DNA from: Podaxis mareebaensis
Taxonomy: Eukaryota > Basidiomycota > Agaricomycetes > Agaricales > Agaricaceae
Reading direction: 5' to 3'
DNA: 64,000 nucleotides
Assembly (NCBI GenBank): GCA_018524725.1
Contig: JAEUWP010000173.1
Coordinates: 1 to 64,000 of the forward strand
Shown here: piece by piece, positions 1 to 64,000 of the stretch
How positions within the stretch are numbered: the stretch's first letter is position 1
Layout of the letters: every line of letters begins with the position of its first letter
Translations under genes and position numbers: made by a program
Notes under the pieces: model-generated
What the model was told of the DNA's origin: nothing
What the model saw: only the letters and a program-made list of their open reading frames with translations
Databases searched by the model: none

Positions 1-746
1 CCTAAAAAGGAAGAAATGAACTCTAATAAAGAAGTGAGGCATTTAAGCCCCATGAGGTCATTTGTGTTGGAGATGTCAATCATGGCGATGCCATCACCGA
101 TGGTTTCACAAATGGCTGACCAATCCGTTCCATGGAATGGCTGCGCATTAGCAGGAGGCTGTGCAGCTGGAGAGGGGGAGATGGGAGTGAAAGTTGGGAT
201 AGAAGGGAGGGGGTCGGATGGATGGGATTCGTCCCATGGGCCACCAGGTGTAGGCAGGATAAAGCCATGAGAGGCAGCGAGGGCTTGAGCTGGTGTCAAA
301 ACCCTGTGGGATGAAGGTGCAATTTCTGGAGACATTTCAATACCATTGCGGACCGGTGCGATGGATGGATGGATAGATTTGGGGGTCAAAAGGCCTTGAG
401 ACTCTTCATCTGGATTGTTGTCCCTGTTTTCTTCAGCTGAGGAAACAGAGGCAGTGTCGTTGTTTTCTCTGAATTTCATACTCTTCTCCAAATGGTTAGA
501 GAGAGATTGATCAGTGGAGTAGGAGCATTTGGCTCCAATAGAGGGAGAGGGTGAAGGGGGCTTTCGAATGAAATCTTCAGATACGCAGAAGTCATTGAAA
601 AGAGGGACAGAGGCCTCTCTCGGGAGTGTTGGGTTGGGTGCTACGCTGGTGCTAGAATGGTGGCAGCGAACAATGCCAGAGCGAATGCTGCTAGTGGCAT
701 TCTTGACACCTCCAAAGAAGCCACTAGTCTCTTTGGAGTCTTTCAT
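1..746 (-). CDS. Unidentified Pro/Ser-rich protein, C-terminus beyond the window
   Basis: On the minus strand a frame opens with ATG at 746 and stays open for 248 codons to the window edge, so the C-terminus is missing. The product is hydrophilic and rich in Ser, Pro, Thr and Asn, with a Pro-rich middle and, near the edge, a better-ordered stretch reading GTDWSAICETIGDGIAMID. I recognise no domain, signal peptide or membrane segment. It is divergent to the ORF at 832-1632 with only about 85 bases between, and both lie just outside a retrotransposon remnant. It could be a native gene or part of another repeat family. The long open frame in a compositionally normal stretch is the only evidence that it is coding. 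Confidence 0.45.
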   Translation of the reverse strand, partial: MKDSKETSGFFGGVKNATSSIRSGIVRCHHSSTSVAPNPTLPREASVPLFNDFCVSEDFIRKPPSPSPSIGAKCSYSTDQSLSNHLEKSMKFRENNDTASVSSAEENRDNNPDEESQGLLTPKSIHPSIAPVRNGIEMSPEIAPSSHRVLTPAQALAASHGFILPTPGGPWDESHPSDPLPSIPTFTPISPSPAAQPPANAQPFHGTDWSAICETIGDGIAMIDISNTNDLMGLKCLTSLLEFISSFL

Positions 747-831
747 AACAAAATAGAACTGGTTTGTGTATTCCTTGAACTACAAATAACTGTTCCACTG
801 AATTGATAGTGGTAGTTACTGAGAAAGGAAG

Positions 832-1632
832 GTGCACAATATTATTTATCACGTGTTAGTCCACGAGCTTGGACTTCCCAACACCTCTCATTCCACCACT
901 CAAGATACGGGTATACCAGCTGAAGACTCAACCCGCTATTGCAATGAAGCTTTCACCAACTGTCGCCTTCCTGGCCACGCATCCCTATTCTCCAAAGACT
1001 GGCCAACACCTGGACCACTCTTCTATGAGACCAACCATATGATGACAGAAATACTACACATTGCCTGGGAGAATGCTCCCTTCACTCATGTCTTCGATCC
1101 CGACGGATTATATGTCCAGATGATCCACAACAACTTCAACTCTGCCTGGGCCCATGGTTGGAAGATGATTCCTTACGCCGGAGAACCCATTGTATTCCTC
1201 CACCCCTACATGATGTACCCGCCTGAGGTCGTCCTGCATATTATCAAATACAAAGTCACCCACAGATTCTACTTTCGAGAAGTAGAAGTCTACCATGTTG
1301 ATCCTAACTCTGATGAGCCTCTGGCCATTCCTCCCTGTTGTACTCAGCTTCTGCCCCTCCGCAGCATTGACTCCAACATTCCAGGTATCGATGAGTCAAA
1401 CCCAGAAGAACCCATCAGTGATCCTCCTCCATATCCACTGCCATATGTCACCGGTGATGTATCGTCATCATCGTCATCATCCCCGCACCACAGCCTCATC
1501 TTCCTCCATGAAGATTCCCCTGACTTGTTGCCTTCAACAGGCAACTTCCCCATTCCTAGTTCCGCCTCATCTCCCGACTCTTACTCTTCCAACTCTTCTA
1601 ATGGACATCTCCATCCTGATATGGACTTGTAA
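832..1632 (+). pseudogene. Unidentified ORF without a proper start codon
   Basis: An open frame of 267 codons ends at TAA 1630-1632. It is bounded upstream by an in-frame TGA at 820-822 and has no ATG before codon 70 (ATGATG near 1038), so it is either an exon of a spliced gene or a 5'-truncated remnant. The first 170 residues look like a folded domain rich in aromatic residues and His (for example HAWGWK-type and FYFREVEVYHVDP stretches). The rest is a Ser/Pro-rich tail with a run of seven serines. No family is recognised. It has no CpG-decay stops and none of the hairpin tiling seen in the neighbouring retroelement, so it is probably not part of that element. Confidence 0.35.
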
Positions 1633-2186
1633 TATAACTTGTAATAGGTTCCTTTCTATCTTGCTACAGACGCTTCGCCTTGTATTCCTGTATCTCGCTT
1701 GAACTTTGTCTTGAACAGTTTCCTTACTTAGTTAGTTTCCTTTCTCGTCTAGTTTCTATTCTTGTCTTGTTCTATTCTCGTCTCACTCCACTCTGTAGTT
1801 ATGCTTCTATTGACTCTCAGACTCATAGCTCTACTTCATCATAATTACTAGATTTGGACCTTAGAAGTAAAGCTTAAAGAGCTGCTCGTGTACTGGAAGT
1901 GCAAGCTTCCTATATTCTCAAATCTCAAGTTATTGTTCACCTTTAACTTCTGATTGATGTTAGCTCACGATCAGTGTGGTAGTAAATGCTCTATTGGTCA
2001 TACTCTCAACTTATAGACGTTCGACCTCCTGAGTGTACTTAACTGGACACTTGCCTTGCCACCTTCTTATCATGATCCTTCTTGCTAGATCCTAGCGCCT
2101 CTGTGAACCATCTAGTAAGATAGCCGCCCCCTAGCAAAGCTTAGGCAACCGGTGATAAGGACCAACCTAACAGATTCATCAGACTG
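1633..2186. other. Non-coding flank of the retrotransposon
   Basis: T-rich non-coding sequence with no long frame. No copy of the LTR found at 10916-11179 is visible here, so the element starting at about 2187 has lost its 5' LTR and the first part of gag. Confidence 0.5.
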
Positions 2187-2192
2187 ACATCA

Positions 2193-2818
2193 ATGCATGA
2201 GGCTCACAAAAGCCTCAAAGGGGTCAGGTATAATCCCAAAGAAGGGATTCAACACTATTACAATGCCATCTTGGGTTACTTGCAAGACATGGCAATCCAC
2301 CCCGATGATTATTCTCTCATTGAGACCTTCCTGGAAGGTCTCCCACAAAACCATGAGACACTTCCTCATGTTCAACAGAGGACTATCTCCTGAGATGAAT
2401 CAACTTGAGGACTTCATAGCACATGCAGCTGATTATGAGAATCAGATGCAAAGCAGTGCCTTCTTCAAAAGGGTTCTGAAACCCTCCCAATCACACAAAC
2501 CATCAGCAGGCTTCTCAAAGAAACCTGCTGCAGCAGAACCAAGAATGAGGACTGCATAGGTCCCTCATTGCATATCCACAGGATGGGATTGCATCCCTGC
2601 TCATGAGCTAAGGCAATCCTCGAATGCCTTTCCACCAAAATGACCGTCAAGACCTCCACCTCAACAACACAAACCCAAGGCTTAATTCAAACCACAGGTA
2701 CAGAGCAAGGTACCTGTTAAGCAGAACCAAGGGAACAAGGCCATAGAGAAAGGGCCTTGTTACAAATGTGGAAAACATGGTCACTGGGCACAAAAATGCC
2801 CAGAGAAGGGGAAATGAT
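2193..2818 (+). pseudogene. gag: Retrotransposon gag remnant with CCHC zinc knuckle
   Basis: The frame beginning at 2193 resembles the C-terminal half of the fungal Ty3/gypsy Gag core (YNAILGYLQDMAIHPDDY, then ETFLEGLP). It shifts to the next frame near 2350, where the conserved continuation GLSPEMNQLEDFI follows. A perfect nucleocapsid CCHC knuckle (Cys-x2-Cys-x4-His-x4-Cys, CYKCGKHGHWAQKC) is encoded at 2758-2799. Gag would form the virus-like particle, and the knuckle would bind element RNA. The capsid N-terminal part is missing and I see no start codon that could restore it. Confidence 0.85.
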
Positions 2819-2853
2819 GCAGCTATGTATGAGCCACACACACAGTCATTCCA

Positions 2854-3640
2854 GTGAACAATGAAGAAGTGCTTCAACAAGAAGTTGAAGAAATTGAACA
2901 GGACTCGACCTCAGATGACAACACTGAGGTCCAAGAAGAACCAGAGTCTAGTTCATCAAATGGAGATGGACTAGTACAAGTCAAAGTCATTGAATCAGAC
3001 TATGGATCTGACATTGATGACAAATACGATTTCACTGCCATGATTGGTGATGCAGAAGATGTCAACAACAAAGATTGTGATGACTTCAATGTCATTGACA
3101 CTCTCACTGTTGAGCCCAGCGAGAAACCAGACCATGAAGTGAGGGTACACCACATTACCCTCCATAAAGAGAAGGATAAGATCCTTTGGCCCCAAGCCTC
3201 CCTCAGTGAGAAACAATGTCTCACCACTCTTGTCAGCATCAATGGTATTGACGCTTGGACACTGGGACTCCAGTAGTATGACTACTGGCATCACCCCCAC
3301 ATTTGCACAAGTGGCTGGCATCAGGGTCAATGAACTATTAGACCCTCACACACTGCAACTGGGGACAGTGGGCAGTTGATCCACTGTCAAGTATGGAGTG
3401 ACAGTAAATGTCACCATTGGAAACATACATACCTGTACATATGTAGATGTAGCAAACTTCAATTGCTACAACATGATAATTGGTATGCCATTCATGCATA
3501 TGAACAACATCATCCTCAACTTCATCAAGAATGAAGTCAGAATTGGAAGCGAAACCATAGAAGTAGCAAACTTCACTGGCGAATCAGATACTCACCTGTG
3601 CCACCACCATGCAACCAACAAAAACAAGTCAAGTTGACTT
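2854..3640 (+). pseudogene. Retrotransposon aspartic protease remnant
   Basis: An acidic linker (140 codons from 2854) leads into INGIDAWTL, then the frame shifts and continues as WDSSSMTTGITPTFAQ. This aligns with the retropepsin active site D-S/T-G-S of fungal Ty3/gypsy elements. The catalytic Asp is kept (codon 3266-3268), but the following Gly is Ser. TCC GGT to TCC AGT is exactly what deamination of a CpG on the other strand would produce. Downstream, NMIIGMPFMHMNN matches the second conserved protease region (I-L/I-G-x-x-F/W). An in-frame TGA lies in this stretch and another ends it. Normally the enzyme cleaves the Gag-Pol polyprotein; this copy cannot. Confidence 0.75.
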
Positions 3641-3875
3641 GTGAAGGATGTTTGATGGGACAATGTCCATTGAACATCCATAGAAGAAGTTTGAGATGAC
3701 AAACAAAGTTCCAGAGGGGAAACATTACCCCACAATAGCTATCACCTCCTAGAAAAGGTTGAGAGTTCCAGGAACTCTCGAAGGGGGGACATGGATCAAG
3801 AAGAACACAAGGTCTCCTCCAAGAGACACAAACTGAAGGAGAAAGCACCTCCTTCACCAATTCAAGAGGGACAAA

Positions 3876-6800
3876 ATGCCCCTCAGGGACCACAAAAAAA
3901 CGAGATACAAGTCTCATTTGATAGACAGACCAGCTCAGAACCCAATGTTCGAGTGGTATTACAACCCCCAAATGCCTGCAGAATGGAATGCCATGGTCTG
4001 CAGCATATGGGAAATGTGTCATCCTGGGGACAAACTACCAACCTCAACTGGGTTCACACAACCCAACCTCAACAACGTAGTCAAAACCCAGGAGTTTACC
4101 AGGGTACATTACCCTGATAAAATGGTATGAGATCAACTCCACAGTATGATCATCACTCGTCTTCCAGTGGAAGACAATTCAGAAACACAAATACAAAATG
4201 CTCATATCAATGCTGAAAAGAGGAATCACCACCCTGAGTGACAAGGTCAGTATTCCAAGAAAGACATACTGACTCTGCACCAGCAGTGGTTCAGCAAATT
4301 CAAGGACATCATGCAAGGTCCTCCCAATGAATTACCACCATTTCGTGAAGTAAATCACAAAATAAACCTCATTGATGAGAATAAGAAGTACAATTACTTC
4401 ACTCCTTGATGCCCTCAATCTCTATGTGGGGAGTTTCACCAGAAACTCAACTGTTATGTGAATGCAAGATGGTGGGAGCCATGACATGTCTCCCAAGCAG
4501 CACCATTACTGTGCATCCCAAAGAAAGATGGTTGACTACAAACCATCATAGATGCACGACAACAAAACAAAAACACCATCAAGGACACCACACCCTTGCC
4601 AGACCAAGACATCATTTGAGAAGATGTTGCTCAAGTGTGATATCAATCCAAAATCGATCTCGCTGACACCTATGAACAAGTCTGAATATGTCTGGAAGAC
4701 ATAGACAAAACAGGATTTGCTACAATCACTGGCATGTATGTCAGCAACATAATGCAGCAGGGGGATTGCAATGCCCCTGCAACCTTTCAGTGGTTAATGA
4801 CTGCTATATTTCACGATGTCATAGGTATATGTGTACATGTATACCTTGATGACATCTTCATATTCTCTGACTCAATAGATGAACATGAAGATCATCTACA
4901 ACTTGTGTTTGAGTGACTGCACGAACACAAGTTATATGTCAAACAATCCAAATGCAATCTGTACACAGATCACATCGACTGCCTTGGTCATATTATTGAT
5001 GACCAAGGGATACACCCAGACAAAGACAAACTGACTCATATTCAGGGGTGGCACACTCCCAGAAACTATACTGATGTCCAATGATTTGTTGGACTCATCA
5101 ACTACCTGGCAAACTTTTTGCCAGATGTATCTGCATACACCAGGCCACTGCTCGCAATCACCCAGAATGGAACCCTGTTCCATTGGAGACCCCTTCACCA
5201 GCATTGCTTCAACATGGTGAAGAGAATATGCGAGAAGACCCCTATTGTCAAACCGATAGACCCCAGAACTGGGGAACCCATATGGATCATCTGTGACACC
5301 TCTAAGACAGGTGTCAGAGCTATGTACGGACAAGGACCCACCTGGGCAGACTGCTGCCCAGCAGGATTCATGTCCAAGAAGTTCACCCCAGCACAGCAGA
5401 ACTATGCCATGCATGAACTCAAGACACTAGTGATTTTAGAAGCACTAATGAAGTGGGAGGACAAGCTCATTGGCTACCAGATCCATGTTATCATGGATCA
5501 CAAGGTGTTGGAGTTTTTCAAAACTCAAATGTGATTGTCTAGCTGACAATGACAATGGATGGACTATCTATTGCACTTTAACTTTGACATTACATATGTC
5601 AAAGGAGAATGAAATAAAGTAGCAGACTGCTTGTCTTGCTACTTTGAAAGCAATACTCTAGGAGAGGAACACTCCCCTGGAGAATACATCCAAGTCGATC
5701 ACAGAATCGATCCTCACTGTGAGGACCTACCTCTACAATGAGCCAAGGAGATTGAGCACCTCCTTGACAGAGTCAAGGCAATGGTCAAGTGACCATTGCA
5801 CCGAAGCACCCACCTGTGCAAACAGCAGGAAGAACAAGAGATTGAAGCTTGTGAGCTTCAAGAAGCAGCCCAGAGACAGGTTGCTCAACAAGAGCCACAA
5901 GAATGAACCATTGAGTCTCCAACACTGGGAGACACATTAACAGGTAATGTCACCACTGAAGCTCCAATGGAGCTCCCAATCAATGTGACAAAAACAATCA
6001 TATCGGGATACACATCCAACCCTGTATTTTCAGTGGTGCTTGAAGCACCTGAGAAATACAGTGGTTTTACCATCAATGATAATAGTATTATTTGAAGAAC
6101 TACCCCCCAAGGTTGGGAGGTGGTATGCATTCCCAACAGCTGATCTCTAATCACAGAGCTTTTGAATAAAGCTCATGAGATTGTTGGTCACTTCAGCAAC
6201 CAATGGACAGCAGAGTACCTCCAAAGGTGGTACTGGTGGCCAAAAATAGCCAAAGACACACACATGTTCTGCAGAACATGCAAAATATGTCAACACTCAA
6301 AGGTCTCGAATATGAAACCTTCCAGGACACTGCACTCACTACCAGTCCCAACCAAACCTTGGGATTCCATTGGAATGGACTTCATTGGTCCATTCCCTGA
6401 ATCCAAAGGCTTTGACTACCTCTGGGTCATCATTTGTAGAATGATGAGTATGGTACACCTGATTCCAGTACATATGCAGATGAAAGCATCTGAGTTATCT
6501 TGGATCTACCTACAAGAGATTGTGAGGCTACATGGCCTCCCTAGTCTGATCATAAGCGATTGAGATTCAAAGTTCACCTCCATTTGGTGGGTAGAACTCC
6601 ATAAAATTTTAGGAGCTAAGCTCCTAATGTCCACATCATTCCACCCACAAATGGACGGGCAGACCAAATGCATGAACTGGAATATCAGACAGATATTCTG
6701 AGCAACAGTCAGCCATGACCAGAAAAACTGGGTAGACAAGGTACCCATGACTGAGTTTGCTATAAACTCAAGTATATCAGCCTCTACTGGGTATGCACTG

Positions 6801-7439
6801 TTCAAATTGAACAGTGGATACATGCCCAGTATGATCCAAGAAATACAGGGCAACCTAACACCCCCTAAGGGTGTTAGACTATTTGCTGAAGCTGCCCTGA
6901 TGAACTTGGTGTCTGCTCATGATGCCATCATAGAAGCACAGGTTTTCCAAACCTGCCAGGCAAACAAAAGGAGAGGACCTGAACCTGACATTAAAGCCAG
7001 AGACCTGGTGTTCCTCTCCACCAAAAATCTAAACCTACCAAAAGGCAGAGCTCAGAAGCTCTGCCCAAAGTTCATCAGACCCTTTAAGGTCTTGGAAGCC
7101 AAACCTGAGACATCTAACTACCATCTCGAGCTACCACCAGCCCTGCAGGAACATCAAATACACCCAACGTTCCACATATCATTGCTTCAGCCCTATAATG
7201 CATTGGACAATGCACTATTCCCAAGCCAAAACAAACCAGAACCCTATGACTTTGGTGTAGACAATGAACATGAATGGTTCATCAATGAAATCATTGGTCA
7301 TCATTTCACAAATGATGGCAAGGCAGAGTTCCAAGTCCACTGGAGTCTAAGTGATACAACCTGGGAGCCATATAGCCATTGTAAAGACCTAGCAGCTCTA
7401 GATCAGTATCTAGAGCTGAAAGGTGCTAAGTCAATCTGA
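3876..7439 (+). pseudogene. pol: Retrotransposon pol remnant: RT, RNase H, integrase, chromodomain
   Basis: One reading frame runs from 3876 to 7439 with no frameshift but 21 internal stops, all TGA. Reverse transcriptase is recognised by KYNYFTP, WWEP, QAAPLLCIPKKDG, PLPDQD, DLADTYEQV and the catalytic VYLDDIF (codons 4839-4859). RNase H follows, with DTSKTGVRAMYGQGP, AMHELKTLVILEAL and FDITYVKGE. Integrase has the H-H-C-C zinc-binding region (HEIVGHF, then CRTCKICQHSK) and the first two catalytic acidic residues (MDFIGPFPES and SD*DSKFTS, where * is TGA). The C-terminus is a chromodomain (EWFINEIIGHHF, FQVHW, TTWEPYSH), which in chromoviruses directs insertion to chromatin marks. Several TGA codons sit where the family has Arg; other Arg positions now read Trp, Cys, His or Gln, all reachable by CpG to TpG/CpA change. 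Confidence 0.95.
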
Positions 7440-7589
7440 CAGCTACCACAGATCAGTCAATGACTATCTGTGGAAAAATTGATGGTGTCCAAAATTGGAC
7501 ACTCGACCCTGAGGATTGCATTCCCAATGTTTGGGAACACAGAGATGGGACAAATAACTTTAATCCATCTTCACCTCAGCACCACCACC

Positions 7590-10500
7590 ATGGATGTGCA
7601 ACAACTGCAAAACACACAAAACCAACAACACACATCGGTGCAGGGTGAAGCAAATCACCCTGCACAACCTGGAGGCCCTCCAACAGGCCTCAAAGGGGGG
7701 AGGGCAATGGATATATTGCCCGACCCAATCCCAGCTCTTCACCACAATGGGCAGCAACTCACTGCCCAACAAGCACTACTATCTAACCTTGTGGGCTTGA
7801 TACCACAAGGCCCAAACCAACTGGACCCATTGCATTTACATGTGATGCCTCTGCCACCTCCACAGTTCACACAGGGTTTCCCATACCCTGTGTTCTACCC
7901 TCCTCCCTCCCCACACATGTATGGTTTTCCACAACTGTACAGACATTACCCTCCACCACTGGTGCCATAGCCACTATACCAGCAATCCACCCCAGTGCCA
8001 CTCATCCAACAACCATTCATGCCATTCCAACAGACAGTGCCTGCACCACAACAATCACAGTCGCTAACCCAAGATCAGCCAGCTACAACAACATGACCAA
8101 CAATGCTGGCCCCAATGACATCATTGGCAACTGATGCACAGAGGAATGATGTTCCTCTGTCCCAACCCCCCTCAGCCACCTCAGCCAAAGGAAGGAGCAA
8201 GGCACAAAAACCCACACTACCCTTGTCCTCTAAGGACAAGGGTAAACAGAACCCACCTGAACCAGCACCAGCTGTGCTTTCCTCAAAAGCTCAAGGAAAG
8301 CAAAGGGCTGTAGATGTAGAGCTCAAGGACAATCAATATGTCCAAGAGCTGATGAACTGACTCAATGAGGCAGGTCTACCCATAGACCTGATATCTGAGC
8401 TGAGCACCAGCTCAAAACATACTGGCTGCAATGCCATTATCGAGGAGCTTTTAACAAAGCTCCACAGTTTACAAGACTGTTTTGTCATGCTTGAAGGACA
8501 AAACAGCCTATTGCAGAGGCAGGTCTTGAACCTGCAATGACAGTTGAACAAGAAGTCAGACCAAGAAGAAGAACGGCCTGCAAAATGGCATGCGACATCT
8601 CAATCGATGACATCATCTCAACAGGGGGTGCCAAGCACTCCACAAGACCCCACCACCCCAACACCACATACAGGCAATGAGGTAAAACCCTTACCTCACC
8701 AATGCCACCAACCCTCACTACCACTAGCTGCGTCGTCATCACACCAGCCACCACCACCTCTGGCTGACATCACCCTACCCTATATTGAGGAAGTACCATC
8801 TGGGGACATTGATGTCCCCATGCACAAACCCTCGATGAGCACAACCTCAAGGTCAATGAAACTGACCTTGAGCAGTATTGTACCATCAGAGTCCCTCTTT
8901 GAGGGACTCTCCTTTGGCCAACCTATCCTGGTATGCCCACCAGGAAATCTCCTACCAGAACCTGTAATCTGCCTCCACCATGAGTTCATCCAATACAGTC
9001 CAGATGACCCAGAGGAACAGCTTTTGGGACTGGAATACTCAAGTGACAAAGACAATGATTCATCAAGGAATCATTGTAAGAAAAACAAGAAAAACCAAAA
9101 GGCACAATCATCTGGAGACAATGATTGCACCATTGTCTCTGACCTCATCAGATGAGGAGGCAGGATTCCTGACCTCTGGGGACTTTCAGGTACTGAGCTG
9201 GGTATCAGAGAATGCAACAACTCCATGCAAGGAATGTTGTCACATGATGCATACTATTGCCAGCAAATAAACACAGTATTCACAGGCACAAATGCCCAAC
9301 TTGTCACCAATGCCGAACTCCAAGGCAGGGAGTTTGTGCACAGCAACAAGAAGGGCACAGTGCACCACATCACAGGTTGGGGTCTACCAATGACCCTGAG
9401 ACAAGTCATATGACTATGGCAGTTTATGAATAACTGCCATGTCAACATCCACAGCAGATTTGAGGTGTACTTCCTACTCCAAGAACTGCACAACATTGCA
9501 ACCTCAACCATGCCAGAGCATCATGATGATGCTATGGACTTCATATTGAACCTCGAGGGGTATGACCCCAACTTCCTGGTGCCTGGGATGCAACAGGAAT
9601 ATATGACTAGGCTCAAGCCCATTCCACATGCTGTGCAAGATCACAGCACTAGGAACATTCTCAAACAGAATGAGGGTAAAGGCCTCCCGATGCCAACTGG
9701 CCCTCAGCTTTTCAATATTGACCTCTTAGGTCAATATCTCCTCATCCACAGAAATCCTAATACCTGCAATGCCTACAATGGCATTGCATTCGAACGGCAA
9801 AGACTTGTCCACTGCCATTGTGTCTTCAGTTACAGCTTGGGTTGAGCATTGAGCCCATCTGACAAGAGCGCCTTGCAGAAATTCATGAGGCTATTTGCCA
9901 TCCTCATTGTGACTCCAAACTTATACTGGGAATTCATTGCCAGATATAACAGTCACATTCCACAAGAATGTGCCTACTCCTCACAAAATGGGCCTGTATT
10001 TTCAATACGGCCCCTAGACATGACCTCCTATGCCACACATAACTTGAGCCTCGACAACGTGGCTCATGCCCTTATTTGTAATGGTATACCCACTTCTTGG
10101 GTAGACCATGCCTATCTCTTCAGGTTGTGGTGGTTGAACCACACCTATCATGGTGACCAACTTCACCATGATCTGTATGACAAATACGACAACTGCTGGG
10201 TGGAATACCTCAACTGGTACCATGAACCACTGGCAATTCTGGAGTGGGATGGGTGGAGACATCCCACTGATGACGACCTCAATTGGTTCTTGTACTTTGA
10301 GTACAAGAACATCCAACAAGAGAAAGGGGAGCATTTTGTTCCCCACAGATGGTTACCAGCAGGGGCATCACCCTTCTTCTGGCTCCTACAGAACCATGAC
10401 TACCCTCAGTGCCTGCTGGAGCCACCCCCTTCACAACTGTGGTTGACTCACCCTCTCATGCTAACTTTCAATGAGTCAGCACCCATGGTTTCCTACAAAA

Positions 10501-10799
10501 CAGCTACTGAAACAGATGCCCAAATGATAGAGGCCAACACCTCTGTATCTGCCCCCAACATTGCTGAACATCACCTGTCAGACACAACCATGACCGAGGC
10601 CACCACCTCTGCCCTTGCATCTGACCACCCACCCATCACTGTTCTGGCTGAGGCCAACACCTCCACCTCCTCCTCTCAAGACATCATCAGTGAATCCTCA
10701 TCAATCACCTCTTCCCACTCACATTTGTCTTTGTCACCCTTGTGATTGAGTCGACTCAAACCCTACTTCCCCTACAAGGTGATCCATTACCTCATTTAA
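7590..10799 (+). pseudogene. Second long ORF of the retrotransposon, function unknown
   Basis: After pol, a new ATG in a strong context (ACCACCATGG, 7590-7592) opens a frame that can be followed for about 1,069 codons to TAA 10797-10799. It is broken by one TAG (7968-7970) and seven TGA codons (8094, 8358, 8538, 9153, 9411, 9843, 10743). The N-terminal half is Pro/Gln/Ser-rich and low in complexity. From about 9,200 the product is denser and richer in aromatic residues (VDHAYLFRLWWLNHTYHGD, WDGWRHPTDDDLNWFLYFEY), as in a folded domain, and a Ser/Thr-rich tail follows. No RT, integrase, envelope signal peptide or membrane helix is visible. The same TGA bias, hairpin tiling and low CpG as in pol show that it belongs to the element. 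It resembles nothing I can name. Confidence 0.7.
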
Positions 10800-10915
10800 A
10801 CCTCACTGTCAACTGGGCACTATATGTGTCCCCATCTTCTGCTTGTCACCACAAGTAACCTCATTACTTGTGCATTGGAACTCTTGACCATACTTTATGG
10901 TCTCAACAGGGGGTG

Positions 10916-11179
10916 TGTAAGGGTTAAGCCCTTACTATTGTGGCCATCTCCTTTCTTGTTAATCAATATTGTATTAATTAATTGTTTAATTCCCACTGTT
11001 TACTTAACCCTGATGGATTACTTAATCCATCAGGAAAATATCCTTTATATTTTTGTTGTCAGCTGTCATCATGACAGCTGACCTTATACCTACACTATGT
11101 ACATCCCAATACATCAGGTTTATTGTATGTCAGTGTGAACTTAAGGTCTAAGCTCTAAGTAAGCCTCAATAGGCTTACA
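10916..11179 (+). repeat. 3' long terminal repeat with adjacent polypurine tract
   Basis: A purine run (AACAGGGGG) ending at 10913 is followed within two bases by TGTAAG, and 264 bases later the unit closes with CTTACA, the matching short inverted terminus (TG...CA) of an LTR. Inside are several perfect palindromic hairpins: GTAAGGG/CCCTTAC at the start, CTGATGGATTA/TAATCCATCAG near 11020, an 11 bp stem at 11058-11068/11072-11082, and GTAAGCCT/AGGCTTAC at 11159-11166/11171-11178. No second LTR copy lies upstream of gag. The boundaries are inferred from the termini and the position of the polypurine tract. Confidence 0.7.
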
Positions 11180-12044
11180 GAATCAGTGTGATAAATCTGA
11201 AGTGCTTAGAAAGGATGTCCAGCACTTTGTTTCCTGCCTGCACCCTGTCACTGTCCTGGCAGATTTCAGGGAGTTTAAGGGGACAGCAGGGCTCACTGAG
11301 CTGAGACTGCTCAGAGATGGACTGTGATATGCTTGCAGTGGTTGACTCAGTCTCCAATTGAGGTGCCACATTGTTTTGGTCACCATTGCTCTCCAATCAG
11401 GGCACCACATAGTTTTGTTCACCACTGCTATCCACAGAATCTTCATCTGGCATGTCCTCCTGGTCTTTGCCCCACTTGTGACAGCAATCCCATTCATTGA
11501 AGATTGAATTGTACTGCTTTTGAGATGGACTGAATTCCATCAATGTCTCCTCCTGTTCATCCTTCTGCACACACTCCCATACAAATTTAGTGGGGTCATT
11601 AATGCCCAAGCAAGTGCATATTGACAAATGTCCATCATCTGGAGTTGGTGTATCAACCCAACCTTTTTGATTTCTCCCTCCCTGATTCTCTGCAGCCCAA
11701 TGGACAGGAACCCACTTCCCCTTGATAAGATTGGCAGTTGTGAAGTTGTGCTTCACAAGCCCCTGTACCCAAGGATCCCATGGCTCCACTTCTGGTATAA
11801 AGTCATCACTAGGCTTCAGAGGACCATACAAAACCATTTTGTTGGACTTGGGTTCTTTGGCATGTACAGCCAGAATGGCAGGGCTCAGCTTAGTGGGGCT
11901 TATAGGAATGTGGCTGGCAAGTGAAGGCATTGAATTGGGTATTGGAACTATGCCAGGCTGAGGAAATGAATATGGGCCATGGGAGGACTGGGGATCAGTG
12001 TCTTGTAACAGTGCTTCAGACATTCGATTGATGGTGGCTTTCAA
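11175..12044 (-). pseudogene. Unidentified minus-strand ORF interrupted by one TGA
   Basis: A minus-strand frame runs from ATG 12044 for 215 codons to TGA 11397-11399 and continues in the same frame for another 73 codons to about 11175, touching the LTR end. A single stop in an otherwise open 290-codon frame, again TGA, fits CGA to TGA decay. The product has a Pro/Ser-rich start and a more ordered middle (EPWDPWVQGLVKHNFTTANL, KFVWECVQKDEQEETLMEF), then an acidic Ser-rich tail. I do not recognise it; its CpG poverty suggests another repeat-derived gene. A further open stretch (12041-12238) may belong to an upstream exon. Confidence 0.4.
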
Positions 12045-15000
12045 GGATCTGAGGAGGCTTTTGACCTGATTGATGTCTTAGAAAACATGAGTATAACCTT
12101 CAGACATGAGGTCAAACAGTAAATTAATATACAGGCCTCAACATTTGAAACTGGCATATTAGCTTGAACACCATGGGGAGGGTTCAATTGTATGTTGGGC
12201 TTCTGAGTTTCAAGGTGATTGGGTGGATCTAGGGTCAAAAACAGTTAGGTTTGAAAACACCCAATCACAAGTCAACTGGTCTTACATGAAGAACACATGG
12301 CAGAGCCTATTTCCTGTGACCAATTTGGTGGAACTTGCATCAGGAAAGTGGTAGTGTGGTTGGCAGTTGTGGGATGGACATGATAATGCAATAGCTGGTT
12401 CCCTGGGTGAGATTGCTGCAACAATGGAAGTGGCTTGTTTTGGTGGTGGCCCTGGGGACTAGAAGGGTTCGAGACAGAAGTTGGATTAAGAGAGTTTGGT
12501 TGAGAAGTTTGGTGAAAATAACTAAGACAGTGATTGATGAAGCCCTTTCATAACATGAGTTCACCTTGTTTCAGCATCAGCAGTGGAAGCTTATGAGCAC
12601 CATGATTGTAGAGTCTCTGGCATAAGAAGTGGTATATGACATGGCTGTTGAAAACACAACAGCAGATGATAAGTTTCCTTTTTGATGGAAATTTCAAATT
12701 CACAGTAACTAACAAACTCTGTAGAATTATAACTGATATAAGGTATCTCCTGAAGTATCAAAACCCCCAATGGGATTAAGAAATCCTTCTAGTCATTCCA
12801 GGTGTCGATGTTGGCAGGAGGGAGGAACCACCAAGGGTCTAAGGGTTACTTCCCTTTAAGGAGAACATTGGGGATATCTGGATGGACCCACATGCAACAT
12901 GTGAGTTTTCATCTGTTTGTATAATGGTAACCCTGAACATGTCTGCTAGCATATATATGGAGATTACTCATTGCCTTACTAGACCTGCCTGGCCCTTTTT
13001 CAACTGACATGTACCTGCCCTGACTGTGAGTGCTTTCTACTTGCTCTGACTGTGTTTTTGGTTATATCGTAGTTCAGGAATCCAATATGATCAACCCAAG
13101 GAATCTACATTTGTCCAAGTTACTAGATGCAGAGGTGAGTGATTCAAGGATAATCATTCTGTAATTGGAGGTTGATACCACTAAATAGAGGCTGACACCA
13201 CTGACACCTCCCTCTTCACCTCAACTGCTGAGCCATTCCCCTGAGGATCCCATCCTCAAGATCTTGAGAGACCTGCCATTTTTTGATAGTACCATTGACA
13301 TCCCTGCGACTTTTCCACCTATGATCATCATCTACATTGAGGTCATCATTGAATTTTTCTATTAAGGTCTTTTTGGTTTTAGAATACAGTCCCAAATAAT
13401 ATACCATACATTCTACTTCACTGTGAAAACCACAAGTCACACCAGATCTAAGACCAGGACAATGAAAGAGAGGCAAGATGAACACTGTCAAGAATGATTG
13501 CTGGCCAGGTCCTCCCTTGCGTTCAAGTTGTCCAAAGCATTGGAAGTGCCTGCTGTGCCTTCTCCAGGGTAGTGGTGAAAAGCCACATGTGCTGCAGTCA
13601 TGTCTACATGTATAATTCCTGGAGAGAGGCTCAATGACGACTACACTTCATATCTCAGACATACTACCCAGCCTAGGGCCCACATCTCATCCTACTGCCT
13701 AAGCTCATCATTTGTGATTTCCATATGAAGAGCAGCCATGTGATAACCAGCTGGCCACATTGCTGATCTGTTGATTGGGGTCATCTGGATCAGTCCCTTT
13801 TTGGGAGGAGATATGCCCTTTATGGCTATGTTGTACAAGCACAGAATATGTCATGCTACTGTGTGGGGATTAATGTTGATAATGGTTACAAACAGTTGGA
13901 GGGAAGAACTACAGATAATCATGCTGTGTTCTCATTCAGTTTATTATAGCTGGGGAATCTTCCAGGAGTATTTTCAAGGTCACAACTAAAGATTGTGTGG
14001 CACAGGACATGCTCAATTGTCATTGAAATACAAGTTATTCATCATGTGGGATGGTGTATTGGGTGCTAATAACCTGAAATCAGGACTTAGGGAGGATGAA
14101 TCAGTCCCTAGTGTTATGGAATTATAATTTAATTCTATGATTCTTGATATATGGCTATATAGTCACATCCTAGATATTCTGACCTTAGGCTATTGCATAT
14201 TGCATCAGACATGAGCTACTAAGGCAACTTGGATTCACTGTGGATGGTGACAATGCAACACCTGTCACATTAAGCTCTACATGCCCTATAATTAGGCACT
14301 GACATAGTGATGGTGAAGCACACTGCTCCTCCTCCAACTCTCTACTTCATATTCATTTCAATTGCCAACATGGAAAATGAAAGACAGAATGTAATCAGCA
14401 TATATTTGGGTAGAAACATCAAGAAAAAAACTCTTAGATGTCATTCAAATATACAGCTGATGGTGGAGGAGGGATTGAGGGCCATATGGCCAGACATGGT
14501 GAACCACATGAAGGAACACAGGTTGGAGGGGCTGGTATCTGTGCTACTAATGTGCATATATTATTTCTAGTTTTACATTCATTTGAAACCTAGGAGTAGC
14601 ACAGTTGGACATACCTCCAAAGGCAAACCGGCATCTCATCCACAACATGCCACCATGCATCTATTTGATTCCAAAAACCATGAGTTTTGCACTCTCCACA
14701 CTCTGCCAAAACTGGGAGATGTGGCTGTCCTGTTGTATGGAATCAGTGGGCATTGGGACAATAAGGACATTACAAAGAGATTGGGATTTGAGGTACTGGT
14801 TCCTTGGTGAGTAACTCAAGCAAAAGTGTCATATTTTTTAATTGACATTCAATTTGCCTTAGAAATGTAATAATAACTGATACAAATCAAGACATACTTA
14901 TAATGAAATACCAGTTACTACTGCTGAGTGCTGCAAAAGCCTAGTATTTTCTAATTAATATTCGTTTTCATTTGGATACATGCACAGAATTGTCAGCACA

Positions 15001-16350
15001 GATGTTGCATGGTCACTAATGAAACCTCCAGTGAGACCAGGCACAAGAGGTTCATTGAATGATGGACCAATATTGCTTTGAAGATTGAGATCTCCGAAGA
15101 AGCAGTCACTTGTGTGATTCCAACCAACACCAACACTGACTTGGGCTTCTCAATGGACGTGGATCTGGTGACCCAGACACTGAATTGATATTGTCACAAG
15201 AATGCATGATAGTCTTCGCTAAGAGTCCAGGTGCACAACATCCAGGCCTGCTGGGTACCATGGTCTTACAGTGCCAGTACCACTGGGTACTGCAATGGTA
15301 CTGCATCCAGTACCACTGAGTACCACACTGATACCACATCCAGTACCACTGAGTACTGCAGGTGTGCTGCATCCAGTACCACTGGGTACCACAGGTGTAC
15401 CACATCCAGTACTGCTGGGTACCACAGGTGTGCCACATCCAGTACCACTTGATGTAAAACCATCAGTAGTAATGAGAGTAGCTATATTACCAAAAAATTT
15501 CATTCTAAAAATGCCTTGTGTCTTCGTATTTATTGTAGATTGCTACTCACTAACATTGTGACCTAATACACATAGTTACCTAGCTCTTGCTACCACCAAC
15601 TGCATCCAGTACCACTACCACACCCTGTACAGTACCACTACTTGACATATGTGGTAGGCTTGGTACCACTGCTGCGTCCTGCAGTAGGGTGTGGGTGCAG
15701 GTGTGGGAAATTCACAATGCCCAGGGTCCAACTGTATAAGAAATTGAGCACGACACTGCTGTAATTATCCAAGTTATCTTTTATGGAGCCAAGCCTCAAC
15801 AGCTGGTGCTGCCTCCACCAATGAAAGATTATGTCTGGCCTAATCTTGAGCTCTGTTGGTGTGCCCAGGAAAATCATTTGGTCATTCAGGATGTAGTGTG
15901 GTAGTGACAATTTTCGAGACAATGGCATCAGAACTGAATAGGAACCAACCAGATAATGGTGTGTTCAACTGTTATCAGTTACTTCACCCTGAGTGCTGGA
16001 CTGTCAGTTGCTGTTAGCTGTGGCCATCCTGATGTATTTGGGTGTATTGTAAGTATAGACACAGACATAATAATCTAATAATCTAAAAGTGGAAATGGCT
16101 CAGTGTGATGTGATATGTGATGCCATGTCATATCTGAGACACCAGGCCTGCCTGTAATGCATCCCGATATCAGTAGTATTTGATATGCTCACTGCCAGAA
16201 TGTTCATAAGTAAAGGATATAGAGTGGAATTACATTTGACCATGCCAGCAAGCCCAACCCACACCCTCGATTGGATCATTACAAACACACCGGAGTGAAT
16301 ACTGCACATTGAGCCCAACCCACAGTGAGTATGCAACTAGTATACCAATT
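12045..16350. other. CpG-poor repeat debris without a supportable gene
   Basis: This stretch has very few CG dinucleotides, like the retroelement beside it, and only short frames (under about 100 codons) in all directions. It holds the 33 bp minisatellite described separately. Unlike the neighbouring retroelement it does not show dense hairpins. It is probably old transposon sequence decayed by CpG methylation, but no family can be named. At about 16,350-16,370 the composition returns abruptly to normal CpG content. Confidence 0.5.
15241..15450. repeat. Minisatellite, 33 bp period, about six copies
   Basis: The core CCAGTACCACTG recurs at 15274, 15307, 15340, 15373, 15406 (variant) and 15439, exactly 33 bases apart, with a diverged first copy at 15242. 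Because 33 is a multiple of three, most frames stay open and give 11-residue repeats such as HPVPLGTTGVP; this explains the overlapping ORFs here and is not evidence for a protein. A solitary related unit lies at about 15600-15640. Confidence 0.9.
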
Positions 16351-17781
16351 GTCTCATTGCTTGGGAAAAGCCAACCGCACTCCCACTCCATCCATCCCAA
16401 TATATACTGGCTATCCAGTGGACAAGACGTCAGCTCCAGAAGAAATCCCAAAGTCGCAATTGACTGTGATGGATGGCATTTCTGCGAGTGTGAACGTCCC
16501 TCTCAGTGACACAGGCATGTCTTACACTAACAAGGACTGCATGGCGTATTCGTACTTGCCTGGAATTGAACAGTTTTATTACTGACTACACTAGAAACCA
16601 ATTGCTTTACTACGATATCCTTAGTTCAGTCCCACTAGAATATAATATTTGTTAATGCTTTATGCCCCGTCATCAGCCGGAAGACCCTTGATGCATCGGG
16701 CCCTGACCCAGGGACTCTCGGCCTTGGACCGTGTTATCAGTAACGTTAACCCCCCTTTCTTATTCGCTTCCGAAGCCATTGTCTCGAAAATTGACCATAC
16801 CCGGATGTAGTGCAAAGGTTAGAATCTCGGAATTAACTTGAAGGACGTTTCGCTTTTACGTAGTCTTCAAGTTATTTCTTGACTGGTGTTTTGTTCTCTT
16901 GACTACAAGCCAAATTCTCATCCCTGCACCCCCGGACTGAGAACTAATTTTGGGGGAACTTAATATATGTGTAACCAGAGGCAACTCCGTTAAATCGCAC
17001 TATTACTGTGCTTGCAGCAGTTATGAGGAGCAAGAGAAGTTATCGTCCCTTCCCCATCCTCACTTGCCGGGTGTCTGCTACTTGATGATGCACAGTCTCA
17101 TTTCTTGGACAAATAAGCTGTCCCTGCCGCACCAGACATCCGAGGCTGGGGAAGGGCTCGTAATACTAAGAAGAGCGGCTATTGAGGTATTGTGCAGGAG
17201 TAACAATACCAATGTCATATTACAGAAGAAGGCAGACAAGCCGTTCCACTGTGTTTAAGCATCTGACCTACCCGCTCACAACTTCATACTGATTGATAGA
17301 GCAGCAATGACGAATGTCATACCTTTATACATTTCAGCCAGTTCCGATTCCCAGGCAGGCTCTTCCTCGGTTCCCCAGCGAAGATCAGTCGTGGATGTAA
17401 CCGCTGCCATTATCGAGCGCCAAACATCATTCATCTCCGAGTCCTCGGTTCAGAATCTCCAACGCTCAACTACTAGAAGGTCACAATTCCGACTCCGTGG
17501 GTGGACCTGATGGGAACATGTTTTTTCTTATTATTGTCTCCTGACCCAAGTGGTTCCATGGTCCTCATGCCACCTCAGTTCCCGTGATCGCCAGCGTCAG
17601 TTGGTACCTCAATTTAACGCTGTCTCCACCACACTTCTTTGCACTTCTTTGATACCTCGAGTCTGCGGATGCTTTCCCTCACGACCTACCAGGATCAACA
17701 ATTCGCCTCACCGTATAAATAGAGAGACCCCTAAATTATAAAGGTGAGCATCCTCCCGCGGTAATGTACTAAGCTCTAGTC
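16351..17781. other. Intergenic region with an orphan open frame at 16325-16585
   Basis: A frame ending at 16585 (containing TPSIPIYTGYPVDKTS and DGISASVNVPLSDTGMSY) sits exactly where CpG content becomes normal. It could be the last exon of a gene cut by the repeat block to its left, but no family is recognised and it has no clean ATG. Another short ATG frame (17307-17510, Ser/Arg-rich) precedes the first kinase. I see no tRNA, promoter box or repeat that I can support. Confidence 0.3.
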
Positions 17782-19057
17782 ATGATACCTGCGACCAGCG
17801 ACAATCGCACCCCTATCCCAACCTTAAGAGTCCTCGAAGAGGACCCTTCTATAGTACGACTATTTTGCTGAAGCTCTTACGTCTCTTTTCGATTCATGAT
17901 ACATATCCTGAAACATCACAGGATCTCTCTGAGGTTGTCAAGCTTGACGAACAAAATACGCAGCATGCCCTCCACCTTGGCGGATTCTCTGATGTTTGGC
18001 TTGGGTGGCTGGAGAACGAGAGCAGCACACCGATGAAAGTAGGTGCGCTTCCACTAAATGCTATTTCCGGGGACTAACAACATGATAAAGGTTGCTGTCA
18101 AAGTCCTACGACTGGGCGGGAGCAATGAGAATAGGACGCAACAGGAACGCTTTAACCTTGATGCTGTTCGACGGGTTAGTTTTAGCTCCATCAACCCAAA
18201 ATCTCACGTCGTCATCTAATCATGTTAAAAGTATTTGAACCGTGAAGCACAAGCATGGCGTGGCATGAGCCATTGCAATGTTCTCAGATTTCTTGGCCTT
18301 TCTCGGAAGCTTGGGCGCCCTGGTTGTCCCGCCCTCATCTCCCCCTACTGTGATCATGGCACGATCAAACAGTACCTGGAACGCAACCCAAGAGTGGATA
18401 GAGTAACTATGGTGAGCCTTTCTATTCCTTTCCGTCGAGCCGAATGCCTCACGATGCGCGTCTGGTGTAACGAACAGGTGAAAGGCATAGCGCGAGGTCT
18501 TGAATATCTTCATCTAAATGATGTGGTTCATGGGGATCTCAAACCAGTGCGCACGCTTTACTCTCAATTCTTCTTTTACAGATGTCCAATTCCTTCGGCA
18601 ACAGAATAACGTCCTTATCGGTGATTCCGGGAATCCACTCATCTGCGACTTCGGTCGGTCCAAGATTCTCACCCATAGCGGTTTTACTGCAACAAAGCCC
18701 GCGGGTGCATGCCGGTATCAGGCTCCAGAACTCATGGAAGGGCAAACTGGTCCCACGAAAGCCTCTGACGTCTATGCATTTGCCATCTCTTCTTACGAGG
18801 TGTTCTTCATTCCTCCTTTCAGATTGTTGTACTTACTATAGTATATTTGGCAGGTCTGGACGGATGAAGAACCATATCGAGACCTTAACGATGTCGCAAT
18901 CATTATGAGTGTTTTGGTGCACAAGAAGAGGCCTGGGTGTCCGTCTCCACCTATCCGGGGGCAGCATGTCATCTGGCCTACTCTACAAGAGTGTTGGAAG
19001 ACCATTGCAAGCGACCGATTGGCTATGCAGGAGGTAGTGGAAAGGTTATCGATGTAG
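17782..19057 (+). CDS. Small tyrosine-kinase-like protein kinase, paralogue 1
   Basis: Seven exons join in phase: 17782-17853, 17922-18038, 18091-18174, 18232-18411, 18478-18546, 18605-18799, 18854-19057, giving 306 residues. It is almost entirely a kinase domain of the PK_Tyr_Ser-Thr type: Gly-rich loop (LHLGGFSDVWLG), ATP-binding Lys67 in VAVKVLR, helix C Glu in YLNREAQAW, catalytic HGDLKPNN (Asp171), Mg-binding DFG (189-191) and an intact activation-segment APE (YQAPELMEG). The usual HRD Arg is Gly, so this is a non-RD kinase. It probably phosphorylates cytosolic proteins in signalling; the substrate is unknown. It is the first of three tandem paralogues with matching intron positions. The first 24-codon exon is the least certain part; it was chosen because its GT donor and phase fit the pattern of the other two genes. 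Confidence 0.85.
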
Positions 19058-19753
19058 AACTGCTTCAGGGCGAAACCTCTTAACCGTTGAGCGTACACTA
19101 ACCCAAGTGTCTTTCCTTCATAATCTCTTCCCAATATTCCACTCTTATTGGTTATAAGGGGGTTTGAGGTACCGTAAGGTGAGTCTCCTAGGACCTCGCC
19201 CGGTTCTTTAGCTTTGTCGACCAAAGAGATACAAGCGCCAGAACGTCCATGAGATGGGTCGACATAAGTCGTCGACGCTGCTTCCCGCCTCCTCCCCTGT
19301 TGAGGAATGAAGGGGAACTACACAGGAAAAACAATTGTTAACAAATCAATCTTCATGAGCTTCCTTCATTTCGTCACAGAAGGGCTCGAGACAAGCTAAA
19401 AGCCGTGAAACGCCGTGCGGGCGTTCGCCAGATTAACCTCCCCTCAAACGCCTTCATGATATTATGCCTTTCTGTGACTGATGGATGTGTTTGCACTACA
19501 CCTCCCCATTCTGGTCAGTCGTATCTAACCCCCAAGGAGTGCTCCCCTAGACCTTCTCCGACAAAGAGCCTCATCCGTCCTACCTTTGGTGCTTTTGCAA
19601 AGAATCACGGCCATTCCCAAAGTCTGGTCAAGCGCCATTTCCTCTTTCATATCTCCGACTCTCACGCCAGCGTTAGGCGCCTTCTAATACGCAGAAGAAT
19701 CAGACCTGCACTATATAAATCGATCCACAGCTGTTCTTCTGAGCAGATTACCC
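19058..19753. other. Intergenic spacer between kinases 1 and 2
   Basis: No supportable gene. A 128-codon frame (19405-19791) runs into the next gene's first exon, but it has no recognisable content and is taken as chance. A TATA-like ATATAAA lies near 19714, about 40 bases before the kinase 2 start. Confidence 0.5.
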
Positions 19754-20957
19754 ATGTCATCCCTTCCGAGCAGAATACCCACTCGAATTGACGACCTCTC
19801 GTACAGGGTACGTTTATAGATCATTGTTCTTCCCAGATTGATCCTTTTTCAGGACCTTAACGGGCGTGTCCACCGTGAGGATAAATCCGTTCACGCTATC
19901 CATGGTGGTGGTTATGCAGATATCTTCGTTGGATATCTAACAGAGAATGGCAATACAAAAATCAAAGTGAGCATGCAGTAAATTCCTCATATCAATGCAG
20001 GAGCTGAGTCCGCCGTTGACATTAAGGTTGCCATCAAAGTTCTCCGTATGGTTAACGAGCAAGAAGTAGTTGATAGAACCAAGAAGGTATATCGATGTCT
20101 CGTGCAAGGCATTCTCTGACAATGCCTGGGCTAGTATCTGATTAGGGAAACGACTGTTTGGCACATGTTGGACCATCCTAATGTCCTTAAGTTCCTCGGT
20201 TTAGCCTCCGATCATGGAAGATTTGGCTGTCCTGCTTTAATATCACCTTACTGTGATAATGGAACAGTCAACGACTACCTCAAAGCGCACCCAGACATAG
20301 ATACAAGGCTATACATTGTGCGTGCCCATTACATCCTCCCCCAGAGAGGTTACAGATAACCTTGCCGTAGATCAAAGGCGTTTCAAAAGGCTTGCAATAT
20401 CTCCACCAAATGAATGTCGTACATGGGGATCTTAAACCGGTAAGCGAATCATTAGCCCAATTGACGGTCGTATACCTACCACCCACTGATGAACCCAGTC
20501 TAATATTCTCATTCACGATGATGGCCATCCACTCCTCTGCGACTTTGGCCGTTCCAAAATCCTCACAAAGGGCGGTTTTACCACGCGGCCTATTGGAGCG
20601 TGTCGTTACCAACCGGGAGAACTTCTCCGTGGCACCAAACCTAACAAGGCCTCTGATGTATATGCTTTTGCAATCACATCTTACGAGGTAGGCCCAACAT
20701 CTATCCTTAAAATGTTCTGACCAGCAGTCTTGTAGATCTGGACGGGTTTGCAACCGTTCTGTGACATTCATCAGGATTCGATGATTGTCCTCCATATTGT
20801 CATGTCAGATGCGAGACCGGAGTATCCAGAATCACCCCCTCTGGGAACAGAATCTCTCTGGCAGCTTTTCGAAGATTGTTGGAAGGGAGAACCTGAGGAA
20901 AGGTTAGAGACAGAAGCCGTGGTGCATCGATTAGAGGAAATTAACATTCCTCAGTGA
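19754..20957 (+). CDS. Small tyrosine-kinase-like protein kinase, paralogue 2
   Basis: Exons 19754-19807, 19853-19966, 20027-20086, 20135-20317, 20371-20439, 20499-20687 and 20736-20957 join in phase to 296 residues. The kinase motifs are a Gly-rich loop (IHGGGYADIFVG), Lys60 in VAIKVLR, Glu in YLIRETTVW, HGDLKPSN (Asp157) and DFG (175-177). The APE motif that anchors the activation segment reads PGE (YQPGELL), a change from the Ala-Pro of its neighbours that could weaken or alter activity. It is a non-RD kinase like the others. Exon sizes in the catalytic core (60, 183, 69, 189 bases) are identical to those of paralogue 3, so these two are the closest pair. It may be a working kinase or on its way to becoming a pseudokinase. 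Confidence 0.9.
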
Positions 20958-21794
20958 AGTTGTTCATCTATTCTCACTTGCCCAATGATCATGAGTTTCA
21001 ATCAAACCTTCTGACATTGTGCGCAAATTCAGAAGTCAAAGTCATCCGACAGAGGTGCTCCGGGCCGCGCCTTCGCGGCATGATGGGAAAACAAGTGGAA
21101 AGTCTGGTGGCTTGAAAATGTTCCTTGAGCACACCCGCGAGGTCAGGATATTGAATGATAGCAAGGCGGAACCTGAAAATCCGTTCGCAAAACAAACTTT
21201 TATAGATCGGTTCAATCACGGGTTCTTGCAGTCATATCTATTTCTATGTTGCGCTATACGTTTTTCTTTAATTTTTTAAGGTGTCTCTCGCACTTTCATC
21301 ACCTAATCGTTATCTTGTGTTCCACTCAGACTTTTCACATTAGACTCTTCTCGATATTATCGTGGGACAGACTCACGTTCCTGATGAGTGCTCCTGCCCA
21401 GTAAAAGGTGATCAAGGCCCGATCGGCCGAATCCGGTGAGTTGCCAAACTCGAGAAGGATCGGAAGGATTGACAAGGAACAGCGTCTGTGGGCGGTTAGG
21501 GTGGTTTTCAGTCCTTGGGTTTATATAAGGGTATACTTGATAGCATTGCTGCTCGATATGGCCGGGTATAAGATTTGGTCAAGTTGGGCGGTGGTGAGGC
21601 TCGGTCGACTCAACGCGATTCACCGGTTCTGTCATGCACAACACTCTTAAATAGTGCACTTAACTGAACCAGGTTTACCTCAGCTGGTGCTTGAAGCAGA
21701 GCACCTTCTGGACTATCTTTGCTTACGTGTATGCATGTGTCAATAATTATATCCCTGCGGTATAAACTAGGTTGTTCTTTGATTCTTTCCACCG
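20958..21794. other. Intergenic spacer between kinases 2 and 3
   Basis: No gene is supported. The longest frames are under 90 codons and have no recognisable sequence. A TATATAA lies at about 21522. Confidence 0.5.
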
Positions 21795-23020
21795 ATGCCA
21801 TCATCTCCCGCCAGAATAGCAAATCAGATACATGATATCCCGTGCAGGGTGTGTCCTCTGAGTACCTGGCTGCTATAACTCACATTTGGACTTCTCGGGA
21901 TAATTCAGGATCTTACCGGCTACGTCGAACGTAAAGATAAAACCACCAGTTACGCAGATCATAACGGGGGATATGCTGATGTCTTCATTGGAACTCTCAG
22001 GGGGGACAATGAGTCGGGAATTAAGGCGAGTGTACTCATCTCGACCTGTGAGGATGTGAGTCACCCGGGAAACTTCTCAAGGTCGCTATCAAAGTCATGC
22101 GGGTGGTTAATGAAAATGAGCTGGTTGATAAAATTCGACGGGCAAGTTCTTATTTTGCGGGAGGATCGAATCTACCGCTAACCTCTGCCTCAGTACCTGA
22201 TTAGAGAAACGACGGTTTGGCACCAGTTGGACCACCCTAACGTCCTGAAATTTCTTGGGCTGGCGTATGATCACGGAAGATTTGGCTGCCCTGCACTCAT
22301 TACTCCTTATTGCGATAACGGAACTGTCAGTAATTATCTTGACTCACACCCGGATAATGGTACAAAGTTATTCATCGTGCGTGGTTTGTTAGCTCTCCTC
22401 GTTATGAGATGTAATATCCCACTCTCATATAGATGAGGGGTGTTGCGGACGGTCTCCGATATCTTCACCGGATGGAGATTATACATGGGGATCTTAAGCC
22501 GGTGCGTCGTGGTTCATCGGTGCGGTCCAACACATCACTGATTAGGCTAATAGTCCAATATCCTCATTCATGATGACGGCCACCCCCTTCTCTGCGATTT
22601 CGGTCGTTCGAAGATCCTAACCCAGCGCGGCTTTACGACCAAACCACTTGGAGCGGCACGCTACCAAGCCCCAGAGCACATTCAAGGCATCGGCCCAAAC
22701 AAGGCAACCGATGTATATGCCTTTGCACTTACTTCCTACGAGGTATGTTTCAATGTGTCCTTTAGCTGTCATGTTCCTCATTGTCATTATAGATCTGGAC
22801 GGGAGTCCAACCGTTCCGGGATATACAAGGTCCCGACTTCGTCCTCATCTATCATATCGTAATAAAGGATGCGAAGCCTGCATGTCCCATTGATACTTCG
22901 GTTGATACGCACCCTGTTTGGACTCTTTTTAATATTTGTTGGAAGACGGAAGTCGAAGAAAGACCAACCATAGAAGCTGTTGTGGAAAGTTTGGCGCACA
23001 TAAATCTTCTGGTATCGTGA
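21795..23020 (+). CDS. Small tyrosine-kinase-like protein kinase, paralogue 3, with GC-AG introns
   Basis: Exons 21795-21848, 21909-22025, 22082-22141, 22194-22376, 22433-22501, 22554-22742 and 22793-23020 join in phase to 299 residues. The motifs are Lys61 in VAIKVMR, Glu in YLIRETTVW, HGDLKPSN (Asp158), DFG (176-178) and intact APE (YQAPEHIQG). The Gly-rich loop (HNGGYADVFIG) has fewer glycines than usual. Introns 2 and 3 begin with GC (GCGAGT at 22026, GCAAGT at 22142) where the paralogues have GT. Codon phase and the conserved VAIK and YLIRE borders leave no alternative GT donor. The predicted product is an active non-RD kinase of unknown substrate. Confidence 0.9.
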
Positions 23021-23458
23021 TCGTCCTTCTCTCGTTGTTGTACTGAGGGGGGCATACCGGAAGCAAAATCAGAGCATTGTATCTGCTTTGTCTCGTCTGA
23101 ACGAACGAAAATTCTTGAAGGTATTCCTCGCAGGGTTACAATTGCCCTAGCCAGCACCCACCAAAACACCTGTGACTTAGGCTCCAGCGTCACTTCCAGG
23201 ATGCCTTCTTTTTATCCCAGCAAACCGGGGCATCACAAGGGACCTGTGCGAGGGGTACGAGAGGCTGAAGTTGGGATAGCTCATAAGGGCGCTGGGGACG
23301 CTCCCTCAGTGGCGGGACCAATGGTGCCCGCGACGCTGACGTTCAATAATGATTGGATTTCTATCCGGAGCCAAACCGGCGTCGGAAGTGCAATGCCAGT
23401 GCCAATTAGATATATAGCATTAGCTATATCACTAACTATTAAGCGCCGTGCAGTAAGA
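23021..23458. other. Convergent intergenic region
   Basis: This lies between the stop of kinase 3 and the stop of the minus-strand GTPase gene. No coding frame is supported. It presumably holds both 3' ends, but no clear polyadenylation signal stands out. Confidence 0.4.
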
Positions 23459-25645
23459 TCAAGCCATAAACGTGAATTGCAACTCATCACGATCAACATC
23501 CATTTCTCCCCCAGCACCATGTTCAGCAAACACCTTTGCTTTATGGGCCTTCCTCGCCCTCTTCGCCTCCCTCTTCAAATTCTTCCGATTTAAGGGGTTA
23601 CTCCGCTCCATTCGCTCAAGCACGTGATCCTCGATAGGTGCGTGATAATCAGGTATATCCTTGTTTTTGCGCTGACGTTTGGGCTGTCGAACGTTCTGGA
23701 TTCGGTCGTCGCTCTCCATAGGTATAGCACCAGGCGGTGGATGTGAAGTGTCAATCTCTGAGGGAGACCGTGAACGTTTGCGAGGGTTACGAGGGGAAGA
23801 ACCTTCGTACTCCATCTGGTTCCCTGTTCTTCGGACGGTGTCGGACAAACGTGTTGAAGGGATGTGACGAAAAATAACATACATATCATCGTGCATCGGA
23901 CCCTCTTCTGCGTCGAAGAAGACATCCCCGTCATCATCAGCGTCCATGGGCACCTCGCCATTCTCGTTGCCGAATGCTCCAGCATCTGCGGCGCCGAAGA
24001 GACCCTCCAGTTGGAACGGCTTGGAGAATTGGGAAACAATTTGTGCTTGGCCTACGTTCTCGGCGCCTGGGACTATTGTTGGTCCGTCATGATTGACGTT
24101 CGGAACTTGGGATGCATCAGGATAGCGAGTGAAAGACAATCATCGTCGCACGTACCAATCGAGGGTATCAGCGAAGGGTGGACAGAAGGCGGCTCGGAAA
24201 AGTAGGGAATCTTTTGGTGATTCCAATCGTTCAGAACTTGTCGTGCCATGGCTATGAGGTCTGGGGTTCCACCCTGGTTGATGTCTGAGATCATGGAACT
24301 TATATGAAGATGTATGAATAATTTACCTTCAGAAGACGGCCGTTCGTAAGGGCGAGCATTGTTAGGAATTCTAGCGTGGAATTGTACTCTGGTATCTTGT
24401 ATATTTTCTGTAGTGTTTCTGGCGGTGTGCGGCCAACGATCTCCTCAACTGGGCGGTATGTCGTCGGGACAGTGATATAGATGGATAGGCTTACAGCACT
24501 CACCCACGGCTATGGGATCCTCTACGTCTTCCACCTTCACAACGTTTCGCAATAATACATTGCCTTTCTTGTTGCCCTTTCCGTCGTCAAAGTCGTCGTC
24601 ATCGAAAACGACACCAGGAGAGTCGACAATCTTCAGACCTCTTTCAAGCTGGACAGATTGCAACTCTTTGGTGTGTCCGGCTTGCGCAGCAACTGCACAA
24701 ACCTACAAGGGAGATGAACTAATGTTTGTAGTAGGGGCCATGCATAGCCTACCTTGCTCCGTTTCAAACTGTTGATAAGACTACTCTTTCCAACATTGGG
24801 ATACCCGACAACCCCGACTGTTGCGCTTCCTGCTTTCGGCTTGTATGCTTTCAGGAGTTTGAGAAGTGCTGGTGCGGTCGTGGATGAGATATTTGCTCGC
24901 TGATGCTGTGATGCCGGAGATGAAAGGAATGGTAGCGTAGGGGTCGTGTGTCGCAGATACTTGAGCCAAGCTTGAGCGTTGGCCTTAGGCACCAGATCTA
25001 CGGAGAGTGAGACGAAGAAATCACCAGGAAAGTCCCTCCACTCACCGACTTTGTTGAGAACGAAGACAAGTTTTTTTCCTTCTGCCTCCCGCCTCCGCAC
25101 TTCCTCTTCAACCAATCTACTTCTGCAGCCTTCCGGGTCTCGGGCATCCAGTACCAGGACAATGATATCACTCTCGTCGATGACTCTGTGCAATGCTTTG
25201 AGGTAATGCTTACGGAGCTGTTCCTTCGTCTTTGTCCGGCCATCAAAACCAGACGACGACGATGGATCTTCGAATGCGTGTCGGGCTTCCTCCTCTGCGG
25301 CTCTCTGCGCCAGAGTGGAAAGTGTTGGCTCAGACGCCATTGTTGCATCTGGATCGAGCTGAGCTGCTGGGGAGCCCTAGTGGATATGTCAGGAACTGAA
25401 AGCTCATGGAAGAATGTGGGGCGCACGGATGCTCTCGCTGCAGTACGAATTTTGGCTTTGAATTCTGGCAGTTTGGGAACTCCGGGATCCTTCTTGAGTT
25501 CTGGCCGACAGTCAGGACGCAATTTTAAAAAACTTGAATGATGCTTCACTTGATTTCTGCGGAACTGACTTTGTTGTTTCTAAGAGGCATATGAGGGATT
25601 TTACCTGTTCAAGTCGATATTGCATGACGTACTCGCTCTGCCCAT
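23459..25645 (-). CDS. NUG1: Nucleolar GTPase of the Nug1/nucleostemin (GNL3) family
   Basis: This is a circularly permuted GTPase needed for 60S ribosomal subunit assembly in the nucleolus. Eight exons on the minus strand (25645-25605, 25556-25427, 25376-25046, 24997-24753, 24702-24504, 24448-24327, 24273-24156, 24066-23459) join in phase to 597 residues. The G motifs come in the permuted order typical of the family: NKVD (about 165-168, split by an intron), then G1 GYPNVGKSS (232-240), then DSPG (276-279). Near the start is the family signature KKDPGVPKLPEFKAKI. The C-terminal third has an acidic stretch and a strongly basic run (NRKNLKREAKRARKAHKA), as expected for nucleolar targeting. The extreme N-terminal Lys/Arg-rich segment usual in Nug1 is missing from this model, so a further 5' exon is possible. 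Confidence 0.92.
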
Positions 25646-26458
25646 CTTCGACTTTTTGAATAATGAAGAAAATATGCAAGTTTCAAGGCAGACGATTAAT
25701 TGGGTCAGAATTTTGCGGAGTGGCAGAGTGTGACAGTCACTTTAATTGTTGTCACATCCGACAAACTTGTTTTTCAACCTACTCCCAGTTGGCTTTCGAA
25801 ATTATACCTCCACCCCATGACATACAGCCCCTTCTACCAGGGTCTCTCGAGGAAGTTAGCTTTCTAACAATGTTTCTGACTTAGAACTTGCTCTCCACAT
25901 CCCGCGTACACTTGGTAGCCTTCTCGAAACTTCGGCATGATTGTCATTCCCGGAGCGTCCGGGAAGGATGTCGAACTGACAACTAGAGGTTTGACATGCG
26001 TATTCCAGGGCATAGAGCAGATATGGTTCGCGCACATCGCTCTTCTCCGCTTCCATTGTCATCTGACCACCATAGTCAATGCTTGGTGGGTAAACGATAC
26101 GGATCCCGGGTCTATATCGGTGTCAAAACGTTGCTTCACTACTTCATACGTCTTCTGAAAGTGCCCAGGAGAGGCCACAGTCGGTCCGCTGCCTTTCTTA
26201 ACGGGCCGTGTACGACACATAGGACATACAGAAAGACAAGGCAAGTCCAAAAGGCGAGCCCAAGGACGCTGTGCCTTTGTGAAGCAACGGCATATGACCC
26301 TGTAACCCTCGAGATTTCTCCGTATAAACTCGGGGCAACCATTGTCACACGCTATTTGTGTTTGCTATTGAAATCAGAATATCGATCATCCCAAGCGACA
26401 TGTCGGAGCCTATATAAACCGTGGCAGCGCGTTCCCTAGCCCCCCAGTCCAACTGAAA
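25646..26458. other. Divergent promoter region of the GTPase and pectate lyase genes
   Basis: About 0.8 kb separates two start codons that point away from each other, so both promoters should lie here. Only short frames are present. On the right side a canonical TATA box is visible (separate entry). Confidence 0.6.
26411..26417 (+). promoter_or_regulatory. TATA box of the pectate lyase gene
   Basis: TATATAA lies 48 bases before the ATG at 26459, with a CCCCCCAG stretch between. The copies of this gene in the duplicated blocks lack this region. Confidence 0.65.
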
Positions 26459-28150
26459 ATGTTCAACGCTGCCCTACTTGCTCTGTCACTCATTGCAGTT
26501 CAATCAGTTCTTGCCGACGTTCCGGTTTACGGACAGTGTGGTGGCCTCAACTGGACAGGTCGGTCATTCTACTGACTTTCACCCTGAATGTACTCATTGA
26601 GTTCTTAGGCGAGACGACTTGGTACATCTAATATTTCCATTGGTGAATTGTATTCTTAACTCTTTTACTCAGTGCCTCGGGTTCCACCTGCGTCTATCAG
26701 GTTAGTTGTCAAATCTAGCTATCCCCGTGTCTTGTCCTCATAATCCATCCTCAGAATGAGTAAGCGCATTCATTCTCAACTCCAATGGCTTAGAGGGCTT
26801 ATTTTACTCCCAGCTGGTACTCTCAATGTGTTCCGAGCTCCGGAGGCACTACCACTACCAAATCCTCGACCACAACCACGAGGTCCTCTACTACGACCAC
26901 GAGGTCCTCTACTACTACAACTAGAACTACCGCTATCCCTGCCCCCACCGGGATTACAACTACCCTTCCCGCATCTGCTGTGAGTTACTCTTAGTCCCAA
27001 CCAGGAACCTTTGAGCTTGAACTGTGATAGGGATACGTCGCACTTCCAACCGCTAGTGTGATCTCAGGCTCCTTTGACGGCAAGATGGTAAAGTACGATC
27101 GCGCGGGTAGCAGTGAGTCGATTTCGTTGGAAGAGTCCAAGATATTCCACTCATCATATCATATGTACTCAGGTGGCACTTGCCAAGGCCAGGAGGAAAC
27201 CGGCGAGGAGGATGCGGTCTTCATTTTGGAACCCGGAGCGTCGATCTCCAACGTTATCATTGGTAAAGACCAAGCAGAAGGTTCGTCCTCAGCGCAAACT
27301 CTGTCGGCCTAGCGAACTTACCGACGGCACCGCGTAGGTATCCACTGTCGTGGTACATGCACTGTGACCAATGTCTGGTGGGAAGATGTTTGCGAAGGTG
27401 AAATCTATCCATCAAAATCCATTTGCGTCGCTCACCTTCATCCACTCAGATGCCATCACTGTGAGAGTACTGTTCTTGAAGTATGTCATTTCTTCTCTAA
27501 GACGATTCTAGATGAAACAAACCGGCGCCGGCGACGTTTCTACTATTAATGGTGGTGGTGCCTTCCACGCAGAAGACAAAATTGGTAAGGTCTCTCTAAT
27601 CTTTTCCCGCTACAACCCACCAACTGTTTAACCAGTTCAGCACAACGGTGCGGGCCGCGTCGTGATCAACAACTTTTTCGCCTCCGACTTCGGTGTGTCA
27701 TACCGTCTTTCACATCAAATCTTATTTAACCATCCATATTTCCCAGGCAAACTGTACCGCGCCTGCGGAAACTGCGCTACCAGCTATGAGCGTCACGTTA
27801 CCGTCAACAACGTATTGAACTTTCTGTTCTTTCTATTTGAGAATTCGTTTCGCTAAGAGAAGTTTTTCCATATGTAGGTCTGCCTGAAAAGCGGCTCTGA
27901 AGGTGTCGGCATTAACTCTAACTGGGGTGACACTGCGACGCTTTCCAATGTCAAGACTGGTGGCAAGCCTTCGAGCACCAATGTTTGCTGCACTTACAAG
28001 GGCGTTTCCAAAGGATCTGAGCCCTCCAAGATCGGATGGTACGTTTTTACGTTTTCAGAGGATACGATACTAAAGCCAATTTGTTCTCGAAACAGTGGTG
28101 ATAGCTACAGTGCTTGCCAGTACTCTGCTTCCTCCGTCGGATCATGCTAA
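26459..28150 (+). CDS. Secreted pectate lyase, polysaccharide lyase family 3, with N-terminal CBM1
   Basis: An extracellular enzyme that cleaves demethylated pectin by beta-elimination; the CBM1 would tether it to cellulose. Fourteen exons join in phase to 327 residues: 26459-26558, 26609-26621, 26673-26700, 26755-26759, 26814-26979, 27031-27112, 27173-27280, 27338-27397, 27450-27460, 27512-27584, 27636-27692, 27747-27811, 27878-28038, 28096-28150. Residues 1-19 are a signal peptide. CBM1 follows (VYGQCGGLNWTG, then WYSQCVP), then a Thr/Ser linker to about residue 104, then the PL3 domain with SGSFDGKM, AVFILEPGA, VWWEDVCEDA, VQHNGAGRV, LYRACGNC and GINSNWGD. Three exons are only 13, 5 and 11 bases long. 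This is the only intact copy of three in the window; the others are broken. Confidence 0.95.
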
Positions 28151-28436
28151 AAATAGTAGGATCTTTTCTCTATCTGTAAAAAAAAAGCGGAATACATGTA
28201 TCTTTCAATTCTTTCGAGAAAAATGTTCGTAAAGCGATTGCCGCGTCTATCGTCCAACGTTCAAAGGTGTTGATGGAAACTAACGAATACTAGGACCACC
28301 ATCCAGAAGTATATCCCTCGAGCTGCTCAGGTTCATGATTCACGTCCGAAACCCGCAGAAAGCCCCAAATTGCAGGCGATTTAGTAAGCCACGGTTCTAC
28401 CACCCGAGGATTATATTCAGACAAGTTGCACAACAT

Positions 28437-29078
28437 TTATTGTCCCCACACAATCGCAATTTCCATGATCTCCCGGGCTACCTCACTATGACCGTATTTC
28501 CCTGTCCGAGGATTCCACGACATGTGTACATCAAAGAACCTCAGAGGCTCAAAAAGCCCCGCTCTCAAGAATCCTTGAGGATCCTTGAGGCCTGCCTTGT
28601 AGGCTGCTTCGGCCCCCCTTTTCATTCTGGCACACAGCAACGTAAATCTAAGTCAGGATGATCGAGGTCAAACGACAGTGAAACAAACATGCCTTTGATA
28701 ATCGACTGATGAAATAGCGCGGGGGAAGTTCTCCCGTATTAACGCACTCCTGAAGGACGATGCCGTATGCAAAAAGCTCGTGCCCACCATCCATTCTGTG
28801 ATTAAGACGAAGCCTTCGGTAGATCGAGCGGTACCACGCTTGACACTTCCTTGTTGAAATTTGGGAGTGCCAATTGGAAGTCCGGCATCGGCACCAGCGC
28901 GTGCGTAGTCTGCGAGGAGTGCAGCGTACTTTGACTTCGTTACAAAGACTTTCCAAGCTCTGGCGCCGACGCGCCAGGTGCCTAGGCCTTCTCGGCTGAC
29001 AATCCTATCGGTCCATCTGAGGAGTTGGGTTACTGATTTGCCATCGTTTGTATAGGTAAAGGTAACGTCGTCGGACAT
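28437..29078 (-). CDS. Gene X, copy A: conserved unidentified protein
   Basis: On the minus strand, ATG 29078 opens a frame (SDDVTFTYTNDGKSVTQLL, SREGLGTWRVGARAWKVF, FQQGSVKRGTAR). In another frame 28640-28437 encodes RMKRGAEAAYKAGLKDPQ, AGLFEPLRFFDVHMSW and EIMEIAIVWGQ before the stop. Both parts recur in copy C, the second also in copy B, with mostly conservative differences, so both are probably exons of one gene. The connecting intron could not be fixed. In copy A the start of the second part seems to lack one base relative to copy C (CGTTGCTGTG against CGTTGGGTGTG), so this copy may be frameshifted. The product is about 200 residues, soluble, with no signal peptide; I recognise no family. 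Confidence 0.5.
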
Positions 29079-29904
29079 CTTGTGGAAGACGGACTATGAG
29101 TGTTGGTGGAGGCTTAAAAGGAAGTAAGAATGAGACTCACGACCGGGGAATATTTTTTTGGTACTCTTGAACACGAGGATGTCGTGACGGGGTTGTGGGA
29201 AGGATTACCAAGTTCGAGCAGGAGAGTCGTCGAGGAAAAAGGGATGTGGATGACAATAGAGGGAAAGCAAAGTTGGTTGTCCTACGTCTACAACAGATAA
29301 ATAACATACGATCGTAACTAGTTTCAGTCAGCCGCAGGGAGATTTTACCCTAGCCTACGATTACGCATATCCGTTCTGATCTAGTCTACGGTGGCGAGCG
29401 TCCAAGAATAAATGACACTATCTATAGTTCGAGAGAGATGAGAGATGATCGACTACTGTCCGAGAATAGAAACAGTTCGAGAAAGGAAACTATCTACTGT
29501 TGTCCTCTGTCTCCGCTCTTCGACTCTTCCGCGCTCAGCCCATCCGCCAACCCCACAGGATATATAGGACCTTTCCAGCAGAACTTAAGTAGACAGGAGC
29601 TTAAACAAAGCATTCCACTTCTTTCCCCCGAGTCAAGAGTGTCGCCCCTCGGACACCACAGGAAAAAATCAACGTACATGAAAGTTTAACGTGAACGCGA
29701 GATGAGGCAGAAGCACATCTTCTCGAACACGGTTGCATTTCATCGATTTTCGCGTCCACGAGTTTGGTAGACCCAACACTTATTTGATACACCTTTCTGA
29801 TGGATACGTGGATACATTTCCAACCCTAGCTATAATTGACTTGACGCTCTGAGAAAGAAGTGAGGTCGTCCACTTTGGACGGCAAGTTGGTAACAAAGTG
29901 TCAA
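29079..29904. other. Spacer within copy A
   Basis: Non-coding as far as I can see. About 29,197-29,860 is repeated in forward orientation at about 33,880-34,510 in copy B, and its right-hand part is loosely matched near 38,220-38,500 in copy C. Confidence 0.5.
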
Positions 29905-30102
29905 TTATGCAGGAAGACCTGTTGCGCTGTAGTACACTTCAGGAACGGAGAAGAGCATCCACTTGCGACCTTCGTGCTCGTATAGGGGGTAAACAGTACC
30001 AGAGCAGCCGTCGCTCATGACTTTGCTTGCCAATGCCACCCTGCGGGACAATCGTTGAGAACATTGGGTGAGTGGTTGGTCACACGGAAAATTACAATGC
30101 AT
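29905..30102 (-). CDS. Small conserved ORF, copy A
   Basis: A 65-codon minus-strand frame (SDGCSGTVYPLYEHEGRKWM, FSVPEVYYSATGLPA). The same frame, open and of the same length, is found in copy C (38589-38786) with about a dozen amino-acid differences and no frameshift, so selection has probably kept it. A CGCAG preceding the conserved half could be a splice acceptor, making this the last exon of a longer gene. Function unknown. Confidence 0.4.
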   Translation of the reverse strand: MHCNFPCDQPLTQCSQRLSRRVALASKVMSDGCSGTVYPLYEHEGRKWMLFSVPEVYYSATGLPA

Positions 30103-30403
30103 TAAGTTCTTTCGGATTATTCGGGGTCAACGACTTGCGCAAGAAACGTGTGTGCTAAGGATTACGATGTGAGTACGGCGCGATTTCGAGGAACATGATC
30201 AGACAAACTGTCGCTATATCCTTGTCCTTGTGGCGCAACTCTTCATATCCTCCGAAATGGCCAACCGTACGCACGACTTCAAAGTCGTCGTGTTTATATT
30301 CCTCCATACGCGAAGAGTGTTATGTCTGAGTCAAGCGAAGTAACTGGCCTGAGCGTATACTAGGACGCTGGGTGAGTCAACGTGAGTGGTTGCTCCAACA
30401 GGA

Positions 30404-30410
30404 ATATTTA
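30404..30410 (+). promoter_or_regulatory. TATA-like element of phosphatase A
   Basis: TATTTAT lies 98 bases before the ATG. The same upstream segment, beginning with AAGTCGTCGTGTTTATATTC, precedes all three phosphatase copies; its TATA-like element is TATTTAAA in copy B (34706) and TATTTATAT in copy C (39089). Confidence 0.4.
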
Positions 30411-30501
30411 TGTGCAGTCGCGTCGCGGACTTTAGAATAGGAGTATTTATAGGAGATGCCGTCGCGGAGTTCGAAATCATTCCTCCCTTGACCACTTGGA
30501 C

Positions 30502-31116
30502 ATGCCAAAACGCAAGGCCCAGGCGGCTCCCAAGCAGTCATCAGATGCAGTCTCCACCATTATCCCATCCGCCCTCTACCTTGGCCCTTTCTCCGCAGCC
30601 TCATCCTCTTCATTCCTGACCTCCAACTCAATAAACCATGTCCTGAGCATTGGCATTACACCATCACCAAAGGTTGACGGTGTGACTTACCATCGACTTG
30701 CTTTAAACGATTCCACCTCATCGTCGGCCAAGTCTATCATTGATGCCGCTATTAACATCATCGATTCTGCTTTGCAATCCAATAAGGGCCGCGGGAGGAT
30801 CCTCGTTCATTGTGTTGCCGGTGTCTCCCGCTCTCCCACTGTGGTCACCGGCTATCTCATGAAGAAACACGGCATGTCGCTCAAAGCAGCACTTGGGCAG
30901 GTCTTGCGAGCTCGGCCGCAGGTATCACCAAATCCAGGTCTTCTGCAACAACTGAAAGAGTTGGAAATGGATCTCTTTGGCGTTTCGACATTGGACGTAG
31001 ATGAGCTTCCAAGGCGAGGGGCAGATCGCCTGGCATTGTTCGCCGACCATGGGGAGGGACAGGAAGGAGTCCTCGGAGGTGGCGCTGCGGCCTCTGTGGC
31101 TCAGACTCAGGCATGA
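30502..31116 (+). CDS. Dual-specificity protein phosphatase, copy A
   Basis: An intronless gene for 204 residues with a single DSP catalytic domain. It would dephosphorylate Tyr and Ser/Thr residues, typically on MAP kinases or related signalling proteins. The P-loop is HCVAGVSRS (nucleophile Cys104, Arg110); the likely general acid is Asp70 in LALNDSTSS. The downstream AYLIMK-type helix of the family is represented by TGYLMKKHGMSLKAAL. In copies B and C the residue after the catalytic Cys is Ser, as in most DSPs; here it is Val. The C-terminus is a Gly/Ala-rich tail. ATG 30502 was chosen because its context and position match the starts of copies B and C. The absence of introns, in a genome where most genes have many, suggests an origin by retrocopying or from an intronless ancestor. 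Confidence 0.88.
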   Translation: MPKRKAQAAPKQSSDAVSTIIPSALYLGPFSAASSSSFLTSNSINHVLSIGITPSPKVDGVTYHRLALNDSTSSSAKSIIDAAINIIDSALQSNKGRGRILVHCVAGVSRSPTVVTGYLMKKHGMSLKAALGQVLRARPQVSPNPGLLQQLKELEMDLFGVSTLDVDELPRRGADRLALFADHGEGQEGVLGGGAAASVAQTQA

Positions 31117-32020
31117 GTCAACCTCTTTATGTGACGGTCATGTTATCCACCGCCTGTCATTGCGCGAGGACGGTCGGGGTAGCGAGACGTTTTTCAACCT
31201 TTCTATACTCCTCTACAACGTTTCTTCATACGCGGCCTTCATCCCTGTCCTTCTCTTCCTATCGTCGAATTTTTTCCTCTTTCGTAGTGCCGGGTTTCGG
31301 GTAGTCTTGCTAATGTAGAAATCCACACAGTACCATCCTTCTTGTCCCATTTTACCTGGATGTACCACATTTTCATTGCCATCTGTAATTGGCCATTATC
31401 CCTGGTGCCCAGAGGAAATCGTCCCTGATTTATAAGGCCTATCTTTACCGAGAAGGATACTTAAATCACTGCTTTCCATGACAAATCCAACATGTACTCC
31501 ACGATTCAGCTTGTCTCACCTCCATTAAGTTGTTGTGCCTCAGACTGATGCCGTCACGTTCCTTGTAGTTCCCGGTTCTCGGGCGGACCTTTGAACACGC
31601 TATCTTCATCCAAGCAGCATCTCTTGGTGAATGAAACAGCAAATCGAGGCGAAACTGTGTCTGGCGTCGCATGTTTTTCACCTTTCGGAAGCTGCCGAAG
31701 AGTGGATTAGAATATACCAAGTCTTCTGCAGTTAACGCACCGTGAAGATCACCTCTCATTCATCCCACTTTTGAACATTTGCAAATTGCTACCATTGGAT
31801 TCGAAGACGATCCTAGAAAGCACCTTTCCTCAGCGCAAGTGCACCTGCCATCATGATAAGCTTCGAGCCTGTAGCCCCATGGGATCCTCTTTCAGCAACG
31901 CAATGTACGTGGCGGCTCTCCTTCCCATTCCACACTCAACCGATTGGGTTATGGTGAACGCAGGAGGTACAGCACTTATCCTCATTCTTATGTGGATTGC
32001 GCCAGGTGGCCGTATGGTGG
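31117..32020. other. Non-coding tail of copy A
   Basis: This segment is repeated downstream of phosphatase C (about 39,763-40,660) with many small differences. Frames are short and not shared between the copies, so I see no gene. Confidence 0.6.
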
Positions 32021-32370
32021 CACTACCACTACTACATCCTTGACCACGACCGCGAGGCCCTTCATTACTACAACTAGAGCTACCGCTATCCCTGCCCCCA
32101 CTGGGATTACAATGACCCTTCCCGTATCCGCTGTGAGTTACTTTTAGTCGTAACCATGAATCTCTAAATTTGAACTGCGTGATAGGGATATGTCGCACTT
32201 CCAACCGCCAGCATGATCTCAGGCTCCTTTGATGGCAAGATGGTAAAGTATGACCGCGCGGGTAGCAGGGAGTGGATTTCGTTGGAGGAGTCGGAGATAT
32301 TCTACCCGTCATATCGTGTGTTCAGGTGGTACTTGCCAGGGCCAAGAGGAAACCGGCGAGGAGGACGCAG
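32021..32370 (+). pseudogene. Pectate lyase fragment in copy B, exons 5-7
   Basis: The Thr-rich linker, the intron with its GTGAGT donor, and the SGSFDGKMVKYDRAGS exon can be followed, then the start of the next exon (CQGQEETGEEDAV). There the sequence jumps to reversed gene X. The signal peptide, CBM1 and catalytic core are absent, so it cannot make an enzyme. Confidence 0.9.
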
Positions 32371-32371
32371 T

Positions 32372-32678
32372 TAAGGCAGGAGAACTTCCCCCCTGCGCTA
32401 TTTTATCCATTGATTACGAAAGGCATGTTTGTTTCATTGTCGTTTGACCTCGATCATCCTGACTTAGATTTACGTTGCTGTGTGCCAGAATGAAAAGGGG
32501 GGCCGAAGCAGCCTACAAGGCAGGCCTCAAGGATCCTCAAGGATTCTTGAGAGCGGGGCTTTTTGAGCCTCTGAGGTTCTTTGATGTACACATGTCGTGG
32601 AATCCTCGGACAGGGGAATACGGTCATAGTGAGGTAGCCCGGGAGATCATGGAAATTGCGATTGCGTGGGGACAATAA
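32372..32678 (+). pseudogene. Gene X fragment in copy B, reversed
   Basis: The second part of gene X lies here on the plus strand, opposite to copies A and C. The RMKRGAEAAYKAGLKDPQ to WGQ frame (to 32678) is intact and differs from copy A at two residues (GEYGHS, IAWGQ). The first part of the gene is missing, so this is an orphan exon, yet its frame has stayed open. Confidence 0.75.
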
Positions 32679-32965
32679 ACGTTGTGCAACTTGTCTGAAT
32701 ATAATCCTCGGGTGGTAGAACCGTGGCTTACTAAAACGCCTGCAATTTGGGGCTTTCTGCGGGTTTCGGACGTGAATCGTGAACCTGAGCAGCTCGAGGG
32801 ATACACTTCTGGATCATGCTAAAAACAGTAGGATCTTTTCTCTATCTGTAAAAAAAAAGCGGAATACATGTATCTTTCAATTCTTTCGAGAAAAATGCTC
32901 GCAAAGCGATTGCCGCGCCTATCGTCCAATGTTCAAAGGTGTTGATGGAAACTAACAAATACTAG

Positions 32966-33880
32966 GACCTCAATCCGACGGAGGAAGCAGAGTACTGGCA
33001 AGCACTGTAGCTATCACCACTGTTTCGAGAACAAATTGGCTTTAGTGTCCTATCCTCTGGAATGTAAAACGTACCATCCAATCTTGGAGGGCTCAGATCA
33101 TTTGGAAACGCCATTGTAGGTGCAGCAAACGTTGGTGCTCGAAGGCTTGCCACTAGTCTTCACATTGGAAAGCGTCGCAGTGTCACCCCAGTTGGTGTTA
33201 ATGCCAACACCTTCAGAGCCGCTCCTCAGGCAGATCTGCAAATGGATAAGCTCTTCTTAGTTTGGATGCAGGAAATAGGAGAGGAATCCAGTACGTTGTT
33301 GATGGTGACGTGGCGCTCGTAGCTGGTGGCACAGTTTCCGCAGGCGCGGTAAAGTTTGCCTGGGAAATGTGGGTGGCTAAGCAGGATTTGATGTAAAGAA
33401 ATCGGTATGACACACCGAAGTCGGAGGCGAAGAAATTGTTGATCACGACGCGGCCCGCACCGTTGTGCTGAACTGGTTAAACAGTTGGTGAGTTGTAGCG
33501 GGAAAAGATTAGAGAGACCTTACCAATTTTGTCTTCTGTGTGGAAGGCGCCACCACCATTAATCATAGAAACGTCGCCGGCGCCAGTTTGTTTCATCTAG
33601 AATTGTCTTAGAGAAGAAATGGCATACTTCAAGAACAGTACTCTCACAGTGATGGCATCTGAGGGGATCAAGGTGAGCGACACAAATGGATTTTGATGGA
33701 TAGATTTCACCTTCGCAAACATCTTCCCACCAGACATTGGTCACAGTGCATGTACCATGACAGTGGATACCTACACGGTGCCGTCGGTGAGTTCGCTAGG
33801 CCGACAGAGTTTGCGCTGAGGACGAACCCTCTGCTTGGTCTTTACCAATGATAACGTTAGATCAACGCTCTGGGTTCATA
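32966..33880 (-). pseudogene. Pectate lyase fragment in copy B, exons 7-14 reversed
   Basis: Reading the minus strand from about 33880 to 32966 gives the later exons of the lyase (VWWEDVCEGE region, VQHNGAGRV, LYRACGNC, GINTNWGD, YSACQYSASS). Frame damage and the loss of all upstream exons make it a pseudogene. Its upstream end is directly joined to the spacer equivalent to 29,200 of copy A. Confidence 0.88.
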
Positions 33881-34785
33881 TGGGAAGGATTACCAAGTTC
33901 GAGCAGGAGAGTTGTCGAGGAAAAAGGGATGCGGATGACAACAGAGGGGAAGAATAGTTGATTGTCCTATGCCTACAACATACAAATAATATACAATTGT
34001 ATCTAGTTTCAGTCAGCCGCAGGGGGACTCTACTCTAGCCTACAGTTACGCATGCCCATTTCGATCTAGTCTATGATGATGAGTGTCCAAGAATAAATGA
34101 CAATATTTATAGCTCGAGAGAAATGGGAGGCAACCAACTAGTGTCTGAGAATAGAAACAGTCCAAGAAAGAAACTATCTACTGCTGTCCTCTGGCTTCGC
34201 CTCTTTGACTCTTTCGCGCTCAGCCTATCTGCCAACCCCACAGGATATATAGGACCTTTCCAGCGGAACCTAAGTGGACGGGGGCTTAAACAGAAGCATT
34301 CTACTTCTTGCCCCTGAATCAAGAGTGTCGCCTCTCGGATACCCGGGAAAAAAATCAACGTATATGAATGTTTAACATGAACACAGGGAAGAAGGAGCAG
34401 AAGCACATCTTCTCGAATACGGTTGCATTTCGTCGATTTTCACGTCCACGAGTTTGGTAGACCTAGCACTTATTTGATACACCTTTCTGATGGATGCATG
34501 AATATATTTCCAGCCCTAGCTACTAATTGACTAGAAGTTCCGAGAAAGAAGGGTTAACAGTGACTTCGAAGTCGTCGTGTTTATATTCCTCCATACACGA
34601 AAAGTGTTATGTCTGGGTCAAGCGAAGTAACTGGTTTGGGCGTATACTAGTACGCCGGTGTGTCGAGTCAACCTGAGTGTTTGCAGGTGTTTGCCCCGAC
34701 AGGAGTATTTAAAGGCGATGGCGTCGCGCAGTTTCGAATCATTCTTCTCTTGACCACTTTGTATCATTGGCTCCAATTTCGACAA
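33881..34785. other. Spacer and phosphatase promoter of copy B
   Basis: Forward copy of about 29,200-29,860 followed by the phosphatase upstream region. The small conserved ORF of copies A and C is deleted here. Confidence 0.6.
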
Positions 34786-35400
34786 ATGGCAAAAAGTAAG
34801 GCTAAGGCGGCACCCAAGCGGTCATCAGATGCAGTCTCCACCATTATCCCATCCGCCCTCTACCTTGGCCCTTGCTCCGCAGCCTCATCCTCCTCATTCC
34901 TAACCTCCAACTCAATAAACCATGTCCTGAGCATTGGCATCACACCATCGCCCAAAGTTGAAGGTGTAACTTACCATCGACTTGCCTTAAATGATTCCAC
35001 ATCATCGTCGATCACGTCTACTATCGATGCCGCTATTAACATCATCGATTCTGCTTTGCAATCCAATAAGGGCCGCGGGAGAATCCTCGTTCATTGTTCT
35101 GCCGGAGTCTCCCGCTCTCCCACTGTAGTCACCGGCTACCTCATGAAGAAACGCGGCATGTCGCTCAAAGCAGCACTTGGGCAGGTCTTGCGAGCTCGGC
35201 CGCAGGTCTCACCAAATCCGGGATTTCTTGAAAAACTGAAAGAGTTGGAAATAGATCTCTTTGGCGTTTCGACATTGGACGTAGATGATCTCCCGAGACG
35301 AGAGGTAGATCGTCTGGCATTGTTCGCCGACCATGGGGAGGGAAAGGAAGGACTCTCCGGAGGTAGCGCTGTGGCCTCGATGATTCAGACTCAGGGATGA
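34786..35400 (+). CDS. Dual-specificity protein phosphatase, copy B
   Basis: Intronless and fully open, 204 residues, with P-loop HCSAGVSRS (Cys104, Arg110). It differs from copy C mainly at both termini (start MAKSKAKAAPKRSS; end SGGSAVASMIQTQG) and in EKLKELEIDLFG. The frame extends upstream of 34786 without a stop, but the chosen ATG aligns with copy C. Although the rest of block B is wrecked, this gene is intact, which suggests that the phosphatase is what selection keeps in the array. Confidence 0.88.
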   Translation: MAKSKAKAAPKRSSDAVSTIIPSALYLGPCSAASSSSFLTSNSINHVLSIGITPSPKVEGVTYHRLALNDSTSSSITSTIDAAINIIDSALQSNKGRGRILVHCSAGVSRSPTVVTGYLMKKRGMSLKAALGQVLRARPQVSPNPGFLEKLKELEIDLFGVSTLDVDDLPRREVDRLALFADHGEGKEGLSGGSAVASMIQTQG

Positions 35401-35774
35401 GTCAGCCCTGGTCATGTTATCCACCTTCTCTCATTGCGCGAGGACAGTCGAGGCAGCAAGTGTTGAAAGGAGATGTCTTCGACATTCTGTGGGTCCATTC
35501 TTGGATCCCTTATTTGGTAGTTGGCATTGGGAAGACGGTGGTCGACCGGTGGGTTATCTCAGTGGAGACGGAGTTTTTCGGGTAGTAGAAATTTTCCTGT
35601 AACCTGAAGTCAACGACTCGCGTTGTACTTCAGGGGCAAAGAAGAGCTGTAGTAGGACAACAGATATCATACTTGACACTTGATGCAGTATCTATGATGG
35701 GCTGGTTACGGATGGTTGCACGTCATGTGATATGGTCGGCTCTGAACTAAATCTACCTTAGCAAGTGAGGAATA
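35401..35774. other. Spacer after phosphatase B
   Basis: The first part (to about 35,600) resembles the phosphatase tail; the rest matches nothing in the window. No gene is seen. Confidence 0.4.
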
Positions 35775-36302
35775 GGTGGTCCTCAAGTTTGACAGCCAGG
35801 CTGATGCAGCTCAGGAAGATAAACGCTAGAGCAAATCTGACGTCTCTTGGCTTTCGGCACGCTGTTTTATTGAGGGTCTGGAAGTCAACAACTTGTATAA
35901 CTGATTTGTTGGAGCATTTTGGGGCAGCGGACCAGCCAGTCAAAATATATAAGGCCTGACTTCGGGTACTTTGTTTTATTCAAGCCTTTGCAAAGTTTTT
36001 GAAGTGTCCCTAATGAGAAGGTTATATTGTCATACTAGCCTATGTTGTCATTTATACCACCATTCTAACCAAAACATACGCCAGTAATCATTGATGCCGA
36101 AAATATACCAATGACAATGCATGATATTACATCCTCCAGTGCCTCCACCCCTTCACCAAACCTTTAAAACCACCCGCTGTCCTCACTTCTTGATTCCAAT
36201 TATATCACAAACATCTATCATGCAAGCAGCAGCCAGCACAGTTCGAAATGTACATATCGTACAAACATCCTCTATTCTGTTTGACGAACAAACACAACAT
36301 AG
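35775..36302 (+). repeat. Second copy of the alcohol dehydrogenase promoter and first exon
   Basis: This stretch aligns with about 43,388-43,936, immediately upstream of and into the zinc alcohol dehydrogenase gene. It shares the long motif around GTATAACTGATTTGTTGGAG, the AATGACAATGCATGA segment, the start codon (36220), ten codons of exon 1 (MQAAASTVRN against [10 protein letters not shown]) and the GT donor and AG acceptor of intron 1. It ends at the acceptor, where pectate lyase sequence begins. Confidence 0.85.
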
Positions 36303-37114
36303 GTATTCACTGCCATGGTGCATGCACTGTTACCAATGTCTGAAGGGAAGATGTTTGCGAAGGTGAAATCTATCCATCAAAATCCCTTTGCAGTTGGACT
36401 CACTCACTTTCGTCCTCTCAGATGCCATCACTGTGCTTGGAGTACTGTTGTTGAAATACGCCATCCCTTCCCTAAAATGATTCTAGATGAAACAAACTGG
36501 CGCCGGTGACGTTTCTACGATTAATGGTGGTGGCGCCTTCCATGCTGAGGACGAAATTGGTGAGGACTCTCTAATCTTTTCAGGTTACAAATAATGAGTT
36601 GTGTTAACCAGTTCAACACAACGGTGCGGGTCGCATCGTGATCAATAACTTCTTTGCCTCCGACTTCGGTGTGTCATACTGATTTCTTTACATCAAATCC
36701 TGTTTAACCAACCACATTCCCCAGGCAAACTTTACCGTGCCTGCGGAAACTGCGCTGCCAGTTACTGTTGCTATCAACAATGTACTGGATTCCTTTCCTA
36801 TTTCCTGCATCCACTGCTAAGAAAAGCTTATCTATTCATAGGTCTGCCTGAAGAGCGGTCCTGAAGGTGTTGGCATTAACACCAACTGGGGTGACACGGT
36901 GACGCTTTCCAATGTGAAGACCAGTGGCAAGCCTTCGAGTACCAATGTTTGCGGCCCTTACAAGGGTGTTTCCAAAGGATCTGAGCCCTCCAAGATCGGA
37001 CGGTATGTTTTTACATTTTCAGAGGATAGCATACTAAAACCAATTTGTCCTCGAAACAGTGATGATGGCTACAGTGCTTGCCAGTACTCTGCTTCCTCTG
37101 TTGGATCATGCTAA
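36220..37114 (+). pseudogene. Chimeric pseudogene: dehydrogenase exon 1 fused to pectate lyase exons 8-14
   Basis: The captured ADH exon 1 (36220-36249) and intron 1 lead at 36303 into pectate lyase exon 8 (GIHCHGACTVTNV). In the lyase frame the next codon is TGA where copy A has the Trp of VWWEDV, so the catalytic part cannot be read. Continuing from ADH exon 1 gives a different frame (VFTAMVHALLPMSEGKMF). The later exons (QTGAGDVSTING, HNGAGRIVINNFF, GINTNWGDTVTLS, YSACQYSASSVGSC) can be followed to TAA 37112-37114. All upstream lyase exons are missing. Transcription from the captured promoter is possible, but a functional enzyme is not. Confidence 0.85.
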
Positions 37115-37461
37115 GAATAGTAGGATCTTTTTTTCTATCTGAATGAAGTGCGGAATACATGTATCTTTCAATTTTTTGAGAAAAAAGGCTGGCAATGTGG
37201 GGTAAAGCGATTGCTTCCAAGATCGTGTTAATAGTTCGACGTTCAAACATATTGATGGAAACTAACGAATAGATCGTGTTAATAGTTCGACGTTCAAACG
37301 TATTGATGGAAACTAACGAATACCAGGACCACGATCCAGAAGTGTATCCCTCGAGCTGCTCAGGTTCACGACTCACGTGCGAAGCCCGCAGAAAGCCCCA
37401 AATCGCAGGCGTTCCGGTAAAGCCACAGTTCTATCATATACTCAGACATGTTACACAACAT

Positions 37462-38105
37462 TTATTGTCCCCACTCAATCGCGATTTCCATGATCTCCTG
37501 GGCTACCTGACTATGACCATACGTCCCAGTTTGAGAATTCCACGACGTGTGTACATCAATGAACCTCAGAGGCTCAAAAAGCCCCGCTCTCAAGAATCCT
37601 TGAGGATCCCTGAGGCCTACCTTGTTCGCTGCTTCGGCCCCCTTTCTCATTCTGGTACACACCCAACGCAAATCTAAGTCAGGATGATTGAGGTCAAACC
37701 GCAAATGAAATAAACATGCCTTTGATAATCAGTTGATGAAGTAGCGCGGGGGAAGTTCTCCCGCGTTAATGCATTCCTGAAGGATGATGCCGTATGCAAG
37801 AAGTTCGTGCCCACCATCCATTCTGTGATTAAGGTGAAACCTTCGGTTGGTTGGGCAGTACCACGCCTGACACTTCCTTGTTGAAATGCGGGATTACCCA
37901 TTGGAAGTCCGGCGTCGACAGCTGCGCGCGTGTAGTCTGCGGACAGCGCGGCGTACTGTGACCTCGTTGCAAAGACTTTCCAAGCTTTGGTGCCGACGTG
38001 CCAGATGCCTAGGCCTTCTCGACTGGCGATTCTATCGGCCCACCTGAGCATTTGGGTCACTGGTCTGCCGCTGCTTGTGTAGGTAAAGGTAACGTCGCCA
38101 GACAT
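37462..38105 (-). CDS. Gene X, copy C: conserved unidentified protein
   Basis: This is the best copy of gene X. ATG 38105 opens SGDVTFTYTSSGRPVTQML, SREGLGIWHVGTKAWKVF, FQQGSVRRGTAQ. The second part, in a different frame, reads DLNHPDLDLRWVCTRM, KVGLRDPQGFLRAGLFEPLR and EIMEIAIEWGQ to the stop at 37462. A good acceptor (CTGACTTAG) precedes the second part at about 37,675. The donor is not settled; between the two parts another frame (HRMDGGHELLAYGIILQEC) is also conserved with copy A, so there may be three exons. The product is about 200-230 residues, probably cytosolic, of unknown function. Its conservation across copies argues that it is a real gene. Confidence 0.5.
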
Positions 38106-38588
38106 CTAGTGGCAGATGGAGGACTGGTGTTGATGGTGGCTTAGAAGAAGGGGAGTAGGAGACTCACGACTTAGGGAACGTTGTTTGTAATACCTTGGAA
38201 CTATGAGAGGATGTCATGATAGGATATATAAGGCCTCTGCAGCACAGCCGAAGCATAGGAGAGTATAGAAGACAGGAGCTTAACAGAAGTCTTCTACTTC
38301 TCAACCCTGATCAAGCATTGTCACCCCTCGGATACCACGGGAAAGAATCAACATAGGTGAAGGCTTAACGTGAACGTGGGACGAGATGGAGCAGAAGCGC
38401 ATCTTCTCGAACACGATTACATTTCATCGATTGTTCTGGTCCGTGCCGTTGGTCGACCTAGCGCTCATTTGACACATCTTTCTGATAGGACATGAATATA
38501 TTTCCAATCCTAGATACAGATGACTTGAAGCTCCGAGAAAGAAGTGAGATCGTCCACTTTGGACGGCTCGTTGGTAACAGTATATCAA

Positions 38589-38786
38589 TTATGCAGGAAG
38601 ACCCGTTGCACTGTAGTGCACCTCAGGAACGGAGAGGAGCACCCACTTGCGACCTTCGTGCTCGTATACGGGGTGAACTGTACCAGAGCAGCCGTCACTC
38701 ATGACTTTGTTTTGCAACTCCATCCTGCGGGACAATCGTTGAGAGTGTTGAATAAGTGGTTTGTCAGACAAAAGATTACAATGCAT
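38589..38786 (-). CDS. Small conserved ORF, copy C
   Basis: The 65-codon counterpart of 29905-30102 (SDGCSGTVHPVYEHEGRKWV, LSVPEVHYSATGLPA). Length and frame are identical to copy A, with substitutions spread along it. It may be an exon of a longer minus-strand gene; unidentified. Confidence 0.4.
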   Translation of the reverse strand: MHCNLLSDKPLIQHSQRLSRRMELQNKVMSDGCSGTVHPVYEHEGRKWVLLSVPEVHYSATGLPA

Positions 38787-39147
38787 TAAATTCTTCCAGG
38801 TTATCCGGGGCCACTGACTTGCGCAAGAAGCGTGTGTGCTAAGGGTTACGAAGTGAGTGCCACGCGATTTCTAGGGACATGATCAGACAAACTGTCGCTA
38901 CGCCCTTGTCCTTGTGGCGTAGTTCCTCATATCCCCCGAAAAGGTCAACAGTGCGCACGACTTCAAAGTCGTCGTGTTTATATTCCTCCATGCGCGAAAA
39001 GTGGTATGTCTGAGTCAAGCGAAGTAACTGGTTTGAGCGTAAACTAGGACACCGGTTGAGTCAACCCGAGTGGTCGCCCCGACCGGAGTATTTATATGCA
39101 GTGGCGTCGCGGAGTTTGAAATCATTCCTCCTTTGACCACTTCGACA
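38787..39147 (+). promoter_or_regulatory. Upstream region of phosphatase C
   Basis: This segment is shared with the regions before phosphatases A and B, including AAGTCGTCGTGTTTATATTC and a TATTTATAT at 39089-39097, 59 bases before the ATG. Its conservation across the copies points to shared regulation. Confidence 0.45.
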
Positions 39148-39762
39148 ATGGCAAAACGCAAGGTCCAGGCGGCGCCCAAGCAGCCATCAGATAGAGTCTC
39201 CACCATTATCCCATCCGCCCTCTACCTTGGCCCTTGCTCCGCAGCCTCATCCTCCTCATTCCTGACCTCCAACTCAATAAACCATGTCCTGAGCATTGGC
39301 ATCACACCATCGCCCAAAGTTGAAGGTGTAACTTACCATCGACTTGCCTTAAATGATTCCACATCATCGTCGATCACGTCTACTATCGATGCCGCTATTA
39401 ACATCATCGATTCTGCTTTGCAATCCAATAAGGGCCGCGGGAGAATCCTCGTTCATTGTTCTGCCGGAGTCTCCCGCTCTCCCACTGTAGTCACGGGCTA
39501 CCTCATGAAGAAACGCGGCATGTCGCTCAAAGCAGCACTTGGGCAGGTCTTGCGAGCTCGGCCGCAGGTATCCCCAAATCCAGGATTTCTTCAGCAACTG
39601 AAAGGGTTGGAAATGGATCTCTTTGGCGTTTCGACATTGGACGTAGATGATCTTCCGAGACGAGAGGTAGATCGTCTGGCATTGTTCGCCGACCATGGGG
39701 AGGGAAAGGAAGGAGTCCTCGGAGGTGGCGCTGCGGCCTCTGTGGCTCAGACTCAGGCATGA
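39148..39762 (+). CDS. Dual-specificity protein phosphatase, copy C
   Basis: Intronless, 204 residues, P-loop HCSAGVSRS (Cys104, Arg110), otherwise as copy A. It combines features of the other two: the mid-region matches copy B almost exactly (KVEGVTYHRLALNDSTSSSI), whereas the C-terminus (EGVLGGGAAASVAQTQA) matches copy A. Such a mosaic suggests gene conversion among the three. The likely role is in dephosphorylating signalling kinases, possibly opposing MAP kinase pathways. Confidence 0.88.
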   Translation: MAKRKVQAAPKQPSDRVSTIIPSALYLGPCSAASSSSFLTSNSINHVLSIGITPSPKVEGVTYHRLALNDSTSSSITSTIDAAINIIDSALQSNKGRGRILVHCSAGVSRSPTVVTGYLMKKRGMSLKAALGQVLRARPQVSPNPGFLQQLKGLEMDLFGVSTLDVDDLPRREVDRLALFADHGEGKEGVLGGGAAASVAQTQA

Positions 39763-41070
39763 GTCAACCCCTTTATGTGACGATCATGTTATCCACCTGT
39801 CATTACGCGAGGGACGGTCGGGCAGCGAGACGTTTTGCAACCTTTCTATACTCCTCTACAGCGTTTCTTCATACGCGGCCTTCATCCCTGTCCTTCTCTT
39901 CCTATCGTCGGGTTTTTTGCTCTTTCGTAGGACCGGGTTTCGGGTAGTCTTGCTAATGTAGGAATCCACACAGTACCGTCCTCCTTGTCCCATTTTACCT
40001 AGACGTACCTACATTTTCATTGCCATCTGTAATTGGCCATTTTTCCTGGTGCCCAGAGGAAATCGCCTCTGATTTATAAGACCTGTCTTCACCGAGAAGG
40101 GTACTTAAATCACTGCTTTCCATGACAAATCCAAAATGTACTCCATCGGATTCAGCTTACTTGTCTCGCCCCCAGTAAGTTGCTGTGTTTCGGACCGATG
40201 CCGTTATATTCCTTATAGCTCCCGGTCCTCGGATGGTCCTTTGAACACGCTACCTTCATCCAAGCAGCATCTCTTGATGAATGAAACAGCAAATCGAAGC
40301 GAAACTGTGTCTGGCGTCGCATGTTTTTCACCTTTCGGAAGACGCCGAAGCGTGGGTTAGAATATGCCAGGTCTTCTGCAGTTAACGCACCGTGAAGATC
40401 ACCTCTCATTCATCCTACTTTTGAACATTTGCGAATTGCTACCATTGGATTCGAAGATCATCCTAGAAGGCACCCTTTCCTAAGCGCAAGTGTACTTGCC
40501 ATTGTGGGTGTAGCCCCATGGGTCCTCGTTCGGCAACCCTATGAGTTAGCGGTGGCTCCTGTTTCGCACCCCACACTCTACTGATTGGGTCATGACGAAC
40601 GCCCGAGGCATAGTGTTGACATCTATCCTCGTGTGGATTGCACCAAGTAGACGTATGCTGGCAAAGGTGTGCAGGTAAAATCTGATCAAGTCAAACGTTT
40701 CTCCTCACCTCAAGGTCGAATTTACGTTCAAGGGAGAATTGTCTTTTGTCCAGACTCCCACCCGTAATCATATTCCCAATTACACTTGTTTTGGATTGCC
40801 TTCAGTTCAGTTCCGCAAGTGTGAAACCAGCCGATCATCACCAGCACGCTAAGCCGAACAACACAGATGAATCTATTGGGACAAGGGTCAAATATCTTGA
40901 GAGCTCGACTTGCCCTGAAGGCAATCTCGCACCAAAACTCCGTCGAGGTCACCGAAGCTATGGGCGACATCATGGTAGGGTCACACCTTATCGCAAGCCT
41001 CCAATAATCCAGGTACGAAGTCAACCAATGCGAGTGTATTTGGCTAGGTGTAAAGTTATCTTTACAACGG
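39763..41070. other. Tail of copy C and intergenic region
   Basis: To about 40,660 it repeats the non-coding tail of copy A. From 40,661 to 41,070 it is unique and without a supported gene. Confidence 0.5.
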
Positions 41071-42675
41071 TCATACGACCCCCCAGAATAGCGGTAGTAT
41101 ATCGTCCCTCGTAACCCCCGTTTCATCTCCGTCGTTCGAATCTATGAAGATCACCTTCTCGAAACGCTTCCCCAATCGCTCAGATTGCTCTGTAGGAAAA
41201 TGATCCTCAACAACCTCTCTCAGAGGGTGTCCGTGGAGAAGCCGGATATTTGCTGTCTCGATCAAGGCTCCGACGTCCCTTGTTTCATAGTACCCCGTCC
41301 GGCCCGCGTCTGAGTAGATATGGAGGTTCTCGAGCCGATGAGCATACTTGAACGTGGGTTCTGGGGCATCCTCGTTGCGTTTCCGAAGAAGATCCCAGAG
41401 TCGGTGCAATTTGGTGCATAGCTCCTCAGCAACCCTGAGCGTGTGAAGCGAAGGAAGCGCCTCAAAAATTTGTTCGTCAAAGGATGCATCATAGTATGTT
41501 CCTGGGGCATACACAAGCTCCTGCACATCCTTCAGAAAATCGGTGTCGTTGGATTGGAGGACGAAATCTGGCCGATCCCATATGAAGTTTGCATAAAAGG
41601 TTGAGCCAACACGTCTAACCATAGATGCTTGGTTTGCCGTCGTCTCGAACGACGTCAACACAAGTTTTCTGACTGTTGGTAATGGCCTTCCTTCTCCCGT
41701 TTGGAAGAAATATTCAGAAGGGGCGAGGTATTGATACCTCTCATAGAAGCAACATTTGGTGGTGGGTGGAATAATGATGTGAGAGAACAGCAATCTGAGG
41801 TGATCCCCAGACCAATGCCATGGCTCTCTATCACCGACCTCGATATATCGAAGGGCTGGTAGCACCACCGGAAGGGCTGCTTCGTAGATGTCTTTCCCCT
41901 CCTCCAAACTATAATGTGTAGGGCCTGCACGGACGAGGACCAGCTCCTGTAATGTTTCGGAATTTGCCTCAAGGACTTGGAGGAATGTGATGAGATTGGG
42001 TCTGGCATCTGTTGGTTGATCATAAAGGTGGAATCGAACCAAGTTTCGAAAGCGGTTATAGGGCCAGGCGGAGACGTTGGATAGATAGACATTCTTGAGA
42101 CGAGGCATATCGTCATTGAAAATGCGAGGTAGGACGCTCACAGCATCCTCCGTATCCTCAATTTCCACCTCGTTTGAGATGGATTCCAATGTCGGTGCAG
42201 GGCGGTCCATCAAATCCCAAAAGCAAGAATTCCGAGCCCAAGCGGACTGCAGGTGAAGTTCCTGAAGTCGAGGGGTGTCGAAGGTGATTTCAAGAAGGGT
42301 ATTATACATGCTTGCTCCCGTTTCATCTGGCGATTCTCCAGGAAGCGTGCCGGTGAAGTAGAGTTTGAATGGGATGGTTTTTGAGCGGCGCAGGTACTCG
42401 AGTGCCCTTTCGACAGAATTGTCATTAAGGTGTATTTGGTTCCATAAGTTTGGGGTGGACAGCGCAATTTCCCTCCAACGGCGCGAGACCTGGATGGCAT
42501 AGACCCATTCATGAAGGTCGGTAGGCAGTGGGAATGGCATGTGGCTAGTAATGTCAGGCTGAAGGAAGGAGAAGATGGTGGCGAGAATCGGAGGCAGGCG
42601 GTTGAGCGACGAGGTGTTAAGATTACACAAGGATTTTGAATGGGCGATCGCCTCTTTCGCCAGGGCTTCCATCAT
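41071..42675 (-). CDS. F-box protein
   Basis: A single exon of 534 residues. After a short N-terminus the F-box is recognisable (LNRLPPILATIFSFLQ, then VSRRWREIALSTPNLWNQI, about residues 23-82). The remainder is Leu-rich with irregular repeats, consistent with a degenerate leucine-rich-repeat substrate-binding region. F-box proteins recruit substrates to SCF ubiquitin ligases through Skp1. Large families of such proteins are typical of Agaricomycetes, and the target of this one is unknown. Two ATG codons in a row occur at the start (42675, 42672). No introns are needed. The gene at 45659-47278 has a similar layout but little visible identity. Confidence 0.88.
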   Translation of the reverse strand: MMEALAKEAIAHSKSLCNLNTSSLNRLPPILATIFSFLQPDITSHMPFPLPTDLHEWVYAIQVSRRWREIALSTPNLWNQIHLNDNSVERALEYLRRSKTIPFKLYFTGTLPGESPDETGASMYNTLLEITFDTPRLQELHLQSAWARNSCFWDLMDRPAPTLESISNEVEIEDTEDAVSVLPRIFNDDMPRLKNVYLSNVSAWPYNRFRNLVRFHLYDQPTDARPNLITFLQVLEANSETLQELVLVRAGPTHYSLEEGKDIYEAALPVVLPALRYIEVGDREPWHWSGDHLRLLFSHIIIPPTTKCCFYERYQYLAPSEYFFQTGEGRPLPTVRKLVLTSFETTANQASMVRRVGSTFYANFIWDRPDFVLQSNDTDFLKDVQELVYAPGTYYDASFDEQIFEALPSLHTLRVAEELCTKLHRLWDLLRKRNEDAPEPTFKYAHRLENLHIYSDAGRTGYYETRDVGALIETANIRLLHGHPLREVVEDHFPTEQSERLGKRFEKVIFIDSNDGDETGVTRDDILPLFWGVV

Positions 42676-43853
42676 ACGGAGCTAGAATGGAATTCAGGTC
42701 AATATGTATTGATGAAGGGAATAGGGAGACGGTTATTACGTCATCGAAGCTCATGCGCACGTTTTGAAGACTGTTATCGGTGGTTGAGCGAAGTCATTCA
42801 AATGAAACGTCAACCAGTAGACCTCTCCGAAGACAGTGGGAGAGCTTTGAGGCCCCCCGACAGAGAAAAGAGGTCCCAAGAAGGTGTAGACATTGCGTGG
42901 GAATGGGGAGGAATTTTTCGACTGGGTACAGACCCGCCAGGTGGCGATGGGTTGCGGGCTAATGTGTTGGAACGACCGTTTATGAAATATCCTGGCTCCA
43001 TCGAGCAGTCGCTGGACGTGAGAAGCCATCATTGACACAGGCTCACAACCACGTCGAATGACTCGAATTGATAGCATCTGTGCTGAAATCGACTAAGCTT
43101 GAGCGTTTGAATCGCTGGCTCATGTGAGGCGGGCTGTGTTCCATCGATAGCCTGAGGTGTCCTTCAAGGCTGTGACAGCTGTGTGACAGCATCGTTATCA
43201 GAAATCCCGAATACAACACATAGTACACGCGCGGTCAGCGTTACTTGAAAACCATACGACGAACTTCCAGAACCGGAAGTACGCCTCAGATAACGCAAAG
43301 GGAAATACATATAGGATGAAGTATCTGTGGGCTATAAATGCAACAGGAACTCCACTGAAATAGTATGTTCATATGGTAAAGCGAAGAATAGGTGGTTTCA
43401 CGTTTGATAGCCTGATGGAGCTCAGGAAGTTGAGCGCTAGAGCGAATCTGTCGTTTCTTAGCTCTTGGCGCACTATTTTTATTGATGGTCCGGAAGTCAA
43501 CATGTATAACTGATTTGTTGGAGCCTTTTGGGGCGGTGGACCAGTCAGTCAGAATGCTTAAGGCCTGACCTAGGATACTTTGCTTCACTCTAGCCTTCGG
43601 AAAGTTTGGAAAGGGTCCCTAATGGGAAGAATGTCGTGTTGCCATACTGGCGCATATCGTCGTTTATGCCGCAATTCCAGCTAAACCTACACCAGCGCAA
43701 TGATAGGCCAAAATGGAACCGTTGACGCTCAAAATATACCAATGACAATGCATGACATCACACCCTCCAGTGCCTCCACCCCCCTCGCCAAACCTTTAAA
43801 GCCACCCCCGTTTTCCTCACTTCTTAATTCCAACTACATCACAAACGTCTATC
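42676..43853. other. Divergent intergenic region with the dehydrogenase promoter
   Basis: The right half (from about 43,388) is the source of the promoter copy at 35,775-36,302. TTTAAAG near 43,796 could serve as a TATA-like element. No gene is supported, although short frames occur on both strands upstream of the F-box start. Confidence 0.5.
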
Positions 43854-45595
43854 ATGCAAGCAGCAGCCAACGCAGTTCAAGATGTACGTATCGCACAAAT
43901 ACCCTCTATTCTGTTTGACGAATACATGCATCTCAGTATCTCGGGCCAGTTGAAACAACGGTCCATCCCGAATATGCCCATCGCGCCGATGGTAAAACCA
44001 TGCGTGCGTTAGCGTGGTTCGGCAAGAAGGACGTTCGGATGGTGGATGCTCCCGTTCCTGAGATCACCGAGCCAGAGGACGTGATTGTCAAGGTTACTGG
44101 AACGACGATTTGTGGTTCGGATTTACATCTGTGCGATCCTGTTTCAGATTAGTATCGCTGCGACTGCTAACCGGTGGTGGGATCAGGTACCACGGGGAGA
44201 TTATGACGTTGCAGAAGGGTGATATCCTGGGACATGAGGTGAGTCGTTTTCAACGGTGGGGGACAAAGATTCTGACATTGAGTCAGTTCATGGGAATAGT
44301 GGATAAAGTTGGACCTGAAGTGTCCAACTTGCGTCCTGGACAGCGGGTAGTCGCATCTTTCCAGATCGCGTGCGGTAGTTGCCGTTATTGCAAGGAGAAG
44401 CTCACATCGTTTTGCGACAACACAAACAATTCCTCGTGCGTTCATCACCCTGGCGCGGAAGCGCCAAATTGACTGTGGTAATTCAGGCTCCAGCAAAAGA
44501 TGTATGGCCAGCGTGACGCTGGGTTCTTTGGGTACTCCCATTTTGCGGGAGGATTCCCTGGCGGTCAAGCGGAATACGTCCGTGTTCCCAAGGGAGATGT
44601 AAATTTGTTACCCATACCAGACAACGTTCCTGATGAGAAGGTGCTGTACTTGTCCGATGTTGTGCCTACCAGCTATCACTGTGTGGTTGACACCGGCGTT
44701 TCCCCTGGAGACGTCGTTGCCATCTGGGTAAGTTCAATGCCGGTGATATGGTTCTTGCGGTCCCTCACATGCATACGCGCAGGGTTTGGGTCCCATAGGG
44801 ATGTACGCTGCGCAATGGGCCAAGTTAAAGGGTGCTTCTCGTGTCATTGGGATAGATGCCGTCCCAGAGCGGCTGGCATTGGCCGCGGAGAAATTACGAA
44901 TCGAGACGATCGACTTCTCGGAACACAAGGATATTCCGAAACGGATTTATGAACTAGTTCCAAGCGGAGTCGACGTTGCACTTGATTGCGGTAAGGCCAC
45001 TTCATTGTTCTACTACACAGACTGTGGCGCTGAAAAAAGTACTTCAGGAACTTTCCACGAACCCAAGACATGGACGCACAAAATCCAGAAAATGCTGATG
45101 ATGGAGACAGACGTTCCGGAGACGTTGAATGAGATGCTTCTTTCCGTCCGTAAGATGGGACGGTGCGGCATGATTGCCGCGTATGCGGGCTTTGCGAATG
45201 GTGTTAATTTGGGAGCATTAATGGAGAAGGGAATTCGGTAAGTGCAGTGGGACTGTTGACACGGAGGTAAAGCTGACGCAAGGACAGGCTGATTGGGAAC
45301 GGTCAAGCGCCCGTACAAAAATACTGGAACGAGCTTTTGAACGACTATATCCTAACAGGAAAGTTTGATCCAACAATGTGAGCATCTCATCCATTCATTC
45401 ACTACCATTTTGCTGATGTTCTACAGGATCCTTACCCACCGTGTGCCTTTGGAGGACATGGTTAAACTGTACCATGCTTTTGACACGCGACAGGCCGGCG
45501 TCGAGAAGGTGTTCGTTGAGACGCAGTTTTCGTCACCCCCAAGTAAAGGCTGTCCAGAAACGAGGAAAGTGGAAGAGTGGAGTTCGGTGAACTAA
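43854..45595 (+). CDS. Zinc-dependent alcohol dehydrogenase, formaldehyde-dehydrogenase-like
   Basis: A cytosolic medium-chain dehydrogenase that oxidises an alcohol with NAD(P). Nine exons join in phase to 440 residues: 43854-43883, 43937-44130, 44187-44238, 44287-44435, 44487-44727, 44783-44990, 45048-45237, 45288-45377, 45427-45595. The GroES-like half has catalytic zinc ligands Cys69 ([10 protein letters not shown]), His91 and Glu92 (GHEFMG). The structural zinc loop has four cysteines at 121, 124, 127 and 135 ([15 protein letters not shown]). The Rossmann loop is GLGPIG at 223-228. The C-terminal half ([41 protein letters not shown]) fits the fungal glutathione-independent formaldehyde dehydrogenase-like group. 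The substrate cannot be told from sequence. Intron 6 also has a shorter in-frame reading; the 57 bp intron was chosen because it restores DCGTFHEP. Confidence 0.93.
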
Positions 45596-45658
45596 TTCCG
45601 CCCAAGTGTGGGATGATCGGCATATACCGGATGCACTCTCAGTCATGTATGATAAAGA

Positions 45659-47278
45659 ATGTCAGACCTTAACTATTGTCACCATCAATCAATGACTACA
45701 GAACGTACACTCTGTCCATGTTGTCACCAGCCCCTGCCCAATCCTGATATAACCCTCGCAACTCCTGATCAAAAATACCAATCTCTTGTCGAGATCGACG
45801 ATGAGGTTAAGCGCCTGGATGTCCTCATCAGAAGACTCTGCGAGAAGCGGATTGCCCTCCTTCAACGACTGAATGCAGTCCAGTCTCCTATATACGCCCT
45901 TCCACCAGAAGCATTGTCCCTTGTATTTCAACATTCATGCCCGCCTCCTGACTTTGATCGGAGTCACAAATTGGCGGTGACCAACGGTGAATCCCAAGAC
46001 GGGGATGTTTCTCAAGACTCCGGAGGAAACCAGTATCCACAATTCCTTCTCGGCTCGGTGTCGTCTAATTGGAGACAAGTTGTATATTCCACCCCACGAC
46101 TTTGGACGGCCATAGACCTTCGAACGACTTCACTGAACATCGACAGAAGCGCTGCCATCTTATTCACCTTCCTCACAAATTCCGGTCAACTTTCCATTGG
46201 TCTTGGGCTCCGCTTTCTCACGGTTGGCGTAACACAGCCCGGGTACCTCTTATCCCCTACACTTGATCCATTGTTGATCGAGAATGCACATAAAATTCGA
46301 ACCCTTCATCTCACCAATGCACCAAAGCCCTGGTTTGATTACATATCTCATTTGCCCCAGCTTTCCAGGTTTTCCTTCATCAGTGGTTCTCTCCAGGAGC
46401 CACTGACGGTCAATGCGGCTTGTCCTCGCCTCACTTTGCATTATATTCGGCATCGACCACAGTTACGCTGGTCCACCGCCACGGTGTTGCACCTCAAAGG
46501 TGTACCCGCCGATGTCTGTTTGGAACTGCTCATGATGTGTACGAACCTGAAAGAGTTCCGGAATCAAGATGCCACGAATCCACAAGGGGATGTACTCACG
46601 AAACTTCCTAAACGCTTCTTCGTACTCCCACATATGGAGCTCTTTGAATGGTCTTTGGACAGTGGCCGTCCGATAGATGCAGCCATGCTTCGGTCCGCTG
46701 AGATGCCTGCTCTGCGGAAACTGATATGGATTGAGCAAGGACCGAGGTCTTTTGGGCGTTTGTATGTGGGGAAGGATTTTCTGAATCGTTTGCCCCTGAC
46801 GGTCTCAACACTGGAAATCCATAATCTTGCTTATTTTGGTGACGGTGGAGATTCTTTTCTGGATTACTTACACAGCAACCTCGCCCTCGAGCACGTTCGG
46901 CTTCATTATTGCTCCCATCCTTTCCTGGGGGATCTCCTCCGAAGCCTCATGCCAAGTTCGACGGACGACGAAGATCATAACATGAGGGAAATGGACTTTC
47001 CTAAGCTCAGGTTAATCACCGTGATTGGGCCCTCCCCTTTCGACTGGGATGAATTTGACGGAATCATGATATTGCGGATGTTGGAGCGTAGGTTCTTCAA
47101 TGGCCTCGCTGTTTTTGATTTGGAGAAGCCGTTTCGGCTGGAATTTATTTCATTCACGGTGACATGGGAGTCCGAGGTAAAACAGAGGTTGAGGGATATG
47201 GTTGATCGTGGGTTGAAGTTAGAGATTGTCATCGATTCTGAACCAGTGCATTGGTTGTATAACTACGTAGATTTCTAA
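45659..47278 (+). CDS. F-box protein with N-terminal coiled coil
   Basis: A single exon of 539 residues. It begins with a Cys/His cluster (CPCCHQPLP), then a charged helix (YQSLVEIDDEVKRLDVLIRR), then the F-box (IYALPPEALSLVFQHS ... VSSNWRQVVYSTPRLWTAIDL, about residues 80-155), then a long Leu-rich C-terminal part. This is the standard architecture of the expanded Agaricomycete F-box family, where the helix before the F-box is common. The role is as substrate adaptor in SCF ubiquitin ligase; target unknown. It starts 63 bases after the stop of the dehydrogenase, so the promoter must be very short or overlap that gene's 3' end. A second ATG at 45692 is an alternative start. Confidence 0.88.
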   Translation: MSDLNYCHHQSMTTERTLCPCCHQPLPNPDITLATPDQKYQSLVEIDDEVKRLDVLIRRLCEKRIALLQRLNAVQSPIYALPPEALSLVFQHSCPPPDFDRSHKLAVTNGESQDGDVSQDSGGNQYPQFLLGSVSSNWRQVVYSTPRLWTAIDLRTTSLNIDRSAAILFTFLTNSGQLSIGLGLRFLTVGVTQPGYLLSPTLDPLLIENAHKIRTLHLTNAPKPWFDYISHLPQLSRFSFISGSLQEPLTVNAACPRLTLHYIRHRPQLRWSTATVLHLKGVPADVCLELLMMCTNLKEFRNQDATNPQGDVLTKLPKRFFVLPHMELFEWSLDSGRPIDAAMLRSAEMPALRKLIWIEQGPRSFGRLYVGKDFLNRLPLTVSTLEIHNLAYFGDGGDSFLDYLHSNLALEHVRLHYCSHPFLGDLLRSLMPSSTDDEDHNMREMDFPKLRLITVIGPSPFDWDEFDGIMILRMLERRFFNGLAVFDLEKPFRLEFISFTVTWESEVKQRLRDMVDRGLKLEIVIDSEPVHWLYNYVDF

Positions 47279-47390
47279 AGAACTTGTCACACCACCGTTA
47301 AGTATGTGACGGTGACGCGAACGCGTCGCGTCACACATTAATCTCTTTCGTGTTTCCGTTATACATTACCAGAGATTAGCAGCCTGAAAA

Positions 47391-48983
47391 ATGACAAGGC
47401 CAGCGCGTAGGCTACCTTCACAATCACAACGACAGACATATACCCAATCTCAACGTGCGGGGCCTTCACGCTCCCAAGCAAATAGACGGCCACCCGTGGA
47501 GTCGGATGAAGAAGGGGAGGAGATCCAAGTCGATGTCGAAGGGGAGGGCTCAGAGAACGACGGAGAAGATGGCGGCGACAACGTGAGCTTTCGTCAAAGT
47601 TTGATAATGACAGGGGTCCTCTTATCATAACGTCTCGTAGGCCGTAACACAGAAAGCCAATGAGCTCGTCCGGCTAGCGCTGTTTCACGAGGCAAGGCGG
47701 ATGCCTTTGAAGCGTGAAGATATCAACAAGAAAGGTTTGTGCTCCCTTTTGCTACAGGCTTCTTACTTGACTAGGTTAACTTTTATAGTGATGCAAAATT
47801 CGAGATACTTCAAAGCAGTCTTTCAAAAGGCCCAAATAATACTCGAATCAACATTCGGGTTGCAACTTCAAGAGTTGCCGTCAAAAGCGGGCTTGGATCA
47901 AGAAGTGGCCGCGGCAGCTGCAGAAAATAGGAAGGGAAAGAAGTCGGGATCCGGGACGCAGGCGACACAGGGAGATGATGAACTTGAGGAGGCAAGGAGG
48001 GCGGCCGCTGGGAAGAAGAAAGGTGGGGTTGTTTTCATCCCGGCAAGGCGCAGCACTAACTCGAAGGTTTTCCCTGTGGTACAGCTACAGCAGTTGGCTC
48101 AAAGACGTACATCCTCCGCTCAACATTGGACTCCAGGCTTATTGAGCAAGCGAACAAAACCGATGCCGAGATTCTTGAAGAGGAGGCCGTCATTGATTTC
48201 AGCTCTGGTGAATTCTTTGGCGGCGGCAGTGGTGCTGGCGTAGGCGATGGACTGTTATTGGACGATGACGATGACTGGGATGACAACACTGAACGGCATC
48301 CCCGCACTCATGGCTCCATTCTTTCATGGAGCCAGAATGACCAATTAGGCGCCTTGGGTGTACTATATGTCATACTGGCCTTAATTCTGGTGAACGGAAA
48401 GATGATTCAAGAACGTGAGTACTCTCAAACCCAGCTTTGCCCCAAGATATGCTAGCGCTGTATGACTGAGATATGTTTTGAAGGTGTGCTACGAAATCAA
48501 CTAAAAGAACTAGGCCTTCCATCTACCCCTGGTCGTTCACCAATCCATTTCACGTCAATATCCACCCACCGGTCGATGAAAATCGACGACTACCTATCGC
48601 AACTTCTGCGCCAGGGCTACCTCGACCGACAAATTGCTGGTGAGGTCACCGGTGCAGGCCGTAAACGTGCACGAGGGAAGGTTGGTGGTGACGCGAATAA
48701 CGATGGTATGGGCAACAATCTTGGAGAAATGTACGAATGGAGATGGGGTGCACGAGCATTCTGCGAAGTGGGTGAAGAGGATATTGCGAAGTTCGTGGCG
48801 GAGTTCATGGTCAACCATGGCGCGGGTGCTGAAAGGGGCAGTGCAGACGATGGAGAAGAGGAAGAGGACGCAAACGAGGGGAGGAGGAAATCAAAGATTG
48901 AGAAAATGTACAAGGGTGTGGAGAAGGCTGCTGGCGGAAGTCTGGCTGAGATTAGGGATTGGAATAACCCGCACCCTCTATAG
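47391..48983 (+). CDS. NSE3: MAGE-domain subunit of the SMC5/6 complex (Nse3)
   Basis: A nuclear protein that pairs with Nse1 and Nse4 in the SMC5/6 DNA-repair complex. Five exons join in phase: 47391-47582, 47641-47734, 47789-48022, 48085-48414, 48484-48983, for 449 residues. An N-terminal disordered, acidic segment (about 64 residues, Gln/Arg/Pro then Glu/Asp) is followed by the winged-helix MAGE homology domain: LVRLALFHEARRMPLKREDI, FKAVFQKAQIILESTFGLQL, SKTYILRS, GALGVLYVILALILVNGK, LRNQLKELGL, IDDYLSQLLRQGYLD, then YEWRWGARA and the final EEDIAKFVAEF. Acidic and basic linkers interrupt the domain, as in other basidiomycete Nse3 proteins. The exon 3/4 acceptor has a close alternative a few bases downstream. 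Confidence 0.9.
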
Positions 48984-51900
48984 GGATTAGGTGATGTTAT
49001 TATTTGGGATTATGCATGTTGATCTTGCCTATTTGCTCTAATTTCACGCTGCCACCTTTCCGCTATCCCTGGGACGTTTCCCTCGTGTCGACCATCAATC
49101 AACCCGTCCCAATTGTGGGGGACCAAATCAGAGCTAGATTATCATCATCTGTCAAGCCGTCCTCGGCCCTATGGTTTACTCTCACTACCTCACTACTTGT
49201 CGCAGACCGTGGACTTTCGCAACTGTCAAATGTTGTGTGGTGGTACCTATATCAGCATGGCTTTCAAAACCCGAAATACATGTTACCCCTCTTAGAAGCC
49301 ATGACACCCTGTTAGGACAAAACTGGGTTCCCGTGACGTTTGGAAATGGTGTATCGGGTGCCCCTGCCAGTCACTTACCAGAGAAGCCGTACAAAACTGT
49401 CGCATAGTGGAAGAGGGTATATAAAGATCTGATCGCTTCATATTCTGCGAATGGCAGTGCGTCCTGTCTTTTGCCATACCGAAACTCATATCATTTCCAA
49501 GTTTCTGTATTCTTCCCCATGGACTCAATCTGATATCTATCTTCTGCGTTTGCTTGCGTGCAAACAGACTGTTGACAGGTCGGCGTCACGGACCTGGGGT
49601 CCTGCCATAATGATATGTTTAGAAATGACATGTTTGCGCACGCGAAACCACAGGATGGTATTGAGTCACCTAAGTCGAGTTACGTTTTATCAGTAAAGCA
49701 TCACCTCTTTCGAGAGCTTTTCACATTTTACACAAAGTCGAGAATGGCGGGACAAGGTGTAAGTACCCACCCCCTACCGTTGGTCCCTTAGCGAACAACC
49801 ATTTCCTCCTGTATTAAAGAACCCATGGTTTCTATGGGTCTACCTTCGGCCGCCGCTGGATGATCATATCACGAAGCTTGGTTAGAATCTACGGCCATAT
49901 CATCAGCAAAGGTGATATGGCATATCAAAGGCACAGGACCACATTTTCTTTCAACGTCTCCGGAGCCATAATTGTGAAGGTGTCCGATGCCCGAAGATCC
50001 TTGGCAAGTGGGCATCTATTGACGGAGAAAAAACGGTGGTACGACCAGGAGGCAGTTATTCCAGGTACTTGTCAACCAGCTGGAAGTTGATACCAATTGA
50101 AGTCCACGGAGGACAAATCAAACTGCTATGGCAAGAAAAGTCCTTGCAGCAGTCCTTGTGTTGATGACCCATGACCCCATCGTGCTACTAGTGTGTACGT
50201 CCCTCAGATAGGTACAGAGCGACCTCAATATCTCGGCATCTTGTACAAACTCCATGAGTGACGAATGAGAGAAGAGACCCATCAGCAATCCGGAGTCGTG
50301 GTTCGGAGAGGTGGTGAAGGTTAAAGAAGTAGCAGGCAAGCACTTTTCAACAGCAAACGTTCTTCGAATCGCATGGAGAACTGTTGGGGAGACATGTTAT
50401 GCTCTGAGGATATGGGATACTCAAGATCGAATTCTGCCAAGGATGTTCCGACTCAACTTTCCACCCATTGGCAAGGTCAAAAGGATTACGCCTAGTCGAT
50501 CAACAGGACCAGGTAATTTGTGTTCTCCAACGAAACGAACTGCCTTGGTCGTGTAAGTGAATAATCCTGTTGAGAGACTGTCGGGGACACTGATTCCTCT
50601 TTCGGATGGCTATGGCGCAGATAAGCCATGTTGGTCTTAAGTCTTCCTGGGCTCGCCCGTCGGGCAGTGTGCGATTGTTCTCTTTGACACAGGGGAAGCA
50701 CAAGTCAAAGGCTTAATGGGAGCACAGGTTTAAATACGAAAAGTGCTACGATAGGGGGTCGACACGACTAAGGACTGTCCAGTAGAAGGGCTTGACTACG
50801 AACGGATCCTGCAATGGCTTCGGTAATTTCGAATTGTGCTGTAGTCTTCAATGTATCCGTCGGCGCAATCAATGGTAACCATCCTCTCCACATATACCCC
50901 CTTCCCTACATTGCTTTCACACGCCCGGATTTTTGTAAGGGTGCTTGACAAGAAAAGGTTTAGGAAAGGCTGAAGCTGAGCGCAATTACCCTTGTCTGGA
51001 GGATGTTCGGTACAAGAAGAGGTCCCTGCAGGTTGTCAGCCTTCGGCTCCCAACCGCAACCACGTTCGAGCACGATGTTCGACCACACCGACATAGTTCG
51101 GGCTTGCAATATACTGCATGAACATAGATTACTCATACCTGATATACCAACCGTATGTTACTCTCACTTCTCCAAATATCAGAGCCAATTGTGGTTACAT
51201 GGGCACATGGCAACACAATACCTCTTAACACTGCATAATGCTTACATTCTCATAGTGCCGCAGGACGTGTCAGTCACCTTTGTGGCGCTGAAGCAGATGT
51301 AGGGGAGATCTTGGAGTATGTAACCCCTATTGCTTCGCAACGAGGCGGTTGCTAACCGCCACAATCTGTTACCACTCCAGGCTTTAGATCACGCGTAGCT
51401 GGGTTTTCTCCCTTGACAGCTGTAATACTCATGACCACAGGGAACGCAACTACTTCCTTGAGCTGTGAGCATGGGGGTTGACCCTATTTGTGCGATCGGA
51501 TATCGGTGAGTCGCGATAGCGGTATAAGTTTCTCTGGGTGAACGGCCAACTCCGGATTGGACCCGCCAGGCCAATGACTCCCATAGCTATCATACTTATG
51601 TTCATCTTCATTTTTGAATGTTACACCTTCGTGCTCAACAGCTGCGCCCCCATTAAACAAGGCACCAAGCAGAACACTTGAGCAGTTGTGGCTCCGGAGG
51701 AGCCCAAGGCACGAGCAATTAATATCAGTTACGCCATTGGTCTCACGGCGCTTATGGTCGGGAACGACAATCCGATGCGTCATTCTTCAGATTGATAAGT
51801 GGGCCAACCCTCACCTGATGCCAGAATGGTTTTCCGATCTCCCTGTTGGGTATGTGTGGAAGAACTCACACTTGACCTGGAGTCAAAAGGATCTTGGACT

Positions 51901-52586
51901 CCTGTATAGAGGCGCACTGAATGTACCTCGATCATTACCGCTTGGCTGTGAAAAGGTGAAACGGCTTTTAAAATAACTCGATTGTGATAGGATACGCGCT
52001 GCCCATGCATCTCGTTTCGATCATTTACCTGAAGTAGGCGCTTTCGATCACTTCGCTGACTGTTCATCATTCCTGTTGCCCCTGCTGTGCTGAAGAGGTG
52101 CCTGTTCGAGAGCTTAACGTCCCAATGTGTGCATTTTGTCTCATGGGTGCCTCACTTATTCGGAGATATGCTATTTTGTGGAAAACAAATGTACATGGAT
52201 ATGGCAAAAATAAACATTCGCTTGTTTCACGATAACATTGCAAGGTGTAGGACGTCAAACCGGGTAAATTTGGAGGAAACCTCAATGGCAGGGATTGATA
52301 TCTTGATAGCGGTTCGAATAGGTGATTCTGTAAATCTGTATAAGAGCAATGGATTGAAAATAGTATGGCATTACTGGTTCTCCCGCCTCCAACCAATGGC
52401 TGAACCACTACCCCCTCTCCCTCCTCACATTGGTGATTTGTGAGTATAGACATCGTGCGGAGCGCTCCATGAGCTGAAAATAGCCGTACTTTGCTAAGTA
52501 CCGGGGCTCCGGTGGGTGATCTTTTTAAACTTATTCTCGTCCAACGGGAATGCTTACCTCGCTGTTAGTTTCTAGGGATAGTTCTC
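48984..52586. other. Gene-poor stretch of about 3.6 kb
   Basis: Frames up to about 128 codons occur on both strands, but none has a recognisable domain, a convincing exon pattern or a conserved motif. CpG content is ordinary, so it does not look like the methylated repeat block at the left. It may hold decayed genes or an unrecognised non-coding locus; I can support no feature in it. Confidence 0.4.
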
Positions 52587-54086
52587 AATGGCTACCTTTT
52601 CGGAATTCTGACCTTGCAGTATTGTACGATCAAATCCACCCTGTTCTTCCTGATCGAACAATCTTGACTGACTGTTACGTCTGTAGATAACTATTGTTCT
52701 AATTTCCGTAATGACTTGCGGTGGTTGAAAAACCTAGGTGAGCTTTAAGGACCTGCGCCTGATGTATCGCCTCCGGAAAGGACTAACGCGTACCTAAGTT
52801 CATATCCAATTTATATTAGAAACTGCACAAACCGTCATGACCATCGCAGACGGGTTCCATTGGTTTGTCTATGGATATGGAGACATTCGGAAGCTCGGCG
52901 AATACTACCTCGCCAACATTGATTCGCCTATTATATGTTCCGTTATCGCACTCATTTCGCAGGGAGTGTATTGTTGGAGGATATATTATCTGAGTGGATG
53001 GAAGATACCCACGCTACTCATTGGCCTTGTAAGTTTAACATGACAGGTGTTATTCCATCTTACGATGGACGGAAGCTGATTCATTTGAGGGCAGGCTGTT
53101 GTTGGTCAGGCTGTAGGAGGTTTCGGTATTGGCATCGTCGTATGTGCAAGTTGTCCTGCGCCAAGGGTATTTTCTAATTGCGACATCTTAGAATCAAACA
53201 CTTGGTACAATCGAGAAATGGAACGAAATGTCTCATGGCTTCACGATTGTGAGTATTTGGCCGAGTTCTGCGGGGTCGACTAATGCAACTGTCTGTAGGT
53301 ATGGTCTATATGCAGTGCGATAGCCGATACTTTTATTGCCTGCTCGATGACCTACTTTGTATGCCTCCATTCGTGACTTTGATTTGGCAAACGCTGACCT
53401 TTCAACGTAGCTGCTCTCATCCAAGCGGCTCTCTTCAAAGACGGAAAAACCAACAGTAATGAAGCGGTTAATAATCTTAATCATCGAGACGAACACAGCC
53501 AGTGGTAAGTTTCTATTGTCACATTTCATCTAATTTCTGCTTTGTGTTCAACGAGGATAAAGCAATGGTGGCAATGGCTAGCCTGGTAACCACTGTCCTT
53601 GGGCCCATCGCACCTCCGGTAAGTCATCACCGAATACAACACACCCTTCGCCTGATGTGCTCTTTTCAGAAAACGAGTTACTTCTTATGCCCGTCAGTAA
53701 AATCTGTCTAGGAGTGGAACCGTATTGACGACTTCAACAGAGGCTACGTTTTAGGCAAATTGTGAGTAAGGGGTCAACTTGAAAGACTGTCTGCTTACGT
53801 TCCGCTCAGATACAGTAATTCGTTCATCACCATGCTGAACAATCGCCAGCGAGCAGACAATGATGGAGGGACAAACGAATGGAGCGCCAGCAACAATGAG
53901 AGTACTTCAATGGACGGGCGGTCCCACTGGAGGAATCCATCCAGTCAGCTCAAGCATGTCAATTCTCCAAGGCTTGGTGTCGTTGTCCACACAGAGACGG
54001 CCATACGGCTCGATGGGAAAGGCCCGTTGCCTCCCCCAAACCACAGATTCACACCAAAGAACTCTATGCTTCCGGACATGGTTTGA
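52587..54086 (+). CDS. DUF6534-type multi-pass membrane protein, 5' end uncertain
   Basis: Recognisable exons are 52820-53028 (ETAQTVMTIADGFHWFVYGY, ISQGVYCWRIYYLS), 53095-53139, 53192-53248 (NTWYNRE alternative frame not used), 53299-53358 (SICSAIADTFIACSMTYF), 53411-53504 (LLSSKRLSSK, RLIILIIETNTAS), 53563-53618 (VATMASLV-like helix) and 53810-54086 (YSNSFITMLNNRQ). The spacing and motifs, notably the ETN segment before the last helices and the YSNS motif after them, fit the basidiomycete DUF6534 family of seven-helix membrane proteins, whose function is unknown. The first helices should lie at 52587-52819, where GYLFGILTLQ is visible but the frame is hard to follow, so the 5' end may be damaged. 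The exon just before 53810 is also unresolved. Confidence 0.7.
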
Positions 54087-54638
54087 TCCTGAAAGCAGCC
54101 TTTACGAGTTTCCACGTCTGTATTTATTATTCTCAGAGACATAATGGTTTCTGTGTCCAGGATACTAATGTCATTTGTCATCGCCGAGTCCAAAGAATTC
54201 ATCAATACATAGTGTACGCAAGAAATGTTACGGCCAAGCACCATCAGACCGCGTTTTTTATGCTCACGCTTGTCGGTTTGAACATTTGGTATAGCCCACC
54301 GATTGTCAACAAGACTACTGACCCAGTTTAATTAGAGGCCATGGTGCCCGAGGCCGACGACTCAGCAACAAATCCGGGAAAGGGAATTTGAGAATCTTCT
54401 CATGTAGAAGCATGATCGTCACCGCCGCACAATAGTAACCAGCAGTCTCATGACAGACAGTTATGGGGATCTCAAAATACCCTGTCATCTTCCACTACGG
54501 TCCTCTTCTAGTCGCCATCTACAACTTGGGCTATTATAAGACCGACCCTTGGCCCCATGATCCCGAATTTCTCTCATGCACGATTGGCGAGATTCGCGTC
54601 TCCCGGAAATAGGGCCGGTCGTGAAAGTCAAGTGTCGT
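54087..54638. other. Intergenic, convergent
   Basis: This lies between the stops of the membrane protein and of NACHT gene 1. No gene is supported. Confidence 0.45.
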
Positions 54639-56679
54639 TTAAGAGTGAACATTCTGAGAGGATGAGCGACTGAGGTAATCAACCATAGAAGGATACGGCG
54701 CAAGTAAGTAATAAGCCCTGTCGGTGTGTTCCCAGCAGACAACCTTGTTTTTTCCATATCCGAGAATATAAGGTCTTTCCATGGTTGCCATCGGGGGTCT
54801 GCACAAATACACACCCGGGTTGTAGCTCCGCCGGGCGATCTTATTGCGAAGTTCAGTTGGAAGCTGTAACTGAAGCATCAGCATGTTCAACAAGGCGTAA
54901 CAAGGTTGCAACCTCACATTTTGTCTTAGTTTATCCGGAGTTAGAATATCCCTGGAGAAAATCGGGCATTCCCATAGGCGAAGGATCCCCTTGAACTGAA
55001 ACTTGAGCAGAGCAGCAGCCGTTGGGGGCTCCAAGGGACGGATTGATTGACAAAGGTAAAATAGCGTTTCCATAGCGAAACGGTATATGTGGAATTCACT
55101 AGGACCAGGCCACGTAAAGTTGATGTTGATTGAGTATTCTAATAGGATAATTTGAGAAACGATGAGTAAAATCTACTATAAACGACACCTGTGCCAATTA
55201 GCCGCATACCTGTACTACGAGAGTGTACATTGTCCAGGTATTCTGCCAATTCTTGCCGAACGGTTTCTAGACACGAATACACGGAGAATTCCTTGGACCT
55301 CTGAGGGGCTTGTATGAAGTCCATGAACGACGCGTGATAGAAGCTGATGTTGAGGACCTCACACGACTGGAGTTGAAGATAAGAATACTCAAGCTTTAGC
55401 ACGGAGTGGAGGGTGTCACATGCGTTGTGGAATTGTGCATAGGAGAGACCGAGGACGTTCGCGAGAGTGCGGGCGTCCGTTACGTCTCCAGAGGTACCGG
55501 GGATACTTTGAAGAAGTAAGATTTTTTGGACTGTGGGAAGGATTTTCGGAGGGATGCGTTGCATGATGAGAGTGTAAAATAGGTCGAGTTCTGCTAAGGG
55601 ATGCTCCGAATCTGTCTCCGTTCTCTGTGCTACAAGTGAAAGGACAACCTGGAGCTGGTCAACTGGGCCGGAAGAATTGCGTTCACTGATGAACCGAATA
55701 ATGGTGGCTGCATATATGAAAAGCCCCGCTGAGAGATCGACAAGGATCCCAATCTCGCGATCCGGTGGCCATGGTTGCGGGAGGCGGTGTTGCTCCTGAA
55801 TTTTAGTTAACTCGTATGTTAGGTAGCAGTTGATTTCGTGGTCGATCTCTCGGGATACAGGGAGCTCAAGGCGAAGGGACAATGGGGATACGTGGTGTGA
55901 CCCGAAGGATGCTGCGATGTGGGGTTCTGCGCGGCTGAAAAATGCCCAGCGAAAAGGGGTGGTTTCGCTGCGAACGGACGTTGCGATGATTTCGATTATG
56001 TCGCATTGTGTTTTGTTGTCTGCACATTCGTCGAGACCATCGATAATGATGACCCTCTCCTCCATGTTCTCCCCTCGTACACGAAGTTCTTGTAATGGTT
56101 TGACAAGAAGTTCTTGGAACTGCCGTACTATGGACTTTTTGACGAGAGTTGGGTCGTTCCATATCTCACGATCTAGGATATCCCCATATAGACGGGACCT
56201 GGTGGCGACCTGGTATGAGAGCGAGGTGAAGAGGGTGTTGGGGTCGTCCCTTCTGTTGGGGCGAGAAAAGAACAATGCGGCTCCTAGTTTATTCTTCGTG
56301 TCCAGGAGATCCGCACAAGACTGTGCTACGGCTGATTTGCCGACTCCAGCAGGACCCCACATCCAGAGAATGCGTTTCGGATCGTGCGATGAGCCGATTC
56401 CCCAATCGGTGATCTGTTCAATGAAATCCTGGCGAGTGCCAGGATGGCAGTGGGGTGGTGGGTATCGAGCAGACGAATCATGAAATGCATCCGGCATGGA
56501 TGCACCAAGAAGTATCTTGAGACCTGTCTTCCGTTGGTAATCGGATTATCAAAGATGTTTTCGACCAACATACCACGCTTCTCTGCGTTGGGGGCATCAT
56601 GAATGGTCTGATTGACCTCTATGAATTGTGGACTGTTGAGTACAAAGTCATGGGCACCTTGAAATACCTGGTTGGTCAT
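54639..56679 (-). CDS. NACHT-domain NTPase, gene 1
   Basis: Four exons on the minus strand (56679-56574, 56523-55210, 55138-54918, 54869-54639) join in phase to 623 residues. After a short N-terminus comes the segment typical of fungal NLR-like proteins (DAFHDSSARYPPPHCHPGTR). The NACHT NTPase follows, with Walker A GPAGVGKSAVAQ (92-103) and Walker B VIIIDGLDEC (193-202), then FFSRAEPHI and a helical region (HPLAELDLFYTLIMQRIP, FYHASFMDFI). There is no recognised effector domain in front and no WD40, ankyrin or TPR repeats behind. Instead there is a C-terminal module ending LPTELRNKIARRSYNP, YILGYGKNKVVCW, LLAPYPS, shared with genes 2 and 4. Fungal NACHT proteins are thought to act in non-self recognition and programmed cell death; that role is inferred here. 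Confidence 0.92.
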
Positions 56680-57242
56680 GGTGGTGGCGAGCCAAACGCT
56701 GTGGTGAAGGCTGTGACGCGTTAACTATTGGTTGGGGGTTAATTCAGTGTTACCGGTCACGAGTTTGTCAAACTTCTGTAGCCGAAGGCCGAACGAGTCG
56801 ACCTCGTCAGGTGAGTGCCGCACCTGACGTTCCTCGACATTTCAACTACATACCTTTAAGACCCTAGCGCCACGGGCAAATTCGTTGTCTCATTAATCCC
56901 CAAAGTGTACAACGTCCTCGCTGCTACTGTTGGCGTCATCATCTGTCAGGTTACTCCAGCGCTAGCCAGGACCCAGAGGGGATACCCCGAGAGGTCATTC
57001 AACATAGACCAGGTCATTTACTCCTGACCATCCCTGGCCAAGACTGGGAACGGCTGGGACTGTCGTGCAGTTTGTTGCTGAGCTGAATCTCCAATTACTT
57101 ACTGCTTTTGGGGGCTGGCTCCCGAGTCGATCCGAAGCTCGGTTTGACTTCGGACCTTACGGCGACTCGGATAACCTCATTGCATTCCGGCCAAAATGTC
57201 AACCTAACCCGATACCTAATCTTCCTTCCTACCCATAAAACG
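56680..57242. other. Divergent promoter region of NACHT gene 1 and the nucleoside hydrolase
   Basis: About 560 bases between two opposite start codons, without a coding frame. No clear TATA box is seen. Confidence 0.5.
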
Positions 57243-58609
57243 CGATGAAGAACGTCTGGCTCGACGTCGATCCCGTACGACCACCTCTTTCCCAGACATC
57301 ATGACCAAGGCCCTCACCCAAAAATAGGGCCACGATGACGCGATAGCATTACTTCTTGCGGTGCACTGTCCAAACATAAACCTCATTGGCGTATCAACAG
57401 TATGTTCGCAGTCCATCATCTTGCTCAACCAAAAATCCCTTCTCACACGAACCCCAAAGACTCATGGCAATGCACCAAGCACGCACACGGCCCTAAATGC
57501 CGCACGATGCTTACACGCCTACGGTGCCGCAGCACACATCAAAGTCTTTCCGGGCGCGACGAAACCCCTCATACTTCCCGCGAAGCATGACCCGGAGATC
57601 CACGGAGAGGATGGGTTGGGTGGTGTCGAGGGTCTACCCGATGCCAAGCATCCCGCAATTTCAGAACGATTTGTGAAAGAAGAACATGGTGATGGAGTAG
57701 TGAGAGCACTCGAGGGGATGGTTCAAGCAATACGGAGGGTGTGGAACCACGGTCGAGGGGAGAAGGTGACGATCGTCTCGACCGGACCGATGACAAACGT
57801 CGCGCTGTTCGTTAGTGTCTACCCTGAACTGATTGAACGCGGTGCAGTGGAGGAGTTGGTGTTTATGGGTGGTGGTGTTGGCCTGGGGAACCGTTCCGCC
57901 GTAGCAGAGTACAACATTCTCACTGACCGTGAGTCCCCTTCGTCCTTCATCGTTGGCCGATGGGTTCCTGACACGCTCTGAATTGGCAGCTCATGCTACA
58001 CAGATTGTGCTCGATGCACCGGTCAAGACCACGATGATACCGATAAACGTGACGCATACCGCCATCGCAACGCAGGAAATCCTTTATCGTCTCCTCTCCG
58101 GCTCTAGTTCTCCCGCCAGCACCACCAATACACTCTCCTCCGCATTATCCACACCATCACCATATGCATGTCTCCCCTCCCCAGCAACACCTCTCCGTCA
58201 CACCCTCAGCACGATCATAACCTTCTTCGCTTCCACATACAAATCTGTCTTTGGGTTCCATGACGGTCCACCCCTCCATGACGCGCTCACAATCGCGTAC
58301 CTAGCTCACCCGAATCTGTCTAAAGGAAAGAGATACAGAGTTGATGTAGAGCTCAATATGGGGTCGCACTGTATCGGCGAGACTGTGGTTGATGTTTGGG
58401 ATTATAGGCGATGTGGAGAAGAGTCATGGGGACGGGAGGGGAAGAACTGCTTTGTCACGCAGGAATTGGACGTGAGTACACGAACGCTGTAGGTTGTGTC
58501 CTTGTGGCAGTACTGATATGAATTTCAGGTTCCCGGATTCTTTGATCTTTTCCTCGAGTGTGTCAATAATTGTGACAAGGTCTCGCCGCTGAACCACCCG
58601 ACACAATAG
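57243..58609 (+). CDS. Inosine-uridine preferring nucleoside hydrolase
   Basis: This hydrolyses ribonucleosides to base and ribose for purine/pyrimidine salvage. Five exons (57243-57272, 57328-57399, 57460-57928, 57990-58471, 58529-58609) join in phase to 377 residues. The hallmark calcium-binding Asp cluster DVDPGHDDA is at residues 7-15, split after Pro by intron 1. Other family motifs are GVSTTHGNAP, HGEDGLGG, IVSTGPMTNVAL, ELVFMGGG and, late, GFHDGPPLHDALTIAYL. An insertion of Ser/Thr/Pro residues (around LLSGSSSPASTTNTLSSALS) enlarges the second half, as in several fungal homologues. It is normally cytosolic, and no signal peptide is present. It stands alone between two NACHT genes on the opposite strand and has no evident functional link with them. 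Confidence 0.94.
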
Positions 58610-59819
58610 AAACAGTGCATCGAATTTGGGAGTATATCAGTGTCAACGATATCCAACACTGTACCAAGAATACCATGCGCGCGATTATATGCCTGAAATC
58701 CTCCAGAACGCCAACAGCGCGAGGCTCAATGAGTGGGAGACGCCTTTCATGATGGACGCCGAGCACGTAACCGCCAATTACATTTTTCGAAGATTTCCTC
58801 GAGGTGTAGTACTCCGCCGGGGTGCATCCTACCCATCATATGATGATGTCTTGGGTCCTCTTTCAAATAGCTCGGCGTTGGGAGATTATGGTGCTGCATG
58901 CACACCTTTTCCTTAATCTTCTATCCTCAACGCGTCCTACACTGCTGAGGACACCCACCACTTCCCTGAGAGAATAGCAACCAGTGTCAGCGTCCAATCC
59001 GACTCGCTTCATACGAAAGTCATCCTGATGAGGCCACAACCCCGCCCGGGGTGACAAGATAGGGAGTTTAACGTAGTGTCTTGACGAAGCTCGTCATATT
59101 GCGCCCGGCCCTGTGGATATGAGTTACGAGAATGAGGTAATGAACACAGGAGGGATGCAGGCTCCTATTCCAGTGCGAAGAGGTGTGATCGGCAGGAGGC
59201 GTTCAAGTGACGACGACCCCTGCTACTGGACACTGCCAGACCGGTGTACATGTAGCCCCAGGAGCACCCACAAAACTTATGGTATTGGTCATCTTTCATT
59301 TTACTTAGGTATATAGATAGTCTGACCGTTGGTCTACCTCGGCTCCCCACGGACCCACCCAGAAAGATCTCTTAGCCTCAGTTCCGGCCTTGAAAGTCTC
59401 AATTTCTTTCAGAAAGCCACCGTGCATTGTATTGGACGCGCACACACATACGAATACAGACTCGCTCTTTCACTTTTCTTTTTCTCCTCTCTCTGCTCGA
59501 GGTGGGAGGAACAAAGCCTCAGTGATCGACGGACACGACCGCGCCCACACATCGGGTAGCCTGACAGCTGCGTCTCATTTAATTAGACTGTTGGTTAGAA
59601 CAGCTGCCCTCATATTCATGACATGTAGTATTGTCCTACAGCACGGAGTCACAGACACCTTGTCCTTGATGTCACCAGCTTGCAATGTCATTATCATCGC
59701 AAACAGGGGCGCGATGCAGGTTCGAACGCGTTGACAACATGAACATATTGGGTTAGAAGCCTGAGACGTAGTATATTAGGGCGACGTCATACACTGGAAT
59801 AGGAGGAACATATGAACAG
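58610..59819. other. Intergenic region
   Basis: A 96-codon frame (58626-58916) follows directly on the hydrolase but shows no recognisable content. The remainder has short frames only. No supported gene. Confidence 0.4.
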
Positions 59820-61805
59820 TTAAAAGATATCAGAGAAAGCGGGATAGGGAACAAGGTGCCAGAACCTAGGGTCGTTGCTCCAGCAGCATACAACTCTGTT
59901 CTTCCCGCACCCAAGAATGTAGACATCACGCCAAGATACACCCTTTGGTCTGCGCAAATAAACAATTGGATTATAGGTTCGCCTAATGATCTGTCTTCGA
60001 AATTCTTGTGGGATCTGTGATGGCGGTGTCAGCCAAGTAAAGACACAGAAATAGCAAATCAATCCGAAAGTCACATTTTTTCTGAATCGTTCTGAAGAAA
60101 ACCGCCAAGGAATCTGGCAGTCCCCGTTTCCCCATAGGTTAGGGATCAGGTGGAACCCGAAGTTGAGCAAAGCCTTCGATGTCAATGCGTCCAAAGGATG
60201 GGACAGCGCACAAAGCTCGAAAAACATGTTGACCACTGGCTGGTACACCCCGGATTGGCTGATGTTCTTGGAGGCGGGACATGCAACATTGGTGCCAACT
60301 ATGCTGTCCAGGGAACCTGGGATAATAATGATCAGCATAACACATAAACAATCTTCGTTTCAAATACCTCCAGCACTACGAGAATGTACAGTGCCCAATC
60401 GTTCCAACAGTTCTCGGCGAAGGTCGTTAAGGCATGAGTGGATATGAAACTCCCCGGACCTTTCTGGATCTCGCAGGAAGTCCATGAATGACGCATGATA
60501 GAAAAAAAGATTTAGGCTCTGGCCGAGATACAATACTGAATGTAGAGAGCCACAGGCATTCCGGTATTGCGTCTCGGAGAGACCAAGGACGTTGAGAATC
60601 GTGGTAGGAAAGTCACTGTTGCTGTAGACGAGTAAGATTCTCTGGATCCTTGGGAGGATCCTGGAGGGAACGCATCGCATGATGAGAGTGTAGAACAGGT
60701 CGAGCTTCGACAAGGGATGTTCCGAGTCAGTCATCTCTCTTCCACCTTCGGCGAGAGCAAGAACTGCACGCAACTGGTCAATGGGACCAAGCGAATTGGG
60801 CTCACCGACAAATCGAATAACAGTGGCTGCATAGATGAACAGGCCGGCCACGAGATTCACGAGCGTCCCAATCTCCCGTTCAGAGGGCCATGAATCCGGC
60901 AGACCGCTTCTACGCTGTATCTTCCGCAGCTCATCTGTTAGGTAGAGCGTGATTTCATTGTCGATCTCGCGGGATACTGGAAGCTCGAGGTGGTGTGACA
61001 GTGAGCGAATGTTGTTCGCAGTGAAGGTCCCAACTATGTGGAGCTCGGGACGGCTGAGAAATATCCAGCGGAAAGGCGTTGTTTCTTCTCGAATCGAAGA
61101 CGCGACAATCTCGACGATGTCGCATTGCGCTCCTAACCCCTCGCATTCGTCGAGGCCGTCGATGATTATCGCCCGTGCTTCAATATCCACCCCGTTGACT
61201 CGGAGGTGACGCAAAGGCTTCACGAAGAGGTCTTGGAACTGCTCTTTAATCGATTTGGTGACTAACGTTGGGTCTTTCTGGATGAGGTGGTCGAGTAGCT
61301 CGCCATAAGGGTCTAACTTGGTGGCAATTTGGTATGAAATGGAGGTGAAGAGGCAGTCCGGTTTGTTCCTTTGATTTGGACGGGAGAAAAATAGTGCAGC
61401 TCCGAGCTTGTTTTGAGAGGCCAGGAGCTCGGCACAAGACTGCGCTACGGCTGATTTACCAACTCCTGCAGGGCCATGCATCCAGAGCATGCGTTCAGTA
61501 TGCTGTGAGGAGCCAAGTGCCCAGCCAGTGATTTCGTCGATGAAATTCTGGCGGGTGCCCGGATGGCACAATGGTGGCTCGGATCGAGCAGAGGAGTCAT
61601 GGAAAGCATCTCGCATAGATGCTTCGAGGAGTAATTTGAGACCTGGTACACATTGTTAACAGCTAACGCCCAGTACCACCCGAGACTGCTCACCAGAACC
61701 CTTCTCTCCAGAGACTATTATCGTCTGGTTGATCTCCACATGTTCCATCAGTTGTGAGTTGTTGAGGACGAAATCATGAGCGTCTTGCAGGATCCCCTTG
61801 GACAT
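59820..61805 (-). CDS. NACHT-domain NTPase, gene 2
   Basis: Exons on the minus strand (61805-61694, 61642-60368, 60316-60075, 60014-59820) join in phase to 607 residues. It has the same architecture and intron positions as gene 1: DAFHDSSARSEPPLCHPGTR, Walker A GPAGVGKSAVAQ (94-105), Walker B AIIIDGLDECEG, FLSRPELHI, then the helical segment (HPLSKLDLFYTLIMRCVP). The C-terminal module is IPQEFRRQIIRRTYNPIVYL, YILGCGKNRVVCC, LVPYPAF. Intron 3 lacks stops and keeps the frame, so retention would add 20 residues without truncating the protein. As in gene 1, no sensor repeats or known effector domain are present. Confidence 0.92.
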
Positions 61806-62183
61806 GGTGGTTGAGAGCAAAGGCTATTACAACTTTCGCCTGCCTCCTGCCCTCTGTCACTCGGGTTGATTGGCGCCAGCTGTCACATTAATCTGGCGGA
61901 TGGCGCTAAACAGTTGTTTCGCCCCTGCTATCTGCCCACCACTACTACGGTGGTTTCCCTCTCAGTGGGTGAATAATACAATGCCTCGACGTGATCGGTA
62001 CGCCCTTACACCTCGTTCCACTTGGGTACTACTTACCTGAATAGCTGCATCCGCGTCCGCATGGATGCTGGCTCCTTGGTGTCATAGGACCCGAAAGATT
62101 CATTTCAGCTAGTACTTGGTAAGTCTTGTTTATATACGTGCATCCCTCCAACCATTAATGGTTCTCAACAAACAACTCTGTGG
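61806..62183. other. Spacer between NACHT genes 2 and 3
   Basis: No coding frame. It contains the promoter side of gene 2 and the breakpoint where gene 3 ends abruptly (near 62,184). Confidence 0.5.
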
Positions 62184-62963
62184 TCAGGTCCCAACTATGT
62201 GAGGTTCGGAACGGCTGAGGAATATCCAGCAGAAAGGTGTTGTTCCTTCTCGAACCGAAGACGCGACAATCTCAACGATCTCGCATTGCGCTCCTAACCC
62301 CTCGCATTCCTCAAGGCCGTCAACGATTATCGCCCGTCCTTCGACGTCTACCCCGTTGGCCCGAAGATGACGCGAAGGCTTCACGAGGTCTTGGAACTGC
62401 TCTTTAACTGATTTGGCGACTAACGTTGGGTCCCTCCGGACGAGATAGCCGAGTAACTCGCCGTAGGGGTCGGATTTGTTGGCAATTTGGTATGAGATGG
62501 AAGCGAAGAGGCGATCTGGTTTGTTCCATTCATTTGGACGGGAGAAGAATAACGCAGCTGCTAGCTTGTTTTGAGAGACCAGGAGCTCGGCACAAGACTG
62601 CGCTACGGCTGATTTGCCAACTCCCGCGGGGCCATGCATCCCGACGATGAGTTCAGTATGCTGTGAGGTGCCAAGCGCCCAGCTGGTGGGTTCGTCGATG
62701 ATTTCTGGCGGGAGCCTGGATGACACACCGGTGGGTCGGATCGAGCAGAAGAGCCATAGGAAGCATCTCGCATGGATGCTTCGAGGAGTAGTTTGGGACC
62801 TGGTGCGTGTTATCAACAACCGATGCCCAGGACCGCCCGAGAAAGCTCACCAGAACCCTTCTCTCCAGTGAGTATTATGTTTGTCGTCGGGTTGTTTAAC
62901 CTCACACAATCGCACATCGTTGAGGACTAAGCCACGAGCACCTCGTAGGATCCCGTCGGACAT
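62184..62963 (-). pseudogene. NACHT gene 3, truncated and frameshifted
   Basis: ATG 62963 starts a first exon like those of genes 1 and 2 (MSDGILRGARGLVLN), but after the first intron the frame is shifted through the DASYGSS region. The NACHT core then becomes readable (Walker A GPAGVGKSAVAQ). Walker B reads VDGLEECEG, with Glu for the Asp of GLDEC. The similarity to gene 2 is high until FLSRSEPHIVGT and stops at about 62,184, before half of the protein. A deletion has removed the rest, so this is a dead relative of gene 2. Confidence 0.85.
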
Positions 62964-63527
62964 AGTGATTGGGAGCAAAGGTTGTGGTAACATGCATAAC
63001 GCCCGCCCACCTTATGGATTGGCGCTAGTTGTCGCATTGAATCTTGATCTTGAACTGGTTTCTCGGCCCTGCCACCTGTCTGCCAGATAAATATGCTCGT
63101 TCCACAGTCTCAAAAGAAGCGAAGGATTTGCTACAGCAAGTGTCTTGAATGAAGTACAATTTTAAGGAAACCTCACTTGCGGATTGTTCGCTCCTTCCAC
63201 GTCTGCCACACCTGGGATTCAAGTTCGCCTTCTTCCACCACGGATTATCCCCCACTTGCGCCATTGAGTTCAGAATGCAGTTGTGAAGTTTAGTCACTGG
63301 CGGGTAGCTTATGCTTTGTGCAGGTACTCGAGTGATTCAGGGTCTGGCTTGTGAAAGAGTGAGAGAGAGGGGGAGGGGAAGTAACAGACGGCGTGTTTAA
63401 GCTTTAAAGTGCGTGTGCTTTATGAAGAGGCCCGTAATGGGTCGCCGTGCAATGACAGCGTGAGTTCATTGAGTCGGGAGCCGAATGTGATACATTAGCG
63501 TAACGAAAGGAAAGGGACTTTGTAAAA
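62964..63527. other. Spacer between NACHT genes 3 and 4
   Basis: No gene is seen; only short frames. Confidence 0.45.
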
Positions 63528-64000
63528 TTACAGGATATTGAAAATAGAGGGATAAGGGGCGAGTTCCCAGAAAGTCCCGCGCCTAGTCCTCCAGCACACA
63601 ACTCTGTTCTTCCCATATCCCAGGGTGTAGATGTCACACCAAGATACGTCTGCCGGCTTGTTCCAGTAAATAGCCGGATTGTATGCTCGTCGGACGATCT
63701 TGTTTCGAAATTCTCTCGGAATCTGCAACAACGACTTCAACAAAAATGGGAAGTGAGACTGAGCTGAGAATCACATTTTTCCTCAACCTTTCCAGGGATA
63801 GGTCAATGTTATAGAAGCCCAAGCTTTTCCATATGCAGCGGACCAAGTGGAATTCCAAGTTGAGCAGAGCAGTCGATGTTGCCGAGTCCAAAGCGTGTCT
63901 CCATAGGCAGAGCCCGAAGACGATCTCTATTAAGTGGCGGTATACCCATGATTCATCAATTGCCCCAGAGCTAGGCCACGTCACATCAATCCTGATCAAA
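63528..64000 (-). CDS. NACHT gene 4, C-terminal exons only
   Basis: The last exon (63722-63528, 195 bases, the same size as in gene 2) encodes IPREFRNKIVRRAYNPAIYW, YTLGYGKNRVVCW, ELAPYPS. The exon before it (63775 to beyond the window) encodes LIEIVFGLCLWRHALDSATS and LSLERLRKN. These match the C-terminal module of genes 1 and 2, and the intron between them is 52 bases. The NACHT part should lie beyond the right edge. The module's conservation in three genes suggests a real function for it. Confidence 0.8.

Follow-up and report, generated by a model that had tools for sequence, protein, structure and literature searches.

We are inclined, if only slightly, to the view that selection has shaped a Ty3/Gypsy lineage of Podaxis mareebaensis (families A and B) from LTR to LTR, favouring numerous small local hairpins that form when the element is single-stranded. 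The lineage was studied through one copy in a 64,000-nucleotide stretch of contig JAEUWP010000173.1 (the window) and through its relatives elsewhere in the genome. Hairpins, defined unless otherwise stated as perfect stems of at least 7 bp closing a loop of 3-13 nt, occur about once per 100 bases over the full length of the element, and the pattern looks to have been kept by selection and not made by chance.

Hairpin density in the window

Perfect stems were counted between positions 2187 and 11179 and in 40 dinucleotide shuffles of the same region. This revealed 135 stems of at least 6 bp, 92 of at least 7 bp, 55 of at least 8 bp, 30 of at least 9 bp, 13 of at least 10 bp, 6 of at least 11 bp and 1 of at least 12 bp, compared with shuffle means of 25.0, 6.35, 1.82, 0.50, 0.12, 0 and 0, respectively. 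The highest count of stems of at least 7 bp in any shuffle was 13. All nine hairpins named in the initial annotation (9/9) were exact in their coordinates, and its tallies of more than 60 hairpins listed by eye and of at least 9 stems of at least 10 bp proved conservative. Its claim that the pattern stops at the LTR end was also borne out, and equal density in host DNA, which it had named as a refuting result, was not observed: the adjoining region 11180-16000, as CpG-poor as the element, carried 7 stems of at least 7 bp against 4.35 expected, and 29 hairpins were found in the 48 kb from 16001 to 64000 (0.60/kb), near chance.

The element and its relatives

Judged from its domains and alignments, the element is a member of a Ty3/Gypsy LTR lineage in an agaric genome; the parts of the window copy are listed in Table 1.

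Table 1. Parts of the retrotransposon copy in the window and two of its hairpins
Feature	Position	Strand	Evidence
Family A Ty3/Gypsy retrotransposon copy, 5'-truncated	2170..11179	+	Aligned to C122, C279, C280, C243, C420
pol RNase H portion, open piece	5085..5534	+	Pfam RT_RNaseH, 2.6e-18
Integrase piece, H2C2 zinc-binding	6144..6563	+	Pfam Integrase_H2C2, 9.3e-14
Integrase C-terminal part, Tf2-type SH3 and chromodomain-like end	6702..7439	+	SH3_Tf2-1, 1e-15
3' ORF region, several open pieces in the window copy	7464..10745	+	Without Pfam family
3' LTR, 264 bp, 5 hairpins of at least 7 bp	10916..11179	+	Matches both C279 LTRs
Longest perfect hairpin (stem 12 bp, loop 3 nt)	8218..8244	.	
LTR hairpin, 11 bp	11058..11082	.	

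RVT_1, RT_RNaseH, Integrase_H2C2 and rve domains were found in the family B copy L033, marking it as Gypsy-type. A Chromo match at the integrase C-terminus scored 20.0 bits in the window and 22.6 bits in L033, both below the Pfam cut-off of 25.1. The 3' ORF has a family B counterpart at 31-38% identity; its structure model was of low confidence (mean pLDDT 39.4) and was not used. The initial annotation had described an element tiled with hairpins from gag to LTR. The tiling was confirmed, and the extent was corrected by alignment to the full copy C279, which starts at about position 2170 and shows that the 5' LTR and about 2.4 kb are absent from the window copy. The C279 LTRs are 263 bp long, are 91% alike, start with TG and end with CA; no matching 5 bp indicating a target duplication were found around this copy. 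The single (3') LTR of the window copy has a hairpin at each end, and its 11-bp hairpin was kept, with a changed loop, in 4/4 other copies reaching that site (C122, C279, C280 and C243).

Further genomic copies, whose examination had been recommended at the outset, were located with the integrase H2C2 piece as query. Families A and B are about 36% apart in DNA, and 29 of the first 30 loci, drawn from both, carried 5.3-11.1 hairpins/kb; two further loci carried 8.8 and 7.6 hairpins/kb. C279 had 112 hairpins in the 11,671 bp between its LTR ends, with 0 in 2.5 kb of one flank and 1 in 2.3 kb of the other, so the signal ends at both edges. In the same genome, all ten Gypsy loci outside this lineage lay at 0.40-1.30/kb (0.8/kb pooled). 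No relatives were found in a scan of viral contigs. Among bacterial and archaeal contigs, four loci in MAG records encode relatives at 31-37% identity with 0.7-2.0 hairpins/kb and are probably fungal contamination. At the protein level, integrase relatives occur in Agaricus bisporus, Armillaria ostoyae, Hypsizygus marmoreus and other species. A search of the open-access literature, with subscription papers outside its scope, returned no description of a comparable hairpin-tiled element, consistent with the earlier statement that none was known.

Hairpins within coding sequence

The initial annotation had set in advance, as a test that could refute it, a comparison with shuffles preserving synonymous coding and dinucleotides. 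In 8 ORF stretches the hairpins were 5-16 times above protein- and dinucleotide-preserving shuffles (8-26 per stretch versus means of 0.9-2.9). By codon register they were distributed 56/51/18, where the null was near equal, and the least-used register was the one with the smallest synonymous freedom. The hairpins are thus written into synonymous positions, with the encoded proteins unaltered. Amino-acid identity between families A and B was 104/146, 93/126 and 109/148 (0.71-0.74) for codons in A stems and 366/515, 374/538 and 343/494 (0.69-0.71) for codons in no stem; codons partly in a stem ('other') gave 0.64-0.67. These 'other' codons and sites with ambiguous stem status ('amb') were left out of the quoted codon and variant comparisons. 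Regular spacing was tested for and not found (CV 0.74-0.89 versus 0.83-0.85 in the null), the spacing being random, and no loop motif was noticed on reading the hairpin list.

Conservation of stems

Hairpins of families A and B shared positions in 10-13 of 44-55 cases, compared with about 0.3 expected, and 32 of 146 hairpin positions were confined to a single copy among the six compared, of which two are partial. At third codon positions, transversion variants were found at 4/233 sites in stems versus 29/416 outside, and transitions at 41/233 versus 127/416; at codon positions 1 and 2, transitions in stems were not depleted. Non-CpG stem changes stood at 0.44 (transitions) and 0.27 (transversions) relative to outside, and the same ratio for long-loop chance hairpins was 0.64-0.70 and 0.40-0.64; ascertainment accounts for some of the conservation seen in stems. 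Double changes were Watson-Crick in 21/37 cases from A to B (versus 5/26 slid) and in only 10/34 from B to A (versus 4/26 slid). Compensation is slow, since family A stems showed only 5 paired non-CpG changes against 57 single ones. Compensatory-looking changes at CpG sites in family A (38 distinct states) proved to be parallel CpG decay and were therefore not counted as evidence. The window copy was dropped as a variant source in the non-CpG change, stem-conservation and one-armed analyses, and the 20-copy counts left out L017, L018, L022, L024, L026, L030 and the family B loci.

Folding and strand

The sense RNA folded with z scores per 150 nt of -2.71, -2.98 and -3.44 in three copies, whereas four control stretches gave -0.30 to +0.31, a comparison with shuffled controls having been proposed in the initial annotation; folding energies in 150-nt windows of the sense strand were 24-26% below shuffles. 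Inner pairs closing loops of less than 3 nt were near chance (43/141), and those closing loops of 3-5 nt were enriched (183/336). A minimum loop of 3 nt marks one strand folding on itself.

A preference for G.U over A.C in sense-strand stems was looked for and not found. In family A, stem changes giving sense A.C numbered 34 versus 61.9 expected and those giving G.U 20 versus 60.1 (difference in depletion, two-sided binomial p 0.078); in family B the counts were 8 versus 12.9 and 12 versus 18.1, respectively. Among single-mismatch stems, C122, C237 and C280 had comparable excesses of G.U and of A.C relative to shuffles, and the CpG-decayed window copy was the sole copy with A.C alone in excess. 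A CpG strand asymmetry in family B singletons (5 G.U-type versus 25 A.C-type) was lost when all states were counted (TG:CA 76:60 in stems, 284:249 outside). In family A, TG:CA was 93:110 in stems and 543:514 outside (p 0.17); a pseudo-replicated 3.4-kb set gave 169:208 versus 924:797 (p 0.002). Because G.U is not tolerated above A.C, genomic RNA is not established as the selected form. The earlier suggestion of selection for a folded genomic RNA is therefore supported as to a folded molecule but not as to the genomic (sense) RNA, from which the G.U mark is absent. That selection acts instead on minus-strand cDNA or antisense RNA is very improbable: in family A, depletion is weaker for sense A.C changes (G.T or G.U when read on the minus strand) than for G.U, but the statistics are weak, and both the family B counts and the similar excesses in the three copies above speak against it.

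Alternative explanations

Chance, base composition or CpG decay can be given virtually no credence. The strong CpG depletion of the window copy and its abundance of the complementary TG and CA would favour such an origin; however, dinucleotide and codon shuffles fell far below the observed counts and the CpG-poor neighbouring DNA lacks the pattern. As the initial annotation had argued, the hairpins are not a by-product of CpG decay, because the CpG-undepleted copies L016, L025 and L033 (CpG observed/expected 0.89-0.98) carry the same density. Unlikely, too, is that selection favoured the hairpins as elements scattered along the genomic RNA that bind Gag or compact the RNA for packaging into particles. 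Dispersed hairpins have been proposed as packaging elements for some small RNA viruses, and here they span the entire transcribed unit of a locally well-folded sense RNA, but that strand has no G.U preference, the loops and spacing show neither noticeable motif nor order, and the other Gypsy families of the genome manage without hairpins.

Fold-back template switching by the reverse transcriptase of the lineage, which would perfect quasi-palindromes and leave the hairpins functionless, is rather improbable. It predicts perfect pairing without G.U preference and requires the same short loops, left arms carried 137 changes at 1015 sites versus 102 at 1011 in right arms (a weak asymmetry), and template switching is reported to create and maintain RNA hairpins (PMC8794818). 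Against it, no differing loop was exactly inverted, either in four comparisons within family A (0 of 245) or in four between A and B (0 of 165), the hairpin sets overlapping; 11 of the 165 were nearer the inverted than the direct form. In the yeast study, however, inversions were seen only with arms longer than 9 bp, longer than most arms here (PMC8604942, excerpt). Under the full filter (CpG over all six copies, window copy excluded, hairpins with at least 2 broken pairs), one-armed cases made up 4 of 21 hairpins with several changes versus 4.9 expected; an excess under a weaker CpG filter (13/33 versus 7.1) was gone. The few paired changes in family A, the third-position constraint in stems and amino-acid identity equal to that outside, as in normal protein conservation, also count against it, and this process, raised in the initial annotation, is unsupported as what maintains the hairpins. 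The yeast template-switch repeats, as excerpted from the same source, are alike in their short perfect arms, small spacers and location in coding DNA, but are marked by arm conversion, spacer inversion and amino-acid changes, whereas here neither exact inversion nor altered protein conservation was found.

Proposed function and significance

Under selection for local hairpins in a single-stranded form, each hairpin would add a small fitness gain, and hairpins would therefore sit wherever the protein permits. We tentatively suggest that the benefit lies in immediate self-folding of the transcripts (possibly sense and antisense alike, and possibly of the cDNA too), which would leave them poorly accessible to small RNAs and to antisense copies made from the numerous other insertions. 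Piwi (Argonaute), RdRP and RNase III (Dicer-like) domains were found in the host genome. More speculatively, the genome of the element may have been recoded synonymously into about 100 fast-folding hairpins working on both strands, shielding sense and antisense from annealing and from small RNAs: a structural counter-defence against RNAi residing in the nucleic acid and not in a suppressor protein.

The element resembles Tf2/chromovirus-type Ty3/Gypsy elements, Ty3 itself among them, in its gag, protease, RT, RNase H, Tf2-type SH3 integrase and LTRs, and differs from them in its extra 3' ORF and in its hairpins, which 10/10 other Gypsy loci of the genome lack. Ty3 genomic RNA has dispersed structured regions, 14 of them well folded in vivo (PMC11381356, excerpt). 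With the genome-scale ordered RNA structure of RNA viruses it shares structure throughout the genome and beyond composition, the fold energy being below shuffles genome-wide in three copies. Unlike that structure, which takes the form of extended folding, the present case concerns an LTR retrotransposon with discrete perfect hairpins and loops below about 15 nt, and it does not favour G.U over A.C as a sense-RNA structure would. For genome-scale structure, a role in hiding the RNA from recognition has been proposed (PMC9784701, excerpt).

If this reading is right, genome-wide ordered structure is not confined to RNA viruses but is found in a cellular retrotransposon as well, and there, as discrete perfect hairpins, it is unusually clean. 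The hairpin-poor Gypsy families of the same genome are built-in controls, which can be compared with the hairpin-rich families by small RNAs, methylation and copy success. The cause of end-to-end RNA structure, whether packaging, shielding or a mutational by-product, would then be testable within one fungus.

Hairpin density in the element and its family

The initial annotation had described the element at 2187-11179 as tiled with short perfect inverted repeats, and all nine hairpins that it named were exact in sequence and position. We counted all maximal perfect stems whose loops measured 3-13 nt, taking stems of at least 7 bp unless stated otherwise. This analysis revealed 92 stems of at least 7 bp and 13 of at least 10 bp in 2187-11179, compared with means of 6.35 and 0.12 in dinucleotide shuffles (n = 40). 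As had also been claimed, the pattern was absent to the right of the element, where the equally CpG-poor stretch 11180-16000 held 7 hairpins versus 4.35 expected; host DNA held 29 in 48 kb. When three copies from families A (that of the window copy) and B (a related family) were pooled, density per kb and loop size was 1.8 at loops of 3-4 nt, 0.53 at 9-10 nt and 0.05-0.08 at 18 nt or more, compared with 0.03-0.07 in host DNA. Density thus falls near the host level from loop 18 up, and the structure is therefore local. The spacing of hairpins along the element was random.

Observed/expected CpG was approximately 0.1 in the repeat-rich part of the window (2001-16000) and 0.7-1.0 in the host part (16001-64000), a contrast fitting methylation-driven decay of repeats. 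Such decay is not the cause of the hairpins, in agreement with the initial annotation, since the copies L016, L025 and L033 (CpG 0.89-0.98) were as dense as decayed ones. Among the first 30 loci of the lineage examined, 29 carried 5.3-11.1 hairpins per kb, the exception being L017, a decayed piece with 2.9; two later family B loci carried 8.8 and 7.6. All ten other Gypsy loci had 0.40-1.30 per kb (pooled, 74 in 95.5 kb). The family A copy C279 contained 112 hairpins inside the element and 0 in 2,467 bp and 1 in 2,281 bp of its flanks. The hairpin trait is a property of the lineage.

Architecture of the lineage

A search of the 37-Mb genome with the window integrase piece (best 150 candidates listed) identified at least 23 further family A copies with 84-91% amino acid identity over the whole query, together with partial ones, at least 17 family B copies (64-71%) and many other Gypsy elements (25-40%). 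DNA divergence was approximately 36% between A and B and 7-15% for most copies inside one family. C279 measured 11,671 bp from LTR to LTR, and each LTR was 263 bp; the window copy has no 5' LTR and is short of approximately 2.4 kb. L033, a family B copy, encodes gag, protease, RT-RNase H and an integrase with a Tf2-type SH3 domain, with stops between, followed by a long 3' ORF. Named relatives of the family B integrase were found in Agaricus, Armillaria, Hypsizygus, Phanerochaete and others (best 120 of 3,475). Judging by the one outside relative listed for the host protein at 45659-47275, the host is probably an agaric close to Macrolepiota.

Families A and B have both retained the long 3' ORF that follows pol, with 31-38% identity between them. 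One protein search returned a single relative, P0121 (48% identical). Pfam gave no family for P0121 or the L035 product, and only a sub-threshold Prominin match for the L033 product. Parts of window 1-2169 match DNA just outside the C279 5' LTR, which suggests that a further repeat borders the element in both locations. The stem TAGGACC...GGTCCTA near position 2432 of L016 is common to L013, L014, L015, L016 and family B and is missing from other A copies, a distribution that hints at recombination between the families.

Coordinates of the 3' ORF and of other features in the window
Feature	Sequence	Position	Strand	Remark
Long 3' ORF	window	7464-10745
Long 3' ORF	L035	2901-5144	-
Long 3' ORF	L033	7038-9377
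Match to C279 (L036) 5' flank	window	675-833		79%
Match to C279 (L036) 5' flank	window	2087-2173		94%
Short tandem repeat	window	15228-15449		period about 33 bases
F-box-like gene	window	41071-42675
Host protein	window	45659-47275		single outside relative listed, from Macrolepiota, 48%
NACHT/NPHP3-type P-loop ATPase gene	window	55139-56497	-	close to the next
NACHT/NPHP3-type P-loop ATPase gene	window	60360-61616	-

Hairpins in synonymous sites and their maintenance

Shuffles preserving protein and dinucleotides were run on eight ORF stretches (100 each; two overlap by approximately 200 bases in different frames). The excess persisted, with 18, 12, 16, 18, 26, 9, 18 and 8 hairpins observed against means of 1.95, 2.08, 1.44, 2.90, 2.46, 0.85, 1.14 and 1.52, respectively. 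Hairpins avoided the codon register that pairs third positions exclusively with one another, which held 18; the two freer registers held 56 and 51, respectively, against a null that was near equal among the registers. Amino acid identity between A and B was 0.71-0.74 in A-stem codons and 0.69-0.71 in no-stem codons (three comparisons). The hairpins are written in synonymous sites.

The hairpins are also kept. In family A stems, non-CpG single-copy transitions occurred at 0.44 of the outside level and transversions at 0.27. Chance long-loop hairpins, a control carrying the same ascertainment, were depleted too (0.64-0.70 and 0.40-0.64), and a mirror-repeat control showed no reduction. Much of the depletion is therefore due to ascertainment, which leaves an effect of approximately 1.6- to 2-fold. 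At third codon positions in 20 copies, transversion variants affected 4/233 stem sites versus 29/416 outside, and transitions 41/233 versus 127/416. No transition depletion was seen in these copies at positions 1 (23/224 versus 40/421) and 2 (21/238 versus 27/470). CpG changes were not fewer in stems than outside, the outcome expected if copies decay once inserted. The 3' region evolves fast (70-93% identity per 600 columns), and many stems persist there amid altered loops and flanks. A six-copy alignment (two copies partial) placed hairpins at 146 positions, 20 present in all six and 32 in one copy only. Between the families, 11/48, 13/45, 12/55 and 10/44 hairpins had at least three exact pairs in common, versus approximately 0.3 by shifting. 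Where both partners had changed, Watson-Crick pairing was retained in 21/37 cases from A to B (slid control, 5/26) and 10/34 from B to A (4/26).

The initial annotation had offered template switching by reverse transcriptase, perfecting quasi-palindromes, as a possible cause; as the means of upkeep it was not supported, with none of 245 and none of 165 differing loops exactly inverted. A first comparison of arms, filtered less strictly, had pointed towards fold-back switching (one-armed change sets 13/33 versus 7.1), and left arms were slightly more changed than right arms in six A copies (137 changes at 1,015 sites versus 102 at 1,011, or 0.135 versus 0.101 per site). However, one-armed sets numbered 4/21 versus 4.9 expected, with changes falling on both arms, paired non-CpG changes in family A were 5 versus 57 single, and protein conservation was equal inside and outside stems. 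Template switching may have helped seed the hairpins; as far as tested, it does not explain their upkeep.

Single-strand folding and possible function

The folding unit is one strand. Pairs closing 1- or 2-base loops were near chance (23/73 and 20/68; higher in the window copy alone, 12/27 and 8/21), whereas those closing 3-, 4- and 5-base loops were enriched (55/119, 47/87 and 81/130). Folding against shuffles bore out the excess of structure in three copies, with z of -2.7 to -3.4 (sense) and -2.5 to -2.7 (antisense) per 150 nt; four control stretches had no fold energy far below shuffles. When hairpins were kept and the rest shuffled, the sense-antisense energy difference was similar or larger. 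If selection acted on the sense RNA, G.U should be better tolerated than A.C. No such preference was found among non-CpG changes in A stems (G.U 20 versus 60.1 expected, A.C 34 versus 61.9; binomial P = 0.078, two-sided) or in B stems (G.U or A.C type, 8 versus 12.9 and 12 versus 18.1). Among single-mismatch stems, G.U and A.C exceeded shuffles to a similar degree in the copies C122, C237 and C280, and A.C alone did so clearly in the decayed window copy. These results are compatible with either a requirement on both strands or no dependence on strand.

Searches of an open-access library turned up no account of an element like this one, although that is weak evidence that none has been described. 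The host genome encodes Argonaute (Piwi), RdRP, RNase III and cytosine methylase domains, with RNase III domains in a Dicer-like paired arrangement at two loci. Evasion of small-RNA silencing is therefore a possible function, and the main functional alternative is packaging by Gag. Evasion of small RNAs, which the hairpins may serve, would suit the strand-neutral, randomly spaced, end-to-end pattern.
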